Made by a program: the position numbers and the translations under genes | NCBI GenBank assembly: GCA_013054445.1 | Contig: JAAMPI010000039.1 | Span: 20,992 to 84,991 of the forward strand | DNA: 64,000 bases | From: Cudoniella acicularis | Taxonomy: Eukaryota; Ascomycota; Leotiomycetes; Helotiales; Helotiaceae | Direction: 5' to 3' | In this document: positions 1 to 64,000 of the stretch, in pieces | How the letters are laid out: each line of letters begins with the position of its first letter | How positions within the stretch are numbered: position 1 is the stretch's first letter | The notes under the pieces: model-generated | The model's input: only the letters and a program-made list of their open reading frames with translations | What the model was told of the DNA's origin: nothing | Database searches by the model: none

Positions 1-500
1 AGATACGTCACATACATCGTGCTCGGTTGCGGGGCGCAATATATTCTTCCTGCAGGTGAATATGAGCGTGTGTACAGTACCTGGACAATTTAATTGACGA
101 GCTAAAGGGAAAATAGGGAGATGGGAGGTGGTTCCTGGTATGCGGGCCGTCTCGGGTGTGGCACTTGTGGGGCGCTGTCGCTTGTTGTAAAAGGGGGTTT
201 TGTGGGGGTAGGGATGAGGGGCTTGACTGTTCGATGTTTGGAAATACTCTAGATATCTTTACTGCTATGTATGACACATTATAAGAGAAAAAAAGTAGAT
301 TTAGCCTAATCTAGTTTGTTGTGTTATGTTTACTATTTAATTATTAATGCATTTTAGTTACTATAGCAGCTATTTATTAATTTTTACGTGTTAATATACT
401 AAAAATTTATGCTTGTTTGACTTGAGATGTTAAATTGAGTTATATATTATTACAGTAGTAGATATCTTCACTCTTATATGTAACTCCTACATTCCAACCC
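1..500. other. AT-rich intergenic, no gene seen
   Basis: This is the left edge of the window. It contains long A/T runs between about 280 and 470 and no open frame with coding character. It probably holds the 3' flank of the minus-strand gene that ends near 518. I see no RNA gene or repeat. Confidence 0.5.
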
Positions 501-517
501 AGTAACCCTCTATTCAT

Positions 518-3500
518 CTACCTCTCTTTCCACTCCCCCAACCCCCCCAACCTAACCTTCAACTCCCTCCTCTGCACCTCCACCAACCTAAGCCTCTCCT
601 CCAACGGGCTCAACTCCTCATTAATCCCCCTAATCCTATCCCTCTCCTCCTCCTGCTGCCGCTCAATCCTCCCCGCTTCTTGTGCACTCGAATTCGAATT
701 CGCGCTCAACCGCTGCGGAGGCCTTCTCTCCACAGGTGAAGACAATTCATAATGCAGCGAGCGAGGCGATTCCAGCTCGCGGGGAGAAGTCGCCGATGAG
801 TGCGAGAGTGAGTGCTCTGAGGGGTTGTTCGCACCGAAACTGCGGATCGAGGTCGAGGCTGAGGAGTGCGAGGAGAGGGAGAGGCGTTGGTTGCGGTCCG
901 GGGGTATCCATTGTTGGCGGCGTGTGATGACTGTGGGGTTGTCTTCGCCGCTGCCACTGCGGGATTTTTTGGCTTCAGGAGAGATACATGGTTAGTTTCT
1001 GGTGTGCTGCTGTTGAGGAAATATGGAATGGATGGTGTTCTAAGATAGATGAGAGGAGAGGAGAAAAGTAAAAACAAACATACCACTCGCACGACTCTGC
1101 TCCTCAAGATTAAAAGTCCGCGGAAATCCGCTAATGGAATAATCAGTGCTATTCTCGAAGCGAATCTCGATATTTATTTCGGGAGTCTTTGAAAAAACGC
1201 GAAATCGGACGGGGGGCATCTGGAAGTGCAAGTTGAAGATCATGTCGTCGATGGTGGAGGATGTTAGTTCGATGAAACGGGATGAGAGCGGTTGTGAATG
1301 CAGTTGGACTGTGAAGCCTGTACTGCTGAATTTACTGCCGGATTGGAGGAGGATGCCGATTTCGCGGAGGGGAGGTGTCAGGTCGGAGATCCGGCAGAGG
1401 ATTTCTCCTAGAAAGGGAGGGGTGTTAGTGTGTGATTGTAATATATGTTGTGAGGGGGGTTGGAAAGGGTCTCACGACGAACCTCGCAAAAAGAGTTCTT
1501 TGGACGCCGTCTCCTCGATCTCGCCATCAAAGTAGAAAAAAGTGGCGAAGATCTGAGATGCCAATGCTTTTATCTCGTCAACGTTGATGCATTCCCGAGC
1601 CACGTTTTGAAAGAATTCGAGACTGTCAACATCGTCGGCAGCTGGGGGTTCTGGGATTTTAATATTGAAACGTGTAAAATTCCTTGCCGGTGCATTTATT
1701 GGTAAGCGATTCAAGTAGTCATCCCAAATGCTCTCATGACAGTCTTCAGATGAGTGCCTAAGAGACGATTCTTTTTTCGATTTCGTCAAACGACCTTTTG
1801 CGCTTTTTAGAGTCGAATTACCGCTGCTAGTCCTGTCTGGCCGTGAGAATCTTCTATCAGTTATCCCCGTGCCAATCCATAATAGTAGATCAGGGTAATC
1901 AGACGGCAAATCTTGCCAGGTGGCTTTGTATTCGGTGTCTGCAATCGTGATGGGATTGCTGATGTTGGTTTCTTGGTGGGAGTATACTTCATTTGAAGAT
2001 TTGTGTTTAAAGGGTTTGAAGAATTGTTGATTTGACATTGAAGCTCGCGCGCTGAGGTATTGTCAGTGGCGCTTATATGAAATGGAAAAAAAGGCCTTAC
2101 GCTTCCCAGAGTTTGACCTCATTCTGCTCGTTTTCGGGCCGGAATAATTTGTACGGAACTATAAATATTCCCTTAGCATCCGTGAAGATTTGCATGAATC
2201 CCAAAAATAACATACGATTTGTTAAACTCAGTCGATTGTAATTTGGAAAAAGGGTAGTCTTGCTGGTCGACGACGGTATGGCTGGAATGGCAACTTTCGT
2301 ATTAGTCCCAAGCTTGCTCGCACTTGACCCACCAAACAATGGTTCGGATTCTGTAAAAGCCTCTTTAAGAGATTTCTCGAGAGCGGAGGAGCCATATTTG
2401 GACTTGGAGGAACGACCAAGGCGGCGGGGCAAATTTCGAAATCGACGAAAATTATCCTTGGCAAATGATTTTTTGCAGATCTTCAAGAAGTTTTCCTCGC
2501 ATTTACCCATGGTCCAGTTGCTGACGAAGAGACCAAGAGCAGGTATACTACCAGACCTAGCATATTTCATTAGTTACAGTCATGTTTCATGGCACGAATA
2601 ACGCTTACCCGTTTCCGATGATTAAATCGAAGAAGAACTGGACGGGAATTTGGTTGTTAAACTCATTTTCCAAAAGACGGAGGACCTCTATTTGCATGAA
2701 ACTCCTGATTCCACCGCTGCAAGAGTTAATATATCTCAATTCCAAAAGTTTTACAGGGAGAAAATGGTATACTTACTCGTCTAAAAGTAGTACTCGGATT
2801 CCGGCAGCCTTTGGTTTGAAGTATATCGATTGCGGGGGACTTGTTGAATTCAATTCAAGGGGGCATTCCAGGATCTCTACCATGGTTCGACTTTTCACAT
2901 ATCCATATTCTTTAACGCAGGACGTACACAAAACATGCCCGCAGGATAGAGTGTGCTCTGGAGGCTCGAAGAGACAACACCAACAAACCCTATGATCACT
3001 GAGGTTAATGGCATTGTTCTCTTTGCCGTCTCTGTGTAGGAACTCTTGAATATTTTCAAGATGCAACTCAGTTGCCGCAGCCTGTTGTAACTTCTGATCG
3101 ACTTTCCCGGGTAATTGGCTAAGAAGTTCTTCCAGGATATAGTAAACTCCTCCATGAAACCCGTCCCGGTTTTTTCTAAACGAAAATTTTGACATATAGT
3201 CTCCTCGGGAGAGGATTCGGCCATCTTCAAGTTGATGCCCTTTAGATCCATGTCCACACCGAGCATTGGCACATCGAAAATAATAACGATCGGTTCGTAG
3301 ATCGTTTTGGTATTTGAAGGTGCTAAGATCATATCGAATGTGATCGGGAACAGTACGCACAACGAATTCGCATGGCCAATATTGGTCACAGAAGGTGCTG
3401 AGTGCATAGTCCAGGTGCCGTATATACTGGGGGAAATATGTGATCTGCGGTGCCTGTCTTGAATCAGTAATTTTTCCGGCGCGATTGGATGTCTAGCACA

Positions 3501-5378
3501 CCTAGTTTTTCATGTCGTGCCGCATCTAGCAAAATACAGGATGCAATCAGACGGCTTAACTTCTCAAAAATTGCACGAGCATCAGGTACAATTTGTTGAT
3601 CTTTCAAAGCTATTGCGAGCTTTAGAATACTGCCTCCGAAGTTCGCGGGAATTGGGTTATATAGGAAAGATGCTTGAACAAAGTCGAAGGGGATTTCGAG
3701 CGTTCTCGAGTAATGATCGAAGGCATGCTGGAGGTAATATTGCAAGCTATCCTCGTTGAGTAGCATTCGCAATTCGGATTTACTTTCCCTGGCAGCTTTG
3801 CACCCAAGTGTGATTTCTGTGTAGAGCTTCTGAGCTTGCTCGAGGACTAACTTTGGCTGCGTGTCGGCTGGGAGGCGAACAACCTGAGAAATACAAATTC
3901 GTAAGCCCATATAATCTGAAAATACGCGAAAGAAAGGGGTTCTACCCTGACAGAGCTATAGTAGCAAAGCATGAGATCCTCGACAGTCTCAATTTCTCGA
4001 CCTCGAGCCTTCCAGAATTTTGCGTATTGGGCAAAAGTCACATTGTGATTTAGAGTCCTGGACAAAGATTTCAAGAGCTCTTGGGTAGCGATGTCAACAT
4101 CCCATAAACTCTTATGAATATCGGCATGAGAAGCGTTCTGAACGATTATTGCATGAGGAAGGACGGGGTGGTTGTACGAAGCCTCCAACGCATCTGTAGC
4201 CCACTCGATAAGCTTTTCAAGGACGGCTTCAACAGTCCTAAAAACTGTGAGTTTGATTTCAGAGCACATGTTAAAGCCAGTGAGGAGTACCTTGGATTTC
4301 TATGAACAAATACAACAACATCTGAAAAGGTAAAGAGAAGGCGGGGATAAAATTTAGAAACGGCAAATTGCCTTGTTCGTTCTAAGGGGGATTTTGCCCA
4401 CTGAAGCTCCCGCTTTGAGGTAGGTTGATTTGAAGTGGTCTGTTTACTGTACCACTTTTCCGTTTCAGCTGCTTCACGCTCGTTTCGGAGTGTTGTCGCC
4501 ATCGGTTCTCTCGCTCCACCATCTATACCCTCACAATCTGCGTATAGCATAGGCGTATCAGAAAGGGACGAAGCTGGATCCAGGTACAGGTGGACATCTT
4601 CAGAGGTCGGGACGTCTTTTCCAGGCAACCCCGCCACAGGGCAATGGTACTTCAGTGCCTTATTAGATTCGTTGATGTGAATAAGGAGCTTAATGAGGGT
4701 ACTCTTTCCAGCACCCGTTTGACCGACGAAAGAAACGAGGCTGGGGGCTCGAGGACTTGGGAATGGTCTTTCTTCGGGTTGTAAACTAGTGGATTGGAGG
4801 GATTGGAGAGATTTGTTTGTGGCTGTCATCAGGCCAGCGTATCTCCCATAATCATGGAAAAAAAGCGGGCTGTCTTTGCTCACTTCCCTCCCAACCCCTA
4901 TTTCGCTGAATTAGCGCGTCTTCGTAGTCCAAATCCCAAGCTACTCACCAAACCATGCTGCATCTTCTTCCTCAGCCAGCCGTTTCTGAAGGCTCTTATC
5001 GTCTGGTGGAGTTGAAAAGGCCGGTTGAACCAGTTTCACCACTGATAGCGGGATTTTTGCGTGCTCAGATTTTGCGAGCTCTGTTTTCAGCGAGGCTTGT
5101 TTTTTGGCCTTGTGTACAGCCTGTGCCTTCCAGCAACCAGCGCAAAAGTTCCATTTGCAATCCTGGCAAAAGAATAAATCGTCTTCGTTCTCGTCGCAGA
5201 CATCACAGCAGTCCGCAACGGGGATCTCTGCTTCCTCTTCCTCGTCATCCGAATGCTTGAAGATGCCCAGGCCCATGAAAGAAAATCGCGGGGTGAGGCT
5301 GGATGGCCCGGTGTCATTCATGTCCGGCGGTTGATGCGGCTGGTTATTTAATAGCTTCGAGAAATTCGTGTACAACAT
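518..5378 (-). CDS. GTPase / RING-like / patatin-like multidomain protein, patatin site apparently inactive
   Basis: A multi-exon gene of roughly 1,400-1,500 residues. In order: a Cys-rich zinc-binding segment (CCDVCDENEDDLFFCQDCKW, about 5160-5230); a P-loop GTPase domain whose G1 motif GQTGAGKST lies near 4700-4730; a helical middle part; a RING-like finger (CWCCLF, CGHVLCTSC, about 2890-2990); a patatin-like domain (about 2000-2790); and a charged coiled-coil tail (518-745). The architecture suggests a fungal signalling or immune-type protein rather than a plain lipase. The glycine-rich loop reads DEGGIRS. The nucleophile elbow spliced across the intron near 2546-2611 reads GNGSGS, where patatins have GTSTGG. 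The position of the DG[G/A] motif reads SHQ. Both catalytic residues therefore look replaced. An in-frame Met 18 codons downstream is an alternative start. Exon borders near 3440-3520 are unclear. Confidence 0.8.
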
Positions 5379-5511
5379 CGTTTCCTCAGCGATAAATTTG
5401 GGTTGGGGTGGCGAGGCTGGAGCCTATATGCCGTTTAAAAATAAAACCATCGATTCCACGCATGAAATGGGCAGTGGACATTTGCTTTTTGTGGATTTTG
5501 CTGTTGGTTCG

Positions 5512-5751
5512 TTAGATGTCGCCTTCGTTGCCTCGTGTCACCCGCGGAATCATGATTGGGCGCCATGATTTGACGTGCTCAATATTGAACTCGATGATAT
5601 TCTCTCCACCTTTCTCCACCCGCACCTCGGCTCCGATCAATCGGTTGTGTGTCATCATCGAGTTGTCGTAGTTGTAAATGCGCTTGGGTATCAACTCAGG
5701 ACTATGGTAAGCAGGTCCCTTGATACCTCGGACGAGGAATTCGCCAATCAC
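5512..5751 (-). CDS. small hypothetical protein, 79 residues
   Basis: An uninterrupted 79-codon frame starting MIGEFLVRG and ending RVTRGNEGDI. It is hydrophilic, with no signal peptide or membrane segment. Its composition looks protein-like, with balanced charges and few rare residues, but I recognise no family. It sits between the patatin-like gene and the NmrA-like gene. It could be a real small gene, the last exon of a longer one, or chance. Confidence 0.3.
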   Translation of the reverse strand: MIGEFLVRGIKGPAYHSPELIPKRIYNYDNSMMTHNRLIGAEVRVEKGGENIIEFNIEHVKSWRPIMIPRVTRGNEGDI

Positions 5752-6098
5752 GTTGTGGCTAAGGGGTGAGTGGGAAAGAAGCCTAGAATAGAAGCCTGGA
5801 ATCGTTATCAGAGGCGCAATGTCGCTCTCGGAGGGTTTTCAATCGCCATCGCTGAGAACTTCCCCTTGATTGGCTCGGTAATTAATTAAACGGCGCCCCA
5901 CTTAAGCGAGAAGGTAAAACTTGCCGCATTTAACCCTCTATCCCTCACTACTTTCTCAAACCAGAAATATGTCATACGATAGTCAACTGCCTCCGTCCGA
6001 TTGCAAAAGCAAGGATTTCTAAAAAGGCTTCTTTTCTCCTTTGCAACAATCACCTTTGTATCTGCACTACAGTTACAATCAAAAAGAAAAGGATAAAA

Positions 6099-7353
6099 AT
6101 GACCTCGGAACCAGGAAAACAGAACCTCTTAATCTTCGGCACAACCGGATATATCGGGACACACATCACCAACCAAATAATCAAGAATAAAGCATCATTC
6201 GGACGAATCGCCATTTTCACATCACCCAGCACAGTGGAGAACAAACCCTCCGTGGTTGCAAACTTGAAATCGGAAGGCGTAGAAGTTATCGTCGGCGATG
6301 CGACAAATGAGAATGATATCCTCAAGGCATTTCAAGGTTTTTACCCCTCACTAACTCTGCCCTCACAATGCATCATGACGCACGTGCTAAACACAACCAA
6401 AAAAAACATGTAGGTATAAACACCATCATAAGCGCCGTAGGTCGCAACGCAATCCTCTCCCAAATCACCTGGATCCAGCTCGCCGACACTTCACCCAACT
6501 CCACCGTAACACGATTCTTCCCCTCAGAATTCGGCACCGACATCGAATACGGCCCCTCATCCGCAACTGAAAAACCGCACCAATTGAAATTAAAGGTGCG
6601 AGCGACATTGAGGGCAGCTAAGAGATTGGAGCATACGTTTTTGGTTACGGGCCCGTATGCGGAGGCCGTGTTGAGGCCTGGGTCGTTTGATGTTAAGGCC
6701 AAGAAGGCCGCTTTGACGGGGGATGGGCAGGGGAAGATAAGTTTGACTACTAAGGATGAGTCTGTACCCCTTTCTTTCCACCTGTCTTCTTTATTTTTTA
6801 AGACAAAGCTAAAGAATAAAATAGCGTCGGCCGCTTAACAGTGCACGCCCTCCTTCACCCAGCCGCGTCCAAAAACCGCGCCCTACGCGTAAACTCCTTC
6901 ACCGCAACCGAAGCCGAAATCCTCGCCGAGTTCGAGAGACAAACCGGGGGCGAAAAATGGACCGTGGAAAGGACTTCATTCGAGAAATTGAGAGAGTTAG
7001 AGAAGGAGGCATGGGAGAGGTACGCACATTCATTCTCCCCAATGATTTTGCATTTATTTGGGATTTATCAACTGGGCTCTTGAAACTTTTCTCGAGAGTA
7101 CATTTCATATTGCCTAGTAGGATGACAGATCGGAATGAAGCGATCGGCTTCTCAAAAAAACCTCCAAAAGTGAGAATTCGCTGATTTGCTTTATAGTGGG
7201 AATCCGGCCGCAACGGGGTATACGCTAAGGAGGATTTGGGTGGAGGGAGGAACGTTGTATGAGGTGAGGGATAATGCGCTTATTGGGGGAGAGGAGACGG
7301 AGAGTTTGAGTGATGCTGTGGGGGTTGCTGTGAAGAGTCAGTTGGCTGAGTAG
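6099..7353 (+). CDS. NmrA-like / isoflavone-reductase-like NAD(P)-binding oxidoreductase
   Basis: Atypical short-chain dehydrogenase of the NmrA/isoflavone-reductase family, a cytosolic NAD(P)H-dependent reductase or redox-sensing protein; the substrate cannot be told. The N-terminus has the Rossmann motif GTTGYIG (residues about 12-18). It is followed by IISAVGRN, then [16 protein letters not shown], a segment typical of fungal members, and [14 protein letters not shown]. Three introns restore one frame. The first lies at about 6336-6413. The second uses the GT inside GAGTCTGT near 6758 and ends at AATAG near 6826, joining to [16 protein letters not shown]. The third runs from about 7021 to 7196. 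The stop follows VKSQLAE. The total, near 310 residues, is normal for the family. No disabling change is seen. Confidence 0.85.
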
Positions 7354-8205
7354 GAAGGAGGAAAGTGGATAGACGGATGGGTTGAGAAGTGATGCTTATG
7401 AAGTGATGCTTATGACGTCACGAAATTTATGGAAATTTAATGACATGAATTGAACTTGGATGAGGTTATTATGAAATTTATAACTCGAAAATTAAGAATA
7501 CTGTCTAAGAAAAAAAAGAACAGGAAATGACAGAATATCCGTAGAACAATTATTTTCCGAGTGAAGAATTAGCTCGAACTAAAGCCGAGTAGCAAACCTT
7601 TCGCTAGAAAGTAGACTGGAAATTTGGAAAGAACCAACTAAATAATAAGAGTCCGAAAAACCCACAGAGTAGCGTATTAGTACTGCATAGGTGCATCAAC
7701 GAAAATAAAACAACACCACACCTAAATCTCAACAACGCGGCATCCTCATACTTTACCACTGGTACACACGATACACTTCAAAATCAAATTTCATGGACAG
7801 ACACTCTTCATTCCATCCCCTCACAACCAACTAACCAACCCTCTCACTCCACCACCAATCACCATCACCACTATCGCCATCACCACTATCGCCATTACCA
7901 CTATCACCATCATCATCACCGACAACAAAAACACAAAAAGAATCTAGCCATCCATCCAAATTCAAAACATTCTATAACGGGCAATCCGATCCAATCCTAC
8001 CAAGCCATTCCATTCCAAGTTAAGTTTCCCGCCAAAAAACTCCCCACAAATGCAATGAATACATTTTGCAAGCACATCACACATCGCACATAACACATGA
8101 CAAAACAAACAAACAACATTTTCCTCCACCCCAACTTACTCCAATACACGCCGCTAAAACGAACGCTTTTACAGTCCACCCCACATATATAACGGTGATA
8201 TCATA
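7354..8205. other. intergenic with a short ACCATC/ACTATC repeat
   Basis: No gene is visible. Positions 7857-7920 carry a degenerate 12-base tandem repeat built from CACCACTATCGC / CACCATCACC units. The rest is A-rich and probably 3' untranslated sequence of the two convergent genes on either side. Confidence 0.5.
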
Positions 8206-9402
8206 TCATAAAATCGTACAGCCCCCCTCCCTCTTCTTCTTCCTTCTTCGCGTCCCATGCGGTCGTCGCGTATGGTCTCGATCTCGATCTCTCCTCGCTG
8301 GGTAATCGTCTTCTCGCTGTCCTCCGCCGCCGCTAGCGTGCGACTGGCTGTCTTTGCGAATGATTTGCCGGCAGAGGTCGATGAATACTTCGTCTACGTT
8401 TGCTTTTGTTTTGAAGGGTTTGTGTTAGCTTTAAGCTCTCTCCTTTATAGTAAAAGTAGTCGGAAGTAAATAAAAAGGGGGAGGGGGAAAGGGAGGGAGT
8501 GGAAAGGAGAAAATACCTCTTCTCCTCGCAGAAGTTTCGTAATATGGCGCGTTTCCCCAACTCTGAGACACCGAGTATGCTTTCGACCGACTTACAACCC
8601 TATCATCTTCCAAATCGGACTTATTCCCCACGATAACGATGGGTACGTTCGGGTCGTCTTTGATGCGGATGATTTGCTCCCGTAGCTCGGCCAGCTCGTA
8701 GAGACTGCTTTGGCTCGTAATGGAAAATACTAATAGAAATCCTTGGCCTGTTTTCATGTATAACTCCCTATATTTTCAGATTAGATTAGGATCAGATCCA
8801 CAAATGCCCGCTAAGTCGTACCTCATCGCAGCTGTTGTCAAAGTCAGAGTGTATCACGTGATTTCGATGTAGATGTTAAAACTCACTGAACTGCTCCGTT
8901 CCTGCAGTATCCAAACTAGAAAAGTATAAGCTGTGGGTCTGAGGTAACATCGGGCTTTCCTACATCTCAAGCATGCATTGGCGGCCCTGTTACGTTAGTC
9001 AGTTATTAGCTGGCAAATGGATCGAGGCGGAAATGTCACTCACATCCACGTCGATGTGTTTGCGATATGAATCCTCGATTGTGGGGTCATAACTTTCGAT
9101 CCAGACGTTTTGAACGAATTGCGCTGCGGATAAATTGATTAGTATATGAATGGTGCGTAGCACGAAAGGGGTGGGGAAAAGCAGGAGGGTATGTATGCCT
9201 TACCAGTGAGGCAGCTTTTGCCAACACCGCCTGCAAAGATTGTCAGCTATGAGACGTGAACTGCTAAACGTCAACGTCACTCACCGGCGCCCAAGACGAC
9301 AATATTAAAGTCTCTCCTGTGGGTAAAATACACTGTTAGCATGCATTCTGTCAGCGGAACGTGATCCGGGAAGTCTAACCTTTGCGAAGCCCTCCCTGAC
9401 AT
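8206..9402 (-). CDS. Rap1/Rsr1 (Bud1)-type small GTPase
   Basis: Ras-superfamily GTPase, closest in layout to yeast Rsr1/Bud1 and animal Rap1, which act in polarity and growth-site selection at the plasma membrane. The start MSGRASQR is followed by [19 protein letters not shown] (P-loop), [16 protein letters not shown] (switch I), LDTAGTEQF (switch II), [13 protein letters not shown] (guanine specificity) and YETSARRR. The C-terminus has a glycine-rich linker, a polybasic stretch ending [10 protein letters not shown], and the prenylation box CTIL. A final Leu predicts geranylgeranylation. At least six short introns interrupt the gene. One at about 9340-9379 follows SGRASQ, and others split the P-loop region, switch I and switch II. 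All motifs are intact. Confidence 0.93.
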
Positions 9403-11906
9403 GCTTGCGCGTCGAAGGCAAAAGTTTTTTTTTTCTCTCGACCTCTCCTCCTGTCTCCTGAATGTCCAACCCCAACTGCAGTTCCAACAGACCTCACTCA
9501 CCTCACTCAACTCGCACTTCGTCACTCACCCACAAGGGAGCAGCAGCAGCAGCTTCCCTGCGAGTCCGGTCTCGCTGCACAGCAACAACCCCTCGATCCG
9601 TTCTTTTTCGTTCTTCAAGGCGCGATGGACATGTATGACCATTGATCAGAACTCGAGTGCTTTTCGCACTTGCAACGCAATGCAATGCACGGATGGGCTC
9701 CTTTAGTCTGCTTCGATGTGCTGCGCTGCACTGCGATCCGTCCGCACTGGGCTTTCAAGGTTGGGCACCGGCCTCTGGGCTCGCGGTTTGAGTTTCCGCC
9801 TTTGTCACAAGTGTGCTGGATTTCCGGTGCCGAGTCGTGGAGCCATGGGACTAGGTAGGTGGTAAGTAGGTACTAGGTACTAGGTACGGATCGGTCTGCT
9901 CTGGGCCACGCGACAATATTATATGATATCTGAGCTGGGTAGGGATGTAGTTCTGGATATAGGAGCAAACGTGGATATAGATATATCGTCGAATATATAT
10001 AGACAGATAACTCCTGTCTGCGGCACCGATGCTGAAGCGCGCATTACATGCAGCTGCTGGCTGGCCTTTTAGAACCGTCGCCGTCGTGGTGCGTTCCAAC
10101 GGCTCCCAGCTGTTCAACCCGGATGGATGCAAGCAAAGTACCTGCTTGTCGAGGTACCTCGCTGCACTACGACGACGTCTAACAGCCCAGCAGTCTAGCA
10201 TCAGCCATTTAAGACTCGTCGTGGCCCCGCGATGCGTACCCGTTGTCTTTCGCGGTGCCAATGATTTCTCTTGCCCCTCGCCAACCCTAGCTAGCGAGCT
10301 CCAGCAGTCCAATAACCCCGCGACCACTGCCGCAGGCCCAGAATGCCCATTGCCTTTCAGTGCGCCGCGCCGGCCAATGCGATTGCAGACTTACCTCCTT
10401 TGTCGTGCCACTGGTCGACTGCTGGGCGCCTGGCCGGCCATCAAATCGACCTGTGCGATGAGGCTTCACTGCTTCGTACATCATATTGGTTCGGGCTGCG
10501 TTGCGTTGCAAGTCTTCAAAGTGAGTGAGATGCGATGGCGACCGAACCAGCGCTCTCGTCTAAAGTATCGCTTCCAAACCAGCGGCGTCACACTAGTAGT
10601 GGCATTGGCCGTGAGAGGTTACCACGCCTGGCCTTTCTTTGGAAATTCTCCTTTCTTTTCCTTGCATAACTGCAGCCGGGAAACATAACCACTGATTGGA
10701 TGTCAGGATGTATACTTAGCTTCCGAAGCAGCTTACATTTGCACGCTTGCATGTTGGTCCCAAGTAACAGGGTAATCACGGGGTGATATGCACGTGATAT
10801 GTAATATCCCCCACGCAGGCGGCCTTGGCACCTTGGCACTTTGGCCGTCATGCACATCAATAGCGAGCTATAGGGTTTGGGCCTCGCCTCTATGAGAAGA
10901 ATGTCTGAATGTAACCCGGATACAGTAATCAATGATTATCTCTGCGGGATTGCGCTCAACCCCTGTGGCCGTTGTGGTCGAGTCAGACTAGCAAGTCTCG
11001 GCGAGAAGATATGCTGCAGAGGCCAGTCCTGGGCCAAAGAGACAATCTATCACCGTGCTGCCATATCAATAGTGAACACAAATCGAAAATACTAAGACAA
11101 TCTTTTGATCTGTTCGGTCCGTGGGGAACTATCGATTGTATTTCTCGGGTTTATATTTGATCCTAGAATAGATCCCTATCTATCACTTGTCAACGCTCAA
11201 CCTATGATGAAATGCGGGATGTCCTTTCTTTTTGCATGGCTTCCTCGATTCGACGCCTTCTCGGGAAATAAGCGGGAGACACCGCTGTTTGTCTCGGTTT
11301 TGACTCGGACCCCGAACCGGCAAAGAGAACCGAGTTGTCTCATGTATAGGCATGGCTGCATTGATCTGTGGGTGTATTTCTGGCGCGGGATGAGAAGTCG
11401 GTGTATCGTAAGATATATTTGTTTGTGAGCTTGTGCTCGGGTTGATGATTCGGGTTGGCTGGATAGTAATTGATTGTCTTCTAACTACATAAGACCTTGA
11501 ACTTAATTGCTCACCGCCTTGCTCATGTTCTGCGAATGAAAGACCTCGGCTTCCCCTGGAAATAGAGTTGGTTGACTTAAGATGGTTATAAGTCCAGTCA
11601 GCTGGAGGTAGGCGGTTTCTACATCCTCTTTGTTTCATTGATAGCTAAAATATTACGGAACGATTTGCCCCGGTCGAAGGAGATGAACCGGCCCCCAAAA
11701 TGTCTCCTGGTTTTGCTTTGCTGTGTTCTTCTTGATATCTTGTGTCGGAACGTTAAACGTTATTTTCCGTGTTGGATCAGTGACTGGTAGGAGCCACGAC
11801 CTCGAATATTTGTTTAGATCTTCCTTGTGGGTTTATGGGCTTCCTCAACAACTCACCAATTCCTTGCTTGACGCTATTCGATAGGAGCAAGGTTTCTGAT
11901 TGTCTC
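9403..11906. other. long intergenic stretch, no convincing gene
   Basis: The first part is likely 5' leader and promoter of the Rap-type gene. Positions 9840-9900 repeat the motif TAGGTAC several times. A 219-codon plus-strand frame at 10029-10688 has no recognisable domain and a composition rich in Arg, Cys and Trp, as expected for chance reading of GC-rich DNA. From 11100 to 11900 I see nothing. Confidence 0.5.
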
Positions 11907-13213
11907 TCACCAATTCAGTCCTTCAATATCCACGCTTATTAGTCTTCCCAGAATCATGTCTGCCATGACCTTTCCAGTTCCCAAGCTCAAGCTGATACCT
12001 CAAGGGACCATGGCCAGCGGCTAGCCATACTCCACCTTCTCCGGGTACACGAGTTTTCGGTCCGCCTAGATTCTCATCACCAATTCTTGTCAAGATCGGT
12101 GTACCTCTGTTGGTGACAGGTCGGAAGCACAATCCTTTCCTGACAACTTCCAGATCATCCACGGCCTGGTCTGCTCCCAAAAGCTTCTGTGCGGTTTTCT
12201 TCAACCTTTTTACGGCACCCTTGTCAATAATCGATTCCGTTGCTAAAGCTGGCAGAGCGAGTAAAGGCGAATTCAAACCGGCAATATATATTTCTCCACC
12301 CATCCTCGAGAAAACTTCTGGCGAATATCCCTCTTCATCACTGGTAAAAATCGCATGGCATTCCTTTTCTTCATGTTTCTTACTCGATCTCGGGGATCGT
12401 ACAATCAAGGAATGGCCTGCTAGGCTTGATATTGGTAATCTCTTTCGGGCACTGGGAAACAGTTTTGAGAAGACTTGTGGTGACCATGCTCCAGCTGCAA
12501 TGAGGATTTTCGTGCAGGGAATATCAGAGATTGTACCAGTATCCATATTAATAATTCGAATAGTTGACAACTCGTCCCTCATATCTTTATCGACTGATTC
12601 TGCTCGTGCCGGATGATGGAGTTGAACATCACGCTGCAAGCAGCTTTCGAGAAAGAATTGGCATAATCGTCGAGGATCTCTATTAAGAAAGTCAATATCA
12701 AGGCCGGAAGCCAAGGCAAGCTATAACGCTTGAGACACACAATTGAGCAGTGCTCCCGTCTTCGCTCATGCGTTCGATGCTGTCGCCCATGGTTCTCGAA
12801 AGCCACACCGGACCCAGCGCATCCGCATCCACATCCACGAATTCGCTTACTTCGGTAACAGCACTCGACCTACTTGCACCTTCTCATAGCCAATCATCTC
12901 CTCGTCCCTTTGTATTCCCTTTCCCTACTGTGCAACTCACGCCCGTGCTCCTCGAGTATCCCCATTTCTTCTTCCCATTGAAATCTTCGGCCAAGCGCTT
13001 GTGTTCTTCGAAACTCAGCTTTCCTAATGCCGCGACAAACGAAGACAACCAGTCCGTGGCAAGAAAACCGGTCGCCAAACCCAATGCAGAGGCGAAGAGT
13101 TCGGGGGAGGAATCGACGAGATGGATCGCAGAACCGGGAAGAGACTGGGAGAGGTAGTAGGCTGTTGAGACACCGATTATGCCTGAGCCGAGAATGACTA
13201 TCGCTAATGACAT
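11907..13213 (-). pseudogene. FAD-dependent amino-acid-oxidase-like oxidoreductase (DAO/Tda3-like), broken
   Basis: The family comprises FAD oxidoreductases of the DAO fold related to yeast Tda3. The N-terminus MSLAIVILGSGIIGVSTAYY holds an intact dinucleotide-binding motif GxGxxG, and the later conserved KILIAAGAWSP and VWLAAGHGP segments are present. Three independent lesions are visible. An in-frame TGA at 12884-12886 sits where the reading then continues normally (EGASRSSAVTEVSEF). Near 12721-12735 the frame shifts and a TAG lies at 12721-12723. Near 11999-12004, just after AAGHGP, the frame shifts again, so the conserved C-terminal helix (SLSLGTGKVMADMILG) is out of frame. None fits a normal-length intron. 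It is divergent from the intact SDR at 13438 and could have shared its promoter. Confidence 0.78.
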
Positions 13214-13437
13214 TGTAGAAGATAGAAGGGAAAGGAGCTGAAGAAAAGAAGTTTGTCTTGAGCAGATGCTATGTCTCAATGGCTCGCGGCGTGAAGCTTG
13301 GTGTTGAGAAGTTGTGGCGGTTTTTCGTGGTGACGTCCATTTTCTGCGATTGACAGGGGTGGCTCGGCCCCACAAAAACCATCAACATCAATATCTTCAT
13401 CTGCTTCCTCGCAACAAATTTCTTCAAGCTCATCACG

Positions 13438-14644
13438 ATGACAAGTTCAAAAGTGATCATTTTAACAGGTGCAAGCCGTGGAATAGGCCTTGCAATTGCG
13501 CAGTATCTACTTCGAGAGTCACACAAAGTTCTCCTTGTGGCCAGAACCGCAGAACCACTTGAAAAGTTGAAGTCAGACTTTCCAAGGCAGGTTGAGTTCG
13601 TTGCCGCTGATCTTGCAGACTTCTCAGTACGTGTTTTTATTTGTTTTTTCTTAAGGAGCCGCTATGACGTGACCAAACAGCCTTTTCGCTTGAAATTCAT
13701 CCTCCTCGGGTCTCTAGTGGTCCGACTTAGAGAAACCTCTTTCGTTGTGCCGTCCATTTCTATGTCTATCCAATCACAATATCTTCAAACTACTTCCAAC
13801 TTTTTTCACCAATTTTTGCATGCACAGCATTTGCCGCATTTGTTGCGTGTTCCTGCTGTCCTACTGGCGGTTACTGCCGAATGTGACGCCAGTCTCATCG
13901 AGTCATTTATCTCTTGCATCTCCACACTGCATGCTTGCATCCTTGCTGACCACCATCATTTAGATTGGCGGTAAAGCAATAGATCTATGTTTGCAGAAGT
14001 TTGGTTGCATCGACGGACTAATAATAAATCACGGGACTCTCAGTCCAGTCAAACGGATTTCCGAAAGCACGCAAGAGGAATGGAGGTCAGCATTTGATGT
14101 CAACTTCTTCAGCGCTCTATCATTTGTAAGCTCCTCGCCATGTGTTGGCTTTTATCGATTTGATTCTAAAACAAGATAGGTGAAAGCTGCTCTTCCTGCT
14201 CTGCGCCAATCAAAAGGCCGTATCATTCTTACCTCTTCTGGAGCATCAGTCAGCGCATATTCTACTTGGGGTGCATATGGGGCATCGAAAGCTGCTCTGA
14301 ACCATATGGCATTGACTCTTACGGTTGAGGAGCCTGATATTACCACTGTGGCAATACGACCTGGGGTGGTCGATACTGAGATGCAGAAGGAAGTTCGCGG
14401 GCATGCCTCAGTCATGGATGACAAAGATGTTGAGAAATTCAAAGCCCTGCATGAGCAAGGGAAATTATTGCGGCCTGAGCAGCCTGGCTATGTGATGGCG
14501 CGACTTTCATTGGGTGCTGGTAGAGAATTAAGTGGCAAGTTATGGAAGTAAGTCCTTAAGCACCTGGGCGGAGTTGCCGTTACATGAAGCTAACACAAAT
14601 CAAGCTGGAATGACAAGGAGCTCAGCAGCTTTCAAGATACATAA
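13438..14644 (+). CDS. short-chain dehydrogenase/reductase, Irc24/YIR035C-like
   Basis: Classical SDR. The N-terminus VIILTGASRGIGLAIAQ carries TGxxxGxG. INHGTLSPV occupies the NNAG position as NHG. The catalytic Ser is in LTSSGASVSAY, and Tyr and Lys in YGASKAALNH. The AIRPGVVDTEMQKEVR and NDKEL tail closely resemble yeast Irc24/YIR035C (benzil reductase), so an NADPH-dependent carbonyl reductase acting on diketones or aldehydes is the best guess. There are three introns. The first is unusually long (13627 to about 13963), the second is at about 14126-14179, and the third, near 14549-14605, joins to a short last exon ending at TAA 14642-14644. No damage is seen, unlike the divergent neighbour. 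Confidence 0.85.
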
Positions 14645-15281
14645 ATGAAATGGCCTTAGACAGTCAGCGATAGACTTGTGTAGAATTTAAGTTGAGGTGC
14701 CAGAAGGTGGTACCACAAATTCTCTATTGGTTAGAGCCGCTGGGCATGGCAGTGGGGTAGGTGATGCAAGTGCCCTCCAATATTTTCACCGCTTAAAATA
14801 CATTTCTACTACCTCCTATTTTTCATACATAGCACGAATCCCCGAGTCATCGTTTACCGATGCTATCCAACTCGTCTGAGTTTACAGAAACTCCGAATTT
14901 CCAACCGACAAAGGCTTTTCTAGACTTTGCACCTGAAGTTTATCTCAATCTCTTTTTTTACAGCTTTCTTCGGAAACTCTTTATTCCTATATTAAAAAAG
15001 TCCAACCCATATCCATTTCCTTTATAAATTTTCATTCGGTTCTATTTCTCACCCGAACCCCACCCAACATCTGCATGTTTCCCTCAACGCCGCCATCGAT
15101 CCCGCACCTCCATCTTTCAACTCTCAAGCAATACTCTACATTCTCTCATTTCATAACCACACAGGTTTGACCGCGCCTCCCACTTACTGCACTTCGCAAA
15201 TTCAGCTTCATAAATGAAATAGATTTCCCGGGCTAATGCTCCTAACAGCAAAAACGATCACACTGCCACCGGTGCTGGTCC
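14645..15281. other. intergenic, C/T-rich, nothing recognised
   Basis: Pyrimidine-rich sequence between the SDR and the HET-type gene. No coding frame, RNA gene or repeat can be supported. Confidence 0.45.
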
Positions 15282-17802
15282 CTATTGCAAAATAATATCT
15301 ACGAAACCCGGGCTCCCCTCGTCCCGCAGCGCTTCTCCGTTCATGATGCCGCGAACATACGCCTCGCCAACGAACTCGTACCGTCCATTCTGCGAATGTC
15401 GAAGAATAAAAGGGAAATCTGAGCCTGCCACGATCCATATTTCGTCGCCTGTCTTGGCAGCCGTGCATGCTGCCCCTAGGCTTCCAGTCGACGTGCTAAA
15501 AATTGCCTTTTCTCTGGATAGGTATCTAGACCATTGGAAATGGTTCTTTGAGTTGATAAATTTGTATGCTGTGATATCTGCAGTAGTTTTAATGGGTGGA
15601 AGGAAGCGTACTGGAGGTATGCGGTGGGGGAATATTTCTTCGTATAAGTGTACCGACAGGTCTCCCCAGGAGGATAGCTGCATCAAAGTTAGGATTCGTG
15701 TTCGCCAGACGCTTTGGCATTCTTCTGCTGTGTTTGCTTTCGATTCTGCCGGGTCATTGAGATATGTTGATAAAGGATCCACAACCGCTGTATCCCTTGT
15801 TTCTTCCACCTGCCGGCGTTGAGCTCTTGGAACCGGGAGATGAGTTGGAGCATACCTTCAATCAAAAAGTCCGCGAAGGCGAACCCGGCATTGATTGGGG
15901 CTGGATGCTGGTCCTTCCATACATCTACTATTAACGTTCTCCATATAGCCTCAAATGACGTTTCGAAGAAGTGTTCAAATATCTTTAATTGCGGCTCGGT
16001 GTCTTCGTAAGAACAACAGATTAGTTCAAGTACCCCCCATGGATTTGAAGTTCCCATCGCTGCATGGCATCTGGTAGAAATATTGGGGTTCGCCTCATGT
16101 TGAAACGACGTAGACGATTCTGCAGATGTATTCTTGATATTTGGGTCCCCGCCCTGGATCGGGCGAACTTCAACCTTCCAGCGTCCATATAAAGGTTGAA
16201 TATCAATAAGCACTGGCATCAATGGCGTGAGGTTATTCCTGTCAAATTTTGCAAGTGTTTTGATCGATCCAATCTTCTTGCCTTGGACTTTCAAATGGTT
16301 AGGATTCTCGTTGGAAGAACAAGCCACTTGCCAGGCATGACCTCCACTCGCGTTATACGGGCACTCCAAATTTAAGTTGTCCTCCGCTTTCTTCACCCTG
16401 AGTAGATTCTCAAACGCTTGGAACGAAGTACCACAACTCCAGTCGGGAACCCACGAAGGCCGGGAGTCTTGGTACCATCTCCTTTTCTGACGTGTGACAA
16501 AATGCCAAGATTTCCAGAGGACTTGAGGATAACCCAAGCCGCATCTGTATAAACTTGCGCAACAGTTCGAGAATAGTCAACAGTTGGCTTTGGCTCTAAG
16601 ACTTGGTGGGGCCAAAGACTCAAGAACGCATAAACCCGGTCTCGAGGGTCTTGGCACTGTGAAGAACGGAAGCTAGCGAGAATCTCAAGATGGCTGGGTA
16701 CTTTTGGACGTTCGGAAAAACGGATTAGGGGATCAACAATTCCGATGCTAGCACGAATCTTTCGAATGAGGTGGATGATTGTTACTGGGTTTATTTCTAG
16801 AACTTCGGATGCCGATATGACCTCGGTGGCCAGATACATAGGAGTTGGCGAGGCAAGGAGTCCTAATGCTATCTTTATTGCATTGTTCCAGATGTTGCTT
16901 ATGTTGAGGCTTGCTTGAAGACTTGTGGTTGCGGATACCAATTTAGACCAACAAGTATATGTCGGGCCTACACTGACAAGGCCAAATTTTGACCATACAA
17001 CTTCTTGAACGATCCAGGCTCGCCGAAACCAGCGTCTTTCAAAGAAAGCAAAGAGGCAACGCCAATATTCCGGCGTTATTTGCTTTATCCTGAGTTCTTT
17101 ATACTGCGAGGACTCGAGATCATAAGATAGTTCAAGTTTCTCGAGAGACCCGGGCGGGGCTCTTTCCAAAGCATCAATAACTAGAAGCGCCGGCAAACTG
17201 AAATCATCTTCGGGGCCTAGCCAGATGTGAGTGGTTTCAGCGTTCCTGTAGATCCGATCCATGATCTGAACTTGGGAGTTCCGCTCCAGCAAGTCCTCCT
17301 GATTAATACAAATTGCGTCAATCCATATGAGTTGATGTACTACGGGTTTCGACTCCAGGACCTGACCGAGCTTGTTGAGGGGGAATTTTGACCGCCTAGC
17401 CGTACGAAGAGATAAAAGCGCATCATACAAATTGCGTCCCATCTGAAGAACCTTGCCGCTGCATATTATTGGTACCTTGGTCGCATAAAGTATATCTGCT
17501 TTTGCTGCATCTTCTTTGCTGCGAAAGACAGAGAATGGGTTTCCCCAGGTATATGAAAGTGCATCGTATGATGTTGGGTTTTCAAGATCGTTCAAATCTA
17601 CTGTGTGAAGAGTGCAGACAATGACGTCTTTAGTATGCCCATCACTATAGAGCTTGTCTTCTTCCTCTAGATCGGGCTTTTCTAAATTGATCTCTAACAG
17701 CCTTATTGAGCCTGCAGAGGGAAGCGGGCTGTATGTAAACTCTGATAATTCTTGTAGAGCTTCGCGGAGGGTAGACTCGACTCTGTCAGATGCCGAATCC
17801 AT
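15282..17802 (-). pseudogene. HET-domain (heterokaryon incompatibility-type) protein with an internal frameshift
   Basis: The N-terminal HET domain is clear: YDALSYTWGNP, IWIDAICINQEDLLERN, VQIMDRIYRNA, THIWLGP, RRWFRRAWIVQEVVWS and the later DPRDRVYAFLSLW. HET proteins trigger allorecognition cell death in ascomycetes. The first frame runs from 17802 to about 16460 and reads normally to KGDGTKTPGL. The expected continuation SWVPDWSCG lies in another frame, so about four bases appear to be missing at 16454-16460 within a CCTTCG stretch. As read, the protein ends after an unrelated tail at 16393. A further frame change near 15810-15855 is explained by an ordinary 46-nt intron (GTATGC...GGCAG). 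The last part ends at 15282. It is a recently broken allele or a sequencing error. Confidence 0.75.
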
Positions 17803-18268
17803 CTAGAAACTTGGGACTCTGGGAGGAGCAAAAGACAGGGGATATAGACGTCGTGGCCGGAATCTTTGAGTTCGGTAATAGCGCCAGCGATTCGTAGAAG
17901 GAGCACCTGCAAACGAGGGACAAGTCTCGCAGGAACAGGCTGTCACTCCTTGCGCAAAGCGGCATAGGGGTTGGTTTTTTTTTTGGAAGTAATGCTTTTG
18001 AATTGTTGATAAGGCTCGCAGAAGGCTATGTTTGATCCGAACTACTTTTAGGTAACCGATTTCGCGCCTTAAATGTCACATGACCTACCGAGTGCGCTCC
18101 TGGCTGTCTATTCTTTAAATAGTCTTTATCCGAAGTGACTATAGCTATAGCCTTATTATAATATCTCTAATATCTATAAAAAAATTAAAAAATAAGAGGC
18201 TTAAATAATTAATGTACTTAACTCGCCATTTATTGGTTGGTTTAGTGCCACACCTAAGTAGACTGCTC

Positions 18269-18987
18269 GATGGGTACCTGTGGGTATATCCGCGGGTTGC
18301 CAAGAACCCGTATAAAAAAGAAGATATACTTTTTATATCTCTTAATTATTCTCTTAATTACTCTTTTAATTATTTTATATACTAGCTCGCTTTATATATA
18401 TAGCACCCCTAGTCGCCTTATACGGGTGGTAGGCGTTGTGCGTGTAGTAGGCGTTGTGCGCGTGTACACGTGGCACGCCCACTCCCTCTCTCCCTCTCTC
18501 TCTCTTCCTTCGTATGTTATTCTCCCTCGTCGTCGCACTAAGTGGGTCATTAATTTTAAAAAGTCAGCCCCTTACGCCTCTCGGGTCCGGGCCTGGGCCC
18601 CCTAAGAAGAAGAAGAAGTTAAAGTCAAAGCCAATAGCGCTATACTAAGCCTTAAATGCTTCCGGATTCTCTCCCGGTAATCCGTAGCCGACAAGCACGG
18701 GCGAAGAGAGAGAAAAAAAGAGAGAGAGGGGGTGGGGAGAGGGACTCGAAAGGAAGCGTGTATAACGAAAGAGAGCATGCACAAGGAGAGCGTGTACAGG
18801 GAAGGAAAGCGTGTATAAGAAAGGAGAGTGTGTGCTAGGAGAGTATATACTAAAAGAGTACATATAATTTACATAAATTTATGTAATATTTATGTATACG
18901 GGTACCCGTGGGTACCCATATAGGAGTAAGAGAAACCCTACCCACTACGGGTAGCCCGCAGGTAGTGGGCATTACCCACTACCCATC
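18269..18987. mobile_element. candidate non-autonomous element with imperfect inverted ends
   Basis: The left end begins GATGGGTACCTGTGGGTAT. The right end, read on the other strand, begins GATGGGTAGTGGGTAATGCC, so both start GATGGGTA and share GTGGGTA-type words. Palindromic GGGTACCCGTGGGTACCC lies at 18899-18916. There is no transposase frame inside, and I could not find a clear target-site duplication. It could also be simple GGGTA-rich repeat DNA. Confidence 0.3.
18754..18866. repeat. degenerate tandem repeat, unit about 15-19 bases
   Basis: About seven units beginning AGCGTGTA / AGCATGCA / AGTGTGTG / AGTATATA and ending in purine-rich AAGGAG or AAAGAG. The units vary in length and sequence. 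Confidence 0.6.
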
Positions 18988-19744
18988 ACGCAGCCTAGCC
19001 TTACCTTACCGTACCAACTTGCCACTTCCTTCCAACTTCTAATTCCCTAAACCCATCCCCCTTCCCTTTTATTTTCTGCAGCAAAGCAACCAACTACCCT
19101 CAATTGGCCCCGACCCTTTAGCGTGAATACGAGTAATGCTGCATATGCGTGCGACCAATTAATGTGGCCTATGAGCACGTAATTCTTACTAACTGCTTGC
19201 TTATAGCCAACGTCTGAGGGTGCTAGAGCTCCAATAGAGAGACTAGATGAGAGCTTCTCAGGTATATTCTTATGCTTTAAATTCCATTTTGCCTCGCCAT
19301 CTTGTTTCGTATTCAAGGCCATGCCAACTACTTTTCCCATTTCTCGTATCACATCTTACGGAGTTCGTTGCTTGTGCTAGGGGCATGTTCTATTTTAGAT
19401 TTAAATCTGTCACCTTCACAACCAGTGGCTCACAAATGCTGGCAATATTCCAGGGATTTCAAGGCTGAAGGATAACAACAAATGAAAAAGACACAGGGGG
19501 CGATGTTTCTTGTAGCCAAAACGGAAATTTGGGGCTTCCCATCCGAACTGCCCGTGACCTTATTCTCACACTCCCCTGGAACAAGCAACAATGTGGCTCT
19601 GTCAACGGTACTCATCCTTCGCAAAAACGCCCCGTCTCGAAAGATATATATGTATGAGACTGTGCTCTCCAAGGGCATCGAATTACAACTAAACATTCCG
19701 TTCATAATTGTTTTAACCCGATCTCTTGATTCTGTTCCCTCAAC

Positions 19745-20626
19745 ATGACTCTCTCCTTACTATCTTTCAAGCAAGGCGTGCTTCTTTTTACATTTCTTCT
19801 ATTACTCCCAACACATGGATTGGCTTCACAATATGGGAGGAGAGGAGATGACTCATCATGAAACATAGGCGACGGGGAATCCGCCTTGGATGGACCGACA
19901 AGTGATAAATCGGCAGGAATTGGCGTCGAGTTCGAGAGCTTCGATATAACGTTCAAATCGAATTCGCCGACGCCTTGTGACGAATTAAGTACCTTCGCCC
20001 TCAAGAGGAAAATGGTCGGTGAGCGGTTTGGTCAGAACTGGGTACTCACAGCGGATACTACTTCCCTCAATGCAGGTTATCTTAGCGCAGAATACATTTT
20101 AAACGGTAAAACAATCAAAATTGGCACTGGGGCGCTGGCGGCAGCAGCAGCCGGCGTTGCGAACAATATTGCAAGTCTTAATACAACCTCTTATGTCTAC
20201 AAATTTTAGCCTTCTAGTTTGTTCTATTCACAGATTTCATGGAATTCATCAGCAGATGCAGCTCCGCCCGCAAATGTCGTCAAGATTCAGGATAGCACCT
20301 GCGATCTCTGGGTTATCTCCCGGCCAGAAACGGCTGGTGAGGTACTGACCTGGGCCCCTCAAATCACAGCACCAATGCCACTTGAGGTAATTAATGATCT
20401 CATTTCCAAATCGGTCAATGGGCAAGCATCAACTATATTGCCAACTAAAACCCGGCCACCTATGGTGGCTGTTACAAAAGATTTTTTCCAGCCTAACCCC
20501 AATGGTATCTCGATGGATACTGTCAAGGATGATGTTTTGGGGTTCTTTTCAATAATCTTATGTTACGCAAAAGCCGCGCCGGTCAATGCACTGACCTGGA
20601 CATCAGCTCTTCTCCTGTATTATTAG
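19745..20626 (+). pseudogene. secreted fungal protein of unknown function, early nonsense codon
   Basis: ATG at 19745 starts a classical signal peptide: a basic lead and then GVLLFTFLLLLPTHGLAS. Codon 39 is TGA (19859-19861), where CGA would be one transition away, and no GT donor nearby lets splicing remove it. Beyond the stop the frame stays open and protein-like (GIGVEFESFDITFKS, NWVLTADTT, AEYILNGKTIKIGTGA). A short intron near 20186-20239 leads to DSTCDLWVISRPET, LTWAPQITAPMPLEVI and VTKDFFQPNPNGISM, and it ends at 20626. I recall similar uncharacterised secreted ascomycete proteins whose C-terminus continues further. Here it stops soon after DDVLGFFSIILCYAKAAP, so the 3' end may also be damaged. 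Confidence 0.6.
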
Positions 20627-22088
20627 ACTAAAAAAGAATTGTATCACCTTCAACTGTCATAATCCTTCAACAGGGTCGAACACTTATAACTGCGATAATT
20701 AATTCCCGAGCTCTTTAAATAATTACTTACAAACTACTTTATATATAAGACAGTTAAATAAATTAGATATATAATATGTACGTTTGATTTATTATACGCG
20801 AAACTAAGAAAGTAGTCTTTCTATTTTAAGGGGCTAAAACACACAAAGTATCACGAACTAGCCCTAATCACTTAAAAATTACTAAATAATCACTAAATAA
20901 AAAAAGGCTAATATTTTCGAATCAATATAAAACGATAGGCTAGATTAGGATAAATTCTTATTCTTTCTTATAATGTCTTGTAGGAGAAATATTTAAAGTT
21001 AGAGATATAAATCTCTTTTAGATAAAACCCTAATTAAGTACTTTTAAACCCAAAATATCTCAGTGTGTATAAGTAATTCGAAGTCTATAGGCTTTTATAA
21101 ACTACCGTAATATATAGTTTATAGGATAATATTTATTATTTAATACCCTAAAAGTATGTCTAGAGGACATTTCCATTTAGTGCTACAAACCTCCCGCGGC
21201 CCAAATATCATATTCTTCAGCTTCCTACATTATTCCTCGCCACTTGTAACCTATCTAATAATGATTAAAACTTCGCGCGCACGTTTACGAACGCGAAGAT
21301 GCTGCTTTGAAAATACCTGACCTTGAATTAAAGTTATTCCCTAACCGTACCCCTCACCCGCCTGACCTGCCCCGCTATCGCCACCCCGTACGGATGCTCG
21401 CTATTGCAACTGACCAGATAATGGAGAACAACGGCAGGGTCATTAAGAGGCTTGTTTTTAGGCCCAGGGTTTATAAGGTAATATCTTATAACCTTATAGA
21501 AGTCTGAGTCCCGAGAATTGATTACTAGCTGATATAAAGAAGGAATAAAACACTATCCGCTGTGAGTGGTAAATTGGGAATACCAAGTTGTTCGCTTGCT
21601 ATGCACTGGGCCCCGGCCGAGCTACTTCACAAGAGTGCCTTGATGATAATAGTGTTCCGATAATAAAGCTTAGAAATTAGAATCCGGCTGCCTATCCTGT
21701 GCTTTGACGCCCAGCTTGTTATGCCAGTAGGTTCGTTGCACAACTTCGACCCTGGTTGTGGTGGCTGAGCAGCTTTTGGCTATCCACCTGCCTATAATAT
21801 CTCCGCCAATGCCCCCACCAACCACGCCATCTCCGCTTCACCTGATATGCATCTTTCTATTAATTGGTCTTGTGGAAGTGTGGCGTTTGTAGTCGCTGTG
21901 CACATGTGTCTTTCTATTGCATCGATAGGATGCCAGAAAGCAACCCTTCTGGCACACCAATAGTCGCACCACGCCGCAATGACACCCCATTGACTTATTG
22001 AGTGATGCATCATTAAATACTTATATACGAGAGCCTTTTAGAGACCTGAAGTCATGGGTAGTTTTATCGGGATGAGAGCTCGCAAGAG
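20627..22088. other. AT-rich spacer with one copy of a dispersed repeat
   Basis: Very AT-rich from 20690 to 21180, resembling a RIP-affected or relic island. The repeat copy at 21017-21108 is listed separately. From 21200 to 22088 the base composition is ordinary but no gene is visible. Confidence 0.5.
21017..21108 (+). repeat. dispersed repeat family, copy A
   Basis: Contains AAACCCTAATTAAGTACTTT, then AAAATATCTCAGTGTG, GTAATTC and AGTCTATAGGCTTT. The same ordered words recur at 32282-32375 and 33008-33095 in the same orientation with moderate divergence. Confidence 0.6.
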
Positions 22089-24357
22089 ATGACGGCACCA
22101 AACGCTCCAGTCCCTACAGTGGGAGATTCTTCCGCAAAATCCCCAGAAAGGCCTTCATCACAACTTTTGGTCCCTGTATCACCAAGTCAACAACAATTTG
22201 GGTTTCGTCCAACAGAAAAGGGTCAAACCAGTTCCGTAGGAAGTGATGTTGAACCAAGTCAAATCAGCGAACCACCTTCACCCGGGCTCAAAAAAGAAGC
22301 AAGCGGGACGATTTTCGAGATCCCATCAGAACTCGATGAAGGTGATGACGAGAATCATCAAGGTATATGGTGGAAGTCTCCCACGCTCATGATTGGGTTT
22401 CTGATTTTGGGAATTGCTGCTTGCTCTGCTCATCATGGATGGTACGCGCATCTGAGTGGTCGGCAAGTAGGCGATGATATTTCGCAACAATGGGCTCTGA
22501 GGTAAGCAGATCTTGAATTCGGGCTAGGATATCGATTTGACTGCATTTAGAGCTGGAAATGCCTTTGCCTTTCTCTCTAATACGTGCTTTGTGGCATCAG
22601 CTAGCTTTGCGTATACTCAATGGCTTTGGAAGGTTCTTCAAACCCAAGAGTTCAAGGTTAAAGGTCTCGAGGCGGTGTTTGGTTTTGACAACTCAATATC
22701 TGCTGTTGTGAAGGTCAAATATATGAGGAAGTTGGGCTGGGCAGCGTTAATAGCGCTAATTGTTTGGTAAGTAATACCTTCTTCATTTTTTCTTCAAATT
22801 TATGTTAATACTGAGAAGGTGTCTCCCAATCGCTTCCCTGTTTACACCTGCAACACTCGGAGTTATTCCAAGCACCCTGATAAGCAATATCATCGCCTCG
22901 GTAGCTGTGCTTGATATGTATAGCCAAACTCAAACCACAAGCTTCGCATTTTCTGCGGTAGATCCAACCACCAACACCATCATATTCCTTGGTCCCCGGA
23001 CCCTAATCTATCGTCTCTCAACCGCCACTGCAACAGCAGGTCAAATTCTAACCATCATCCCTCCATTCGTAAACTCAAGTTACTCCTTAGACTTCTACGG
23101 TCCATACGTGCAATGCCAGCAAGCAAACGAAACAGAAGCAGGCATCATCTCGAGCCTACGCAACCAGTCAATCTCGCAAATCACAGGCGACACTCTCGAA
23201 ACAGACAACTGCTACTTCGCATTCGTGCCCGACTTTGGCCTACTAAACAGCGGCACCACACCAGATCATGGCGTGCAAATGGTATCCCAAGAGCGGCTGC
23301 AAGAACCAGGCAACGCTTCAAATGAAATCTGGATGGTATACTCACGCTGGGCGTGGAACTCCTCTGGGCAGCAAACAGCCGTAGATCGTTATACGACCTG
23401 TCAGTTATGGAACGCATCATACACCATCGATCTCTCCTTCCAAGAAGGATCTCAAAATATCACCAAACACGATCTTGAGCTGAAAAATCTCGTCCCTTAT
23501 CCCACGCCCTACCAACAAAATTCTCCAGATGTGATTGTACAGCATTCCTACTCTGCAGTCATGTGGGCGTTGACCGACTTACTCGTCGGTTCCATGGGCC
23601 TATTTTCCCAAATATCAAACGGCACGAATACAAGCACTATCACGAACTTCAGCGAGATCACTACAACGCTCGAGAGGACGAGCCTCTTGGGCAGTTCGGA
23701 CTTAGATGTGTTTTTCGACAAGAATCATTGGATGACAAACAATATTAGTGGGAACTATACCCCTAGTGCACAACGACAGGCAGATATTGAGTTTGCGGGC
23801 AATAAAACGTTGGAAGAGCTGATACCGGAATTGGCGTTTAACACCACTGTGGGGTTTATGAATAATTGGTTGTTATCGTAAGTCGTCTCATCTCTCTACC
23901 TCCTCATCCACATTTCCAATTCCTAAAGTCTTCCAAGGAGGGAAGAATGAAATTGTTAATTTGGGAAATTGAGGAAAACAGACCCCCACAAAACCTCACC
24001 ATAACCACTCACACCTCAATAAACATCTACAGCTATAAACACACCATCCTCTTACTCTCCTACGGCCTTGCTATCTTCTTCGCCCTCCTCGCCAATCTCT
24101 CCGGCGCATACGCGTACCTGCGCAATGGCGTAGCACACGATCGTGGATTTGCGGCCGTCATGGCTGCGACGAGGGATCCACATATTGGTGAGGGATTTGA
24201 TGAGCGGATGGCGGGACGATTGCCGGTCCAGAGGAAGATTAGGGATATGAAGATGAGGTATGAGCAGAATGGGGTGGGTGGGGGAAAGTTTAGGAGAGTA
24301 TTGGAGGTGGGGACGAAGAAGAAGAGGGTGCTTAGACGAGTGAGCGTTTGGACGTGA
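22089..24357 (+). CDS. fungal multi-pass membrane protein with large N-glycosylated loop
   Basis: Four or five exons. The N-terminal 90 residues are Ser/Pro-rich and cytosolic-looking. Membrane segments follow: SPTLMIGFLILGIAACSAHH, FLSNTCFVASASFAYTQWLW and KLGWAALIALIVW, where the next exon continues with CLPIASLFTPATLGVIPSTL. Then comes a loop of some 330 residues with many NxS/T sites (NSSY, NASN, NGTN, NTST), which must face outside. A last helix, ILLLSYGLAIFFALLANLSG, leads to a basic tail. In many fungal genomes such proteins are labelled formylmethionine-deformylase-like, but I see no enzyme motif and make no functional claim. Introns lie at about 22502-22550, 22767-22840 and 23879-23995. 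The frame is intact despite decayed neighbours on both sides. Confidence 0.75.
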
Positions 24358-24464
24358 TGTTGGGGTTGTGAGTGTGAGCCTGGGCGGATTGAGGGATAGT
24401 GGAATGACATGTGATGTTGAGATATTTAGAGGGGATATGTTATATGTTCAATAGGCATAGATTT

Positions 24465-24717
24465 TGTTGCATTATTAGGTAATAAGCACTATTCTAGGCT
24501 TAAGGTTTAAACCTTACTAGAATCTTCTAGGTTGTTCTTTGATTTATAAGCTTTGATTTATAAGCGTTGATTTCTAAGCGTTGATTTCTAAGTTATAGAA
24601 GCTTCTAGTAACTACACTCGTAGTATATATAGTCCACTCACCCCTTTGTAGATAGATAAGTCTTTAAGTCAAATTCATATTATTATTCTATATACTTGAA
24701 TCACTCTCGACCTAACA
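24465..24717 (+). mobile_element. candidate solo LTR (Copia-like ends)
   Basis: A 253-bp segment starting TGTTGCATTATTAGG and ending CTCGACCTAACA. It thus has TGTT...AACA ends typical of Copia LTRs and a TATATATA motif near 24632. It also contains four tandem copies of GATTTATAAGC / GATTTCTAAGC at 24539-24592. There is no obvious five-base target duplication (GATTT on the left, GTCGA on the right), so it may be a degraded element. The strand is uncertain. Confidence 0.3.
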
Positions 24718-26488
24718 GTCGACTCTTCTTCCGCCCTTCACCATAGCCGCCTACCGACGACTATATAGATATATCTTCTATATACTATATACCGCGTACT
24801 ACGGCTATACCATATATACCCTTACCTCCAACAGATTTCCTTTTTTTTTAATTGATAGATAGAGAAATACTACTTGAACTAAATTAAAATTCCTTTATAA
24901 TCTATAATCTCATAATAATCTAGAATAATTCTAATAAATACAAAATTATAAGTTCTTAAAATTAGACTTAGAGAAAAAAGTAATAAAATTATTTAAAATC
25001 AAATTGATAAAAATCGCTAATTTCTAAAAGTGTAAGTATAAGTTGTATATAATTATACTTTTTATTCTACCTATAGTACTTCAGCGCAGCCCTACTCGCG
25101 GCGAGTCGCTTAGAATAAAGGGTCAGCTGGAGCCGATTTAGAAATTGCCAATCAACGACAATACCAACCTATCACTCAGCCACGCAGTTGGTACTTATTA
25201 GACGTGTTCACTCTAAAAACTTATTTCTATTTGCTGGTTGTTATTTAAAACCTGTCTAGCTTCCTTTGCCCCAGACTCTCGACGACCAACCCAGCATCCA
25301 GAGATGCTAGCGGTAGGCTGTGTTCAGCATTATATACTTATTGAGAGGAAGTGAAATGGCATTCAACTAGGAAGAATGTCCCATTTGTTTTCTTCTTAGG
25401 AATCGACAATCTCTACATCACTGGTAAGAAGAATTGTTGAATGCAGTGATGTCAAATGTCTTTCTTTACCACTCACGAATTTTGACCACTCTCACTAAAT
25501 CAGCCTTCGCAACTCATTTGATTTCCTATGCATACCAAAGGCGTCCTTGCACTGCCTCTGAAATTTGAGAAGAGCCTAAGAAGAATTCAGGGAGCAAATA
25601 GATGACTGAACGAGTATTTATGCCACGACTCGGAACCCACCTCTAAATCCACTGTAGAGCGCGCCTTGAATTCCAACAGTTGTTTTCCTTGTATCTGAAA
25701 ATTTTGTCAAAAGCAGATACGAGTAGAAGAACAGAGACGCTATCTCATTAGAGTAGAGTTTGCCACCTATAAATTTAAGTACTACTACGCTACTAAACAA
25801 TATAGACGTTAAATATTATCGATATTTTCTAGATCTTCTGGTATCATCGACCTCTACAAAAGCACTCTTCGAGGAATCCTCGAAGCGTCCACGGGATAGA
25901 ACGCCGCGTAGCCCTGGTAGTTCTCTTGGTCAAAACAGGGTGGCAAAATTCTGGAGTAGGCCTGACAGGGCTACGCAGAAGAGGCGTACAGGAGAGAGAG
26001 CAGGGGGGGAAGCTCGGGTAACGAAAGTAAAATTAAAGCTCCACTACGAATCTATAGACAGTCCACTGCCTTCTACCTTCTTCTTTCTACCAATCTGCCT
26101 TTGAAACTATTCTCAAGTCCCTTCCTTTCTGTGTGCATTCTGCCCCCTGGGTCCCTGGCGTGTGTAAGAGAGAGAGAGAGAGAGAGAGAGAAAGAAGAAA
26201 AGAAGAGAAGAAAATCATAAGGTAAAAAGTAGGTAAAGAGCGAACTGGCTCTAACCGAGCTCGTGGAAGCCCGAAGTGGAGTCTCTACTTAAGTAACTGA
26301 CCCGAGGAGGTAGGTCTGAGCGGACCCCCTAGGAGAGTGAGACGCGGCACGCTCGGGTGGCATTTAATCCCCTGTATTGTAATTTATGCACTTTCGAACA
26401 CTTGAACGATCGATTCCTATAGGCTCTAGTACGCTAAAGTTACAGCGTTTCACACGCTATAGTCTGCTGTAGGTCCATTCCCTCAGAT
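24718..26488. other. AT-rich to repeat-derived spacer
   Basis: 24830-25080 is extremely AT-rich. 25830-26480 is GC-richer and holds a (GA)n microsatellite at 26168-26191. A 19-base word AAAGCACTCTTCGAGGAAT at 25859-25877 recurs inverted at 26493-26511. The stretch 25830-26480 looks like retroelement or LTR debris, but no reverse transcriptase or integrase motif is present. Confidence 0.4.
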
Positions 26489-29400
26489 CTATTCCTCGAA
26501 GAGTGCTTTCGAAGGGGACTTCCTCGCCCCCCCAACATGGGTTTCCAATTCCAAGTCTGACGGACTTTGTGCTATTGCCATCTCAGCATCCTCGTTCAGA
26601 AGAACCTCAACGGCCATTGGAGGACGAAACACAAGTCGAATCGGGATGCCTTTCACACGGTAATCCAAGCCGCTATCGTCCCTGCCTTTTAAATATAAGT
26701 CCTGGAACTTGGCCAGTAAAGTTTCGGATGAGGACCTCTTTCTATCTTTAGATAGCACAACTAGCATCTCGGTCTCGATAACTTCAAGAGCCCATATATC
26801 ATAAGAACGAGTGATTAAGCTACCCTTAATGTCGCATTCTGGAGGTCGATAGCATTGGAACTTGCATGCTCCGGTATTCGGGATATTCGATCCTGTGGTT
26901 TCGCCGCCTTTGCAATTAAAGGATGATGAACCTATGTCAGATACTGCAAGAGTTCATTTGGATCAATAGTAGACTTGAACCAGAGGATAGTATCGGGATT
27001 GATGTCCCTATATATGACATATCGCCTCGCCTCCGGATTTTGCGGGCGCTTTAAGCCATGATGTATTGTGTCAATTGCAACCATAATTCCAGAACACTGT
27101 TTTGCAACCCATCGAACCGCAGCAATATCTATGTTAGGCTTCGATTCTCTTTTTTCCTAGTATTCGTCAAGACTAGAGTCTTGGAACGGGAATAGGAAGT
27201 GCCACTGTCGGCAGAAGGTAAAGGTTGATAATTAAATTACGAGATGATCGTGCACTAAAGTGTTGAACGGTTGCAATTGTACTGATTCGTTCTGAAACCT
27301 CGATGTATTATCGAAATCATACTTGTGAAGAACCTTTATGGAAAAAAAGTCGTCGTCCAAAGAAATCTGCCAAGTTCATAAGCTTATACTGACTTTCCCC
27401 TGAGACAGCATGAGCGACTTACAGCTTTAAGAGCGTTATGAAAATCATGACTTAACTGGTTAATCCTTACGGAGGTGGACCAGCCTTCTATCGGTTGCCC
27501 CCACGCGAAGTGGGAAAGGTTGATTTGGACACCATGGAAGGATGACTTCGTTTCCGAAGTTATAATGCTTGATGTTATTGGCGTGGCCAATGTCAAAGAA
27601 TAGCACTAAGACTCGTCATTGCAGCAGGCAGAAAGCCTCTTTCTCGAATGTCCGCCACTCCGAAAAGCTCCGCAGTGACTGCTCTGGGTACCCTCCGCGA
27701 CACATACACAATCACGATGTATTGTAATGGTAAGTCCTCGTCACCGATGCCTTCTTCGACGAACCTCTCGATTTCGTTGCCCCGTTCCAAGAGAAGGAGT
27801 GGAGCCAAGATTCTCACGTACTGTACAACTTCCATTGCTTTGGAATCAACACCTCATCTGGTCGGATGTAATTGAGATATGCCTCAACCTTCTCCCAACT
27901 GAAATACTGGAGCAACTCGTTGCTAACTCTGCGTCTAGACAGAATATACTTTAACAATGTGATAGACCAAAACCTAGTCTTGCCATCTCCATGCAGGGTC
28001 TCGTGTTTCCTCAGCAACGTTATGAGTGGCGTCTTGTCGTTTTTGGGGATACATGGCAAGTGAGAGCCATATTTCCTTGAGATTTCAGCCACTTCGATGT
28101 CGCGAATCCTCTGCCGCCCAACGGGCTGTATCTTGAGTTCATCCTAGTCGAACCCATCGTCGGTGACAAATGGGGGCCTATCGGCTACAGGTTCATCGTC
28201 ATTTGGGCCGATCTTTCGCCGTGACGACTCTAGGCCCAAGTCGTCTACATCGAACCAAGTAATGGATTCTTGAAATTCCGATAATAGACGAAACAATTTG
28301 GTCTTCAACTGGTCATTCTCTGGGCTAGACAGGCGTCTGCTTGTGGATTCGGTTATGCTTCTGGTGTCGCCCTCCATATAAGATATCGCATCTATGGCAG
28401 AAATCGGTTGCAAGGAGATGATCATCAGATAGTGCAGACGTTCAGCAATGTGTAAACCAATAGACCAGGTTGTGGTTCTCCTCTCTGCTCTACTATAACC
28501 TGATGAATGTTTGGTCCACTTTCCAGGCATCTTTGGGGACCCGACTCGCCTCTGTTCTCCTTGTAGCTCTTCAGTAATAGAGGTGGTATTGCCATGCTTG
28601 TCGTACGATGTAGATTCGGACTCAAAAGGGAACAAACAAAGAGGGCAAGATGAAGCGTGCCGCAGGCTTTCTGCTTCCCTACTATGAATCTCTTATGCCC
28701 AGTATTGAGAGTAGTTGGACATCATGTAATCGAACCAAGCCCTCGATGAAGAATAAGTCGGTCGCGACTCGAAACAACTTTCGTCAATGCAGACATAAGG
28801 CTGAAGGTCATGTCTGTAATGGTGTCTGAATAAACAAGAAATCTTCGTTTAGCAGGTAGTTCACTTATGACTCGTCCCTTGTATGCAGTGTATGGACAAA
28901 TGCTCAGTAGAGGAGGAGATGATATTGCTAAGTCTTAGAGCGAGCAAGAACTGCGAATATGTGTGCACTGCGCTAGGCAGCAACATTGTGGCCTCAAGCC
29001 AACACCCTGAACACTCAAGGGAAAGAGTGTGTGCACCTACCATCCTTCATCCAACCATACTGTATAGCCATTCTCTTTTGTCTGTACAAGGGAGCGATTG
29101 ATAATTTGGAAGCAGAACTGATAAATAGCAAATATCATAATCTTTGCTATCTTCAAACTCTGGAAGAGGTGGCTCTTTGGGCCGTGTTGTGTGGTATGGT
29201 TAGGGTCTTTGACGGTATCGACCCAGAAACAGTCAAAGCAGAAGCCCTAAGGATCTCGGGTAGCCGGTTCGTATCTATGGACGACTCCGGAATATCACCA
29301 ATGACACGGCCTGCGTTGTCCTTAGGGTATTTCGTATGATTCTCCGTCTTGCTGTCCGTTAAAGCCATAACCTCATTTATCACCTTTTTGCTCTTTGGTT

Positions 29401-29660
29401 CATCGATGCCGATGCTGGGAGCTGTGAATAGACTAGCATTCTCCCCAGTGTATCCCATTCGATAAGACTCATACTTTAGTTTCGCGTATTTATCAGTCAT
29501 GGCGTCAGCCAATTGCTGGCTCAGACTTTCCGGGAAGTTTGGGTAGAGAGAATCCAGGACAAGATATGCTCTGTTCTCGAAATCACTCAACCGAACCAAA
29601 TCTGGATGCTGGGAGGCAAATCTTCTTGTTCGTGCCGTTGCCGCTGATCGTGATGATTAT
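26489..29660 (-). pseudogene. decayed fungal protein kinase
   Basis: Reading the minus strand gives ordered fragments of one protein. First comes HPDLVRLSDFENRAYLVLDSL (about 29600). A second block of 28635-27814 is broken only by an in-frame TAG at 28144-28146. Then, after a frameshift near 27835, MEVVQYVRILAPLLLLERGN and FVEEGIGDEDLPLQ. Finally kinase pieces follow: WVAKQCSGIMVAIDTIHHG, RDINPDTILWF (catalytic loop region, about 26990), SDIGSS at the DFG position, YRPPEC (APE region) and SYDIWAL. A one-base frame change separates the catalytic loop from the DIG motif near 26950. The blocks match the fungal serine/threonine kinase family with a long N-terminal region. Multiple stops and frameshifts make it a pseudogene. 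Confidence 0.6.
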
Positions 29661-30189
29661 CTAATCACAATCCTGAGTTTGTTGAGACGGATGATAGAAG
29701 TTCTGCAGGAGAGAGTGTCGCAGCACAGCACATCTGACTTACCGAGGAAGAGGTTTCGCTGCAGCATGTCCAGCAGCCGGATGATCATATCCTTCAGTGC
29801 TGGATGGTTTCGCAGTTAATAATTCAGACAAGAATTCTTGCCGTTGAAGACGCCCAAGAAAGACACCTACGCGTCGAAATGGGCGTTTGATCCCATTTTC
29901 TCCGACTATGGCCAGCTAGGGATGAGAGATGTCAAGCGGGTTGCCGCCAGAGCCATCACTTTCCTCATTCGAGGCCACAAGTGGATTCAATGTCACATTG
30001 CCCTACCGCAGTTCCGAAGGGCGGAGAAGGAGAGTGAGGTTCGAGAAAAATCAAGAGAAGAACAAACACGTCGAACCGGCGGTTGGGGGATGTGGCTGGG
30101 GGAGGGGTTCATGACAGAGCGAAACCAACGGTAAGTTGAACACTCGGCCACGTATCCTTTGCGCAACACTAAGTTTGAATTGTCTCAGA

Positions 30190-30898
30190 GATTCAACGTG
30201 GTCAAAATGCGTCTTTGATAAGATGGAGGGATTTCGGCGTTCCTGTGAAGAATACGCCGCAACCTCTCGCATAAGTCTTGCTCCTGGCACGGGTGCTCAA
30301 GCTAGGATTCGAATTGCAATTCTAGATACAGGAGTCAACAGATTCCATTCGCGCGTACTTGACGGCTTCCACCCCAACTCAAAGCAATTGCTACCAGAAT
30401 TGTGCCGTAGTTGGACCTACGGTGCAAGCGGTGTTCAAGAACCTTACAACGTTCACGATTCCGACGGGCACGGGACGAATATGATAGATCTGCTGATGAG
30501 GACAGTGCCACACGTGGAAATATGCGTTGCCAAGGTGTTCGAGCGAAGGACATTCGATATCAAGGAGGCGACATGTATATTTGAGGCAGGATTCCTTTGC
30601 ATCGTCTTTTTACGGTTGAGATACTTTCGGCGCCTCAGCTGATCACTCGATGATCTAGGCCATCGACCATGCTGTGAAACGGTGGAACGTGGACATCGTG
30701 ATAATGTCGTTTGGTCTCGATCGAGGAAAAGATTGCGGGCGCACGTGGGACGATATTCTTCGCTGCTGCAGGGAATTATGGGCAAAACGCACCAAGATCG
30801 TTTCTAGCAAGTTCTCCTGACGTCATTTGCGTACACGCGAGTGACGGAATGGCAAGGAAGGGGGTATCAGCTCCTGGCCTGGGCCCGACGACGACAAT
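30190..30898 (+). pseudogene. decayed subtilisin-like serine protease (S8)
   Basis: Catalytic Asp lies in IRIAILDTGVNRFHS and catalytic His in VHDSDGHGTNMIDLL, followed by VEICVAKVF. After a likely intron (about 30580-30659), AIDHAVKRWNVDIVIMSFGLD matches the subtilase core. A frameshift near 30717 then leads to GTIFFAAAGNYGQNAPRSF (oxyanion Asn) and DVICVHASDGM. No GTSxA motif with the catalytic Ser follows; the frame ends at 30909. It is therefore both frameshifted and truncated. The segment 29838-30134 upstream may be its 5' part, but I cannot show this. Confidence 0.6.
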
Positions 30899-31577
30899 TT
30901 CATCACTCTAAGGATGGACATCGACTTCAACATGCTGTTCGCGACAACAAGATCGCCAGGGCGGCCAACCGACGAGACCCTGAAGGTGGAGAAAATCCTG
31001 ACGAGGTACTTTGTCCTGACGAAGAAGTACATGAAAGACGCTCTGGAGGTGCCTAATGTGGCCGCTTTCGTCGACCGGCCCGGGAAGAAGAAGCCGTGGT
31101 ACATGATTACCAGGATCAAGATCGTCGTTGGGGCGTCGCTGTCGAAAGCTAAGACTAAGAAGACGAAGTTTAGTGGCTAGGGGGGGCGTGAGTGACCCTC
31201 ATACCGGCCCCGGTGGGGGCGCTGACGGGGGCTACGCAATACAAGACTCTGCCAATGTCGGGTTTGAGGAATCTTCTGAGTTCGTGCTGGGCTTCCGCGT
31301 GCGGAAGATCTATTGGAAGGATAATGTCAGGATAGCTACTGGTAACGTTGCTGGCGCTACTCTTGAGGAGTGCGAGCGGGTTGAGGAGCCTGGTGTCCAT
31401 AATAACATGGTTGTTATCGATGATTTCAGTGTTGACGACGCCTCTAATAAAGAAGTGTTTGCGATCGAAGGGGAGCTGGACGGGATTGAACCCTCTACCT
31501 GGGTTCTGCTACGATTTCACTACTCTATAAACTCTATTTCAGATTATCCTACTTGTACTTCGTTACTTTACTTATAG
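30899..31577 (+). pseudogene. remnant of an unrecognised fungal protein, frameshifted
   Basis: A frame with DDNFITLRMDIDFNMLFATT, ALEVPNVAAFVDRPGKKKPW and MITRIKIVVGASLSKAK ends at 31180. In a second frame after a G run at 31180-31187 comes GFEESSEFVLGFRVRKIYW, then NMVVIDDFSVDD and EGELDG. The two parts read like one conserved protein broken by an indel in the G run. I have a general memory of similar uncharacterised ascomycete proteins but cannot assign a function. It directly abuts the subtilase remnant. Confidence 0.45.
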
Positions 31578-32281
31578 TTAGGTTAGTGTGATAACGAAGG
31601 GACCCATGAATAGTACCCTTGATGTTTTCAACACTAACTCAAGGAGGTTTAGTCAACGGGGTATGCCAAGATATATTAGAGGTGATCAAAAATTAAGGTT
31701 GGGTTGTGTGTGCTTGCAGCTGGTTAAATAGTTAGTGTAAGGGAGGTTATTTGTTTGTTGACACTTATAGCTAGGCGGTCAGACTCCCTCGCTTATTTTA
31801 GCAACCCGCTCCCTACAAAAAAGGGGGGACTGGCTTATTTTTAGATCTTTTTCAGCTAATCAAGGGACTTGAAAACTGTTTACGAAGTTATGGTCGAAAA
31901 TTTATTTGATTCTTGGAATGGATTGAAAAATCATTTGAAGTTTCCAATTCGACAGAAATGTGGAATTAAGTACAGCGCGCAGGCCCAATTGTTCGCTGAG
32001 TTTCAGTGTTCCAAGACTCGTAAGGCAGCGAACAGTCGCCAGAGTACAGAGAGCACGCCCCTAAAAGTTAGCGAGTGCGCGCTAGCCCTTAAACCCCTTC
32101 GCATTCAGTCAATAAACCAACTCAAGTATACTTATATAAATTTAATTTCTATCGAGCGATAAAAACTTATTATTATGCAATAGCATGGGAACTAGTCAAT
32201 TCTTCCGTTGTTTAAACTATTTAATTATTCGTATACATTAGTTGTCGTTAAAATATTTTGAATTGTTTAATACATATCTTC

Positions 32282-32375
32282 GGATGAAATCCCTAATGAG
32301 TACTTTTAAAATAGAATATCTCAGTTACTGTGAGTAATTCAACTTATTCAAGTTTATAAGAGGCTTACAGTCAGA
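32282..32375 (+). repeat. dispersed repeat family, copy B
   Basis: Ordered words GATGAAATCCCTAATGAGTA, ACTTTTAAAATAGAATATCTC, TGAGTAATTC and AAGAGGCTTA parallel copies A (21017) and C (33008). Confidence 0.6.
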
Positions 32376-32662
32376 CCACCATGCGTGCATCGTTGTAGTC
32401 CTAAGGCATTGAGGCGACCGGATAGGTACTATCTCGCCCGCGTCTGGTGGGGCCGGCGTTTGTGTTTGTACTTTTTCTCATCTTGTTTACTCGTCTTGTC
32501 TCTTACTTGTTAGATTTTCGTGAGCAGTAACGAAGGATTTTTGAAATCGCGGCTTATATTGTAGAGGAGCTTTTGACGTTGGGCATTAAGCTACTCGCCT
32601 GATCAGGCAGTAACTGTGACCACTCCGGTCCGTAGGTTACTTAACCAGCGTTATATAATTAT

Positions 32663-33178
32663 TATACTGTCAAATACCTCAAATGCCACTTGAAAATATA
32701 TAAATACCCGATATACCCTTCATGCCACTATATATAATGCATCTATTTCCCATGTGTGAGGGGTCAAGAAATAGGGAATACGAGCAAACAAAGCTTTGAT
32801 TCAAAGACTAGAAGCTAAAGAGAGAAGAGAAAAGAGCTCTCTTTGTAGAGGTGAGAAGGCAACCTCATACATGCAAACGCAGTAGCACCTTCCAGACTCC
32901 ATGCGATATCCACGTGACGCCCCCCATGCCATGTTCCCTGATCTACGATACAAGTTAGTAAAAAATGACATAGAAATGCGAAAAGTCTTGTCAAAGGACT
33001 TTTTCAGATGAAACCCTAAATAAGCACTTATAAAACTAAATATCTCACTTCCTATGAGTAATTTCAAGTCTAAGTGAGGGTTGTAGGCTATTTATTCGGA
33101 TTGTCATTCCCTTGCTGAAGTGGCATTCAGGTACTAAATTTAGTTCAAGTGACATTTGGGGTATTTGGCATTAGTGTA
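32663..33178. mobile_element. MITE-like element with inverted ends
   Basis: CAAATACCTCAAATGCCACTTGAA at 32671-32694 matches the reverse complement of 33145-33168 at about 22 of 24 positions. Weaker inverted similarity (ATGCCACT / AGTGGCAT) continues inward at about 32724 and 33119. The length is about 515 bp and there is no coding frame, as expected for a non-autonomous DNA transposon. Target-site duplication is unclear. Confidence 0.5.
33008..33095 (+). repeat. dispersed repeat family, copy C
   Basis: GATGAAACCCTAAATAAGCA, AACTAAATATCTCAC, ATGAGTAATTTCAAGTCTAA and TTGTAGGCT follow the same order as copies A and B. This copy lies inside the inverted-repeat element at 32663-33178. Confidence 0.6.
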
Positions 33179-33512
33179 CAAAGTACCTAGTCGAGAAATA
33201 GTAAAGATGGAAACAACTTTATGTAGAAACAGAATAGACATTATTCTGTCATCAGTGATATTATTCGTGACACTCTACACATATAATACAGTATGAGCCT
33301 TCTTTCTTGATCGGCATCAAGTAATTCCACACGCCACCCAGCTACCCAGCCGCCGCGCTATGTAGAGAAGAGAGGGAATGAATGCATACATACATGCATG
33401 CTTACTTTGCTCAAGTGCCCACGAGCCCGGATCCAACACACAATCAATATACACGAAAGTTCCTTAGAAGCCAGCTAGCCACCTACCTCACCTCATCTCA
33501 TCTATTATCACC

Positions 33513-35314
33513 TCATTTTTTCTCTCCACCCTCACCACCGTCACCGAAATTAAACACACCCATAAAGCCAGACTTCATAGCTTTCATGCCTTCCTCCTTT
33601 GCTTTCTCCTCATTCATGGCTTCCTCCTTTAACCACTTCTCGCCATTTTCTCGAATCTCCTTTTCTAACAGTTCGTAATTCCTCTGTCCGCGTTCTCGCG
33701 CCAAGTCTTGCAACATTTTCCCTTGGGCGAATGCTTCTGAGGCGCTCTGCTCGCTGGGATCAGTCATCATCATGCCTTGGGGTTTGATTCCTAGGGCATT
33801 TGCCAGGAAACCAGCTCCGGAGTGCTTTGGTCGCTTCTTTCGCTCCTCTGCTAGCTCTTGCTGGAACTTTTGCCGTGCTATTGCCTCTCGCTTGGCGAAT
33901 TCGGTGGGGATATGGGTGTCTTCGAAGGATTTTAAGGCTTTTCGGACATCGCTATAGGCCATTGTGTGGATGTATTCGAGGAAGGGGATGAGGCCGATGA
34001 GATCCTTGTCTCCAACTTCTCCCTCCCATGGTTTGAGGATGATGGCGTTTTCGGGTTGTTTCTGGGTGTGAGATGCTTTTGTGTCGATTACGATGACTTT
34101 TGAGAGATCACGGTTGAGATATGAAAGATCCTGGTGATATTAGTTAATGACCAAATCTGGAAAGATGTGGAATTTACCTTTATATATTCCCCGTTCTCAT
34201 AAAGGGTAGCTTCTCGGAATAGAGGCCATGTGACGATATGGTACGGATCCAATTTTCGAAGAATTGGCTCTGCAACGGCCCAAGGTTGACTCGTGAAGAT
34301 GACCAGCTCATAGTATTGGCTTAGGTACCGAATGAAATAATCAACACCTGGTCGCTTTGCCATTCTCCAACCATGTTCCCGAGACCATTCGCTATGGATT
34401 AACAAATCTTCCAAACTCAAGACCAATGTATAAGGCCGTTCGAAAATTGGATCGGGATCTGGAAGGAGTTTTCGGAAGGCAGGTTCGTTGTAGTAATTGA
34501 GTTGGTCGCCCAGCCTATGCTTGGCTCTTTTCCACATTAACTTAACTGACCATCCTGATGGCGCATCCGCATATCGCTGTTCTTCTTCTTCCGACTCCCA
34601 GTTTCTCCCCAAATATACGGTTCCAGCAACAACAGATACACCGAACAGAGCATACATGTAATTGGCAACTCGTAACCGTTTCTTTTCGGAGGAAGATATA
34701 TATGCTGAAGCAGGAAGCTCTCCTTTCCCTCGGCCTCCGCCAGGCCCCTCCGCCGCTTCAGTGAGATTCAAAGAAGGTATAGGCTTCGTCCTCCCCTCTG
34801 TTTCGAAGTCGAGTGTTGAAGGAATTCCTTGGGTGAGATCGGGAAGAGGTCTGTTATGGGCTGCTGCATCTACCGGGTCAATGGCAGATGGAGAGGTGGA
34901 TTGTGGCGCTGTGTTCTCCGAGGGCAAGGCTGAAGTGTCGAATTCATTTTGCTTCCCCGAAAAGGATGAATCTTCGCCTGTGCCTTTTGATTGCGGTACT
35001 GTATTTCGCTCTGGCGACGCAGCTTGGCTAGCCTCTTCCTGTTGCTTTGAGAAATTTGAATTGCCAGACTTGTTGCTGCTCTGCGAATTGGCATTGGGCG
35101 CAGTGAACGTGGAGGATGCGCCAACTGGTCGTGATACACCAGACGCCCCTGGTGGTTTGGAAGGCCCTAGAGGTTTGTTGTTTCCATGATGTGGTTTGTT
35201 ATGCCGTGCCATAGATCGAGTCCATACTGTCGATGTTGATGGCGCTATGCGCAGCGCTGCAGAAGTTGCTCTTAAACCAGGACTCTGCAAACGTGCAACA
35301 GATCTCGACAACAT
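33513..35314 (-). CDS. TIM50: TIM50, mitochondrial inner-membrane import receptor subunit
   Basis: Subunit of the TIM23 presequence translocase; it hands precursors from TOM to the TIM23 channel. Start MLSRSVARLQSPGL at 35312-35314 gives a basic, Ser/Ala-rich mitochondrial targeting leader. A long low-complexity Ser/Pro/Asn-rich region follows, then one membrane helix (VANYMYALFGVSVVAGTVYL) and the FCP1/NLI-like phosphatase fold: RPYTLVLSLEDLLIHSEW, GWRMAKRPGVDYFIRYLSQY and ELVIFTSQPWAVAEPI. The canonical DxDxT motif reads SLEDL, consistent with the known loss of phosphatase activity in TIM50. One intron of about 52 nt sits near 34128-34180. The C-terminal part is highly charged and helical. 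An ORF extends upstream of the chosen start, but the leader there does not look mitochondrial. Confidence 0.93.
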
Positions 35315-35901
35315 ATTGCAAAAGAATAAGGAAACAAAGGCAGCTTCAGCAAAGAAGGTGCACTGAAGAATGGAGCATTGGGGTTTGGCTTGGATAGCTT
35401 CTCCTTCGAAATCGGAGCTCGTCAGGGTGGTACGCTCAAAATAATTTCTGGGCGCTAGATCGGAAGAGGACAAGCGCAGCAAGCGGCCAATTTTCGCTTT
35501 CTTCCTTGTCCTCGCGCAACTCTGCTTCTTCTTCTTTTCTCTTCAAAGTTGACACTCAGACGACGAAATTTGACTCTACGTTCCCATTCTCCTCCCTGGG
35601 CGTAAGGTTGTACAAGCTGAGGAGATGGACACTATGGCTTGTTCAAGAATTGGATGCTAGGCCGGTGTTCCAAGGAACACCGGTCAATAGCAATTCGATC
35701 CCGTTACACGTCGACATTGCACTTCAATTACCTATCTCCTACAAGAATCTTTTGCTATAGCTGGCCTCTTGTTGATAATTACAATCGCGATCACAATCAC
35801 ATAACCTACCTATCCACCGTGTCTCAGCTGTGCCATCCATAAAGCTCCGAACCACACCTCCTACCTTCTACCTTTTACCTCCTTTCTTGCACGCGACTAC
35901 G

Positions 35902-36906
35902 ATGCCTTCAAACCGCCCACGAGGAAAGAAAAGCACAATCGCGCCTCAACCTCAACAGCACAGGAGGAACTCGAGGAATGATCGCAACGTTTTGAACATC
36001 CCGGCCGTTGCCAGCGCCTCTGCCACCCCTCCTTCCTCGACCTATCCGTCCACATATCCCACCGAAGACGAAGAAGACTCGGCGAAGGCGAAGAAGATCC
36101 AACCCTTCCGCTTTCTTGACCTGCCCTCCGAATTGAGAACCAAGATATATACTCTCGCATTCGCGGCTGTGCCTGCTGTGATCGACCTTGATCCGCACAC
36201 TTTCAGTCTGCTTCACCGCCAGAATATCCTGTCTCTCTTCCGGGTTTCGCGACAGATCCACCTTGAGTCATCACATCATTTCTTTAGCATCCATACTTTC
36301 AGACTCTTTCCAACATATCCTGGTCGCTATTTCAAGACCAAGAGACCTCTGCTAGCTCGTCTACCCGCACATTACCGATCTTCGATCACGTCCCTCGAAT
36401 TGCGCCTTGGTCCGGGCTGGAATAATCCCCCTCGCGGTTGGTTGGTCAATGAGGCATTAGGCTTAGCTGACTGCAAAACCGTCAGAGTACTGAAGGTGTT
36501 TGTCCAATGCGATCCAAGCGATGCAATTTATAAGGGTTGGAGCATGGGCGACGGTGTCTATGAGCGCTTTTGTTCTGGCCTGTTGGATTCAGTCTTGAAA
36601 GACGTTCCAACTGTCCAGGTGGTGGAATTTGATGCCTACCCTGCGGTGAAACGGTCGGGAGATATGATGTCTGGCCTTGCCAAAGTGGTGTCGAAATATG
36701 ACAAGGTTATTGGATGGGGACCTGAGAGTGGCTGGGGTAAGGAGGACGAACAGATTGCATTCCTTGACGCTGTGTTGATGCATGGTGCTGGTATTCGATC
36801 AAGTAAGAGTAATGCGGTTTTGGCTGAGAATGCCGAGATATCAAGCATCGGGTCTACATACGATTTTAATACTACCGACACTGCTTTAATGCTGAAGCTG
36901 CTTTAA
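35902..36906 (+). CDS. F-box/2EXR-like fungal protein
   Basis: A single open frame of 334 codons from the second Met (MPSNRPRGKK). An upstream Met at 35830 is possible. After a basic, Ser/Pro-rich leader and the acidic patch EDEEDSAKAK comes PFRFLDLPSELRTKIYTLAF, the F-box-like/2EXR signature common in ascomycetes. LFRVSRQIHLESSHHFFS and LFPTYPGRYF follow. These proteins are usually taken as substrate adaptors or orphan expansions; the partner is unknown. It is divergent from TIM50 across about 590 bp. No introns or damage are seen. Confidence 0.75.
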   Translation: MPSNRPRGKKSTIAPQPQQHRRNSRNDRNVLNIPAVASASATPPSSTYPSTYPTEDEEDSAKAKKIQPFRFLDLPSELRTKIYTLAFAAVPAVIDLDPHTFSLLHRQNILSLFRVSRQIHLESSHHFFSIHTFRLFPTYPGRYFKTKRPLLARLPAHYRSSITSLELRLGPGWNNPPRGWLVNEALGLADCKTVRVLKVFVQCDPSDAIYKGWSMGDGVYERFCSGLLDSVLKDVPTVQVVEFDAYPAVKRSGDMMSGLAKVVSKYDKVIGWGPESGWGKEDEQIAFLDAVLMHGAGIRSSKSNAVLAENAEISSIGSTYDFNTTDTALMLKLL

Positions 36907-38770
36907 AGTTGAAGCACGCGAATGGTTGAGTCTAATGGCATACAAATTTGACAATTCTCATGGAGACCAAGTCTTTTATATTGTGTCCCACAGTTGAGTT
37001 GAGCAACCAATATAAGGGTACACGAACTGAAAATGTGCTTTGCTTTCTCGGGTATTTTCGTGTTATTTGGGTTGTTAGGACCAAGAAGAGACCCGACACC
37101 AAAGCACTTCAACACACATGTTTTCTCAGCATTTCTGGAAGTTTTCTATCACTGCTCGATGGCTCGAGTCAGAACGATTTGTTGCACATCGCATTCCACG
37201 TTTTTTATGCCACATCCACGTGGGTGCCCCACTTGCTGGCTTTCAACACGTGAATACCACATGGTGTTTCTCCGAAGTTTAGTTACTGGAGAGTAATTGC
37301 TTGCTACAATGCAACCTGTCAGAATGGTTTGCTTCAAAATAGTAATAAAGAGTCTCCTGCTTGACAACAATCCTTTACGTATCTCGTTGTGAGGGCCCCT
37401 CTCCTCGGAAACCTATATTCCAAGACTAAAGAACCTCACCGCTAATTGTGCTTTCGTCAGCCAACCTTCGCACCTCTTACCCGGGTTTGATTTCTTCGGA
37501 GAAAATGCTGTTTTTGACCTAAACTAAATAGAGTACTACCATTTGAAATCGAGAATAGTCTCCCCTCACCGTCTCTGCATGTCTTCGGGAACCTTCCGAG
37601 AGTCCCGTTAAGCCTAAAGCACTCTGGCGGGATTGAAAGAAGTCCAAGAAGACTATGGTTATCTACCGAGCCTGTCGGAGAATTTTAACTGAAAAGTGCG
37701 ATATGCAACAATCAAAGTTATGAAGCATAGTTGCGCTCATATTGGGTTGGTCCTGCTACTACAAGTTGTAAGACCTTGGATTAATCCCGTGCACAGTACT
37801 GCTCTAGGCCCCTAGCAGATTTTGTACCCTACCATCACGGGCCGTTTAAATTTTTATTTTCCGATTTGATAGCAGTTCGAACTACTGTCACTCGACCGTT
37901 TTGCGAACTGTTTGGGGGCTGTTTTGAAGGAGATCATGTTTCGAAACGAGTCAAACTTACCCCTTTTCGGGTAAGTTTGCGGATTCACGGATCTGACCGT
38001 GCCCTTTTGACCTTTTGTTCTTACAGGTAAATCGTTGTTCATTGCACATGTCACCCATTCATACTACTCCCAGCAGTCGCTTGGCTGAAAGAAACTCCAT
38101 AGTTCTGACAGCCGCATAGAGTTGTCACGCATCTCGGCTCGTTTCGCGACCACTTTATACTTTCCGGTCTGGGCGGTCTTAGTACCCGTTGCGGGTATAC
38201 CCCTGGAAAGTATCCAAGCTCTGGCGGTGGCGAACATTGCCTTGTGACCTACATTCTGTCCTCTATCTATCATAATCCGTATCATTGTGCTTTTCTTTTT
38301 TCCTACGGTCTTACCCTTCTGATTCAATGGCAACTTGGCGCGAATGTCCTCAAACTCAAATTAATCATTAATATACTTGACAGTTGAAGAAGGCGAAATT
38401 GTTCGATTTGGGCAGGGTTCCCATAATTATTCCACATATTCGTTAATGGAGCGAAGATGACTATTGTACTAACGGACGAGGACAATGGCGGATTTCCAAC
38501 CGCACCGGGAGTTCAAGTCAATGAACTAGGCCCCGCGGTGATAGCACTAGGCTAGATGTTAGGAAATGTGGTATCAAGGGCCAACGAACAGCTCCTGTCA
38601 CATCGAGACTGGCTTGCTCAGCACACCTCACTCAACAACAACAACGAAGACGATGACAATGAAGAAACCACCCTTCACCAAGACATCATTCCAATACACC
38701 CACCTTCCGCCCTCATCACCCCACCCCACTACCACCACCACCTCGCCTCCTCCAAATCCGGCAAAACCAA
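36907..38770. other. intergenic, no gene supported
   Basis: Frames on the minus strand between 37854 and 38333 are Lys/Arg-rich but show no domain or homology that I recognise. A 33-codon frame begins at ATG 38457. I see no RNA gene or repeat. The last 200 bases may contain the 5' exon of the following membrane protein. Confidence 0.4.
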
Positions 38771-39841
38771 GTAGTACCCGTCTTCGACTGCCCCTCGCAA
38801 ATCCAAACCGCGACCTCCTTAGCCGCCTCCAACATCTCCAACATCTCCCTCTCGGCCTCGAAATCCATCTTCTCCATCCAGCAAAGCGCCAGCTCTGCCA
38901 CCTTTTCTGCACAACCATCAGCTTCCGCAGCCGTGATATCAGCTCAAGCTGTTAGTAATTCCGTCATCTCGAGTGCGAGTAGTGCGGTAGCGAGTGTGAG
39001 TTCTGTGCTAGCGATTGTGCACAGTAGTGCGAGTGCGATGGTAAGCAGTACGAGGGAGGTGGCTAGTAGTGCTCAAGGTTTGTTTTGTTTCTTTTTCCAT
39101 TTTCCACTCCCCCTGTTACTTACCCCGCGTTTCTTCTCCTCGACCGATACTTACAAATACTGATAATGGCGAAACAGCACAAGCACAAGCTTCTATCTTA
39201 TCCACCACTCCCAAGCTGCGCTCTCTATCCAGGGGCCCCGTGTCGACGCGATGAACGCCACTCGTTTCGCCCTCGTCGTCACTTTCTCCATCATCGGCTC
39301 CTCTTTACTCTCTATTCTCGCTTACTATCTTCTCTCCCGGTGTCGTCACCGCGGTAAACGCAGAAGAGAAAAGGAAAGGAGAGAAATAGAAGACAAGATT
39401 CGTAGCCAGTATCTCGGTTCAAGAGATGGAAGGAGTTTCGACAGTAGAAGGGGTTTGTCTCGTGATAGGGAAAGGAGTTTTGGGTATAGAGAGAGGGAGA
39501 AGGAGGATGCGGAGGCGATTTTGGCGGAGTTTCCTTTGCCGCTTCCGAATACTTCTGCGGTGAATCAGAGGAATACGGTCGCTGGGTTGGTGGGAAGAGG
39601 GATATAGAGGGGATGGGGGGAGAGGCGAGGCAGAGACCGGTTCCCACCGGGATGGTCTCGGCGCCGGTGTTGTCAAGGGAAAATGCCTTGACCTATGATC
39701 CTGAGAAACCGGATGAGCCGCCTAGGTTTAGAAGTGTAAGTCTTTTTTCCTTCCTTCCCCGTTATTCCTGTTTGGTTAAATTTCCGTTTGTGAAGAAGTA
39801 GCTAATGATTCTGAAATGAACAGTGGCTAGAAGAAACATAA
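38771..39841 (+). CDS. single-pass membrane protein with Ser/Ala-rich ectodomain (5' end not resolved)
   Basis: A coding frame beginning within PVFDCPSQIQTATSLAA continues as a Ser/Ala-rich region (SVISSASSAVASVSSVLAIV). A likely intron lies at about 39077-39177. The membrane segment is RFALVVTFSIIGSSLLSIL, followed by the basic stop-transfer RCRHRGKRRREKERR and an Arg/Glu-rich cytosolic tail. Near 39575-39609 the frame changes: either an intron (GTGAAT 39559 to ATAGAG 39609) or a small indel. The last exon boundary at 39735-39823 gives a C-terminus RFRSWLEET with stop 39839-39841. The shape resembles fungal wall-sensor-like proteins, but no such domain is certain. No start codon or signal peptide could be placed. 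Confidence 0.5.
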
Positions 39842-40282
39842 ATACAGCGCTGGCTAGTCCTGTTCCCTATAATGGGCAGAGGAAGAGGAGTAAGAGTACG
39901 CCTGGAGTTGGGGTTGGGCAAGTTGCGGTGGTGCCTGGGAAATATAGGATTGAGAATAATAACCATGTTTCCTCTATCTTTGTGCTCTCAACAACAGGTA
40001 GTTTTGATAAACAAATTTGAAGACGGTCTCAAAGCAGTTTCTTTTATTTTCAATATTAGTGATTAGGTTAATCCTATTAATTAAAGTCGTGCTATATTAT
40101 CTAGCAAGATCAACTTATTTTAGCTAATATACCGACCCATTCAAAACAAGGTAAATTAACTTGCGTAAAGGTGGTAAATTTTATTTATCTCGAGTAGCAT
40201 TGATGAGAAAGCGGCCCAAACTTTCGACTTCTCTCTCTGATTCCCCATACAAGTTCCGTTGTAGCACATCACGTACTGAACC

Positions 40283-41483
40283 TCAGTAGCTATAACAAAG
40301 GAGATTTGAATGAGTCGACATGACCTGTGATACCGGCTTATCTTCCGCCAACCCAAACATCCGCAAAGCATCTGTCAGCTGAGCTTTTTCAGTGGAGTGG
40401 TGTGCCCGCTTGCCATGATAAGCTAAAAGCCGCTCCCGAGGAAGTTTTTGTTGCCATAACCACCACAATCTATCAAGCTGAGCATGGTGGAGGAAGAAAA
40501 CAGGATCATACGGTGCAGTGAAGCTAAAAAAGTCACCACGTACTCCATTGGGGATGGTGGAATGTGGGCCATTCTCCACTGCCAGGAAGAACTTCTCATA
40601 GTCTGGCTGCCGCATAATCTTTTCAACAACTTCTGGTCGAACACCAGCGCCTGAGAAAACTCCCTTGTCGTTAATTCCATCCCCAAAACCTCGAGAGAGG
40701 CAATGGGGATCATACCTGGTGCCGTAGAAAAGCGCAGTTTGGCCCGCAAAAGGCCCGTCCACAACGCAGCGGCCGTGGCCCAAGACGATTTCACCTGTGG
40801 AATTTCCGTCGCCACCAAAGCCATTTTCAGAATCCCATACTGGAGCTTTGGTGATTTTCTCCCAATCAAGAGTCCAGTCCCAATACCTGCCGAAACTTAG
40901 TCAACCATTTGGAGGCAGCGTTGGGAGGGAACTTTTCATACGGTAGGTTGCCATTGTATTCACAATCTTCCTTCAATGATTTTTCATAGACGTGGATGAA
41001 GTAACGATGCCATGGATAGAAAGCAGCAGAGCCGTGTGCTAGTGAACTCTTTAGAAGGTAGTTCGATTGAAGCAAAATAATTCACCACTTACTGCCGCCA
41101 CTGACTTGAGCGTGGGCCCATGGGAAGTCATCGTACAAAGTCCCATTGGGTGTTAGTCTTGACGGTGTTCGCCCAAGACATTTGACAGCATTGATATAAT
41201 TCTTCTTCTCTGCTCGGCTCAAGCTCCTCCATTCTCTCCGAATTGATGGCTGAGAGCAAGACGTTTTAACTTCATCTCCTGTTGGTTGTAATCCCACGAT
41301 TGTTTTCCAAAATACAGCAAGTAATACAAAAGTGATGGGAGGTAACAAAAGGATAATGCTGATTCGCAGTTTTCGATGCCTAACAATGCTCTCTGACTGC
41401 TGCTTGAACTCGGTATCATTACGATCAGAGCTCGGCAAAGGAGAATACCGCCACTTAGAAAGCGTGAATGTTCCAATAGTCAT
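40283..41483 (-). CDS. membrane-anchored tyrosinase of the dikaritin RiPP cluster
   Basis: Type-3 copper enzyme. The N-terminus (MTIGTFTLSKWRY start, or 13 codons upstream) has one membrane helix, ISIILLLPPITFVLLAVFW, so the catalytic part faces the secretory lumen. Copper site A is in DDFPWAHAQ and AHGSAAFYPWHRYFIHVYE, and after an intron (about 40889-40945) comes PYWDWTLDWE. Copper site B is GPHSTIPNGVRGDFF and DPVFFLHHAQLDRLWWLWQ. The C-terminal LLCYSY is typical for this family. A first intron lies near 41050-41095. In ustiloxin and phomopsin clusters a tyrosinase homologue acts on the Tyr-containing core; here the core contains two Tyr. All copper-binding His expected in these motifs are present. 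It is the left-most gene I assign to the cluster. Confidence 0.88.
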
Positions 41484-42573
41484 TTTGAAAGACTTAACGA
41501 CTACAAAACTGCAATAAGCCATATGATGAGGAAGATAGGAGGAGGGGAGGCCGATGGACCCTGAGAATCTGAGATCCGATTTCGGTCACGGAAAGTGTTC
41601 AAAGGAGAGTTGTATCTCTTACCCCCACCATGACTCCATGGAGAATTGGATAAATAGAAGTCAACTTTCCTCAATAAAAGACAATGCAGCATAAATGCAT
41701 GCGTGACATGCTCGTGTCACCACCGATCTCGAATCTCCCTAACCATTGAAATTTTTGTGATCGTAAAACGAGTATACTCCTCGCAAGTGAGTCGGGATCT
41801 CCTCCATGGCTCCACAATCATGGCTGTGCCCTAGCATGATTTCCCCGCAGATTCTTATGCATGCTCTGTTGGCCGGACTTCCTCTCCGCAGAACAGCCGA
41901 AGTATCTTGCCTTGCTTATACCCCTGCAGTATGTTAGCCTTACTTGCGCTTCTTGTCTCGCTGTGCATAAGCGGTGAGTAGGTAAGAAGATAGGTCATGA
42001 ATACGGCTTTTACGTGAAGTGAAAAGGGGGGTTATGGCAGACTCGTGGGAANCTCTCCCCAACAAGCACTGCATTCAATAATTTCAATTGATTCCCTTCC
42101 ACAACCTCTCAAGATCCGCGCCCACTTCATCCACACGCACTATCCATTCAGAGTCCTCACTCCCTTGTTAAACAGCTTGCATGACAGTACTGATCAAGAT
42201 TCCTGCCCGCGAAAGATCAGCTAATTCGCCGGGTTGTTCTTAAAATTCATATACACTCTAATTTCTTCGTGCTACCCTCAAAAATGCTCGCCTATTGGTG
42301 ACCAGTAATTATCCTTGGCTTTCAACCTCCGACGACATGATCTGTGAACAAACTCCTTATTGGTAGCTTGTCAAAAATCCTTCACGTATATCTGCCACTG
42401 TCAGTTGCGAAAAAGGGTTTGGAAAGTAAGAAACCCAGCCTTTTTTAACTCGCCTGCCAGAACATGCTCTGCTGCCTTTCAGGAAAGTCCCACTTGAATG
42501 GATTGGCACATTTAGTCATGTCTTGTTCAAGGTCAAGATGTTCTCAGTTGAATACTGAATTTTACATTTCTAT
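41484..42573. other. cluster spacer, contains one ambiguous base
   Basis: Promoter side of the tyrosinase gene and 3' flank of the next minus-strand gene. Base 42052 is N, the only ambiguity noticed in the window. TTCCCCGCA at 41841-41849 recurs inverted at 46999-47007 upstream of a UstYa-like gene. No coding frame is seen. Confidence 0.5.
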
Positions 42574-43194
42574 TTAACAAAAAAGATACTTGATTTTCCC
42601 TTTGACCTGAATTTCGTCACGGTCGGGTGTCCTGTCAAGGAGATGCAAAATGTGCATCAAGCAGTGACGTCCATGCCCATAATCTCCTGCCATAGAATCG
42701 ACTCTGCTTCCAGACTTTACTGCTTCGTAGAATCGAAGCAGCACAAAAACACAATGTGCCGAGTGTTCACGTTGTGTTGTCCACCACCACCCTTCATCCA
42801 GATTCGAAAGCTCTTGATGTGTCAATTCCTTCTCTCCCTCCTTGTCGGCCCAATATTTCCACGGTGAAGAGCCAGCGTGTGCAATGAATTCATCTGTCCC
42901 TGACCGTTGGCATGAAGGAGGCATCCAGCTCACTGCCAAATCATCAAAAATACATCCGAGCTCTAAAGCCTCCATGCTCGAATTACCACAGCTGGTAGTC
43001 TTCTCAGCAACTGATCGAGAAGATACTCTTATTAACGTAAACAAGATGACTGCTAAAGATGCTATGGTGATACCGACAAGCGCAATTGCCAGACGTCGGT
43101 TTTTTGAAGAAGCTTTTCGAAGAAGGATCTCCTCTTGGGTTTCTGATTGGGGGACTTGAGCGTACTTCCAGCCTCGGGGCAAAGCCAAATGCAT
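42574..43194 (-). CDS. divergent UstYa-like (DUF3328-related) membrane protein
   Basis: A single open frame of 206 codons starting MHLALPRGWKYAQVP. The membrane helix is LAIALVGITIASLAVILFTLI. The lumenal part begins SCGNSSMEALELGCIFDDL and SWMPPSCQ. Two HxxHC motifs are present, HSAHC in TQREHSAHCVFVLLRF and HGRHC in YGHGRHCLMHIL, the pair that defines UstYa-type oxidases. It differs from the other three in the cluster: no introns, shorter, and a different N-terminal lumenal signature. It belongs to the branch of small fungal proteins often annotated as hypothetical or tyrosinase-cluster associated. Likely role: oxidation of the precursor core or an accessory to the tyrosinase. Its start lies 880 bp from the divergent precursor gene. 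Confidence 0.75.
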   Translation of the reverse strand: MHLALPRGWKYAQVPQSETQEEILLRKASSKNRRLAIALVGITIASLAVILFTLIRVSSRSVAEKTTSCGNSSMEALELGCIFDDLAVSWMPPSCQRSGTDEFIAHAGSSPWKYWADKEGEKELTHQELSNLDEGWWWTTQREHSAHCVFVLLRFYEAVKSGSRVDSMAGDYGHGRHCLMHILHLLDRTPDRDEIQVKGKIKYLFC

Positions 43195-43942
43195 TTTTCT
43201 GCAAAAGTCAGGTTGCTGATTCTTTGGTAACTTCGTGATGTCATACCCTCAACGTCAAAATGAATTCCCTTCAGCTTGTTAGTAAAGGAAGTTTGAAAAA
43301 CATAAATCCTTTAGTATCGAGCAAAGACGAGAATGAGTTACTTTCAAATGAGAAGCGAAAATTTTTGTAGACTGGTTGACTTTGATGTCTTCAACCCTTC
43401 TGATGTGCGGTCAGCTCAGTTGGGGAACAGCAGAGATTCGAAATTATTGAACCAAAACAGGGTCTGAGGTCAATACTTCGAGACCAACATTATTGCCCCC
43501 TCAGATATGAAGTATATGCAGGTGAGAGCCACACCGCTTAATGGAGTAACTCTTTCAAAATGGAAGGTGAAATTCCGGTAGCGTCTTTGACAAAGTCGGT
43601 AAGTTCAAATTTCAAAGCCTGAGATTCCACACAATGTCTATCGACTCGTCACTTAGTAATCTGATATCAAGATATATCCATGCATCATGCATGCATATTA
43701 ACTTCATGCATAACCTGCTGTAATAAGTAATTGACCGCCATCTCGTCACCAGCAGGGGCGTGTGAGTAGCCATCTGAATCATTTTATTTTGCCGTAAGCT
43801 GTACCCGGTCCTTTTGTGTGAACTTGCTTGAACGATCTGCCGCATATGAAAGCTCTAGAATTGGCAAGTCCGTTACAGTTGTCATGAAAATAGAATATTT
43901 GAATTGATGCAATTCAGTGCACATGGTGTAAATTTGACTTCG

Positions 43943-43951
43943 CATATATAC
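43943..43951 (+). promoter_or_regulatory. TATA box of the precursor gene
   Basis: CATATATAC lies about 125 bases before the precursor ATG at 44075, followed by a C/T-rich leader (TTTCCCTTCC, TCTCACTACTCTCACTGC) typical of strongly expressed fungal genes. Confidence 0.45.
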
Positions 43952-44074
43952 AGGACTGTGGCTATCCCAGAGTACAGCCATACAGTTTCCCTTCCACATC
44001 ACCATTCTGCTCTCACTACTCTCACTGCTTCTGTCCTCAACTATCTTCAATTTCCAGTCCAACATAACGTCAAG

Positions 44075-44515
44075 ATGCATCTCGCCAAAGCTCTCGGAAT
44101 CGTCGCTTTTGTTGTCACTGCGGTCAATGCTTTGCCGGCAAAACCTTTGGTATATCCACTTTCCAATTCATCGCGTTATAAGCATTGAGTGCAATGCAGC
44201 TGATGCTTAACAGACTCGGTCATGAAGCGGGATGATCAAGATTCCGCTTACATCATTCAGTACAAGCGTGACGATCAGGATTCTGCGTATATCATCCAGT
44301 ACAAAAACAAGCGCGAGGAAAAGCGTGATGACCAGGACTCGGCCTACATTATTCAGTACAAGGACAAACGTGAGGACGCGAAGCGTGATGATCAGGATTC
44401 TGCCTACATTATCCAGTACAAGAACAAGCGTGAGGACGCCAAGCGCGATGATCAGGACTCGGCCTATATCATCCAGTACAAGGACAAGCGAGCTGATGAA
44501 GATGACGCTTACTGA
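44075..44515 (+). CDS. dikaritin-type RiPP precursor with five KR-bounded core repeats
   Basis: Exon 1 encodes a signal peptide starting MHLAKALGIVAFVVTAVNAL. The second exon encodes five tandem units, each DDQDSAYIIQYK, separated by Lys-Arg sites with acidic spacers (NKREEKR, DKREDAKR, NKREDAKR, DKRADEDD). Units 1 and 2 are joined by only a single KR. This is the layout of UstA/PhomA-type precursors cut by Kex2 in the Golgi. The probable core is SAYIIQY, which has Tyr-x-Ile as in ustiloxin and phomopsin cores plus a second Tyr. Splicing is not settled. Donor GTATAT at 44150 with acceptor CAG at 44211-44213 is the most usual-looking intron but leaves the exons out of phase. Donor 44175 with the same acceptor, or donor 44150 with AG at 44226-44227, keeps phase. 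Stop at 44513-44515. Confidence 0.88.
44225..44491 (+). repeat. five-unit coding repeat in the precursor
   Basis: The five units encode identical DDQDSAYIIQYK but differ at silent sites. The core Ser codon is TCC, TCT, TCG, TCT, TCG, and the Ala codon GCT, GCG, GCC, GCC, GCC. Spacers differ in sequence and length (one KR; NKREEKR; DKREDAKR; NKREDAKR). Confidence 0.95.
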
Positions 44516-45306
44516 GGGATCAGATGGATTTATTATCTTGGCAAAGGTTTCCTTCAAAGAAATGGGCACTTTGTGTTTGAGCAGGAGGAATTATAGGGCA
44601 ATATTTTTCAACACATTCCTTTGGTTGTATTGTCGGAAAGATAGAATGAAACTTCATTTTGTCTACACATCATATACTTGTGTGAAATTTGAAGAATCTG
44701 ATTGTGAAGACTTAAGAGTATCAGTTCTAAACTTAAACCAAAATACCTCACCCCTAACTCTGCTTAAAATCATTTGTTACAGAAAGGTTTGAAAGTATAA
44801 TTTTTGCGAATGTCCAAGTCAAACCAGACTATAATCCGAGAATCTTGCAACTCGCTCAGCGCCCCACTTTACAACGAGGCACTTTTGGAGAGACCAGGAG
44901 TTTCTAACGAGAGATCAAGGCTGGTGATAACATAGTGGTAGGTTGAGCCGAACTTGCTTAGCTCGTAAGGCGTTGTACAAGGTAACTGCCTGCAATGAGC
45001 GGCGGTGACTCCGGTGAGACTTCGAAGTTCAGTCCCCACTCCCCACCAGCATGCACTTCATTAAATGGATTAACCAATTTACCCCACATCCAACGTATCA
45101 TTGAGTCATTTTCCAAATTTCTTATCTATCGGTAAATGTTGAATCAGCTGTGTAATTCACATTATTCCAGTAGTATAGCAGCACATCAACTCCAAGTTGC
45201 CAACCCTACCCCCCGTCAATGCTATCTCTTCTCTCCACTTACATCCCAACTCTTGAGGTCCTTTTCAACATCAAAGCTACATTTCACTTCCAATTATCTT
45301 TAAACC

Positions 45307-46432
45307 ATGGACCACGATCAAGTATCTTCTCAAACACCATTCTTGGACGGAAAAGTTGAAAGATACAGTTCCGAGAGCGAATATGAACGTATTCCACGAG
45401 CCAAACGTAGCTGGCTAAAAAGGAATCCAAAGCAGATTGTTTTGAATTTTCTGCTTATTGTAACATGTATTTCTTTGGTAGCTTTTGATCATTGGTACTT
45501 ACGTTCTGTCTATTGCTCACCTCAAAATTTGGTATACAGTATGATTAGATGCCCTTCAAGTTTGAAAAATTTGCAAGGCCATAGTACTGACGCATTGATT
45601 AGCACCAGCGAGAGGAAACCTTGAATATGTGAGAATGGAAATGGATACAGCAGGAGACCACCGCAACAAGTACATGGGATTCACGGAGACCGCTGACGAA
45701 GCTTGGACTGAACTCATGTCTAGTAAGTGGACAGCTTAATGAATCAAGATCCTTTAAGTTCATAACTAACATTTTAGGAAATAATATCAGACTCACAGAA
45801 GAGGATTTAAAAGCTATCAACCAGACTTCGGTTTCCCTTGGCGGTGGAGGCTATCTTGGCATGTTATCGGTTTACCACGAGCTTCATTGTGTTGTAAGTC
45901 CAAACCGAATTTTTGAAACCGAATTCCTAAAACTAAAATATGCTCTCCAGAAAATGATCAGATGGGCGTTTAACAAAGTCAGATATCTTGATAGATGGTC
46001 CGAGCAAGATGTTATAGACCTTCCGGTCCATATTGGTATCTCCAAAAGAAAACTTGGTGCTAAAATACTGCTAACAGTTCACAGATCACTGCCTTGATAT
46101 TGTTCGTCAGAGCATCCAGTGTAGAGCGGATACTACTATAATCACTTACTGGTGGACAGACAAGAGTCGGGTCCCGGAAACCGACTTTTATGGAGAACAT
46201 GAGTGTATTAATTGGGATATGTTTGAGGCTTGGGCTGATCAGCATACTGTCGACATTTACGTACCAGGCGAGCTCAATCATCCAAAATACGGTATGTATC
46301 ATTATCACTCTTATCTGTTTTTCAGTCAACTAACAAATTTGATTTCCAGGCCAGTCATACCCAGACGGTCATAGATTGATAGAAGATGGAAAGGTCCCTG
46401 TAATACTCCCCGCCTTGCCAATCCAGAATTGA
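45307..46432 (+). CDS. UstYa-like oxidase (DUF3328), copy 1
   Basis: A short cytosolic tail (MDHDQVSSQTPFLDGK) precedes the membrane helix IVLNFLLIVTCISLVAF. The lumenal domain carries the family signature NLVY|TPARGNLEYV split by an intron (about 45539-45602), KYMGFTETADEAWTELM, then HELHC in SVYHELHCV. Introns at 45894-45950 and 46036-46084 bracket KMIRWAFNKVRYLD. The second motif HIDHC is assembled across the latter intron and followed by LDIVRQSIQCRADTTIITYW. UstYa and UstYb of ustiloxin use the two HxxHC motifs for oxidative macrocyclisation of the core peptide. Further introns lie near 45723-45778 and 46292-46349, and the C-terminus is ILPALPIQN. No lesion is seen. Confidence 0.85.
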
Positions 46433-47245
46433 AATCCAATCAAGGTATTTTTACGGGATGAAGGGCTGGATGGATTTTTCTGTGTCTCTAAGTTCATGGG
46501 CCTATTTCTCTTATAGTCAATACTTTTATTTCAAAGTTGCAAATCAAGCATTAGACAAATCCAACTTCATCAGGATTCATGTACAGTAAAAATTCATGGC
46601 CAGCGACTCCGTACAGAATGAATCTACTATTTCGGGCTCTTACAAACTAGCATTATTGATTTTCTTCCTGGGTCTCCAGTCCCTAATGTGCCTCAATCCT
46701 GCAGCCGAAGCTGCGGTGAGGAGAGGCAGGATGCACAGTTTCTTCCATGACCTTATCGCAGCTTTCCTCACAACTCCTGCCCATTTTGCTCATTTCAGTC
46801 CTGCAGATGAAGTCGATGAAGTTCAACTGCAGTAATCCGTCAAGGGTTTGCAGATTATCCGACGTTCCCCGTGGTGGCCCCGGCTATCATAGAACCAGGG
46901 CCCCTTGACTATGACGGTTGAGCGACGTGCATCCCCGCATCGGGGCTATTGCTGATACGGGACTGCATGAAGATGGCATCTACGGTGATCCACAGTTTTG
47001 CGGGGAAGATTAAACAGTGAAATTTTAGCGCATATGCATGCAAACATGAACCTTCAGGGGGCTGATTCATTCATCCGAGATCCGAAGTCATTAGGGTTGG
47101 GTGTGGGGGTGTTGTCAGTGAAAGAAGGACAATAATGCTCTTACCGCACCCTGGTAGTTGCAAGGCCTGCCAGCCGTCAGGAAATGAGGTTGTTCCTTTA
47201 CTCTACATTGGATTCTGTGTTCTCTTCAAAGTTTGTAAGAGTTCA

Positions 47246-48388
47246 ATGATGGAGCCTTCTCATGATGAGTCTCGATCAAGCACGGAAAGTGAGTCTACAC
47301 TACTCACAAGTGATGCTTTGATCAAGAGAAGCGAGGATGAGACACACACCTATCGGTGGAATTCTTTTCAACGCAGAACTCGTCACTACAACCGATATCC
47401 TCAACTTACAATATGGATTCTTCACGCCGCATTACTTTGCTTCTCGACTTTTCTGTTAACTTTTTCCATCATATTTCACTACAATGGATCTGCCAGGAGC
47501 AAGGATAGCTGCTCTGTTTGGAGTTAGTATGCCATGAAAGCGGGAAATAACACAAAGCTAATCAAGGTCTCTCCAACATAGATCCCTACACTTCTATCAC
47601 AGGCAAAGACTGGGAGGTGGTCCATAGAAACAACTCAGGCATACCAAATAACCCCTGGAAAGGAGAACCAAGCCCAGAATTGGACGCAGCCTGGAAGTCA
47701 ATTTGGATGAGTACGGCCTAGCACGATATTTCAGACATTTCATACTAATTTTTGCGTGCTTAGTTGGGGATAATACCTACAGTGAAGATGAAATTCGAAA
47801 GGTTGGAAAAGATCCAGCAGGAGTTGCACAGTGGCCGCCAGAATTTGGTGGGGGTTACGTTGCAAAGATGGAGGTTTTTCATCAGTTACATTGTTTAGTG
47901 AGTTATTTTGTCCCTCAGCACTCGCTCATTTTGACATCCAGACTTAGTTCTTAAATTTCAAAAATGTTGAACTAAGAACATAAGACATCCATCCAACTAA
48001 CGCCCGAAATACAGAATACCCTTCGCCAAGCCCTTTCTCCAGAGTACTACGGGGCAGATACCCCACCACGTGGGCATGTTGGTAAGGTTATCATCCTTTC
48101 CAGAGACATCATGAAGTCTTGAAATATTTTTCTGACCAGTCGATATTGGTAGTTCATTGTATCGAAAAGTTAAGAGAAGCTTTGATGTGTTTCAGTGACA
48201 CGACTGTCAAAACCTACATCTGGATTGAAGATTCTCCAAACGTCCAGCCCGACTTTTCCATGAGGCTACACTGTCGCAATTTCGATGAAGTTAGAGAATT
48301 TTCCCGACGCCGGGCTATGACGATGGAGGCTCAGAAGGCCATGAAGAAGAGCGATACAAACATCATCTGGCCGAAGCTTCCGGACTGA
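47246..48388 (+). CDS. UstYa-like oxidase (DUF3328), copy 2
   Basis: Start MMEPSHDESRSS gives a Ser-rich cytosolic tail, then the helix LTIWILHAALLCFSTFLLTF. Lumenal signatures are EVVHRNNSG, PWKGEPSPELDAAWKSIW, GGGYVAKMEVFHQLHCL (first HxxHC = HQLHC) and, across an intron, HVVHC followed by IEKLREALMCFSDT. The introns after HQLHCL (47898-48014) and within the second motif (48082-48152) are at the same residues and phases as in copies 1 and 3. The C-terminus NIIWPKLPD is usual. An upstream open frame from 47135 lacks family character, so the 47246 start is preferred. Confidence 0.85.
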
Positions 48389-49899
48389 AAATAAAACATA
48401 TTATTCTGGGTCTTGGAGATAGCTCTGTATCAGTATGTTCCAGTCCCAGGAACTTTTAGAGAAAAAAGTCAAGGAAACAAATAATTTAGGTGAAGCGCAT
48501 TCGCTCCATGAGAAATATAATCATTGTGAGTGTTTATATATACTACGACAGTGCGGTTTTCATGGAACTTCTTGTTGGCTGTTACAAATTTCATGCGTTT
48601 CTGGAATGTTCGGCGTCACAAATCCCAATCGCGATTATACTCGCGCTCCCCCCCCCCCTTTTTACTTCTCGCTTAGCCCCCGAGAGATTGCTATCTTGGA
48701 AACCGACATTTACACAATAGGAAAAAATTAAGAATAGGAAGTATTGCAACTAACAATGGCTTTGACATTCTACGAAGCATATATTGGTTAGGTGGTTTAT
48801 GATTATCTCGCATAGACAAATTTCATACTGTAAATGACCAGTACGTGAAAATTTTGTATTTTTAAATCTGAATGCAATATGTTTCAACCCCTCTTCACCG
48901 GTGCATGAATCCTTTCCCCTTGCAAATATTACTTTGGATAACGCGTTATTTCCGCAGCAACACTTAGCGCAACTAGAACAGTTTGATTTCCTGGGGAGAG
49001 GGATCTGTTAAGACCCAAGTTTGAATCCTGAGCACAAAAGAATAAAACCTTAAATATTGCCGAGTAAACTCAGCATCAAGTAACCAGTAAATTCTGCCAG
49101 TTTGACTCTTCTCGCAAGGAGCTCATAGATTAGTATTGCAGTGGCTACGCATGTATTTCCTGATCAAATTCGGCGCAAAAATCCGCTCGGGAATGGCACA
49201 TGGGCTGCCGAGGTGAGTGGGGGTTCAGGTGCACCCTCTGCCCAGGAGTATTCAATACAAGGTCTTTGGTCCAAAAAACCCGAAAAAAAAGAATCCAGCA
49301 CTTGCATGCAGTTACGAAGGAGTTACTTCTATTGGTCCATTTTTAAGTTCTAACACACAGACATAGATGAAACATCCAATAGATATGCGAAAGGCGTAAG
49401 GCGAATTTGCTTATCAGTTGGTAGATTCGGTCCGGACGATTTAGCCGGTAACTTGCATTTCCTACAAGCACCACGTCAGGACGTTGGAGTATCAATGTAT
49501 CATGGTACTGTTGGTGGCGTTGTAGATGAAGGTAGCATCTATCGAAATTTGATAACTAGACGCCTACCAGGCTCCACATGTCAGCTTGCTGAGATGTGGA
49601 TGTGACACAGATCTCACCTTCCATTTTCGATACGGTAGCGCGCACGATTTCCAGGTTTTGGTTATGCTGTAGGACCGCAAATGCATGCCGCAAGGTCCTC
49701 CATCCAAAAGGCCACGAGGTTTTCTGGAGAGAGCTCTGGGGAGCTGTTGGCCGACGGCTGTCACGGAGCTGGAGGTCTTCGGTATCCACATTCTCTCACT
49801 CTATACGAGAGAGCTTTTGCAGGTACAGTCCAGCGTGAACTTATCCATGAGTCTTTCGAATCCATTAATTCCATTACCTTAGCAAATTTCACATCCATA
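48389..49899. other. spacer between UstYa-like copies 2 and 3
   Basis: Frames are overlapping and short. A 70-codon frame at 49141-49353 and a 75-codon frame at 49564-49791 on the other strand show no domain. The stretch may contain the long 5' leader of copy 3. Confidence 0.4.
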
Positions 49900-50936
49900 A
49901 TGAAACCATCCTCACACAAATATCGAGCCCTAAATAAGGATGATAAAAGAGAGGAGCCATGTGGCAACGAGGTTGACTCCGAATCCATCAGTAGAGTTGG
50001 GAAAAGAAATGTCCTTATTTTCTCGAATCCATTACAGCTCTCAGTTGCGGCTTCTTTCACTTTATTGTACAGTACAGCCTTATTATTTTTGGGATCGATA
50101 ATGCCGTGGGCGTCACCGCGTAGGTCGGGGAGTCATTGTGCGTGCGAAAATCCCCATATCTTCTTCTCAAAAATTCTAATACTTTTACTCACAGATTGGT
50201 TAGAGGGTGTACCAACAAACTATGACCATGAGGTCATGCTAAATGGAAGTCGAAATTTTCCATCGATTTATAGAGGCCCTCCTTCCCCAGAGATTGATGC
50301 GGCTTGGTATCGGATCTCTCAATGTAATTTTATGATCCACTCTTGACGCCGAAATGATATTGGAAGTTGGGCTAATATATAAATATCTAGCTTCATCCTT
50401 AGATATAAAGCTGTCTGATGATGACTTGCGAGAGCTAGGAGTAGATGTCAGTACAGCAGTCAAGTTGCCCATAGAAGCCGGTGGGCAATACTTTGTGCAA
50501 TTTGAATTCATTCACCAACTTCACTGTCTGGTCAGTTCCACCTCTTACCCAAAAGATGATTTTACATTCCAATAACCTTACAATTATTTTGAAATTCTAG
50601 AAAATCCTTCGTATGTCCACATACTTCGATTTGTACAGAAACAGCGAAGAGTTCGCAGAAGGACCCGACGCTATCCGAACACACCAAGGTTCTTTCCTCT
50701 TGACGATGCCCATTTCCACCTAGTGTAAATGCTGATGAAACTTCGCAGACCACTGTATTGAGATGTTTCGCCAGATAATTATGTGCAACGCGGATACAAA
50801 TCTCGTCACGCTCCACTGGGCGGAGAATCGGTCAATCCCGTATCCAGATTTCAGCTCGAAAAGGACTTGTCGAGATTTTGAGGCGCTGTTAGAATGGACG
50901 GTCACTCATAAAGCTCCGATGTCGAAGCCTCAGTAG
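49900..50936 (+). CDS. UstYa-like oxidase (DUF3328), copy 3
   Basis: Start MKPSSHKYRALNKDDK, chosen because it gives a normal cytosolic tail; the open frame extends upstream without family similarity. Membrane helix about LQLSVAASFTLLYSTALLFL. Lumenal part: NYDHEVMLNGSRNFPSIYRG, PSPEIDAAWYRIS, then after an intron LDIKLSDDDLRELGVD and FEFIHQLHCL (HQLHC). Across the second conserved intron HQDHC is formed, followed by IEMFRQIIMCNADTNLVTLHW, PYPDFSSKRTCRDFEALLEW. The two diagnostic introns are at 50531-50600 and 50689-50748. The stop is TAG 50934-50936 after MSKPQ. Tail to tail with the ABC transporter. All motif residues are present. Confidence 0.85.
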
Positions 50937-51252
50937 TTGAGTAGGAATTTGGGTAAGGAAACATGGAAAGTCTAAGAATGGCGAAACAGTGGAAAAGGCA
51001 CCTGGGGTGCTGCAAATGTTTATAACAGTAATGTCAATAAAATGGAATTCAATATTTCTAGCCCTTAACATAAACGAGTTTATATATAAATTCAATACGC
51101 AGCAAGTAAAATTGCCGATAGTGCTTGACGTACAGTTATGACAAAAAAAACGTGCCAAAAAGTTCGTGTGAAAGTGGATTAGGAAGACCCATTCCTTATC
51201 GAAATCCCATAGTAGCCCTCTCTCTGAGCGCCAAAGTACCAACTCATTGCCC

Positions 51253-54200
51253 TTAAGAATTATAGAGAGTCTTAAAAGCAGACGGCCTCCTGAGCAATTC
51301 ACCAGGGGCATCAAATTCCACCAAATTGCCAGTATCAAACAGAGCCACCTTATCATAGTCCAGGATATTGTCCAAATTATGTTCAACGGAGATGACAGTA
51401 TGTTCTTTGAACTCGCTGCGTATGAGCTTTTGCACAATCTTGTTGGTTTCAGTATCCATGCTGTCCAATCGCCATTCGTGTCAGTCTAATCAACGAAGGG
51501 TAGAAGGGCTAACATACCTGCTGGTTGCTTCATCAAAGAGGAGGATTTTACTGTTGGAGACTATTGCTCGAGCAAGGCAGAATAATTGCTGCTGGCCACG
51601 TGAAAAATGTACATCAGTACAACGAGCATCCAACCCGCCCCTATCTCTAATTAGGTCCCACAGCTGAACATTCGTCAGAGCCTTGATAATAGTGTCATCT
51701 GGTTGAGACATTTTGGGGTCCATATTCAGACGCAGGGTTCCTTCGATGAAAATTGGATCTTGTCCAACAGTCGTGATGCGCGAGCGAACATCTTGGATTG
51801 AAGTTGTTGAGAGATTGATTCCGTCTATCGTGATTGTCCCTGCTTCCAGGTGTAACATTTGTAGGAGACATAGAATTAATGAGCTTTTCCCACTATTAAG
51901 AAGTTAGCTATACTCTAATAGATTTGGGCTGCTGTCTTTACACACCTGCCTGTACGCCCACAGACTCCGATCTTCTGGCCTGGGGAAATAGACATAGAGA
52001 TATCTTTTAGCACAAGTGAGGAGTTCGAACTTGTCACCTTAGTAATATGTATTGGGTTTTGAAAAGAGTTTCAGATTACCTGTATGATGCTGAGATATGG
52101 TCCAAAGAAATGGTGCCAGCAAAGGGCCACTCTCCGTTTGGAAGTGGTTCCACACTAGGCCGGAGTTCTGAAGGTGTTTGTTCGGAATAGTCCCGTATGC
52201 GAGACACTGCACCTATTGATGTTTCCAGGCCAGTCCAACAAATAATGAGCATAGTTAGTGCTTGATTGGCGCTGACGATATTAATCAGGGCCACTCCCAC
52301 CTTTCCCCCACTGGTCGAGTCCCGAACTGTGATGGCGAAAATGACGACGAGTAAGGCGAGGAAAGCTGTGAGGATATCTAGAGCAAATGTCAACCAACGT
52401 TGAATGCAAGCTAGAAGATAAAATGGTTTCTGAGAAGCATCAAGAAGTGTATGGTTTCGTTGCTGCATCGAAGCCTCCCATCCGAATGCTCTGATAGTTG
52501 CTAAGCCACCCAGAGTTTCTAGAAATTGTGAGTATAGCGGGGCTTTCGCTTCAATGTCGAGCAATCTTAGTTGGCGAGATGTTCGTAAATAGTATCGTTG
52601 AATGAGGTAGACGGTTGCAAGGCCAAATGGAATGACCGCGGCGATGTATGTTGCGGAGATGCATACAATGATCAATCGCATGACAAGTGTCACAAGACCT
52701 TTTAGCAAAATGTTTCAGTTGTATTTCTAGCCGAATCCAAGAAAAGAACACCAAAATAGTAGAGACAATTAGAAGTACCTTCAAGAGTGTTGATCCCCAT
52801 CGACTCAAGTTCCGAGTCAATGAGCTGCATATCCTGGCTGAAGCTATTGTGTGTCAGCTCGAACCAAAATTGTTCTACTTGACGTTGTATCGCACCGGTT
52901 GATAATATTTCCAGTATCTGTTGTAGTAAAGAAAGACAAGGGAGCTCTACGGATTAATGATTAGCCCAGATTTTGGAAGTCAGCCCTATAACTCCATATA
53001 AAGAGTATTCAGAGCCTAGAGAGGTCTAAATACCTGAGAGTTGAAAGCAAAATTCTTTCGTGTAGTTTTCTTCCAGACCTAGGGACCATGATGAGTATGA
53101 AATGCCTAGATGCTTCAGTCAATAAACCTTGTCAGTCACCTTAGAGGGTCTTCCTACCTGCAAAACAACCACAATGAAACCATAGCGGCAACTCCAAGCA
53201 AGACGTAGACGCCGAGATAAAATCCATTATCATTACTTGCATTTGCGTTATGTTTCACCCATTTCTGTAACCAGAAAGCTAGCAAGTGCTAATTAGTAAA
53301 ATCTCAAAGAAGCTAAATAGGCTTAACTTACTTGAAAACACAACGCAGAAAGCACTAGCAACGGCCATACTCGAAGCAAACACAACATTTTTCCAGCTGG
53401 ATGCTTGAAAGTAATATTTATAGACTGCGAGATCACCACTTTGTCTATTGCTTCCACCTTGTGCCATAGTGTCGACTGTTTCTGATGGCGGCTCAACATT
53501 CCCTTTTGTCGAAGGCATGGATTCTTTTTCAATTTGCTCTTTTTCAATGTCACGTTTGTCATGTAAAATCTGGGTTACGTAGCCTCCAGATGACTTCAAC
53601 TGACTGAAACTGCCTTGCTCAGTTATGGTACCTGAAATTCCAAGAGCAATAATGTGGTCTGCAAATTCCATGCGGTGTACTGTGCCTTATTAGACCAATT
53701 TGCAAACTCGTATTATACTCACCTTTGTGTGTAACAAATACTACTGTAGTGCGTAGCTTACGCAGTAGACCTCGATGCCCGAAAACATGAGTAATGACAT
53801 GCTCTTCTGTGGCAGCATCAAGTCCACTCAAAACATCATCAAAGATAGCTATATTCTTTCTTGAATAGACAGCTCTCGCGATTGCCTGGGAGTCACTTGT
53901 TAATGAGTAAAAATAGAATAAAGAAGGTTTAAGCTTACCACTCGATGTTTCTGGCCTCCACTTAGACTCTCTCCGTTGCTTCCAAGAATGGAACCATCAC
54001 CACCGGGCAGGTCGTGAATATCCTTACTCAGAGCGCACGCTTCAACCACAGTATTATACCAAGCTTCGTCGAATTCTGAAATCCCGATGATGTTCTCTCT
54101 CAATGTCCCATTCACAAGCCAAGGTTTTTGATCGCAGAAGGCAATGTCGGGAGATGAAATAGAGACAACACCGTTAGTGAGTCTCGTTTCTCCGAGAAGA

Positions 54201-56509
54201 GCTTTCACCAATGTTGATTTACCACTGCCAACCGGTCCGATGATCATCGCTGTAGAGCCTTTCTGAATTTTGAAATTCACATCCTTCACGACCGTCTGAC
54301 TCTTTGTCCAACCGAAGCTTCCATTCAAAATAGATATGGCAGTGTTGTCTTCAACCTTGTTCACTTTGAATTCTGCCAGTTCCACTTCGGCCAACTGAGG
54401 AAACTCACACAAAGCTTGCGAACTAAGATGGTTAGTAGCGGGTGAAGTTTCAAGAAAGAACCTCGAATCTTGTCGGGATTCAGATGTCAAAAATTCCTGA
54501 ATTCGAGCGAAGCATGTCACCGCAGATATAATCTGAGGGACTATTTGAACGAATATGAGCAGGGGAGTGCCAATCAAAGACATAATTGTTAAGGAAGTGA
54601 AGGCCTGTGCCGTTAATAAAACCTGCTGGTTCCTAACCTTTGCAAGGATAGTGAAGAGAGCGAATGTGACAACCGGAGCAAGTGTATTTGTGACTTCCGC
54701 TGAAGTAGTGAAGTGTCAGTTCCAACTAAATGACCATGAGACTAAGTGATTACTTACACAGAACTATACTCGAGACTAGTAGTTTACGGTATTGTAGTGA
54801 GTCTTTGATCTCATCTATTCGCATACGTTGAATGAAAGACAACATGTAATTTTCTAATCCTACCATCTTAAGACCCTTGATTGATCCAAGCATGGTGGCT
54901 GTGGAGTTCAGTCGACTCTGAATAGCTGCAAGCCAAATTCCTTGAGACCTCCTAATTCGGGAAGACAGGAACATAGGCACTGCGGAGCAACCTGAAAAGG
55001 TATAGTTAGCTTCAGAAATTCGCACGACAGGTTTGAACCGAGTACCTAGTGCAAGAATGACTGGCATGATACAAGCTACACCAAGCTGTCTCTCTAGTAG
55101 CCACACTGCCAACACAAGCTCGATCGGGGTTGCCCATAGTTGGTGTAAAAATTGCAAGGATTGCGCTATTCTCTCCACATCTACACTCATCAGTGTGGAA
55201 GCTGCACTCTCATTGACAAAAGTGATGTGTAAGTCCTGAGATTTCAAGTAGATCAGGGTTATAAGCCCCCCGCGAATTTTGGTGGCAACCCGCAATGTCT
55301 CGTAGGAGTAATGTCCCGTAGATATCTGAGTCTCAGAGTCAGTTCCGGCTTCCAGTTCGATCGATATTTCAAAGACCCACCGCAGCACTAAAGAACACCA
55401 AGAAGTAGGCTCCAATCATTGCATAGCCGGCGTTGGATACACTCTGACTCTTTGGGGAATCTATATTGTTAATCAAGGTTGTTATTAAAAAAGGCTGCGC
55501 ATAGGTGAAACCGGTCAGGCATAGTCGGGGTAAAACCCCGGCTAGCAATGACCATCGAAAGGTCTTTGCAACAGTAAATATTAGAGCATGCTTTTCGCTT
55601 TTTCTGGCTGGAAATGGTAAGAAAGGCATCCCAACAGGACTTTCCGAACGCAGAGTTTCTTACCTTGATCCCAGCTACTCTGCAATTGGGTTTGCAATCG
55701 CTCTGAATGAAACTCTTCCTCGGCCGCATCCAAATCATTCAAAGAGATGATTTTACGAGCCCCAGTTTTCAGAAGCCAAACCAACCACCAGAATATCCTC
55801 AAATTTGCGAATCCACTTGTGGCTTCTCGCACTAAATTTCGATATGGAGGGTTTAGATTATTCCGCTTCTCTCTCATCTCCAAGCAAAGCAGAAGGGCCT
55901 TGGCTATAACTCCAGCCGTGAAAACTTTCGCAAGAATAAAATTTATTCCTGCTAGCCACAAAGTCCTAGCTCTAGCTATATCAAACAATAACGAAGTGGA
56001 TAAGTAGATTTGCAAGATCGCAGATGGTCGAACGGAATGAGTGTGATCATAAAATGACAACATGCCAATTGAAACTGCATCAAAAACCGATAAAAACGCT
56101 GCCACGACTGATAATTGGGTACGTAGAGTTGTGGGCCGAGTCCAGTTGATGAGCAAGTATACCTGCAAAGCAAAATAAATCAATGCATTGGCCTGGGAAT
56201 TATGGAAAATTAGTCACGATTGTGCGCCGAAAAGGAAAGGATAACAGCAATTGATTTATGATATATTCAAGAACTAACCAGCTTCAAAAATTGAAATGAG
56301 CCATGTCGGACTTTCTTTGGCCCGCCGTACAGTTCCACAAGGCGAAGGGGCCCAGCTATAAACAAAAAGGTGGAGGGAACGATAGACAAAATGCTCTCTT
56401 CGAACACTAGAGTGAAGTCGAAATTTCCGCGACAATTGATTACTGATGGGCCAAAAGAATTGTCCATAGCAGCCGGGCACCAGCTAGCATTGGGATGGTA
56501 CTGTTCCAT
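51253..56509 (-). CDS. ABCC (MRP-type) ABC transporter, probable cluster exporter
   Basis: A full-size transporter in many exons. The N-terminus MEQYHPNASWCPAAMDNSFG leads into an extra membrane domain (TMD0) and two six-helix domains. NBD1: Walker A GPVGSGKST (about 54215), IAFCDQKPWLVNGTLRENI, signature LSGGQKHRV, D-loop SGLDAATEEHVI. NBD2: Walker A GRTGSGKSS spliced across an intron near 51893-51944, DPIFIEGTLRLNMDP, signature FSRGQQQLFCLARAI, Walker B KILLFDEATSR and the switch region VISVEHNLDNI, where most relatives have AHRL. The C-terminus is PSAFKTLYNS. No disabling break was noticed, though I did not resolve every exon. ABCC proteins export bulky anionic or peptidic compounds. Position beside copy 3 suggests export or self-protection for the cluster product. 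Confidence 0.88.
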
Positions 56510-57429
56510 GACGAATCAATCTAGGCGTTGGTATTGGCGGGGGTGCGAGTATCGAGGATTGTATTTTTGAAAAGTAGAAGGAGAGGATGGGATTTGGAAG
56601 AAACGCAGGAAGTCTCTTTATCGTTGCCTATTCGCAAGACTTATTGGGCAGAGTACGTATAGAATATCTTTCCTTGCCACGCTCGTTACACACCGTCTCG
56701 CAACATTCAGTACCTACCTAGATAGGTATATGACCGCCTGCACCCTCGACCCTCTCTTACTGTGCCCAATCAGGGACAAGGCATCGTAGTTATTGCACAA
56801 ACAAGCCATCTAAAGTCAACTGCAATTAAATAAGTCTGCGAATAATAAAATGCATAGTGGTAAGTTCACGACTAATTGAGAAGACAAAGGGGAGATGGGA
56901 GAGGGTCGCGAAGACAAGACAGTGGTCACAAAGTTACAGGGGCCTACAGGCTTCTGCTAGCCCGCCTTAGCGCATTCATCGCTAGAATACAGCAGGAACT
57001 CCCTATACAAGGTTCTGCAGCCTATCACTTCTGATTTAATACCCCAGGTCAAAAATATCTCCACGGGATCAAAGGAAAAATTGAAAGATCAGACTGGGCA
57101 AAAGACATTCATAGTAGGAAAAATGAAATAGAAAGACCGCTCGTCCATTTCTTGGGGCGAAAGAGATTGTGTTCAACACTTGTCGATCATTAAGCCACCA
57201 TTTAGAAAGCAGTCGAGTGAGGAAAAGCCAGAGCGGGTTTAAAGTAAAGATTGGCTTCTAATCGGGATACAATTTGTTTTTCTCTACAAAAAGGGTTGAA
57301 AGGGGATCGTCTCTAAGTACACGGCTTGCAATTTGGTGTTACTGCCATCAATCCGAAGTAGGTTGATTTCATTCTTTCACACTTTCCAGACTCAAACGAC
57401 GTAATGAGCGGTGTCGGGTTACATGTGCC
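56510..57429. other. intergenic, right border of the cluster
   Basis: Promoter of the ABC transporter and spacer. No coding frame, RNA gene or repeat could be supported. Confidence 0.45.
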
Positions 57430-58095
57430 TCATGTGATTTTCTGCTCGATCCTGCGTTGTTTCTTAGCAGACATTTGTCTCGACAATTCGATGGCAGCCG
57501 GGTTAGAAGGCTGGCTAAACTCCGAACATTGGTGACAATCATGCCCGGAACAGGTGCATCCTTCAGTGTTAGGTAACTGCTCTCCTGTTGTCTTTGCACT
57601 TCCAGCCTGCGCCTTCCCCTTCGTTTCTCGGTTTAAATCTGGGGGGCATCCGCATGGACGTAAATCGATCTCCTCCCCTATGGCTGTCATCTGTGAACCT
57701 TCGCTGGGCATGCATGAATCCTGCGCTCCTTGGGGAGCGCTTGGGATACGCTTCGAGTGGGAATGCTTAGAGGACTTGGCAGTCGTGATCTGGGCATCAC
57801 TCGACTGGGATGACTGAACCTCCATGGTTTTACTGCAATTTGAAGATACCGAGCGGGCCTTGACTTTGTTGCAACTTGACTTGGATGACTCGGGGGCCTT
57901 GTCTTCGCTGCAATTTGAAGGAGATGCCGAACAAGCCACGACTTGGTTGCAATTTGGCTTGGATGATTTCGGGCCTTTGTCTTTACTGCAATGTGAATGG
58001 GACGACGAGTGGGCTACAATTTTCTTGTGGTGGGACTTGGATGACTTCCCCCTCTTATCTTTGCTGCGTTTTGAATGGGATGGCGAGTCCACCAT
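57430..58095 (-). CDS. Ser/Lys-rich repeat protein of unknown function
   Basis: An open frame of 221 codons. The first half consists of about four imperfect repeats of a 23-24-residue unit with the pattern CSKDKGPKSSKPNCNQVVA / CSEDKAPESSKSSCNKVKA, rich in Ser, Lys, Cys and His. The second half has paired-Cys motifs (CGCPP, CTCSGHDCHQC). It has no signal peptide or membrane helix. An upstream exon in 58100-58370 is possible because the first Met is immediately preceded by coding-like sequence. Disordered nuclear or RNA-binding protein is a guess only. Confidence 0.5.
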   Translation of the reverse strand: MVDSPSHSKRSKDKRGKSSKSHHKKIVAHSSSHSHCSKDKGPKSSKPNCNQVVACSASPSNCSEDKAPESSKSSCNKVKARSVSSNCSKTMEVQSSQSSDAQITTAKSSKHSHSKRIPSAPQGAQDSCMPSEGSQMTAIGEEIDLRPCGCPPDLNRETKGKAQAGSAKTTGEQLPNTEGCTCSGHDCHQCSEFSQPSNPAAIELSRQMSAKKQRRIEQKIT

Positions 58096-58377
58096 GACTT
58101 TGTTGTGACTTGATCGAGGTGGCCGGGCGGTCTTGATTTCGTGAGTGTTTTCTGCGCTGTCGTCGTTTATTTCCCAGTAGTAGGTTACTTTCGGTGGAAT
58201 ATACTTTCTACTTATTGGTCGCAGCTAGCAAAAAGTCAGACATAACCTTCGGAAAATAGGAGTGGATCATACGCGTAGTTTGTTGATTCGAAGAGAATAT
58301 CCAGGTCCGTAATCGTTTGGAGCACAAACGTCGAATCCCCAGGTAAAGTTCCAGAAGTCGACTCCGAGATTCATCGA

Positions 58378-58959
58378 CTATTTCTTCATAAAATCCAACA
58401 AGTCAAGACCAAAGCCTGACGCAGTGGCCCCTTGTAACGATTGTTGTTTTGCTAAGATAGCTGACAGGCCGCCGTGCTTCCTGTTCTTTGCTCGCTTCTT
58501 GCTGCTAGAATTTGACGACTCGGGTGTTGGAACAGTCGAACGTGAGTGAGTATCCGTAGAATGCAGTGCAGTAGAAGATATTATAGATTTGGAGGATCTC
58601 GAGGGGATTTTGTATCGTTGTGAAGATGTAGTGATGGGTTGTCGAGTCTTTCTGCCGCAGCAGTCGCAGGTGTAAACCATAGCTTTGGCCGGCACGTCGT
58701 TCTTGCCATTCTTGCCATTCTTTTGTCGAGACTGCAGGTGCTGTATTTTCATCGAGCCTTCCCATCCTATTATCAATATCGTCCCGCATGCACCGCAGGT
58801 TCGCCGCTTCTGTTCTTCTGATGGATCTAGGCCGTTCTCGAAAAGTAGGGCATTGTGACGGGACATGAGGTGCTTAGAAGTTGCAGGAGCCGTCGCTGCC
58901 AGGAGATGCGCAGAATCACTGAGATATCGTAGACGCGCCGATAATTCCACGGATGCCAT
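58378..58959 (-). CDS. RNase MRP/P Rpr2/Snm1-like subunit
   Basis: Start MASVELSARLRYLSDSAHLL (58957-58959); 193 residues. The N-terminal helix pair (SARLRYLSDSAHLLA, SRHNALLFENGLD) is followed by a four-Cys zinc ribbon made of CGACGTILIIGW and, after a Lys-rich linker, YTCDCCGRKTRQPI. This is the Rpr2/Rpp21/Snm1 pattern of nuclear RNase P and RNase MRP subunits acting in pre-tRNA and pre-rRNA processing. The Ser-rich C-terminus includes KKRAKNRKHGG, a likely nuclear targeting sequence, and ends LDLLDFMKK. The open frame continues upstream to 59247, but that part lacks family character and would overlap the DBR1 promoter. Confidence 0.8.
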   Translation of the reverse strand: MASVELSARLRYLSDSAHLLAATAPATSKHLMSRHNALLFENGLDPSEEQKRRTCGACGTILIIGWEGSMKIQHLQSRQKNGKNGKNDVPAKAMVYTCDCCGRKTRQPITTSSQRYKIPSRSSKSIISSTALHSTDTHSRSTVPTPESSNSSSKKRAKNRKHGGLSAILAKQQSLQGATASGFGLDLLDFMKK

Positions 58960-59246
58960 GGTGCCAGCGCGCGACCTCAATGGCAAGATTTCGAACTGAT
59001 TCGACGCGTTGTGTGAGGGATGTGTGTAGAAGCGGTCAAGCCATTCGAACCGAGGAGTGTTAAAATCTCCACGAGGCTGCACTGTCATCTCACCAATCTT
59101 CTGTTTTCCACCACAACACCGAACCTGAATCTCCGTGCCTAGTTTTTCGATCCATAATCTGGAAGCAACATTGTATTGTATCCATCGTGAGACATGCAAA
59201 TCCTCTCCGGCTTGGCTACACAACAAAACGGCGCCTCTATTCCACA
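58960..59246. promoter_or_regulatory. bidirectional promoter between the Rpr2-like gene and DBR1
   Basis: A 287-bp gap separates two divergent start codons, so both RNA-processing genes must be driven from here. No TATA box is visible; it looks like a housekeeping-type promoter. Confidence 0.5.
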
Positions 59247-61073
59247 ATGGACCCCGCTCTCGTCGAGGGGCCAGGGCCGCAAGGCTTGCGAATTGCCGTT
59301 GAGGGATGTGTAAGTCCTAAATGTCTCTCCTCAGCAGCACGAATACCTAATTTTTATTCATAGGGTCACGGTACACTAGATGCTATTTATGCATCGGTGC
59401 AAAAGGCAGCTGAGGTTCGAGGTTGGGATGGGGTAGATCTCCTCATTATCGGAGGGGACTTTCAGGTATCTTTCAATCCTAAGGAATATCTGAGACCTTA
59501 CTGACTTTCTTAGGCAGTCCGGAACGCGTCTGATTTGACCGTCATGTCCTGTCCCGTCAAGTATCGAGAGATTGGCGACTTTTACAAGTACTACAGTGGT
59601 GTCAAGACAGCCCCGTACCCAACAGTTTTTGTTGGAGGCAACCATGAAGCTAGCAGCCACCTCTGGGAGCTCTTCTATGGTGGATGGGTTGCTCCAAATA
59701 TCTACTACATGGGAGCCGCTAATGTTGTACGACTTGGTGGAGTTCGAATTGCCGGGATGTCAGGCATATGGAAGGGATACAATTTCAACAAGCATCATCA
59801 TGAACGATTACCGTACAACCAAGATGACATCAAATCGATATATCATGTCCGCGAAATCGACACCAGAAAACTTTTGCAACTAAGGTCACAGATAGATATC
59901 GGAATTAGTCACGATTGGCCGAGGGCTATCGAAAAGCATGGCAATTCGAAGGCGCTCTTCAGCATGAAGTCGGATTTTGAACAAGAGTCCAAAGATGGAA
60001 CGCTGGGTAATCAAGCCGCCGCTTATGTGATGGATCGTTTAAGGCCTCCATATTGGTTTGCAGCCCACATGCATTGCAAGTTTTCTGCAACCAAAACATA
60101 CGAGGATGTTGCGGCGAAGAACGATTCCACTTTAGTGCCAGCTCCGGTTAGATCAAACGCAATGAGCAGTGAAATCAAGGAAACCTCTAAGAGCTTGGTC
60201 ACTAATTCGATTGCCCATAATACAGATGAGATCGACCTTGATATGGACGACGACGAAGTACCTGCCCCGCAACCTTCTACGGTAAATCGCAACAAGTCCA
60301 TCTCGAAGGAAGACGAAATAGACTTGGATAACGACGAATCTCTTCCTGCAATTCCCCCAAAACCTTCTTCCGTCCCATCAGATCTTCGAGCCCAGCTTCC
60401 TGCAGCATTCGCGCGACCATCAGCCCCTAGCGAACGGCAACACGGCCAGCTCGCTCCTCCCGAAGTCACAAACAAGACTGTCAGATTTCTCGCATTGGAT
60501 AAATGTTTACCTGGCCGCAAATTCCTACAGCTTCTTGAAGTACACCCATACGGCGCAGGGAACAACACTCCTGCTCAATCGGAACCGAGAGCAAAGGTCA
60601 ATTTTGAGTACGACCCCGAATGGCTAGCTATAACTCGGGTCTTTGCTCCCGATTTTGTTTTTGGCGATAAATCCGCAGCACTCTCTCGAGATCTTGGAGA
60701 AGCTCACTACCTCCCTATGATAGAAAAGGAGTGGGAATGGGTGGATGAGAACATTGTGAAGAAAGGGAAATTAGGTATTCCGGAGAACTTTACCATCACT
60801 GCCCCGATATTTGAAGCTGGAATGCCAGAGATCATCAATGAAGGACCCGTTGAATACAACAACCCTCAAATGCAACAATTTTGTGAATTGGTAGGGATCG
60901 GAAACAAGTTCTTCGCAACTGATGAAGAAAGAGAGGTGAGAATGAAAAAAGGGCCAGCACCAGAGGAGGAGAGGCGAAATGGTGGCTTCGGTCGAGGTGG
61001 TGGCAGAGGAGGTGGGAGAGATCGTGGTAGAAGAGGTCGAGGCGGAGGAAGAGGACGAGGAAGAGGAAGGTAA
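59247..61073 (+). CDS. DBR1: RNA lariat debranching enzyme DBR1
   Basis: Calcineurin-like phosphodiesterase that cleaves the 2'-5' bond of excised intron lariats in the nucleus. Exon 1 begins MDPALVEGPGPQGLRIAVEG and ends in the metal motif GC|GHG split by intron 1 (59310-59364). LLIIGGDFQ ends exon 2, and intron 2 lies near 59466-59514. The third exon carries CPVKYREIGDFYKYYSG, VFVGGNHEASSH (metal site and catalytic His), GVRIAGMSGIWKGYNF, IGISHDWP and WFAAHMHCKF. The DBR1 C-terminal domain (LALDKCLPGRKFLQLLEV, YDPEWLAITR) follows, with an unusually long Arg/Gly tail after residue 520 (GGRGGGRDRGRRGRGGG). All catalytic motifs are intact. Confidence 0.95.
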
Positions 61074-62513
61074 CGATGCGCATTTCTTTTCCAAAGATAC
61101 CCCTGGCCACATTGTCACGCAGCAAATCTCAAATTGGATTTGCAATTGAGGACGTCTGGTACACTAGTTATTAATTTCCCGTTGGAGGGAAACGGGTCTC
61201 GGGACTGAAGTCTGGAGTACTAACGATGTCACCTGGCCCAAGCAAGACATCAACGCATCCAGAGGACCGCCACCAATTCCTCTAACGGTGCCAAGCGCGA
61301 AACCTCCTGCAGGACGCAGATGCAGCCTATCGTGATGGTTGTATCTAGGTATCCTGCGCATTAATGGTCCTCTCTCCGGCTCTGTCGTGCGCTCTCCTTG
61401 AATTCCCGATAAGCCTCCCGTATCATTATCCGGCCTGCCTTTTGCTAGAGCCGGACTTCCGGCTCAACTGAAAGTTGAGAAACAGGTTATCTTAAGTGAG
61501 GATAGGATACTGTACACAATAATTGTGAGTTGCTATTGTACTGTGACTCTCCCTAGTAGGTATTTGGAGTTTCCTTCAAAAACCAAGCCGAGCCTGGAAA
61601 TGGTTGTTTTGTGGTGTCACATGCATTTCGGGTACGGCGCTTCAGGTTCCAAGGCTCTGTATCGAGTTACAGGCCTAGGTGGGGCGATTATCAAATCTGA
61701 CTGATTGTAAGCTCTTTGTTAAAATTTCTCCCCTTGATCCCTTTGTTTACCTCGAACGCATCAAATGATTCGCTTTCTACCTAGGTACAAAGAATGACCC
61801 GAAATTTCACCTCGCGCTGTTAACGATTGCAGGGGAGAGACATGCACGGATGTACCTGCTGATCCTGTTTTGAAGGCGGTGTACTTCTAGAAGAAGGGAT
61901 GACGCCGCCACGCCGGTCGCAATGGGTTCCCAAAATAAATGTTAGGTTTCCAAACAGCCTCGCAGCGCCAGAGACCTTTTCAGACGATCAATCAATCCAG
62001 TACGAACCGTCGCCGGGGGTGCCGAACGATCAACCGAATTACCGCGTAAAAGACACAGATTTAAGATCAAACATTTATATTGCGCGGTTTTGGCAACGCT
62101 GCTCGCTCTTTTGAGGCAGAAGAAGTAGCGCTGTAGCGAATCACGCTTCAGAATTCTCCACGCCGACCTCCCAGAGGCCTTCATTGCTTGCTCCCAATCC
62201 GAATTTACAGTAATAGATTGCCGCAGTCTCGATTTCACCCAGGACCGACGTCAACGGTCAGCTACCCCTCTCAACAACAATTGAACACCAAGCGACCTGA
62301 ATGGCTACCTCTGGCAAGCTGATTTTTGACCCGCGAAGCTCAATATCGTTTCTCTAACCCGCGACTGGATCTGCGCTGTTTCAGGAATTTGATCGCAAGA
62401 TTGGCTGTCTGACTGCAGACCGAGGCACCTGCTACTCTGCAGCTGCTGGATTGTACTGGGAAAAAAACATTTAGGTTGACAGAAGAAACGCTTCTCGTGA
62501 ATAGATAGCCGCC
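61074..62513. other. intergenic, long leader of the phosphate regulator
   Basis: No coding frame with support. The length (1.4 kb) suits the regulatory region of a phosphate-signalling gene, but I found no certain binding site. Confidence 0.4.
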
Positions 62514-64000
62514 ATGAAGTTCGGGCGCAAGTAAGTGTACAACTCCAGGTCAAAATACATCGCTAACTTCTCCTCAGCCTGCCGCGTAATCAGGTTCCGG
62601 AATGGTCGTCCTCGTATATCAACTATAAAGGATTGAAGAAGCTCATAAAGGCTGCTGTTGCTCTTGAGAAAACGGGCAAAGATGCTGACCTTGCTGGTAC
62701 GGTCTGCCCCAGGTGTTAAACCCCCGATTCCTCCTAATATTATCCTTCAGAGTTCCTCTTTTCGCTCGACCGCAACCTCGAAGACGTTGACGACTTCTAC
62801 AACAAAAAGTTCGCGGATGCTTCCCGGCGTTTGAAACTATTACAAGACAGATACACTGCATCGAAACAAGGCTTGGAAGACTTGGATCAGAATGAACACG
62901 ATGAGCTCATGGCAGCTCTGCTCGAGCTTAGGGGCCAATTGCGGAAGCTACAATGGTTTGGGGAAGTCAACAGGCGAGGCTTTATGAAGATCACGAAGAA
63001 ATTGGACAAAAAGGTTATGAATGTGTGCGCACAGCACCGATACCTAGCATCCAAGGTGGATCCTAGACCCTTTGCAACAAACTCGGCGCTCTCACTGGCT
63101 ATGAAGGATATTAATGACTGGTTGGAGATCATGGGAGAGATCAAAACAAAACACGATACCATATCTGTACCGCCTACGCATTCCGTCAAACAGGTATCCT
63201 CGCGGTCCCTCTTCAACTTGCCTAATGGTGTCCTCGATACCGTGGACCAAGCCATTAGAAACAATGACGTGCCGATTTTGAAGGAGACCCTTGCTGAGGC
63301 AAATTTGGAGGATGACGACTCAGGGATGCAGAAACTGCTCGTCAATTTATTGCAAAGATGCATTTCATGCAAGTCAAAGAAATGCATTGGCTTTCTTCTG
63401 AAAAGAATTAAGTCATTAGATGAACCGGATGACCTCAATCATCGAAATTGTCTTCATCGGCTTGTCATTTCCATTGGAAGAGCAAAGTCCGAAGCTCCGA
63501 TTGGTGAGGATAGGTCAATTGAAACACAACGAATGCGATTTTTGACTCCCGCAGCATCACCACTAGCTGGTCCGGATTCGGGTCGTTTCAAGGAATCGAC
63601 TCTACTCGGCCTCGACGATGAATCAGTTAATCTCCTGGCCTATGTCTTAGATAGCCTGGAGCCTCACCAGCGCACTGCATTAAAAAGCAAAGACGCATAT
63701 GGTCGTTTCCCGCTGCATTATGCCGCTCAATTTGGCTTCGTTGTGGTCTGTGAACTGGTCATGAAGCATATGCAGGTCTGGAGCCAGTTCAACGTCGAAC
63801 ATGGAATTGACGCCCCTGAGTGGCAAGACGATGAAGGATTAGCACCGCTGCATCTCAGCGTGATTGGTGGCCATCCTCTTACTACGCAGGCTCTTCTGAT
63901 TGCAGAGAACTGGCAAGGGCTGAACGATCATAAAGCTGCCATGCGGCGAGATATATCCAAATCCAGTGCTGTGCTTGCGCTGGCAACGAAGTCAAACTTT
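62514..64000 (+). CDS. NUC-2/PHO81-like cyclin-CDK inhibitor, 5' part (cut by window end)
   Basis: Phosphate-sensing regulator that inhibits the PHO85-type kinase under phosphate starvation. The SPX domain is at the N-terminus: MKFGRN|LPRNQVPEWSSSYINY across intron 1 (62531-62577), KGLKKLIKAAVAL, then after intron 2 (about 62698-62751) EFLFSLDRNLEDVDDFYNKK, and QWFGEVNRRGFMKITKKLDKK with the Lys cluster that binds inositol pyrophosphates. Ankyrin repeats follow (DAYGRFPLHYAAQFGFVVV, EGLAPLHLSVIGGHPLTTQ). A glycerophosphodiester-phosphodiesterase-like domain is expected beyond the window. The frame is open to base 64000. Confidence 0.92.

What the first reader, a model, noticed from the sequence alone, without database searches (positions are those of the whole stretch)
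40283..56509. Complete dikaritin-type RiPP cluster with an apparently new core peptide
Within 16 kb lie a repeat precursor with signal peptide and KR sites, a membrane-anchored tyrosinase, four HxxHC UstYa-type proteins and an ABCC exporter. Seen directly: all motifs and repeats. Established: ustiloxin, phomopsin and asperipin clusters combine UstYa/UstYb proteins with Kex2-cut repeat precursors, and some include a tyrosinase. Inferred: the product is a cyclic or bridged peptide built from SAYIIQY, with Tyr-to-Ile or Tyr-to-Tyr linkage. This core is not among the dikaritin cores I can recall.
Basis: partly seen in the sequence, partly recalled or inferred. Interest (0 to 1): 0.95.

Follow-up and report, generated by a model that had tools for sequence, protein, structure and literature searches.

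The report
Fungal cyclic-peptide (dikaritin-type) gene cluster
The fungus Cudoniella acicularis carries seven neighbouring genes that very probably turn a repeated 12-residue peptide into an oxidised cyclic peptide, and one of the four copper-motif proteins among them belongs to a family that Pfam does not recognise.

Summary
The window comes from Cudoniella acicularis (Helotiales). Over 16 kb, between housekeeping-type genes, lie a membrane-anchored tyrosinase, a secreted repeat precursor, three PF11807 (UstYa/DUF3328) proteins, a fourth double-HxxHC protein and an ABC transporter. The precursor has five identical copies of DDQDSAYIIQYK among Kex2 sites; they differ at 10 of 36 bases, all third codon positions, so the peptide is under selection. 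It keeps the Tyr-x-Ile spacing of ustiloxin and phomopsin cores (PMC7329392). A dikaritin-type RiPP cluster is the best explanation. "Complete" is not shown: no methyltransferase, S41 peptidase or zinc-finger regulator appeared in what was scanned. New cores are ordinary in this class. The unusual part is gene E (42577-43194, minus): double HxxHC motif, no PF11807 match, overlapped antisense by the GenBank precursor model. Eleven such genes were found in this genome; 3 of 9 sites outside the window lie within 3 kb of UstYa genes (P 5e-5, uniform model), another beside an NRPS. Its likeness to UstYa does not exceed the motif itself, so common ancestry is unproven. Expression and product are untested.

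The parts
40283..41483 (-). Tyrosinase (UstQ/PhomQ-like role), 363 aa, N-terminal membrane anchor; my introns 40887-40941 and 41039-41092
   Evidence: PF00264 E 1.1e-38; splice model; hydrophobic segment 41-59; nearest solved fungal relative catechol oxidase 4j3p/4j3q, E about 1e-38
42577..43194 (-). Gene E: 206 aa, intronless, one membrane segment, HSAHC(x25)HGRHC; not PF11807 (stop codon at 42574-42576)
   Evidence: GenBank precursor model P0001 has an exon on the other strand at 42974-43093
44075..44515 (+). Precursor: signal-like N-terminus plus five repeats; intron 44150-44227 (GenBank) or 44175-44213
44231..44482 (+). Repeat array, five copies of DDQDSAYIIQYK separated by KR-containing spacers
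45307..46432 (+). UstYa-B, 280 aa, HELHC(x27)HIDHC; five introns in my model
   Evidence: PF11807 E 4.4e-45; models
47246..48388 (+). UstYa-C, 280 aa, HQLHC(x21)HVVHC; four introns in my model
   Evidence: PF11807 E 2.5e-47; model
49900..50936 (+). UstYa-D, 268 aa, HQLHC(x28)HQDHC; first two introns of my model uncertain
   Evidence: PF11807 E 3.6e-48; models
51253..56509 (-). ABC transporter, many exons (not fully spliced), putative exporter
   Evidence: ABC_tran E 4.2e-14 and 1.9e-19, ABC_membrane E 2.8e-16

Best explanation
A dikaritin-type (ust-RiPS) biosynthetic cluster. Inferred mechanism: the precursor enters the secretory pathway; Kex2 cuts after KR and carboxypeptidase trims, freeing DDQDSAYIIQY(K)-type peptides; the tyrosinase and the membrane-anchored, lumen-facing UstYa copper enzymes oxidise the side chains, most likely joining the first Tyr to the Ile two places on (Y-I-I, as in YAIG/YVIG/YVIP cores); the surplus of copper-motif proteins (three UstYa plus E) suggests further oxidations such as desaturation; proteases trim the flanks; the ABC transporter exports the product. 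Shown: gene content, repeats, motifs, selection on the peptide. Inferred: every chemical step.
For: Five repeats with only synonymous differences; KR sites and signal-like start; three PF11807 proteins within 6.5 kb downstream; tyrosinase two genes from the precursor. [quoted passage not shown] Passages of PMC12435403: double HxxHC forms a binuclear copper site. Passage of PMC10880069: extra DUF3328 proteins make dehydro residues in phomopsins.
Against: No expression or product data. No methyltransferase, S41 peptidase or zinc-finger gene in the 26 window sequences scanned. The tyrosinase has Pro where the second His of the usual CuB HxxxH stands, so classical tyrosinase activity is not assured. 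The precursor's splice site is ambiguous. No second genome with the same precursor was found.
Confidence: 0.85

Rival explanations
1. Same class but different chemistry: an asperipin-like product in which both Tyr residues of the repeat (Y-I-I-Q-Y) are cross-linked, rather than a Tyr-Ile ring.
For: Two Tyr in each repeat; asperipin-2a needs a single DUF3328 protein and its linkages involve Tyr rings (passages of PMC7329392).
Against: A tyrosinase is present as in ustiloxin and phomopsin clusters, and Y-x-I spacing is kept.
Confidence: 0.35
2. The precursor yields unmodified secreted peptides (pheromone or other signal) and the oxidase genes beside it act on something else.
For: 78% of KEP genes have no DUF3328 gene nearby (PMC7329392 passages); expression unknown.
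Against: Mating-factor KEPs almost never sit beside DUF3328 genes (same paper). Leotiomycete alpha-factors mostly carry GQ or PG, and C. acicularis is reported to encode one (passages of PMC10569646); the repeat here has neither. My three pattern searches did not find that alpha-factor in this assembly, so I could not check it.
Confidence: 0.08
3. A decayed or mixed locus: neighbouring secondary-metabolism genes without a working joint pathway.
For: Ambiguous splice sites in precursor and UstYa-D; only three of the 62 UstYa-bearing contigs had a tyrosinase within 10 kb, so the combination is uncommon here.
Against: All five repeats keep the same 12 residues; open frames and intact motifs in all four HxxHC proteins; housekeeping-type genes bound the block on both sides.
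Confidence: 0.07

Closest known systems
Ustiloxin B cluster (Aspergillus flavus, Ustilaginoidea virens)
   Same: Repeat precursor with Kex2 sites, tyrosinase, two DUF3328 proteins; core Tyr-x-Ile (PMC7329392, PMC6514808 passages)
   Different: Here three PF11807 proteins plus E, an ABC transporter, different core and flanks; no UstM/UstF/UstD-type gene seen among the sequences scanned
Phomopsin cluster
   Same: Several DUF3328 proteins (five there) and a tyrosinase; Tyr-x-Ile core (PMC7329392, PMC10880069 passages)
   Different: Core YIIQ(Y) instead of YVIP; no methyltransferase or S41 peptidase seen
Asperipin-2a cluster
   Same: Kex2 repeat precursor and DUF3328 oxidase; no methyltransferase needed as far as the passages say
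   Different: One DUF3328 protein there; tyrosinase present here
Lichen Clan R1 RiPP clusters (PMC12048977, passages)
   Same: UstYa/UstYb-like pair with a tyrosinase
   Different: Those have an O-methyltransferase and no recognised repeat precursor
CctR, ApnU, AprY (DUF3328 copper enzymes)
   Same: Double HxxHC motif in UstYa-B, -C, -D and in E; membrane anchor
   Different: E has no PF11807 match, is shorter and has its own conserved Cys/Trp pattern

Membership tests
Dikaritin / ust-RiPS cluster | Secreted precursor with repeated cores and Kex2 (KR) sites | tested here: met
Dikaritin / ust-RiPS cluster | At least one DUF3328 (PF11807) protein with two HxxHC motifs close to the precursor | tested here: met
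   three; motifs
Dikaritin / ust-RiPS cluster | Tyr in the core, with Ile two residues on (ustiloxin/phomopsin branch) | tested here: met
   YII in all five repeats; comparison from PMC7329392 passages
Dikaritin / ust-RiPS cluster (ustiloxin/phomopsin branch) | Tyrosinase homologue | tested here: met
Dikaritin set as summarised in PMC6514808 | Methyltransferase, S41 peptidase and zinc-finger regulator | tested here: inconclusive
   None among 26 window sequences scanned; many smaller ORFs not scanned; not all known members have them
Dikaritin / ust-RiPS cluster | Oxidised cyclic peptide product | not testable with these tools
   needs LC-MS/MS
DUF3328 / UstYa family (for gene E) | Match to PF11807 | tested here: not met
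   no PF11807 row for E at E<=10; genome search with PF11807 did not report it; of ten relatives scanned one had a PF11807 row at E 0.94, below cut-off
DUF3328 / UstYa family (for gene E) | HxxHC(x)nHxxHC motif and membrane anchor | tested here: met
   residues 144-148 and 174-178, spacer 25; hydrophobic segment 37-55; both motifs in predicted helices
DUF3328 / UstYa family (for gene E) | Sequence relationship beyond the motif | tested here: inconclusive
   hhalign E 0.0036, probability 9%; above all 100 column shuffles but matched by 49 of 100 shuffles that keep the H/C columns

The most novel reading that the evidence does not exclude
Gene E represents a second, Pfam-invisible family of fungal HxxHC(x25-26)HxxHC copper oxidases, with its own CGNS..GC.FD..W.P..C signature, that works beside UstYa proteins in ribosomal peptide clusters and beside NRPSs elsewhere; it arose separately from, or split very early from, DUF3328.
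Probability: 0.45. Interest if true: 0.75.

Novelty: new member of a known kind. Interest (0 to 1): 0.5.

Why it matters
It adds a compact, clearly bounded cluster with an apparently new core and a defined 12-residue substrate to a class whose copper enzymology is only now being worked out. If the E family is enzymatic, present searches that rely on PF11807 overlook a set of copper-motif oxidases in peptide natural-product clusters, and genome surveys of fungal RiPPs undercount tailoring enzymes.

Tried and rejected
Alpha-factor pheromone: rejected on repeat content (no GQ or PG); three pattern searches for the species' own alpha-factor found none that I could recognise (0 matches; 6 matches, three of them taken as loci and read, no repeat array).

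Relatives of E in the protein database with E alone: none at E<=0.01. With the 8-sequence alignment: 11.

UstYa against solved structures: 0 matches at E<=10.

Position of the CuB histidines: phmmer alignments to haemocyanins place the residues differently; my reading rests on lining up the HxxxH stretch with 9 other readable tyrosinase loci of this genome.

Full report
Origin. The window is C1160:20992-84991 of a 53.2 Mb assembly in 1836 contigs. A protein search with the precursor returned one protein, NCBI 'hypothetical protein G7Y89_g1075 [Cudoniella acicularis]', on a contig of the same length, 84991 bases. The species is placed in Helotiales, Leotiomycetes.

Gene content. I modelled the genes by hand from GT-AG junctions and scanned the products. 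On the minus strand: a tyrosinase (PF00264, E 1.1e-38) and gene E. On the plus strand: the precursor and three UstYa proteins (PF11807, E 4.4e-45, 2.5e-47, 3.6e-48). On the minus strand again: an ABC transporter with two ATPase pieces and one membrane piece recognised by Pfam, five other pieces not. To the left are an NIF-domain gene that I read as TIM50 and a gene with a DUF7730 row below its cut-off; to the right are Rpr2-domain and DBR1 genes. The block of seven genes is thus bounded on both sides by genes of housekeeping type.

Precursor. Five copies of DDQDSAYIIQYK lie in one frame with nine [KR]R sites. The copies differ at 10 of 36 bases, every one a third codon position; if changes fell at random the chance that all are silent is about 1.7e-8 by a crude count. 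The peptide itself is therefore being kept. GenBank splices 44150-44227, so the first repeat follows LPAKPLR rather than KR; a 39-base intron 44175-44213 would give MKR. GenBank's model also has a first exon at 42974-43093, antisense inside gene E, which I regard as spurious.

Mechanism. Passages of PMC7329392 state that ustiloxin cores YAIG/YVIG and phomopsin YVIP share Tyr and Ile at positions 1 and 3, that these side chains are joined, and that DUF3328 proteins and a tyrosinase are required. The repeat here has Y-I-I-Q-Y, so the spacing is kept. PMC12435403 (passages) shows for CctR that HxxHC(x)nHxxHC holds two copper ions at a dimer interface in a membrane-anchored, lumen-facing enzyme. 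PMC10880069 (passage) attributes dehydro-residues in phomopsins to three of five DUF3328 proteins. By analogy, the tyrosinase and some UstYa proteins here would form the ring and the others would oxidise it further. None of this chemistry has been tested.

Tyrosinase detail. In the window and in a second UstYa-linked tyrosinase (C1370) the CuB stretch reads HS[TQ]IPNG.RGDF, with Pro where nine other readable tyrosinase loci of this genome have the second His of HxxxH. A third UstYa-linked one (C1124) could not be read there. All three share features such as WHRY.LHIYE or WHRYFIHVYE. Of 27 tyrosinase loci (my merging of the 48 matches) only these three lie within 10 kb of a UstYa match. Whether UstQ and PhomQ have the same change I could not check.

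Gene E. It encodes 206 aa with one membrane segment and HSAHC(x25)HGRHC. It has no PF11807 row up to E 10. Single-protein searches of the genome found ten further genes of this kind on nine other contigs. Eight of these ten show both motifs with a spacer of 25 or 26; C1167 has only one full motif in the stretch read and C1404 was not read. An alignment of E with seven of them at 20-27% identity leaves almost only C69, A76, C81, W90, C95 and the two HxxHC motifs invariant. A database search with that alignment gave 11 proteins, two from this species, others from Corynespora cassiicola, Leptodontidium and unnamed sources, all unnamed in function; ten of the 11 were scanned and none passed a Pfam cut-off.

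Where E-like genes lie. Of nine sites outside the window, three (C852, C1607, C1813) are within 3 kb of a UstYa match, while such zones make up 0.85% of the genome: P 5.0e-5 (within 10 kb, P 7.8e-4). This assumes uniform placement; secondary-metabolism genes cluster in general, and several of these sites are at contig ends, so the P value is optimistic. A fourth site (C111) lies beside NRPS condensation and adenylation exons. The other five sites showed no such neighbour in what was read. C1148 carries two E-like genes, and a Corynespora protein model joins two E-like modules.

Is E a DUF3328 protein? Profile comparison aligns only the two motifs (E 0.0036, probability 9%). The score exceeds all 100 column-shuffled controls, but 49 of 100 shuffles that keep the conserved H and C columns score as high. 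So E shares the motif and its spacing and nothing more that I can show. AlphaFold2 puts both motifs near the starts of two confident helices (residues 141-161 and 172-187); no solved fold matches. Works-like is plausible; membership is not established.

Novelty. No held paper contains AYIIQY or SAYIIQ, and two held papers mention the species, seen as listing and, for one, passages. In PMC7329392 the abstract and passages report 7878 KEPs, 2560 of them stand-alone, so a new core alone is routine. Its main text holds no YII and no Cudoniella; its supplements were out of reach.

Noticed in passing
window 42974-43093: The GenBank precursor model has an exon antisense to gene E, which probably hid gene E from annotation and spoils the signal peptide of the model.
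   Followed up: yes
L044:5073-5909 and 7136-9998: An E-like gene directly beside NRPS condensation and adenylation exons.
   Followed up: partly
L043:355-1014 and 1484-2158: Two E-like genes facing each other, 470 bases apart; a Corynespora protein (P0004) joins two E-like modules.
   Followed up: partly
window 40507-40560 (-), L054:3942-4000: UstYa-linked tyrosinases have Pro in place of the second CuB His of HxxxH.
   Followed up: partly
own genome, contigs C279, C368, C1580 and others: 121 PF11807 matches on 62 contigs (about 86 loci by my merging); C279 alone has many within 12 kb.
   Followed up: no
window 57430-58224: Serine/lysine-rich open frame with 39-78-base internal repeats next to the cluster, no Pfam match.
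   Followed up: no
window 16393-17802: HET-domain (heterokaryon incompatibility) gene.
   Followed up: no
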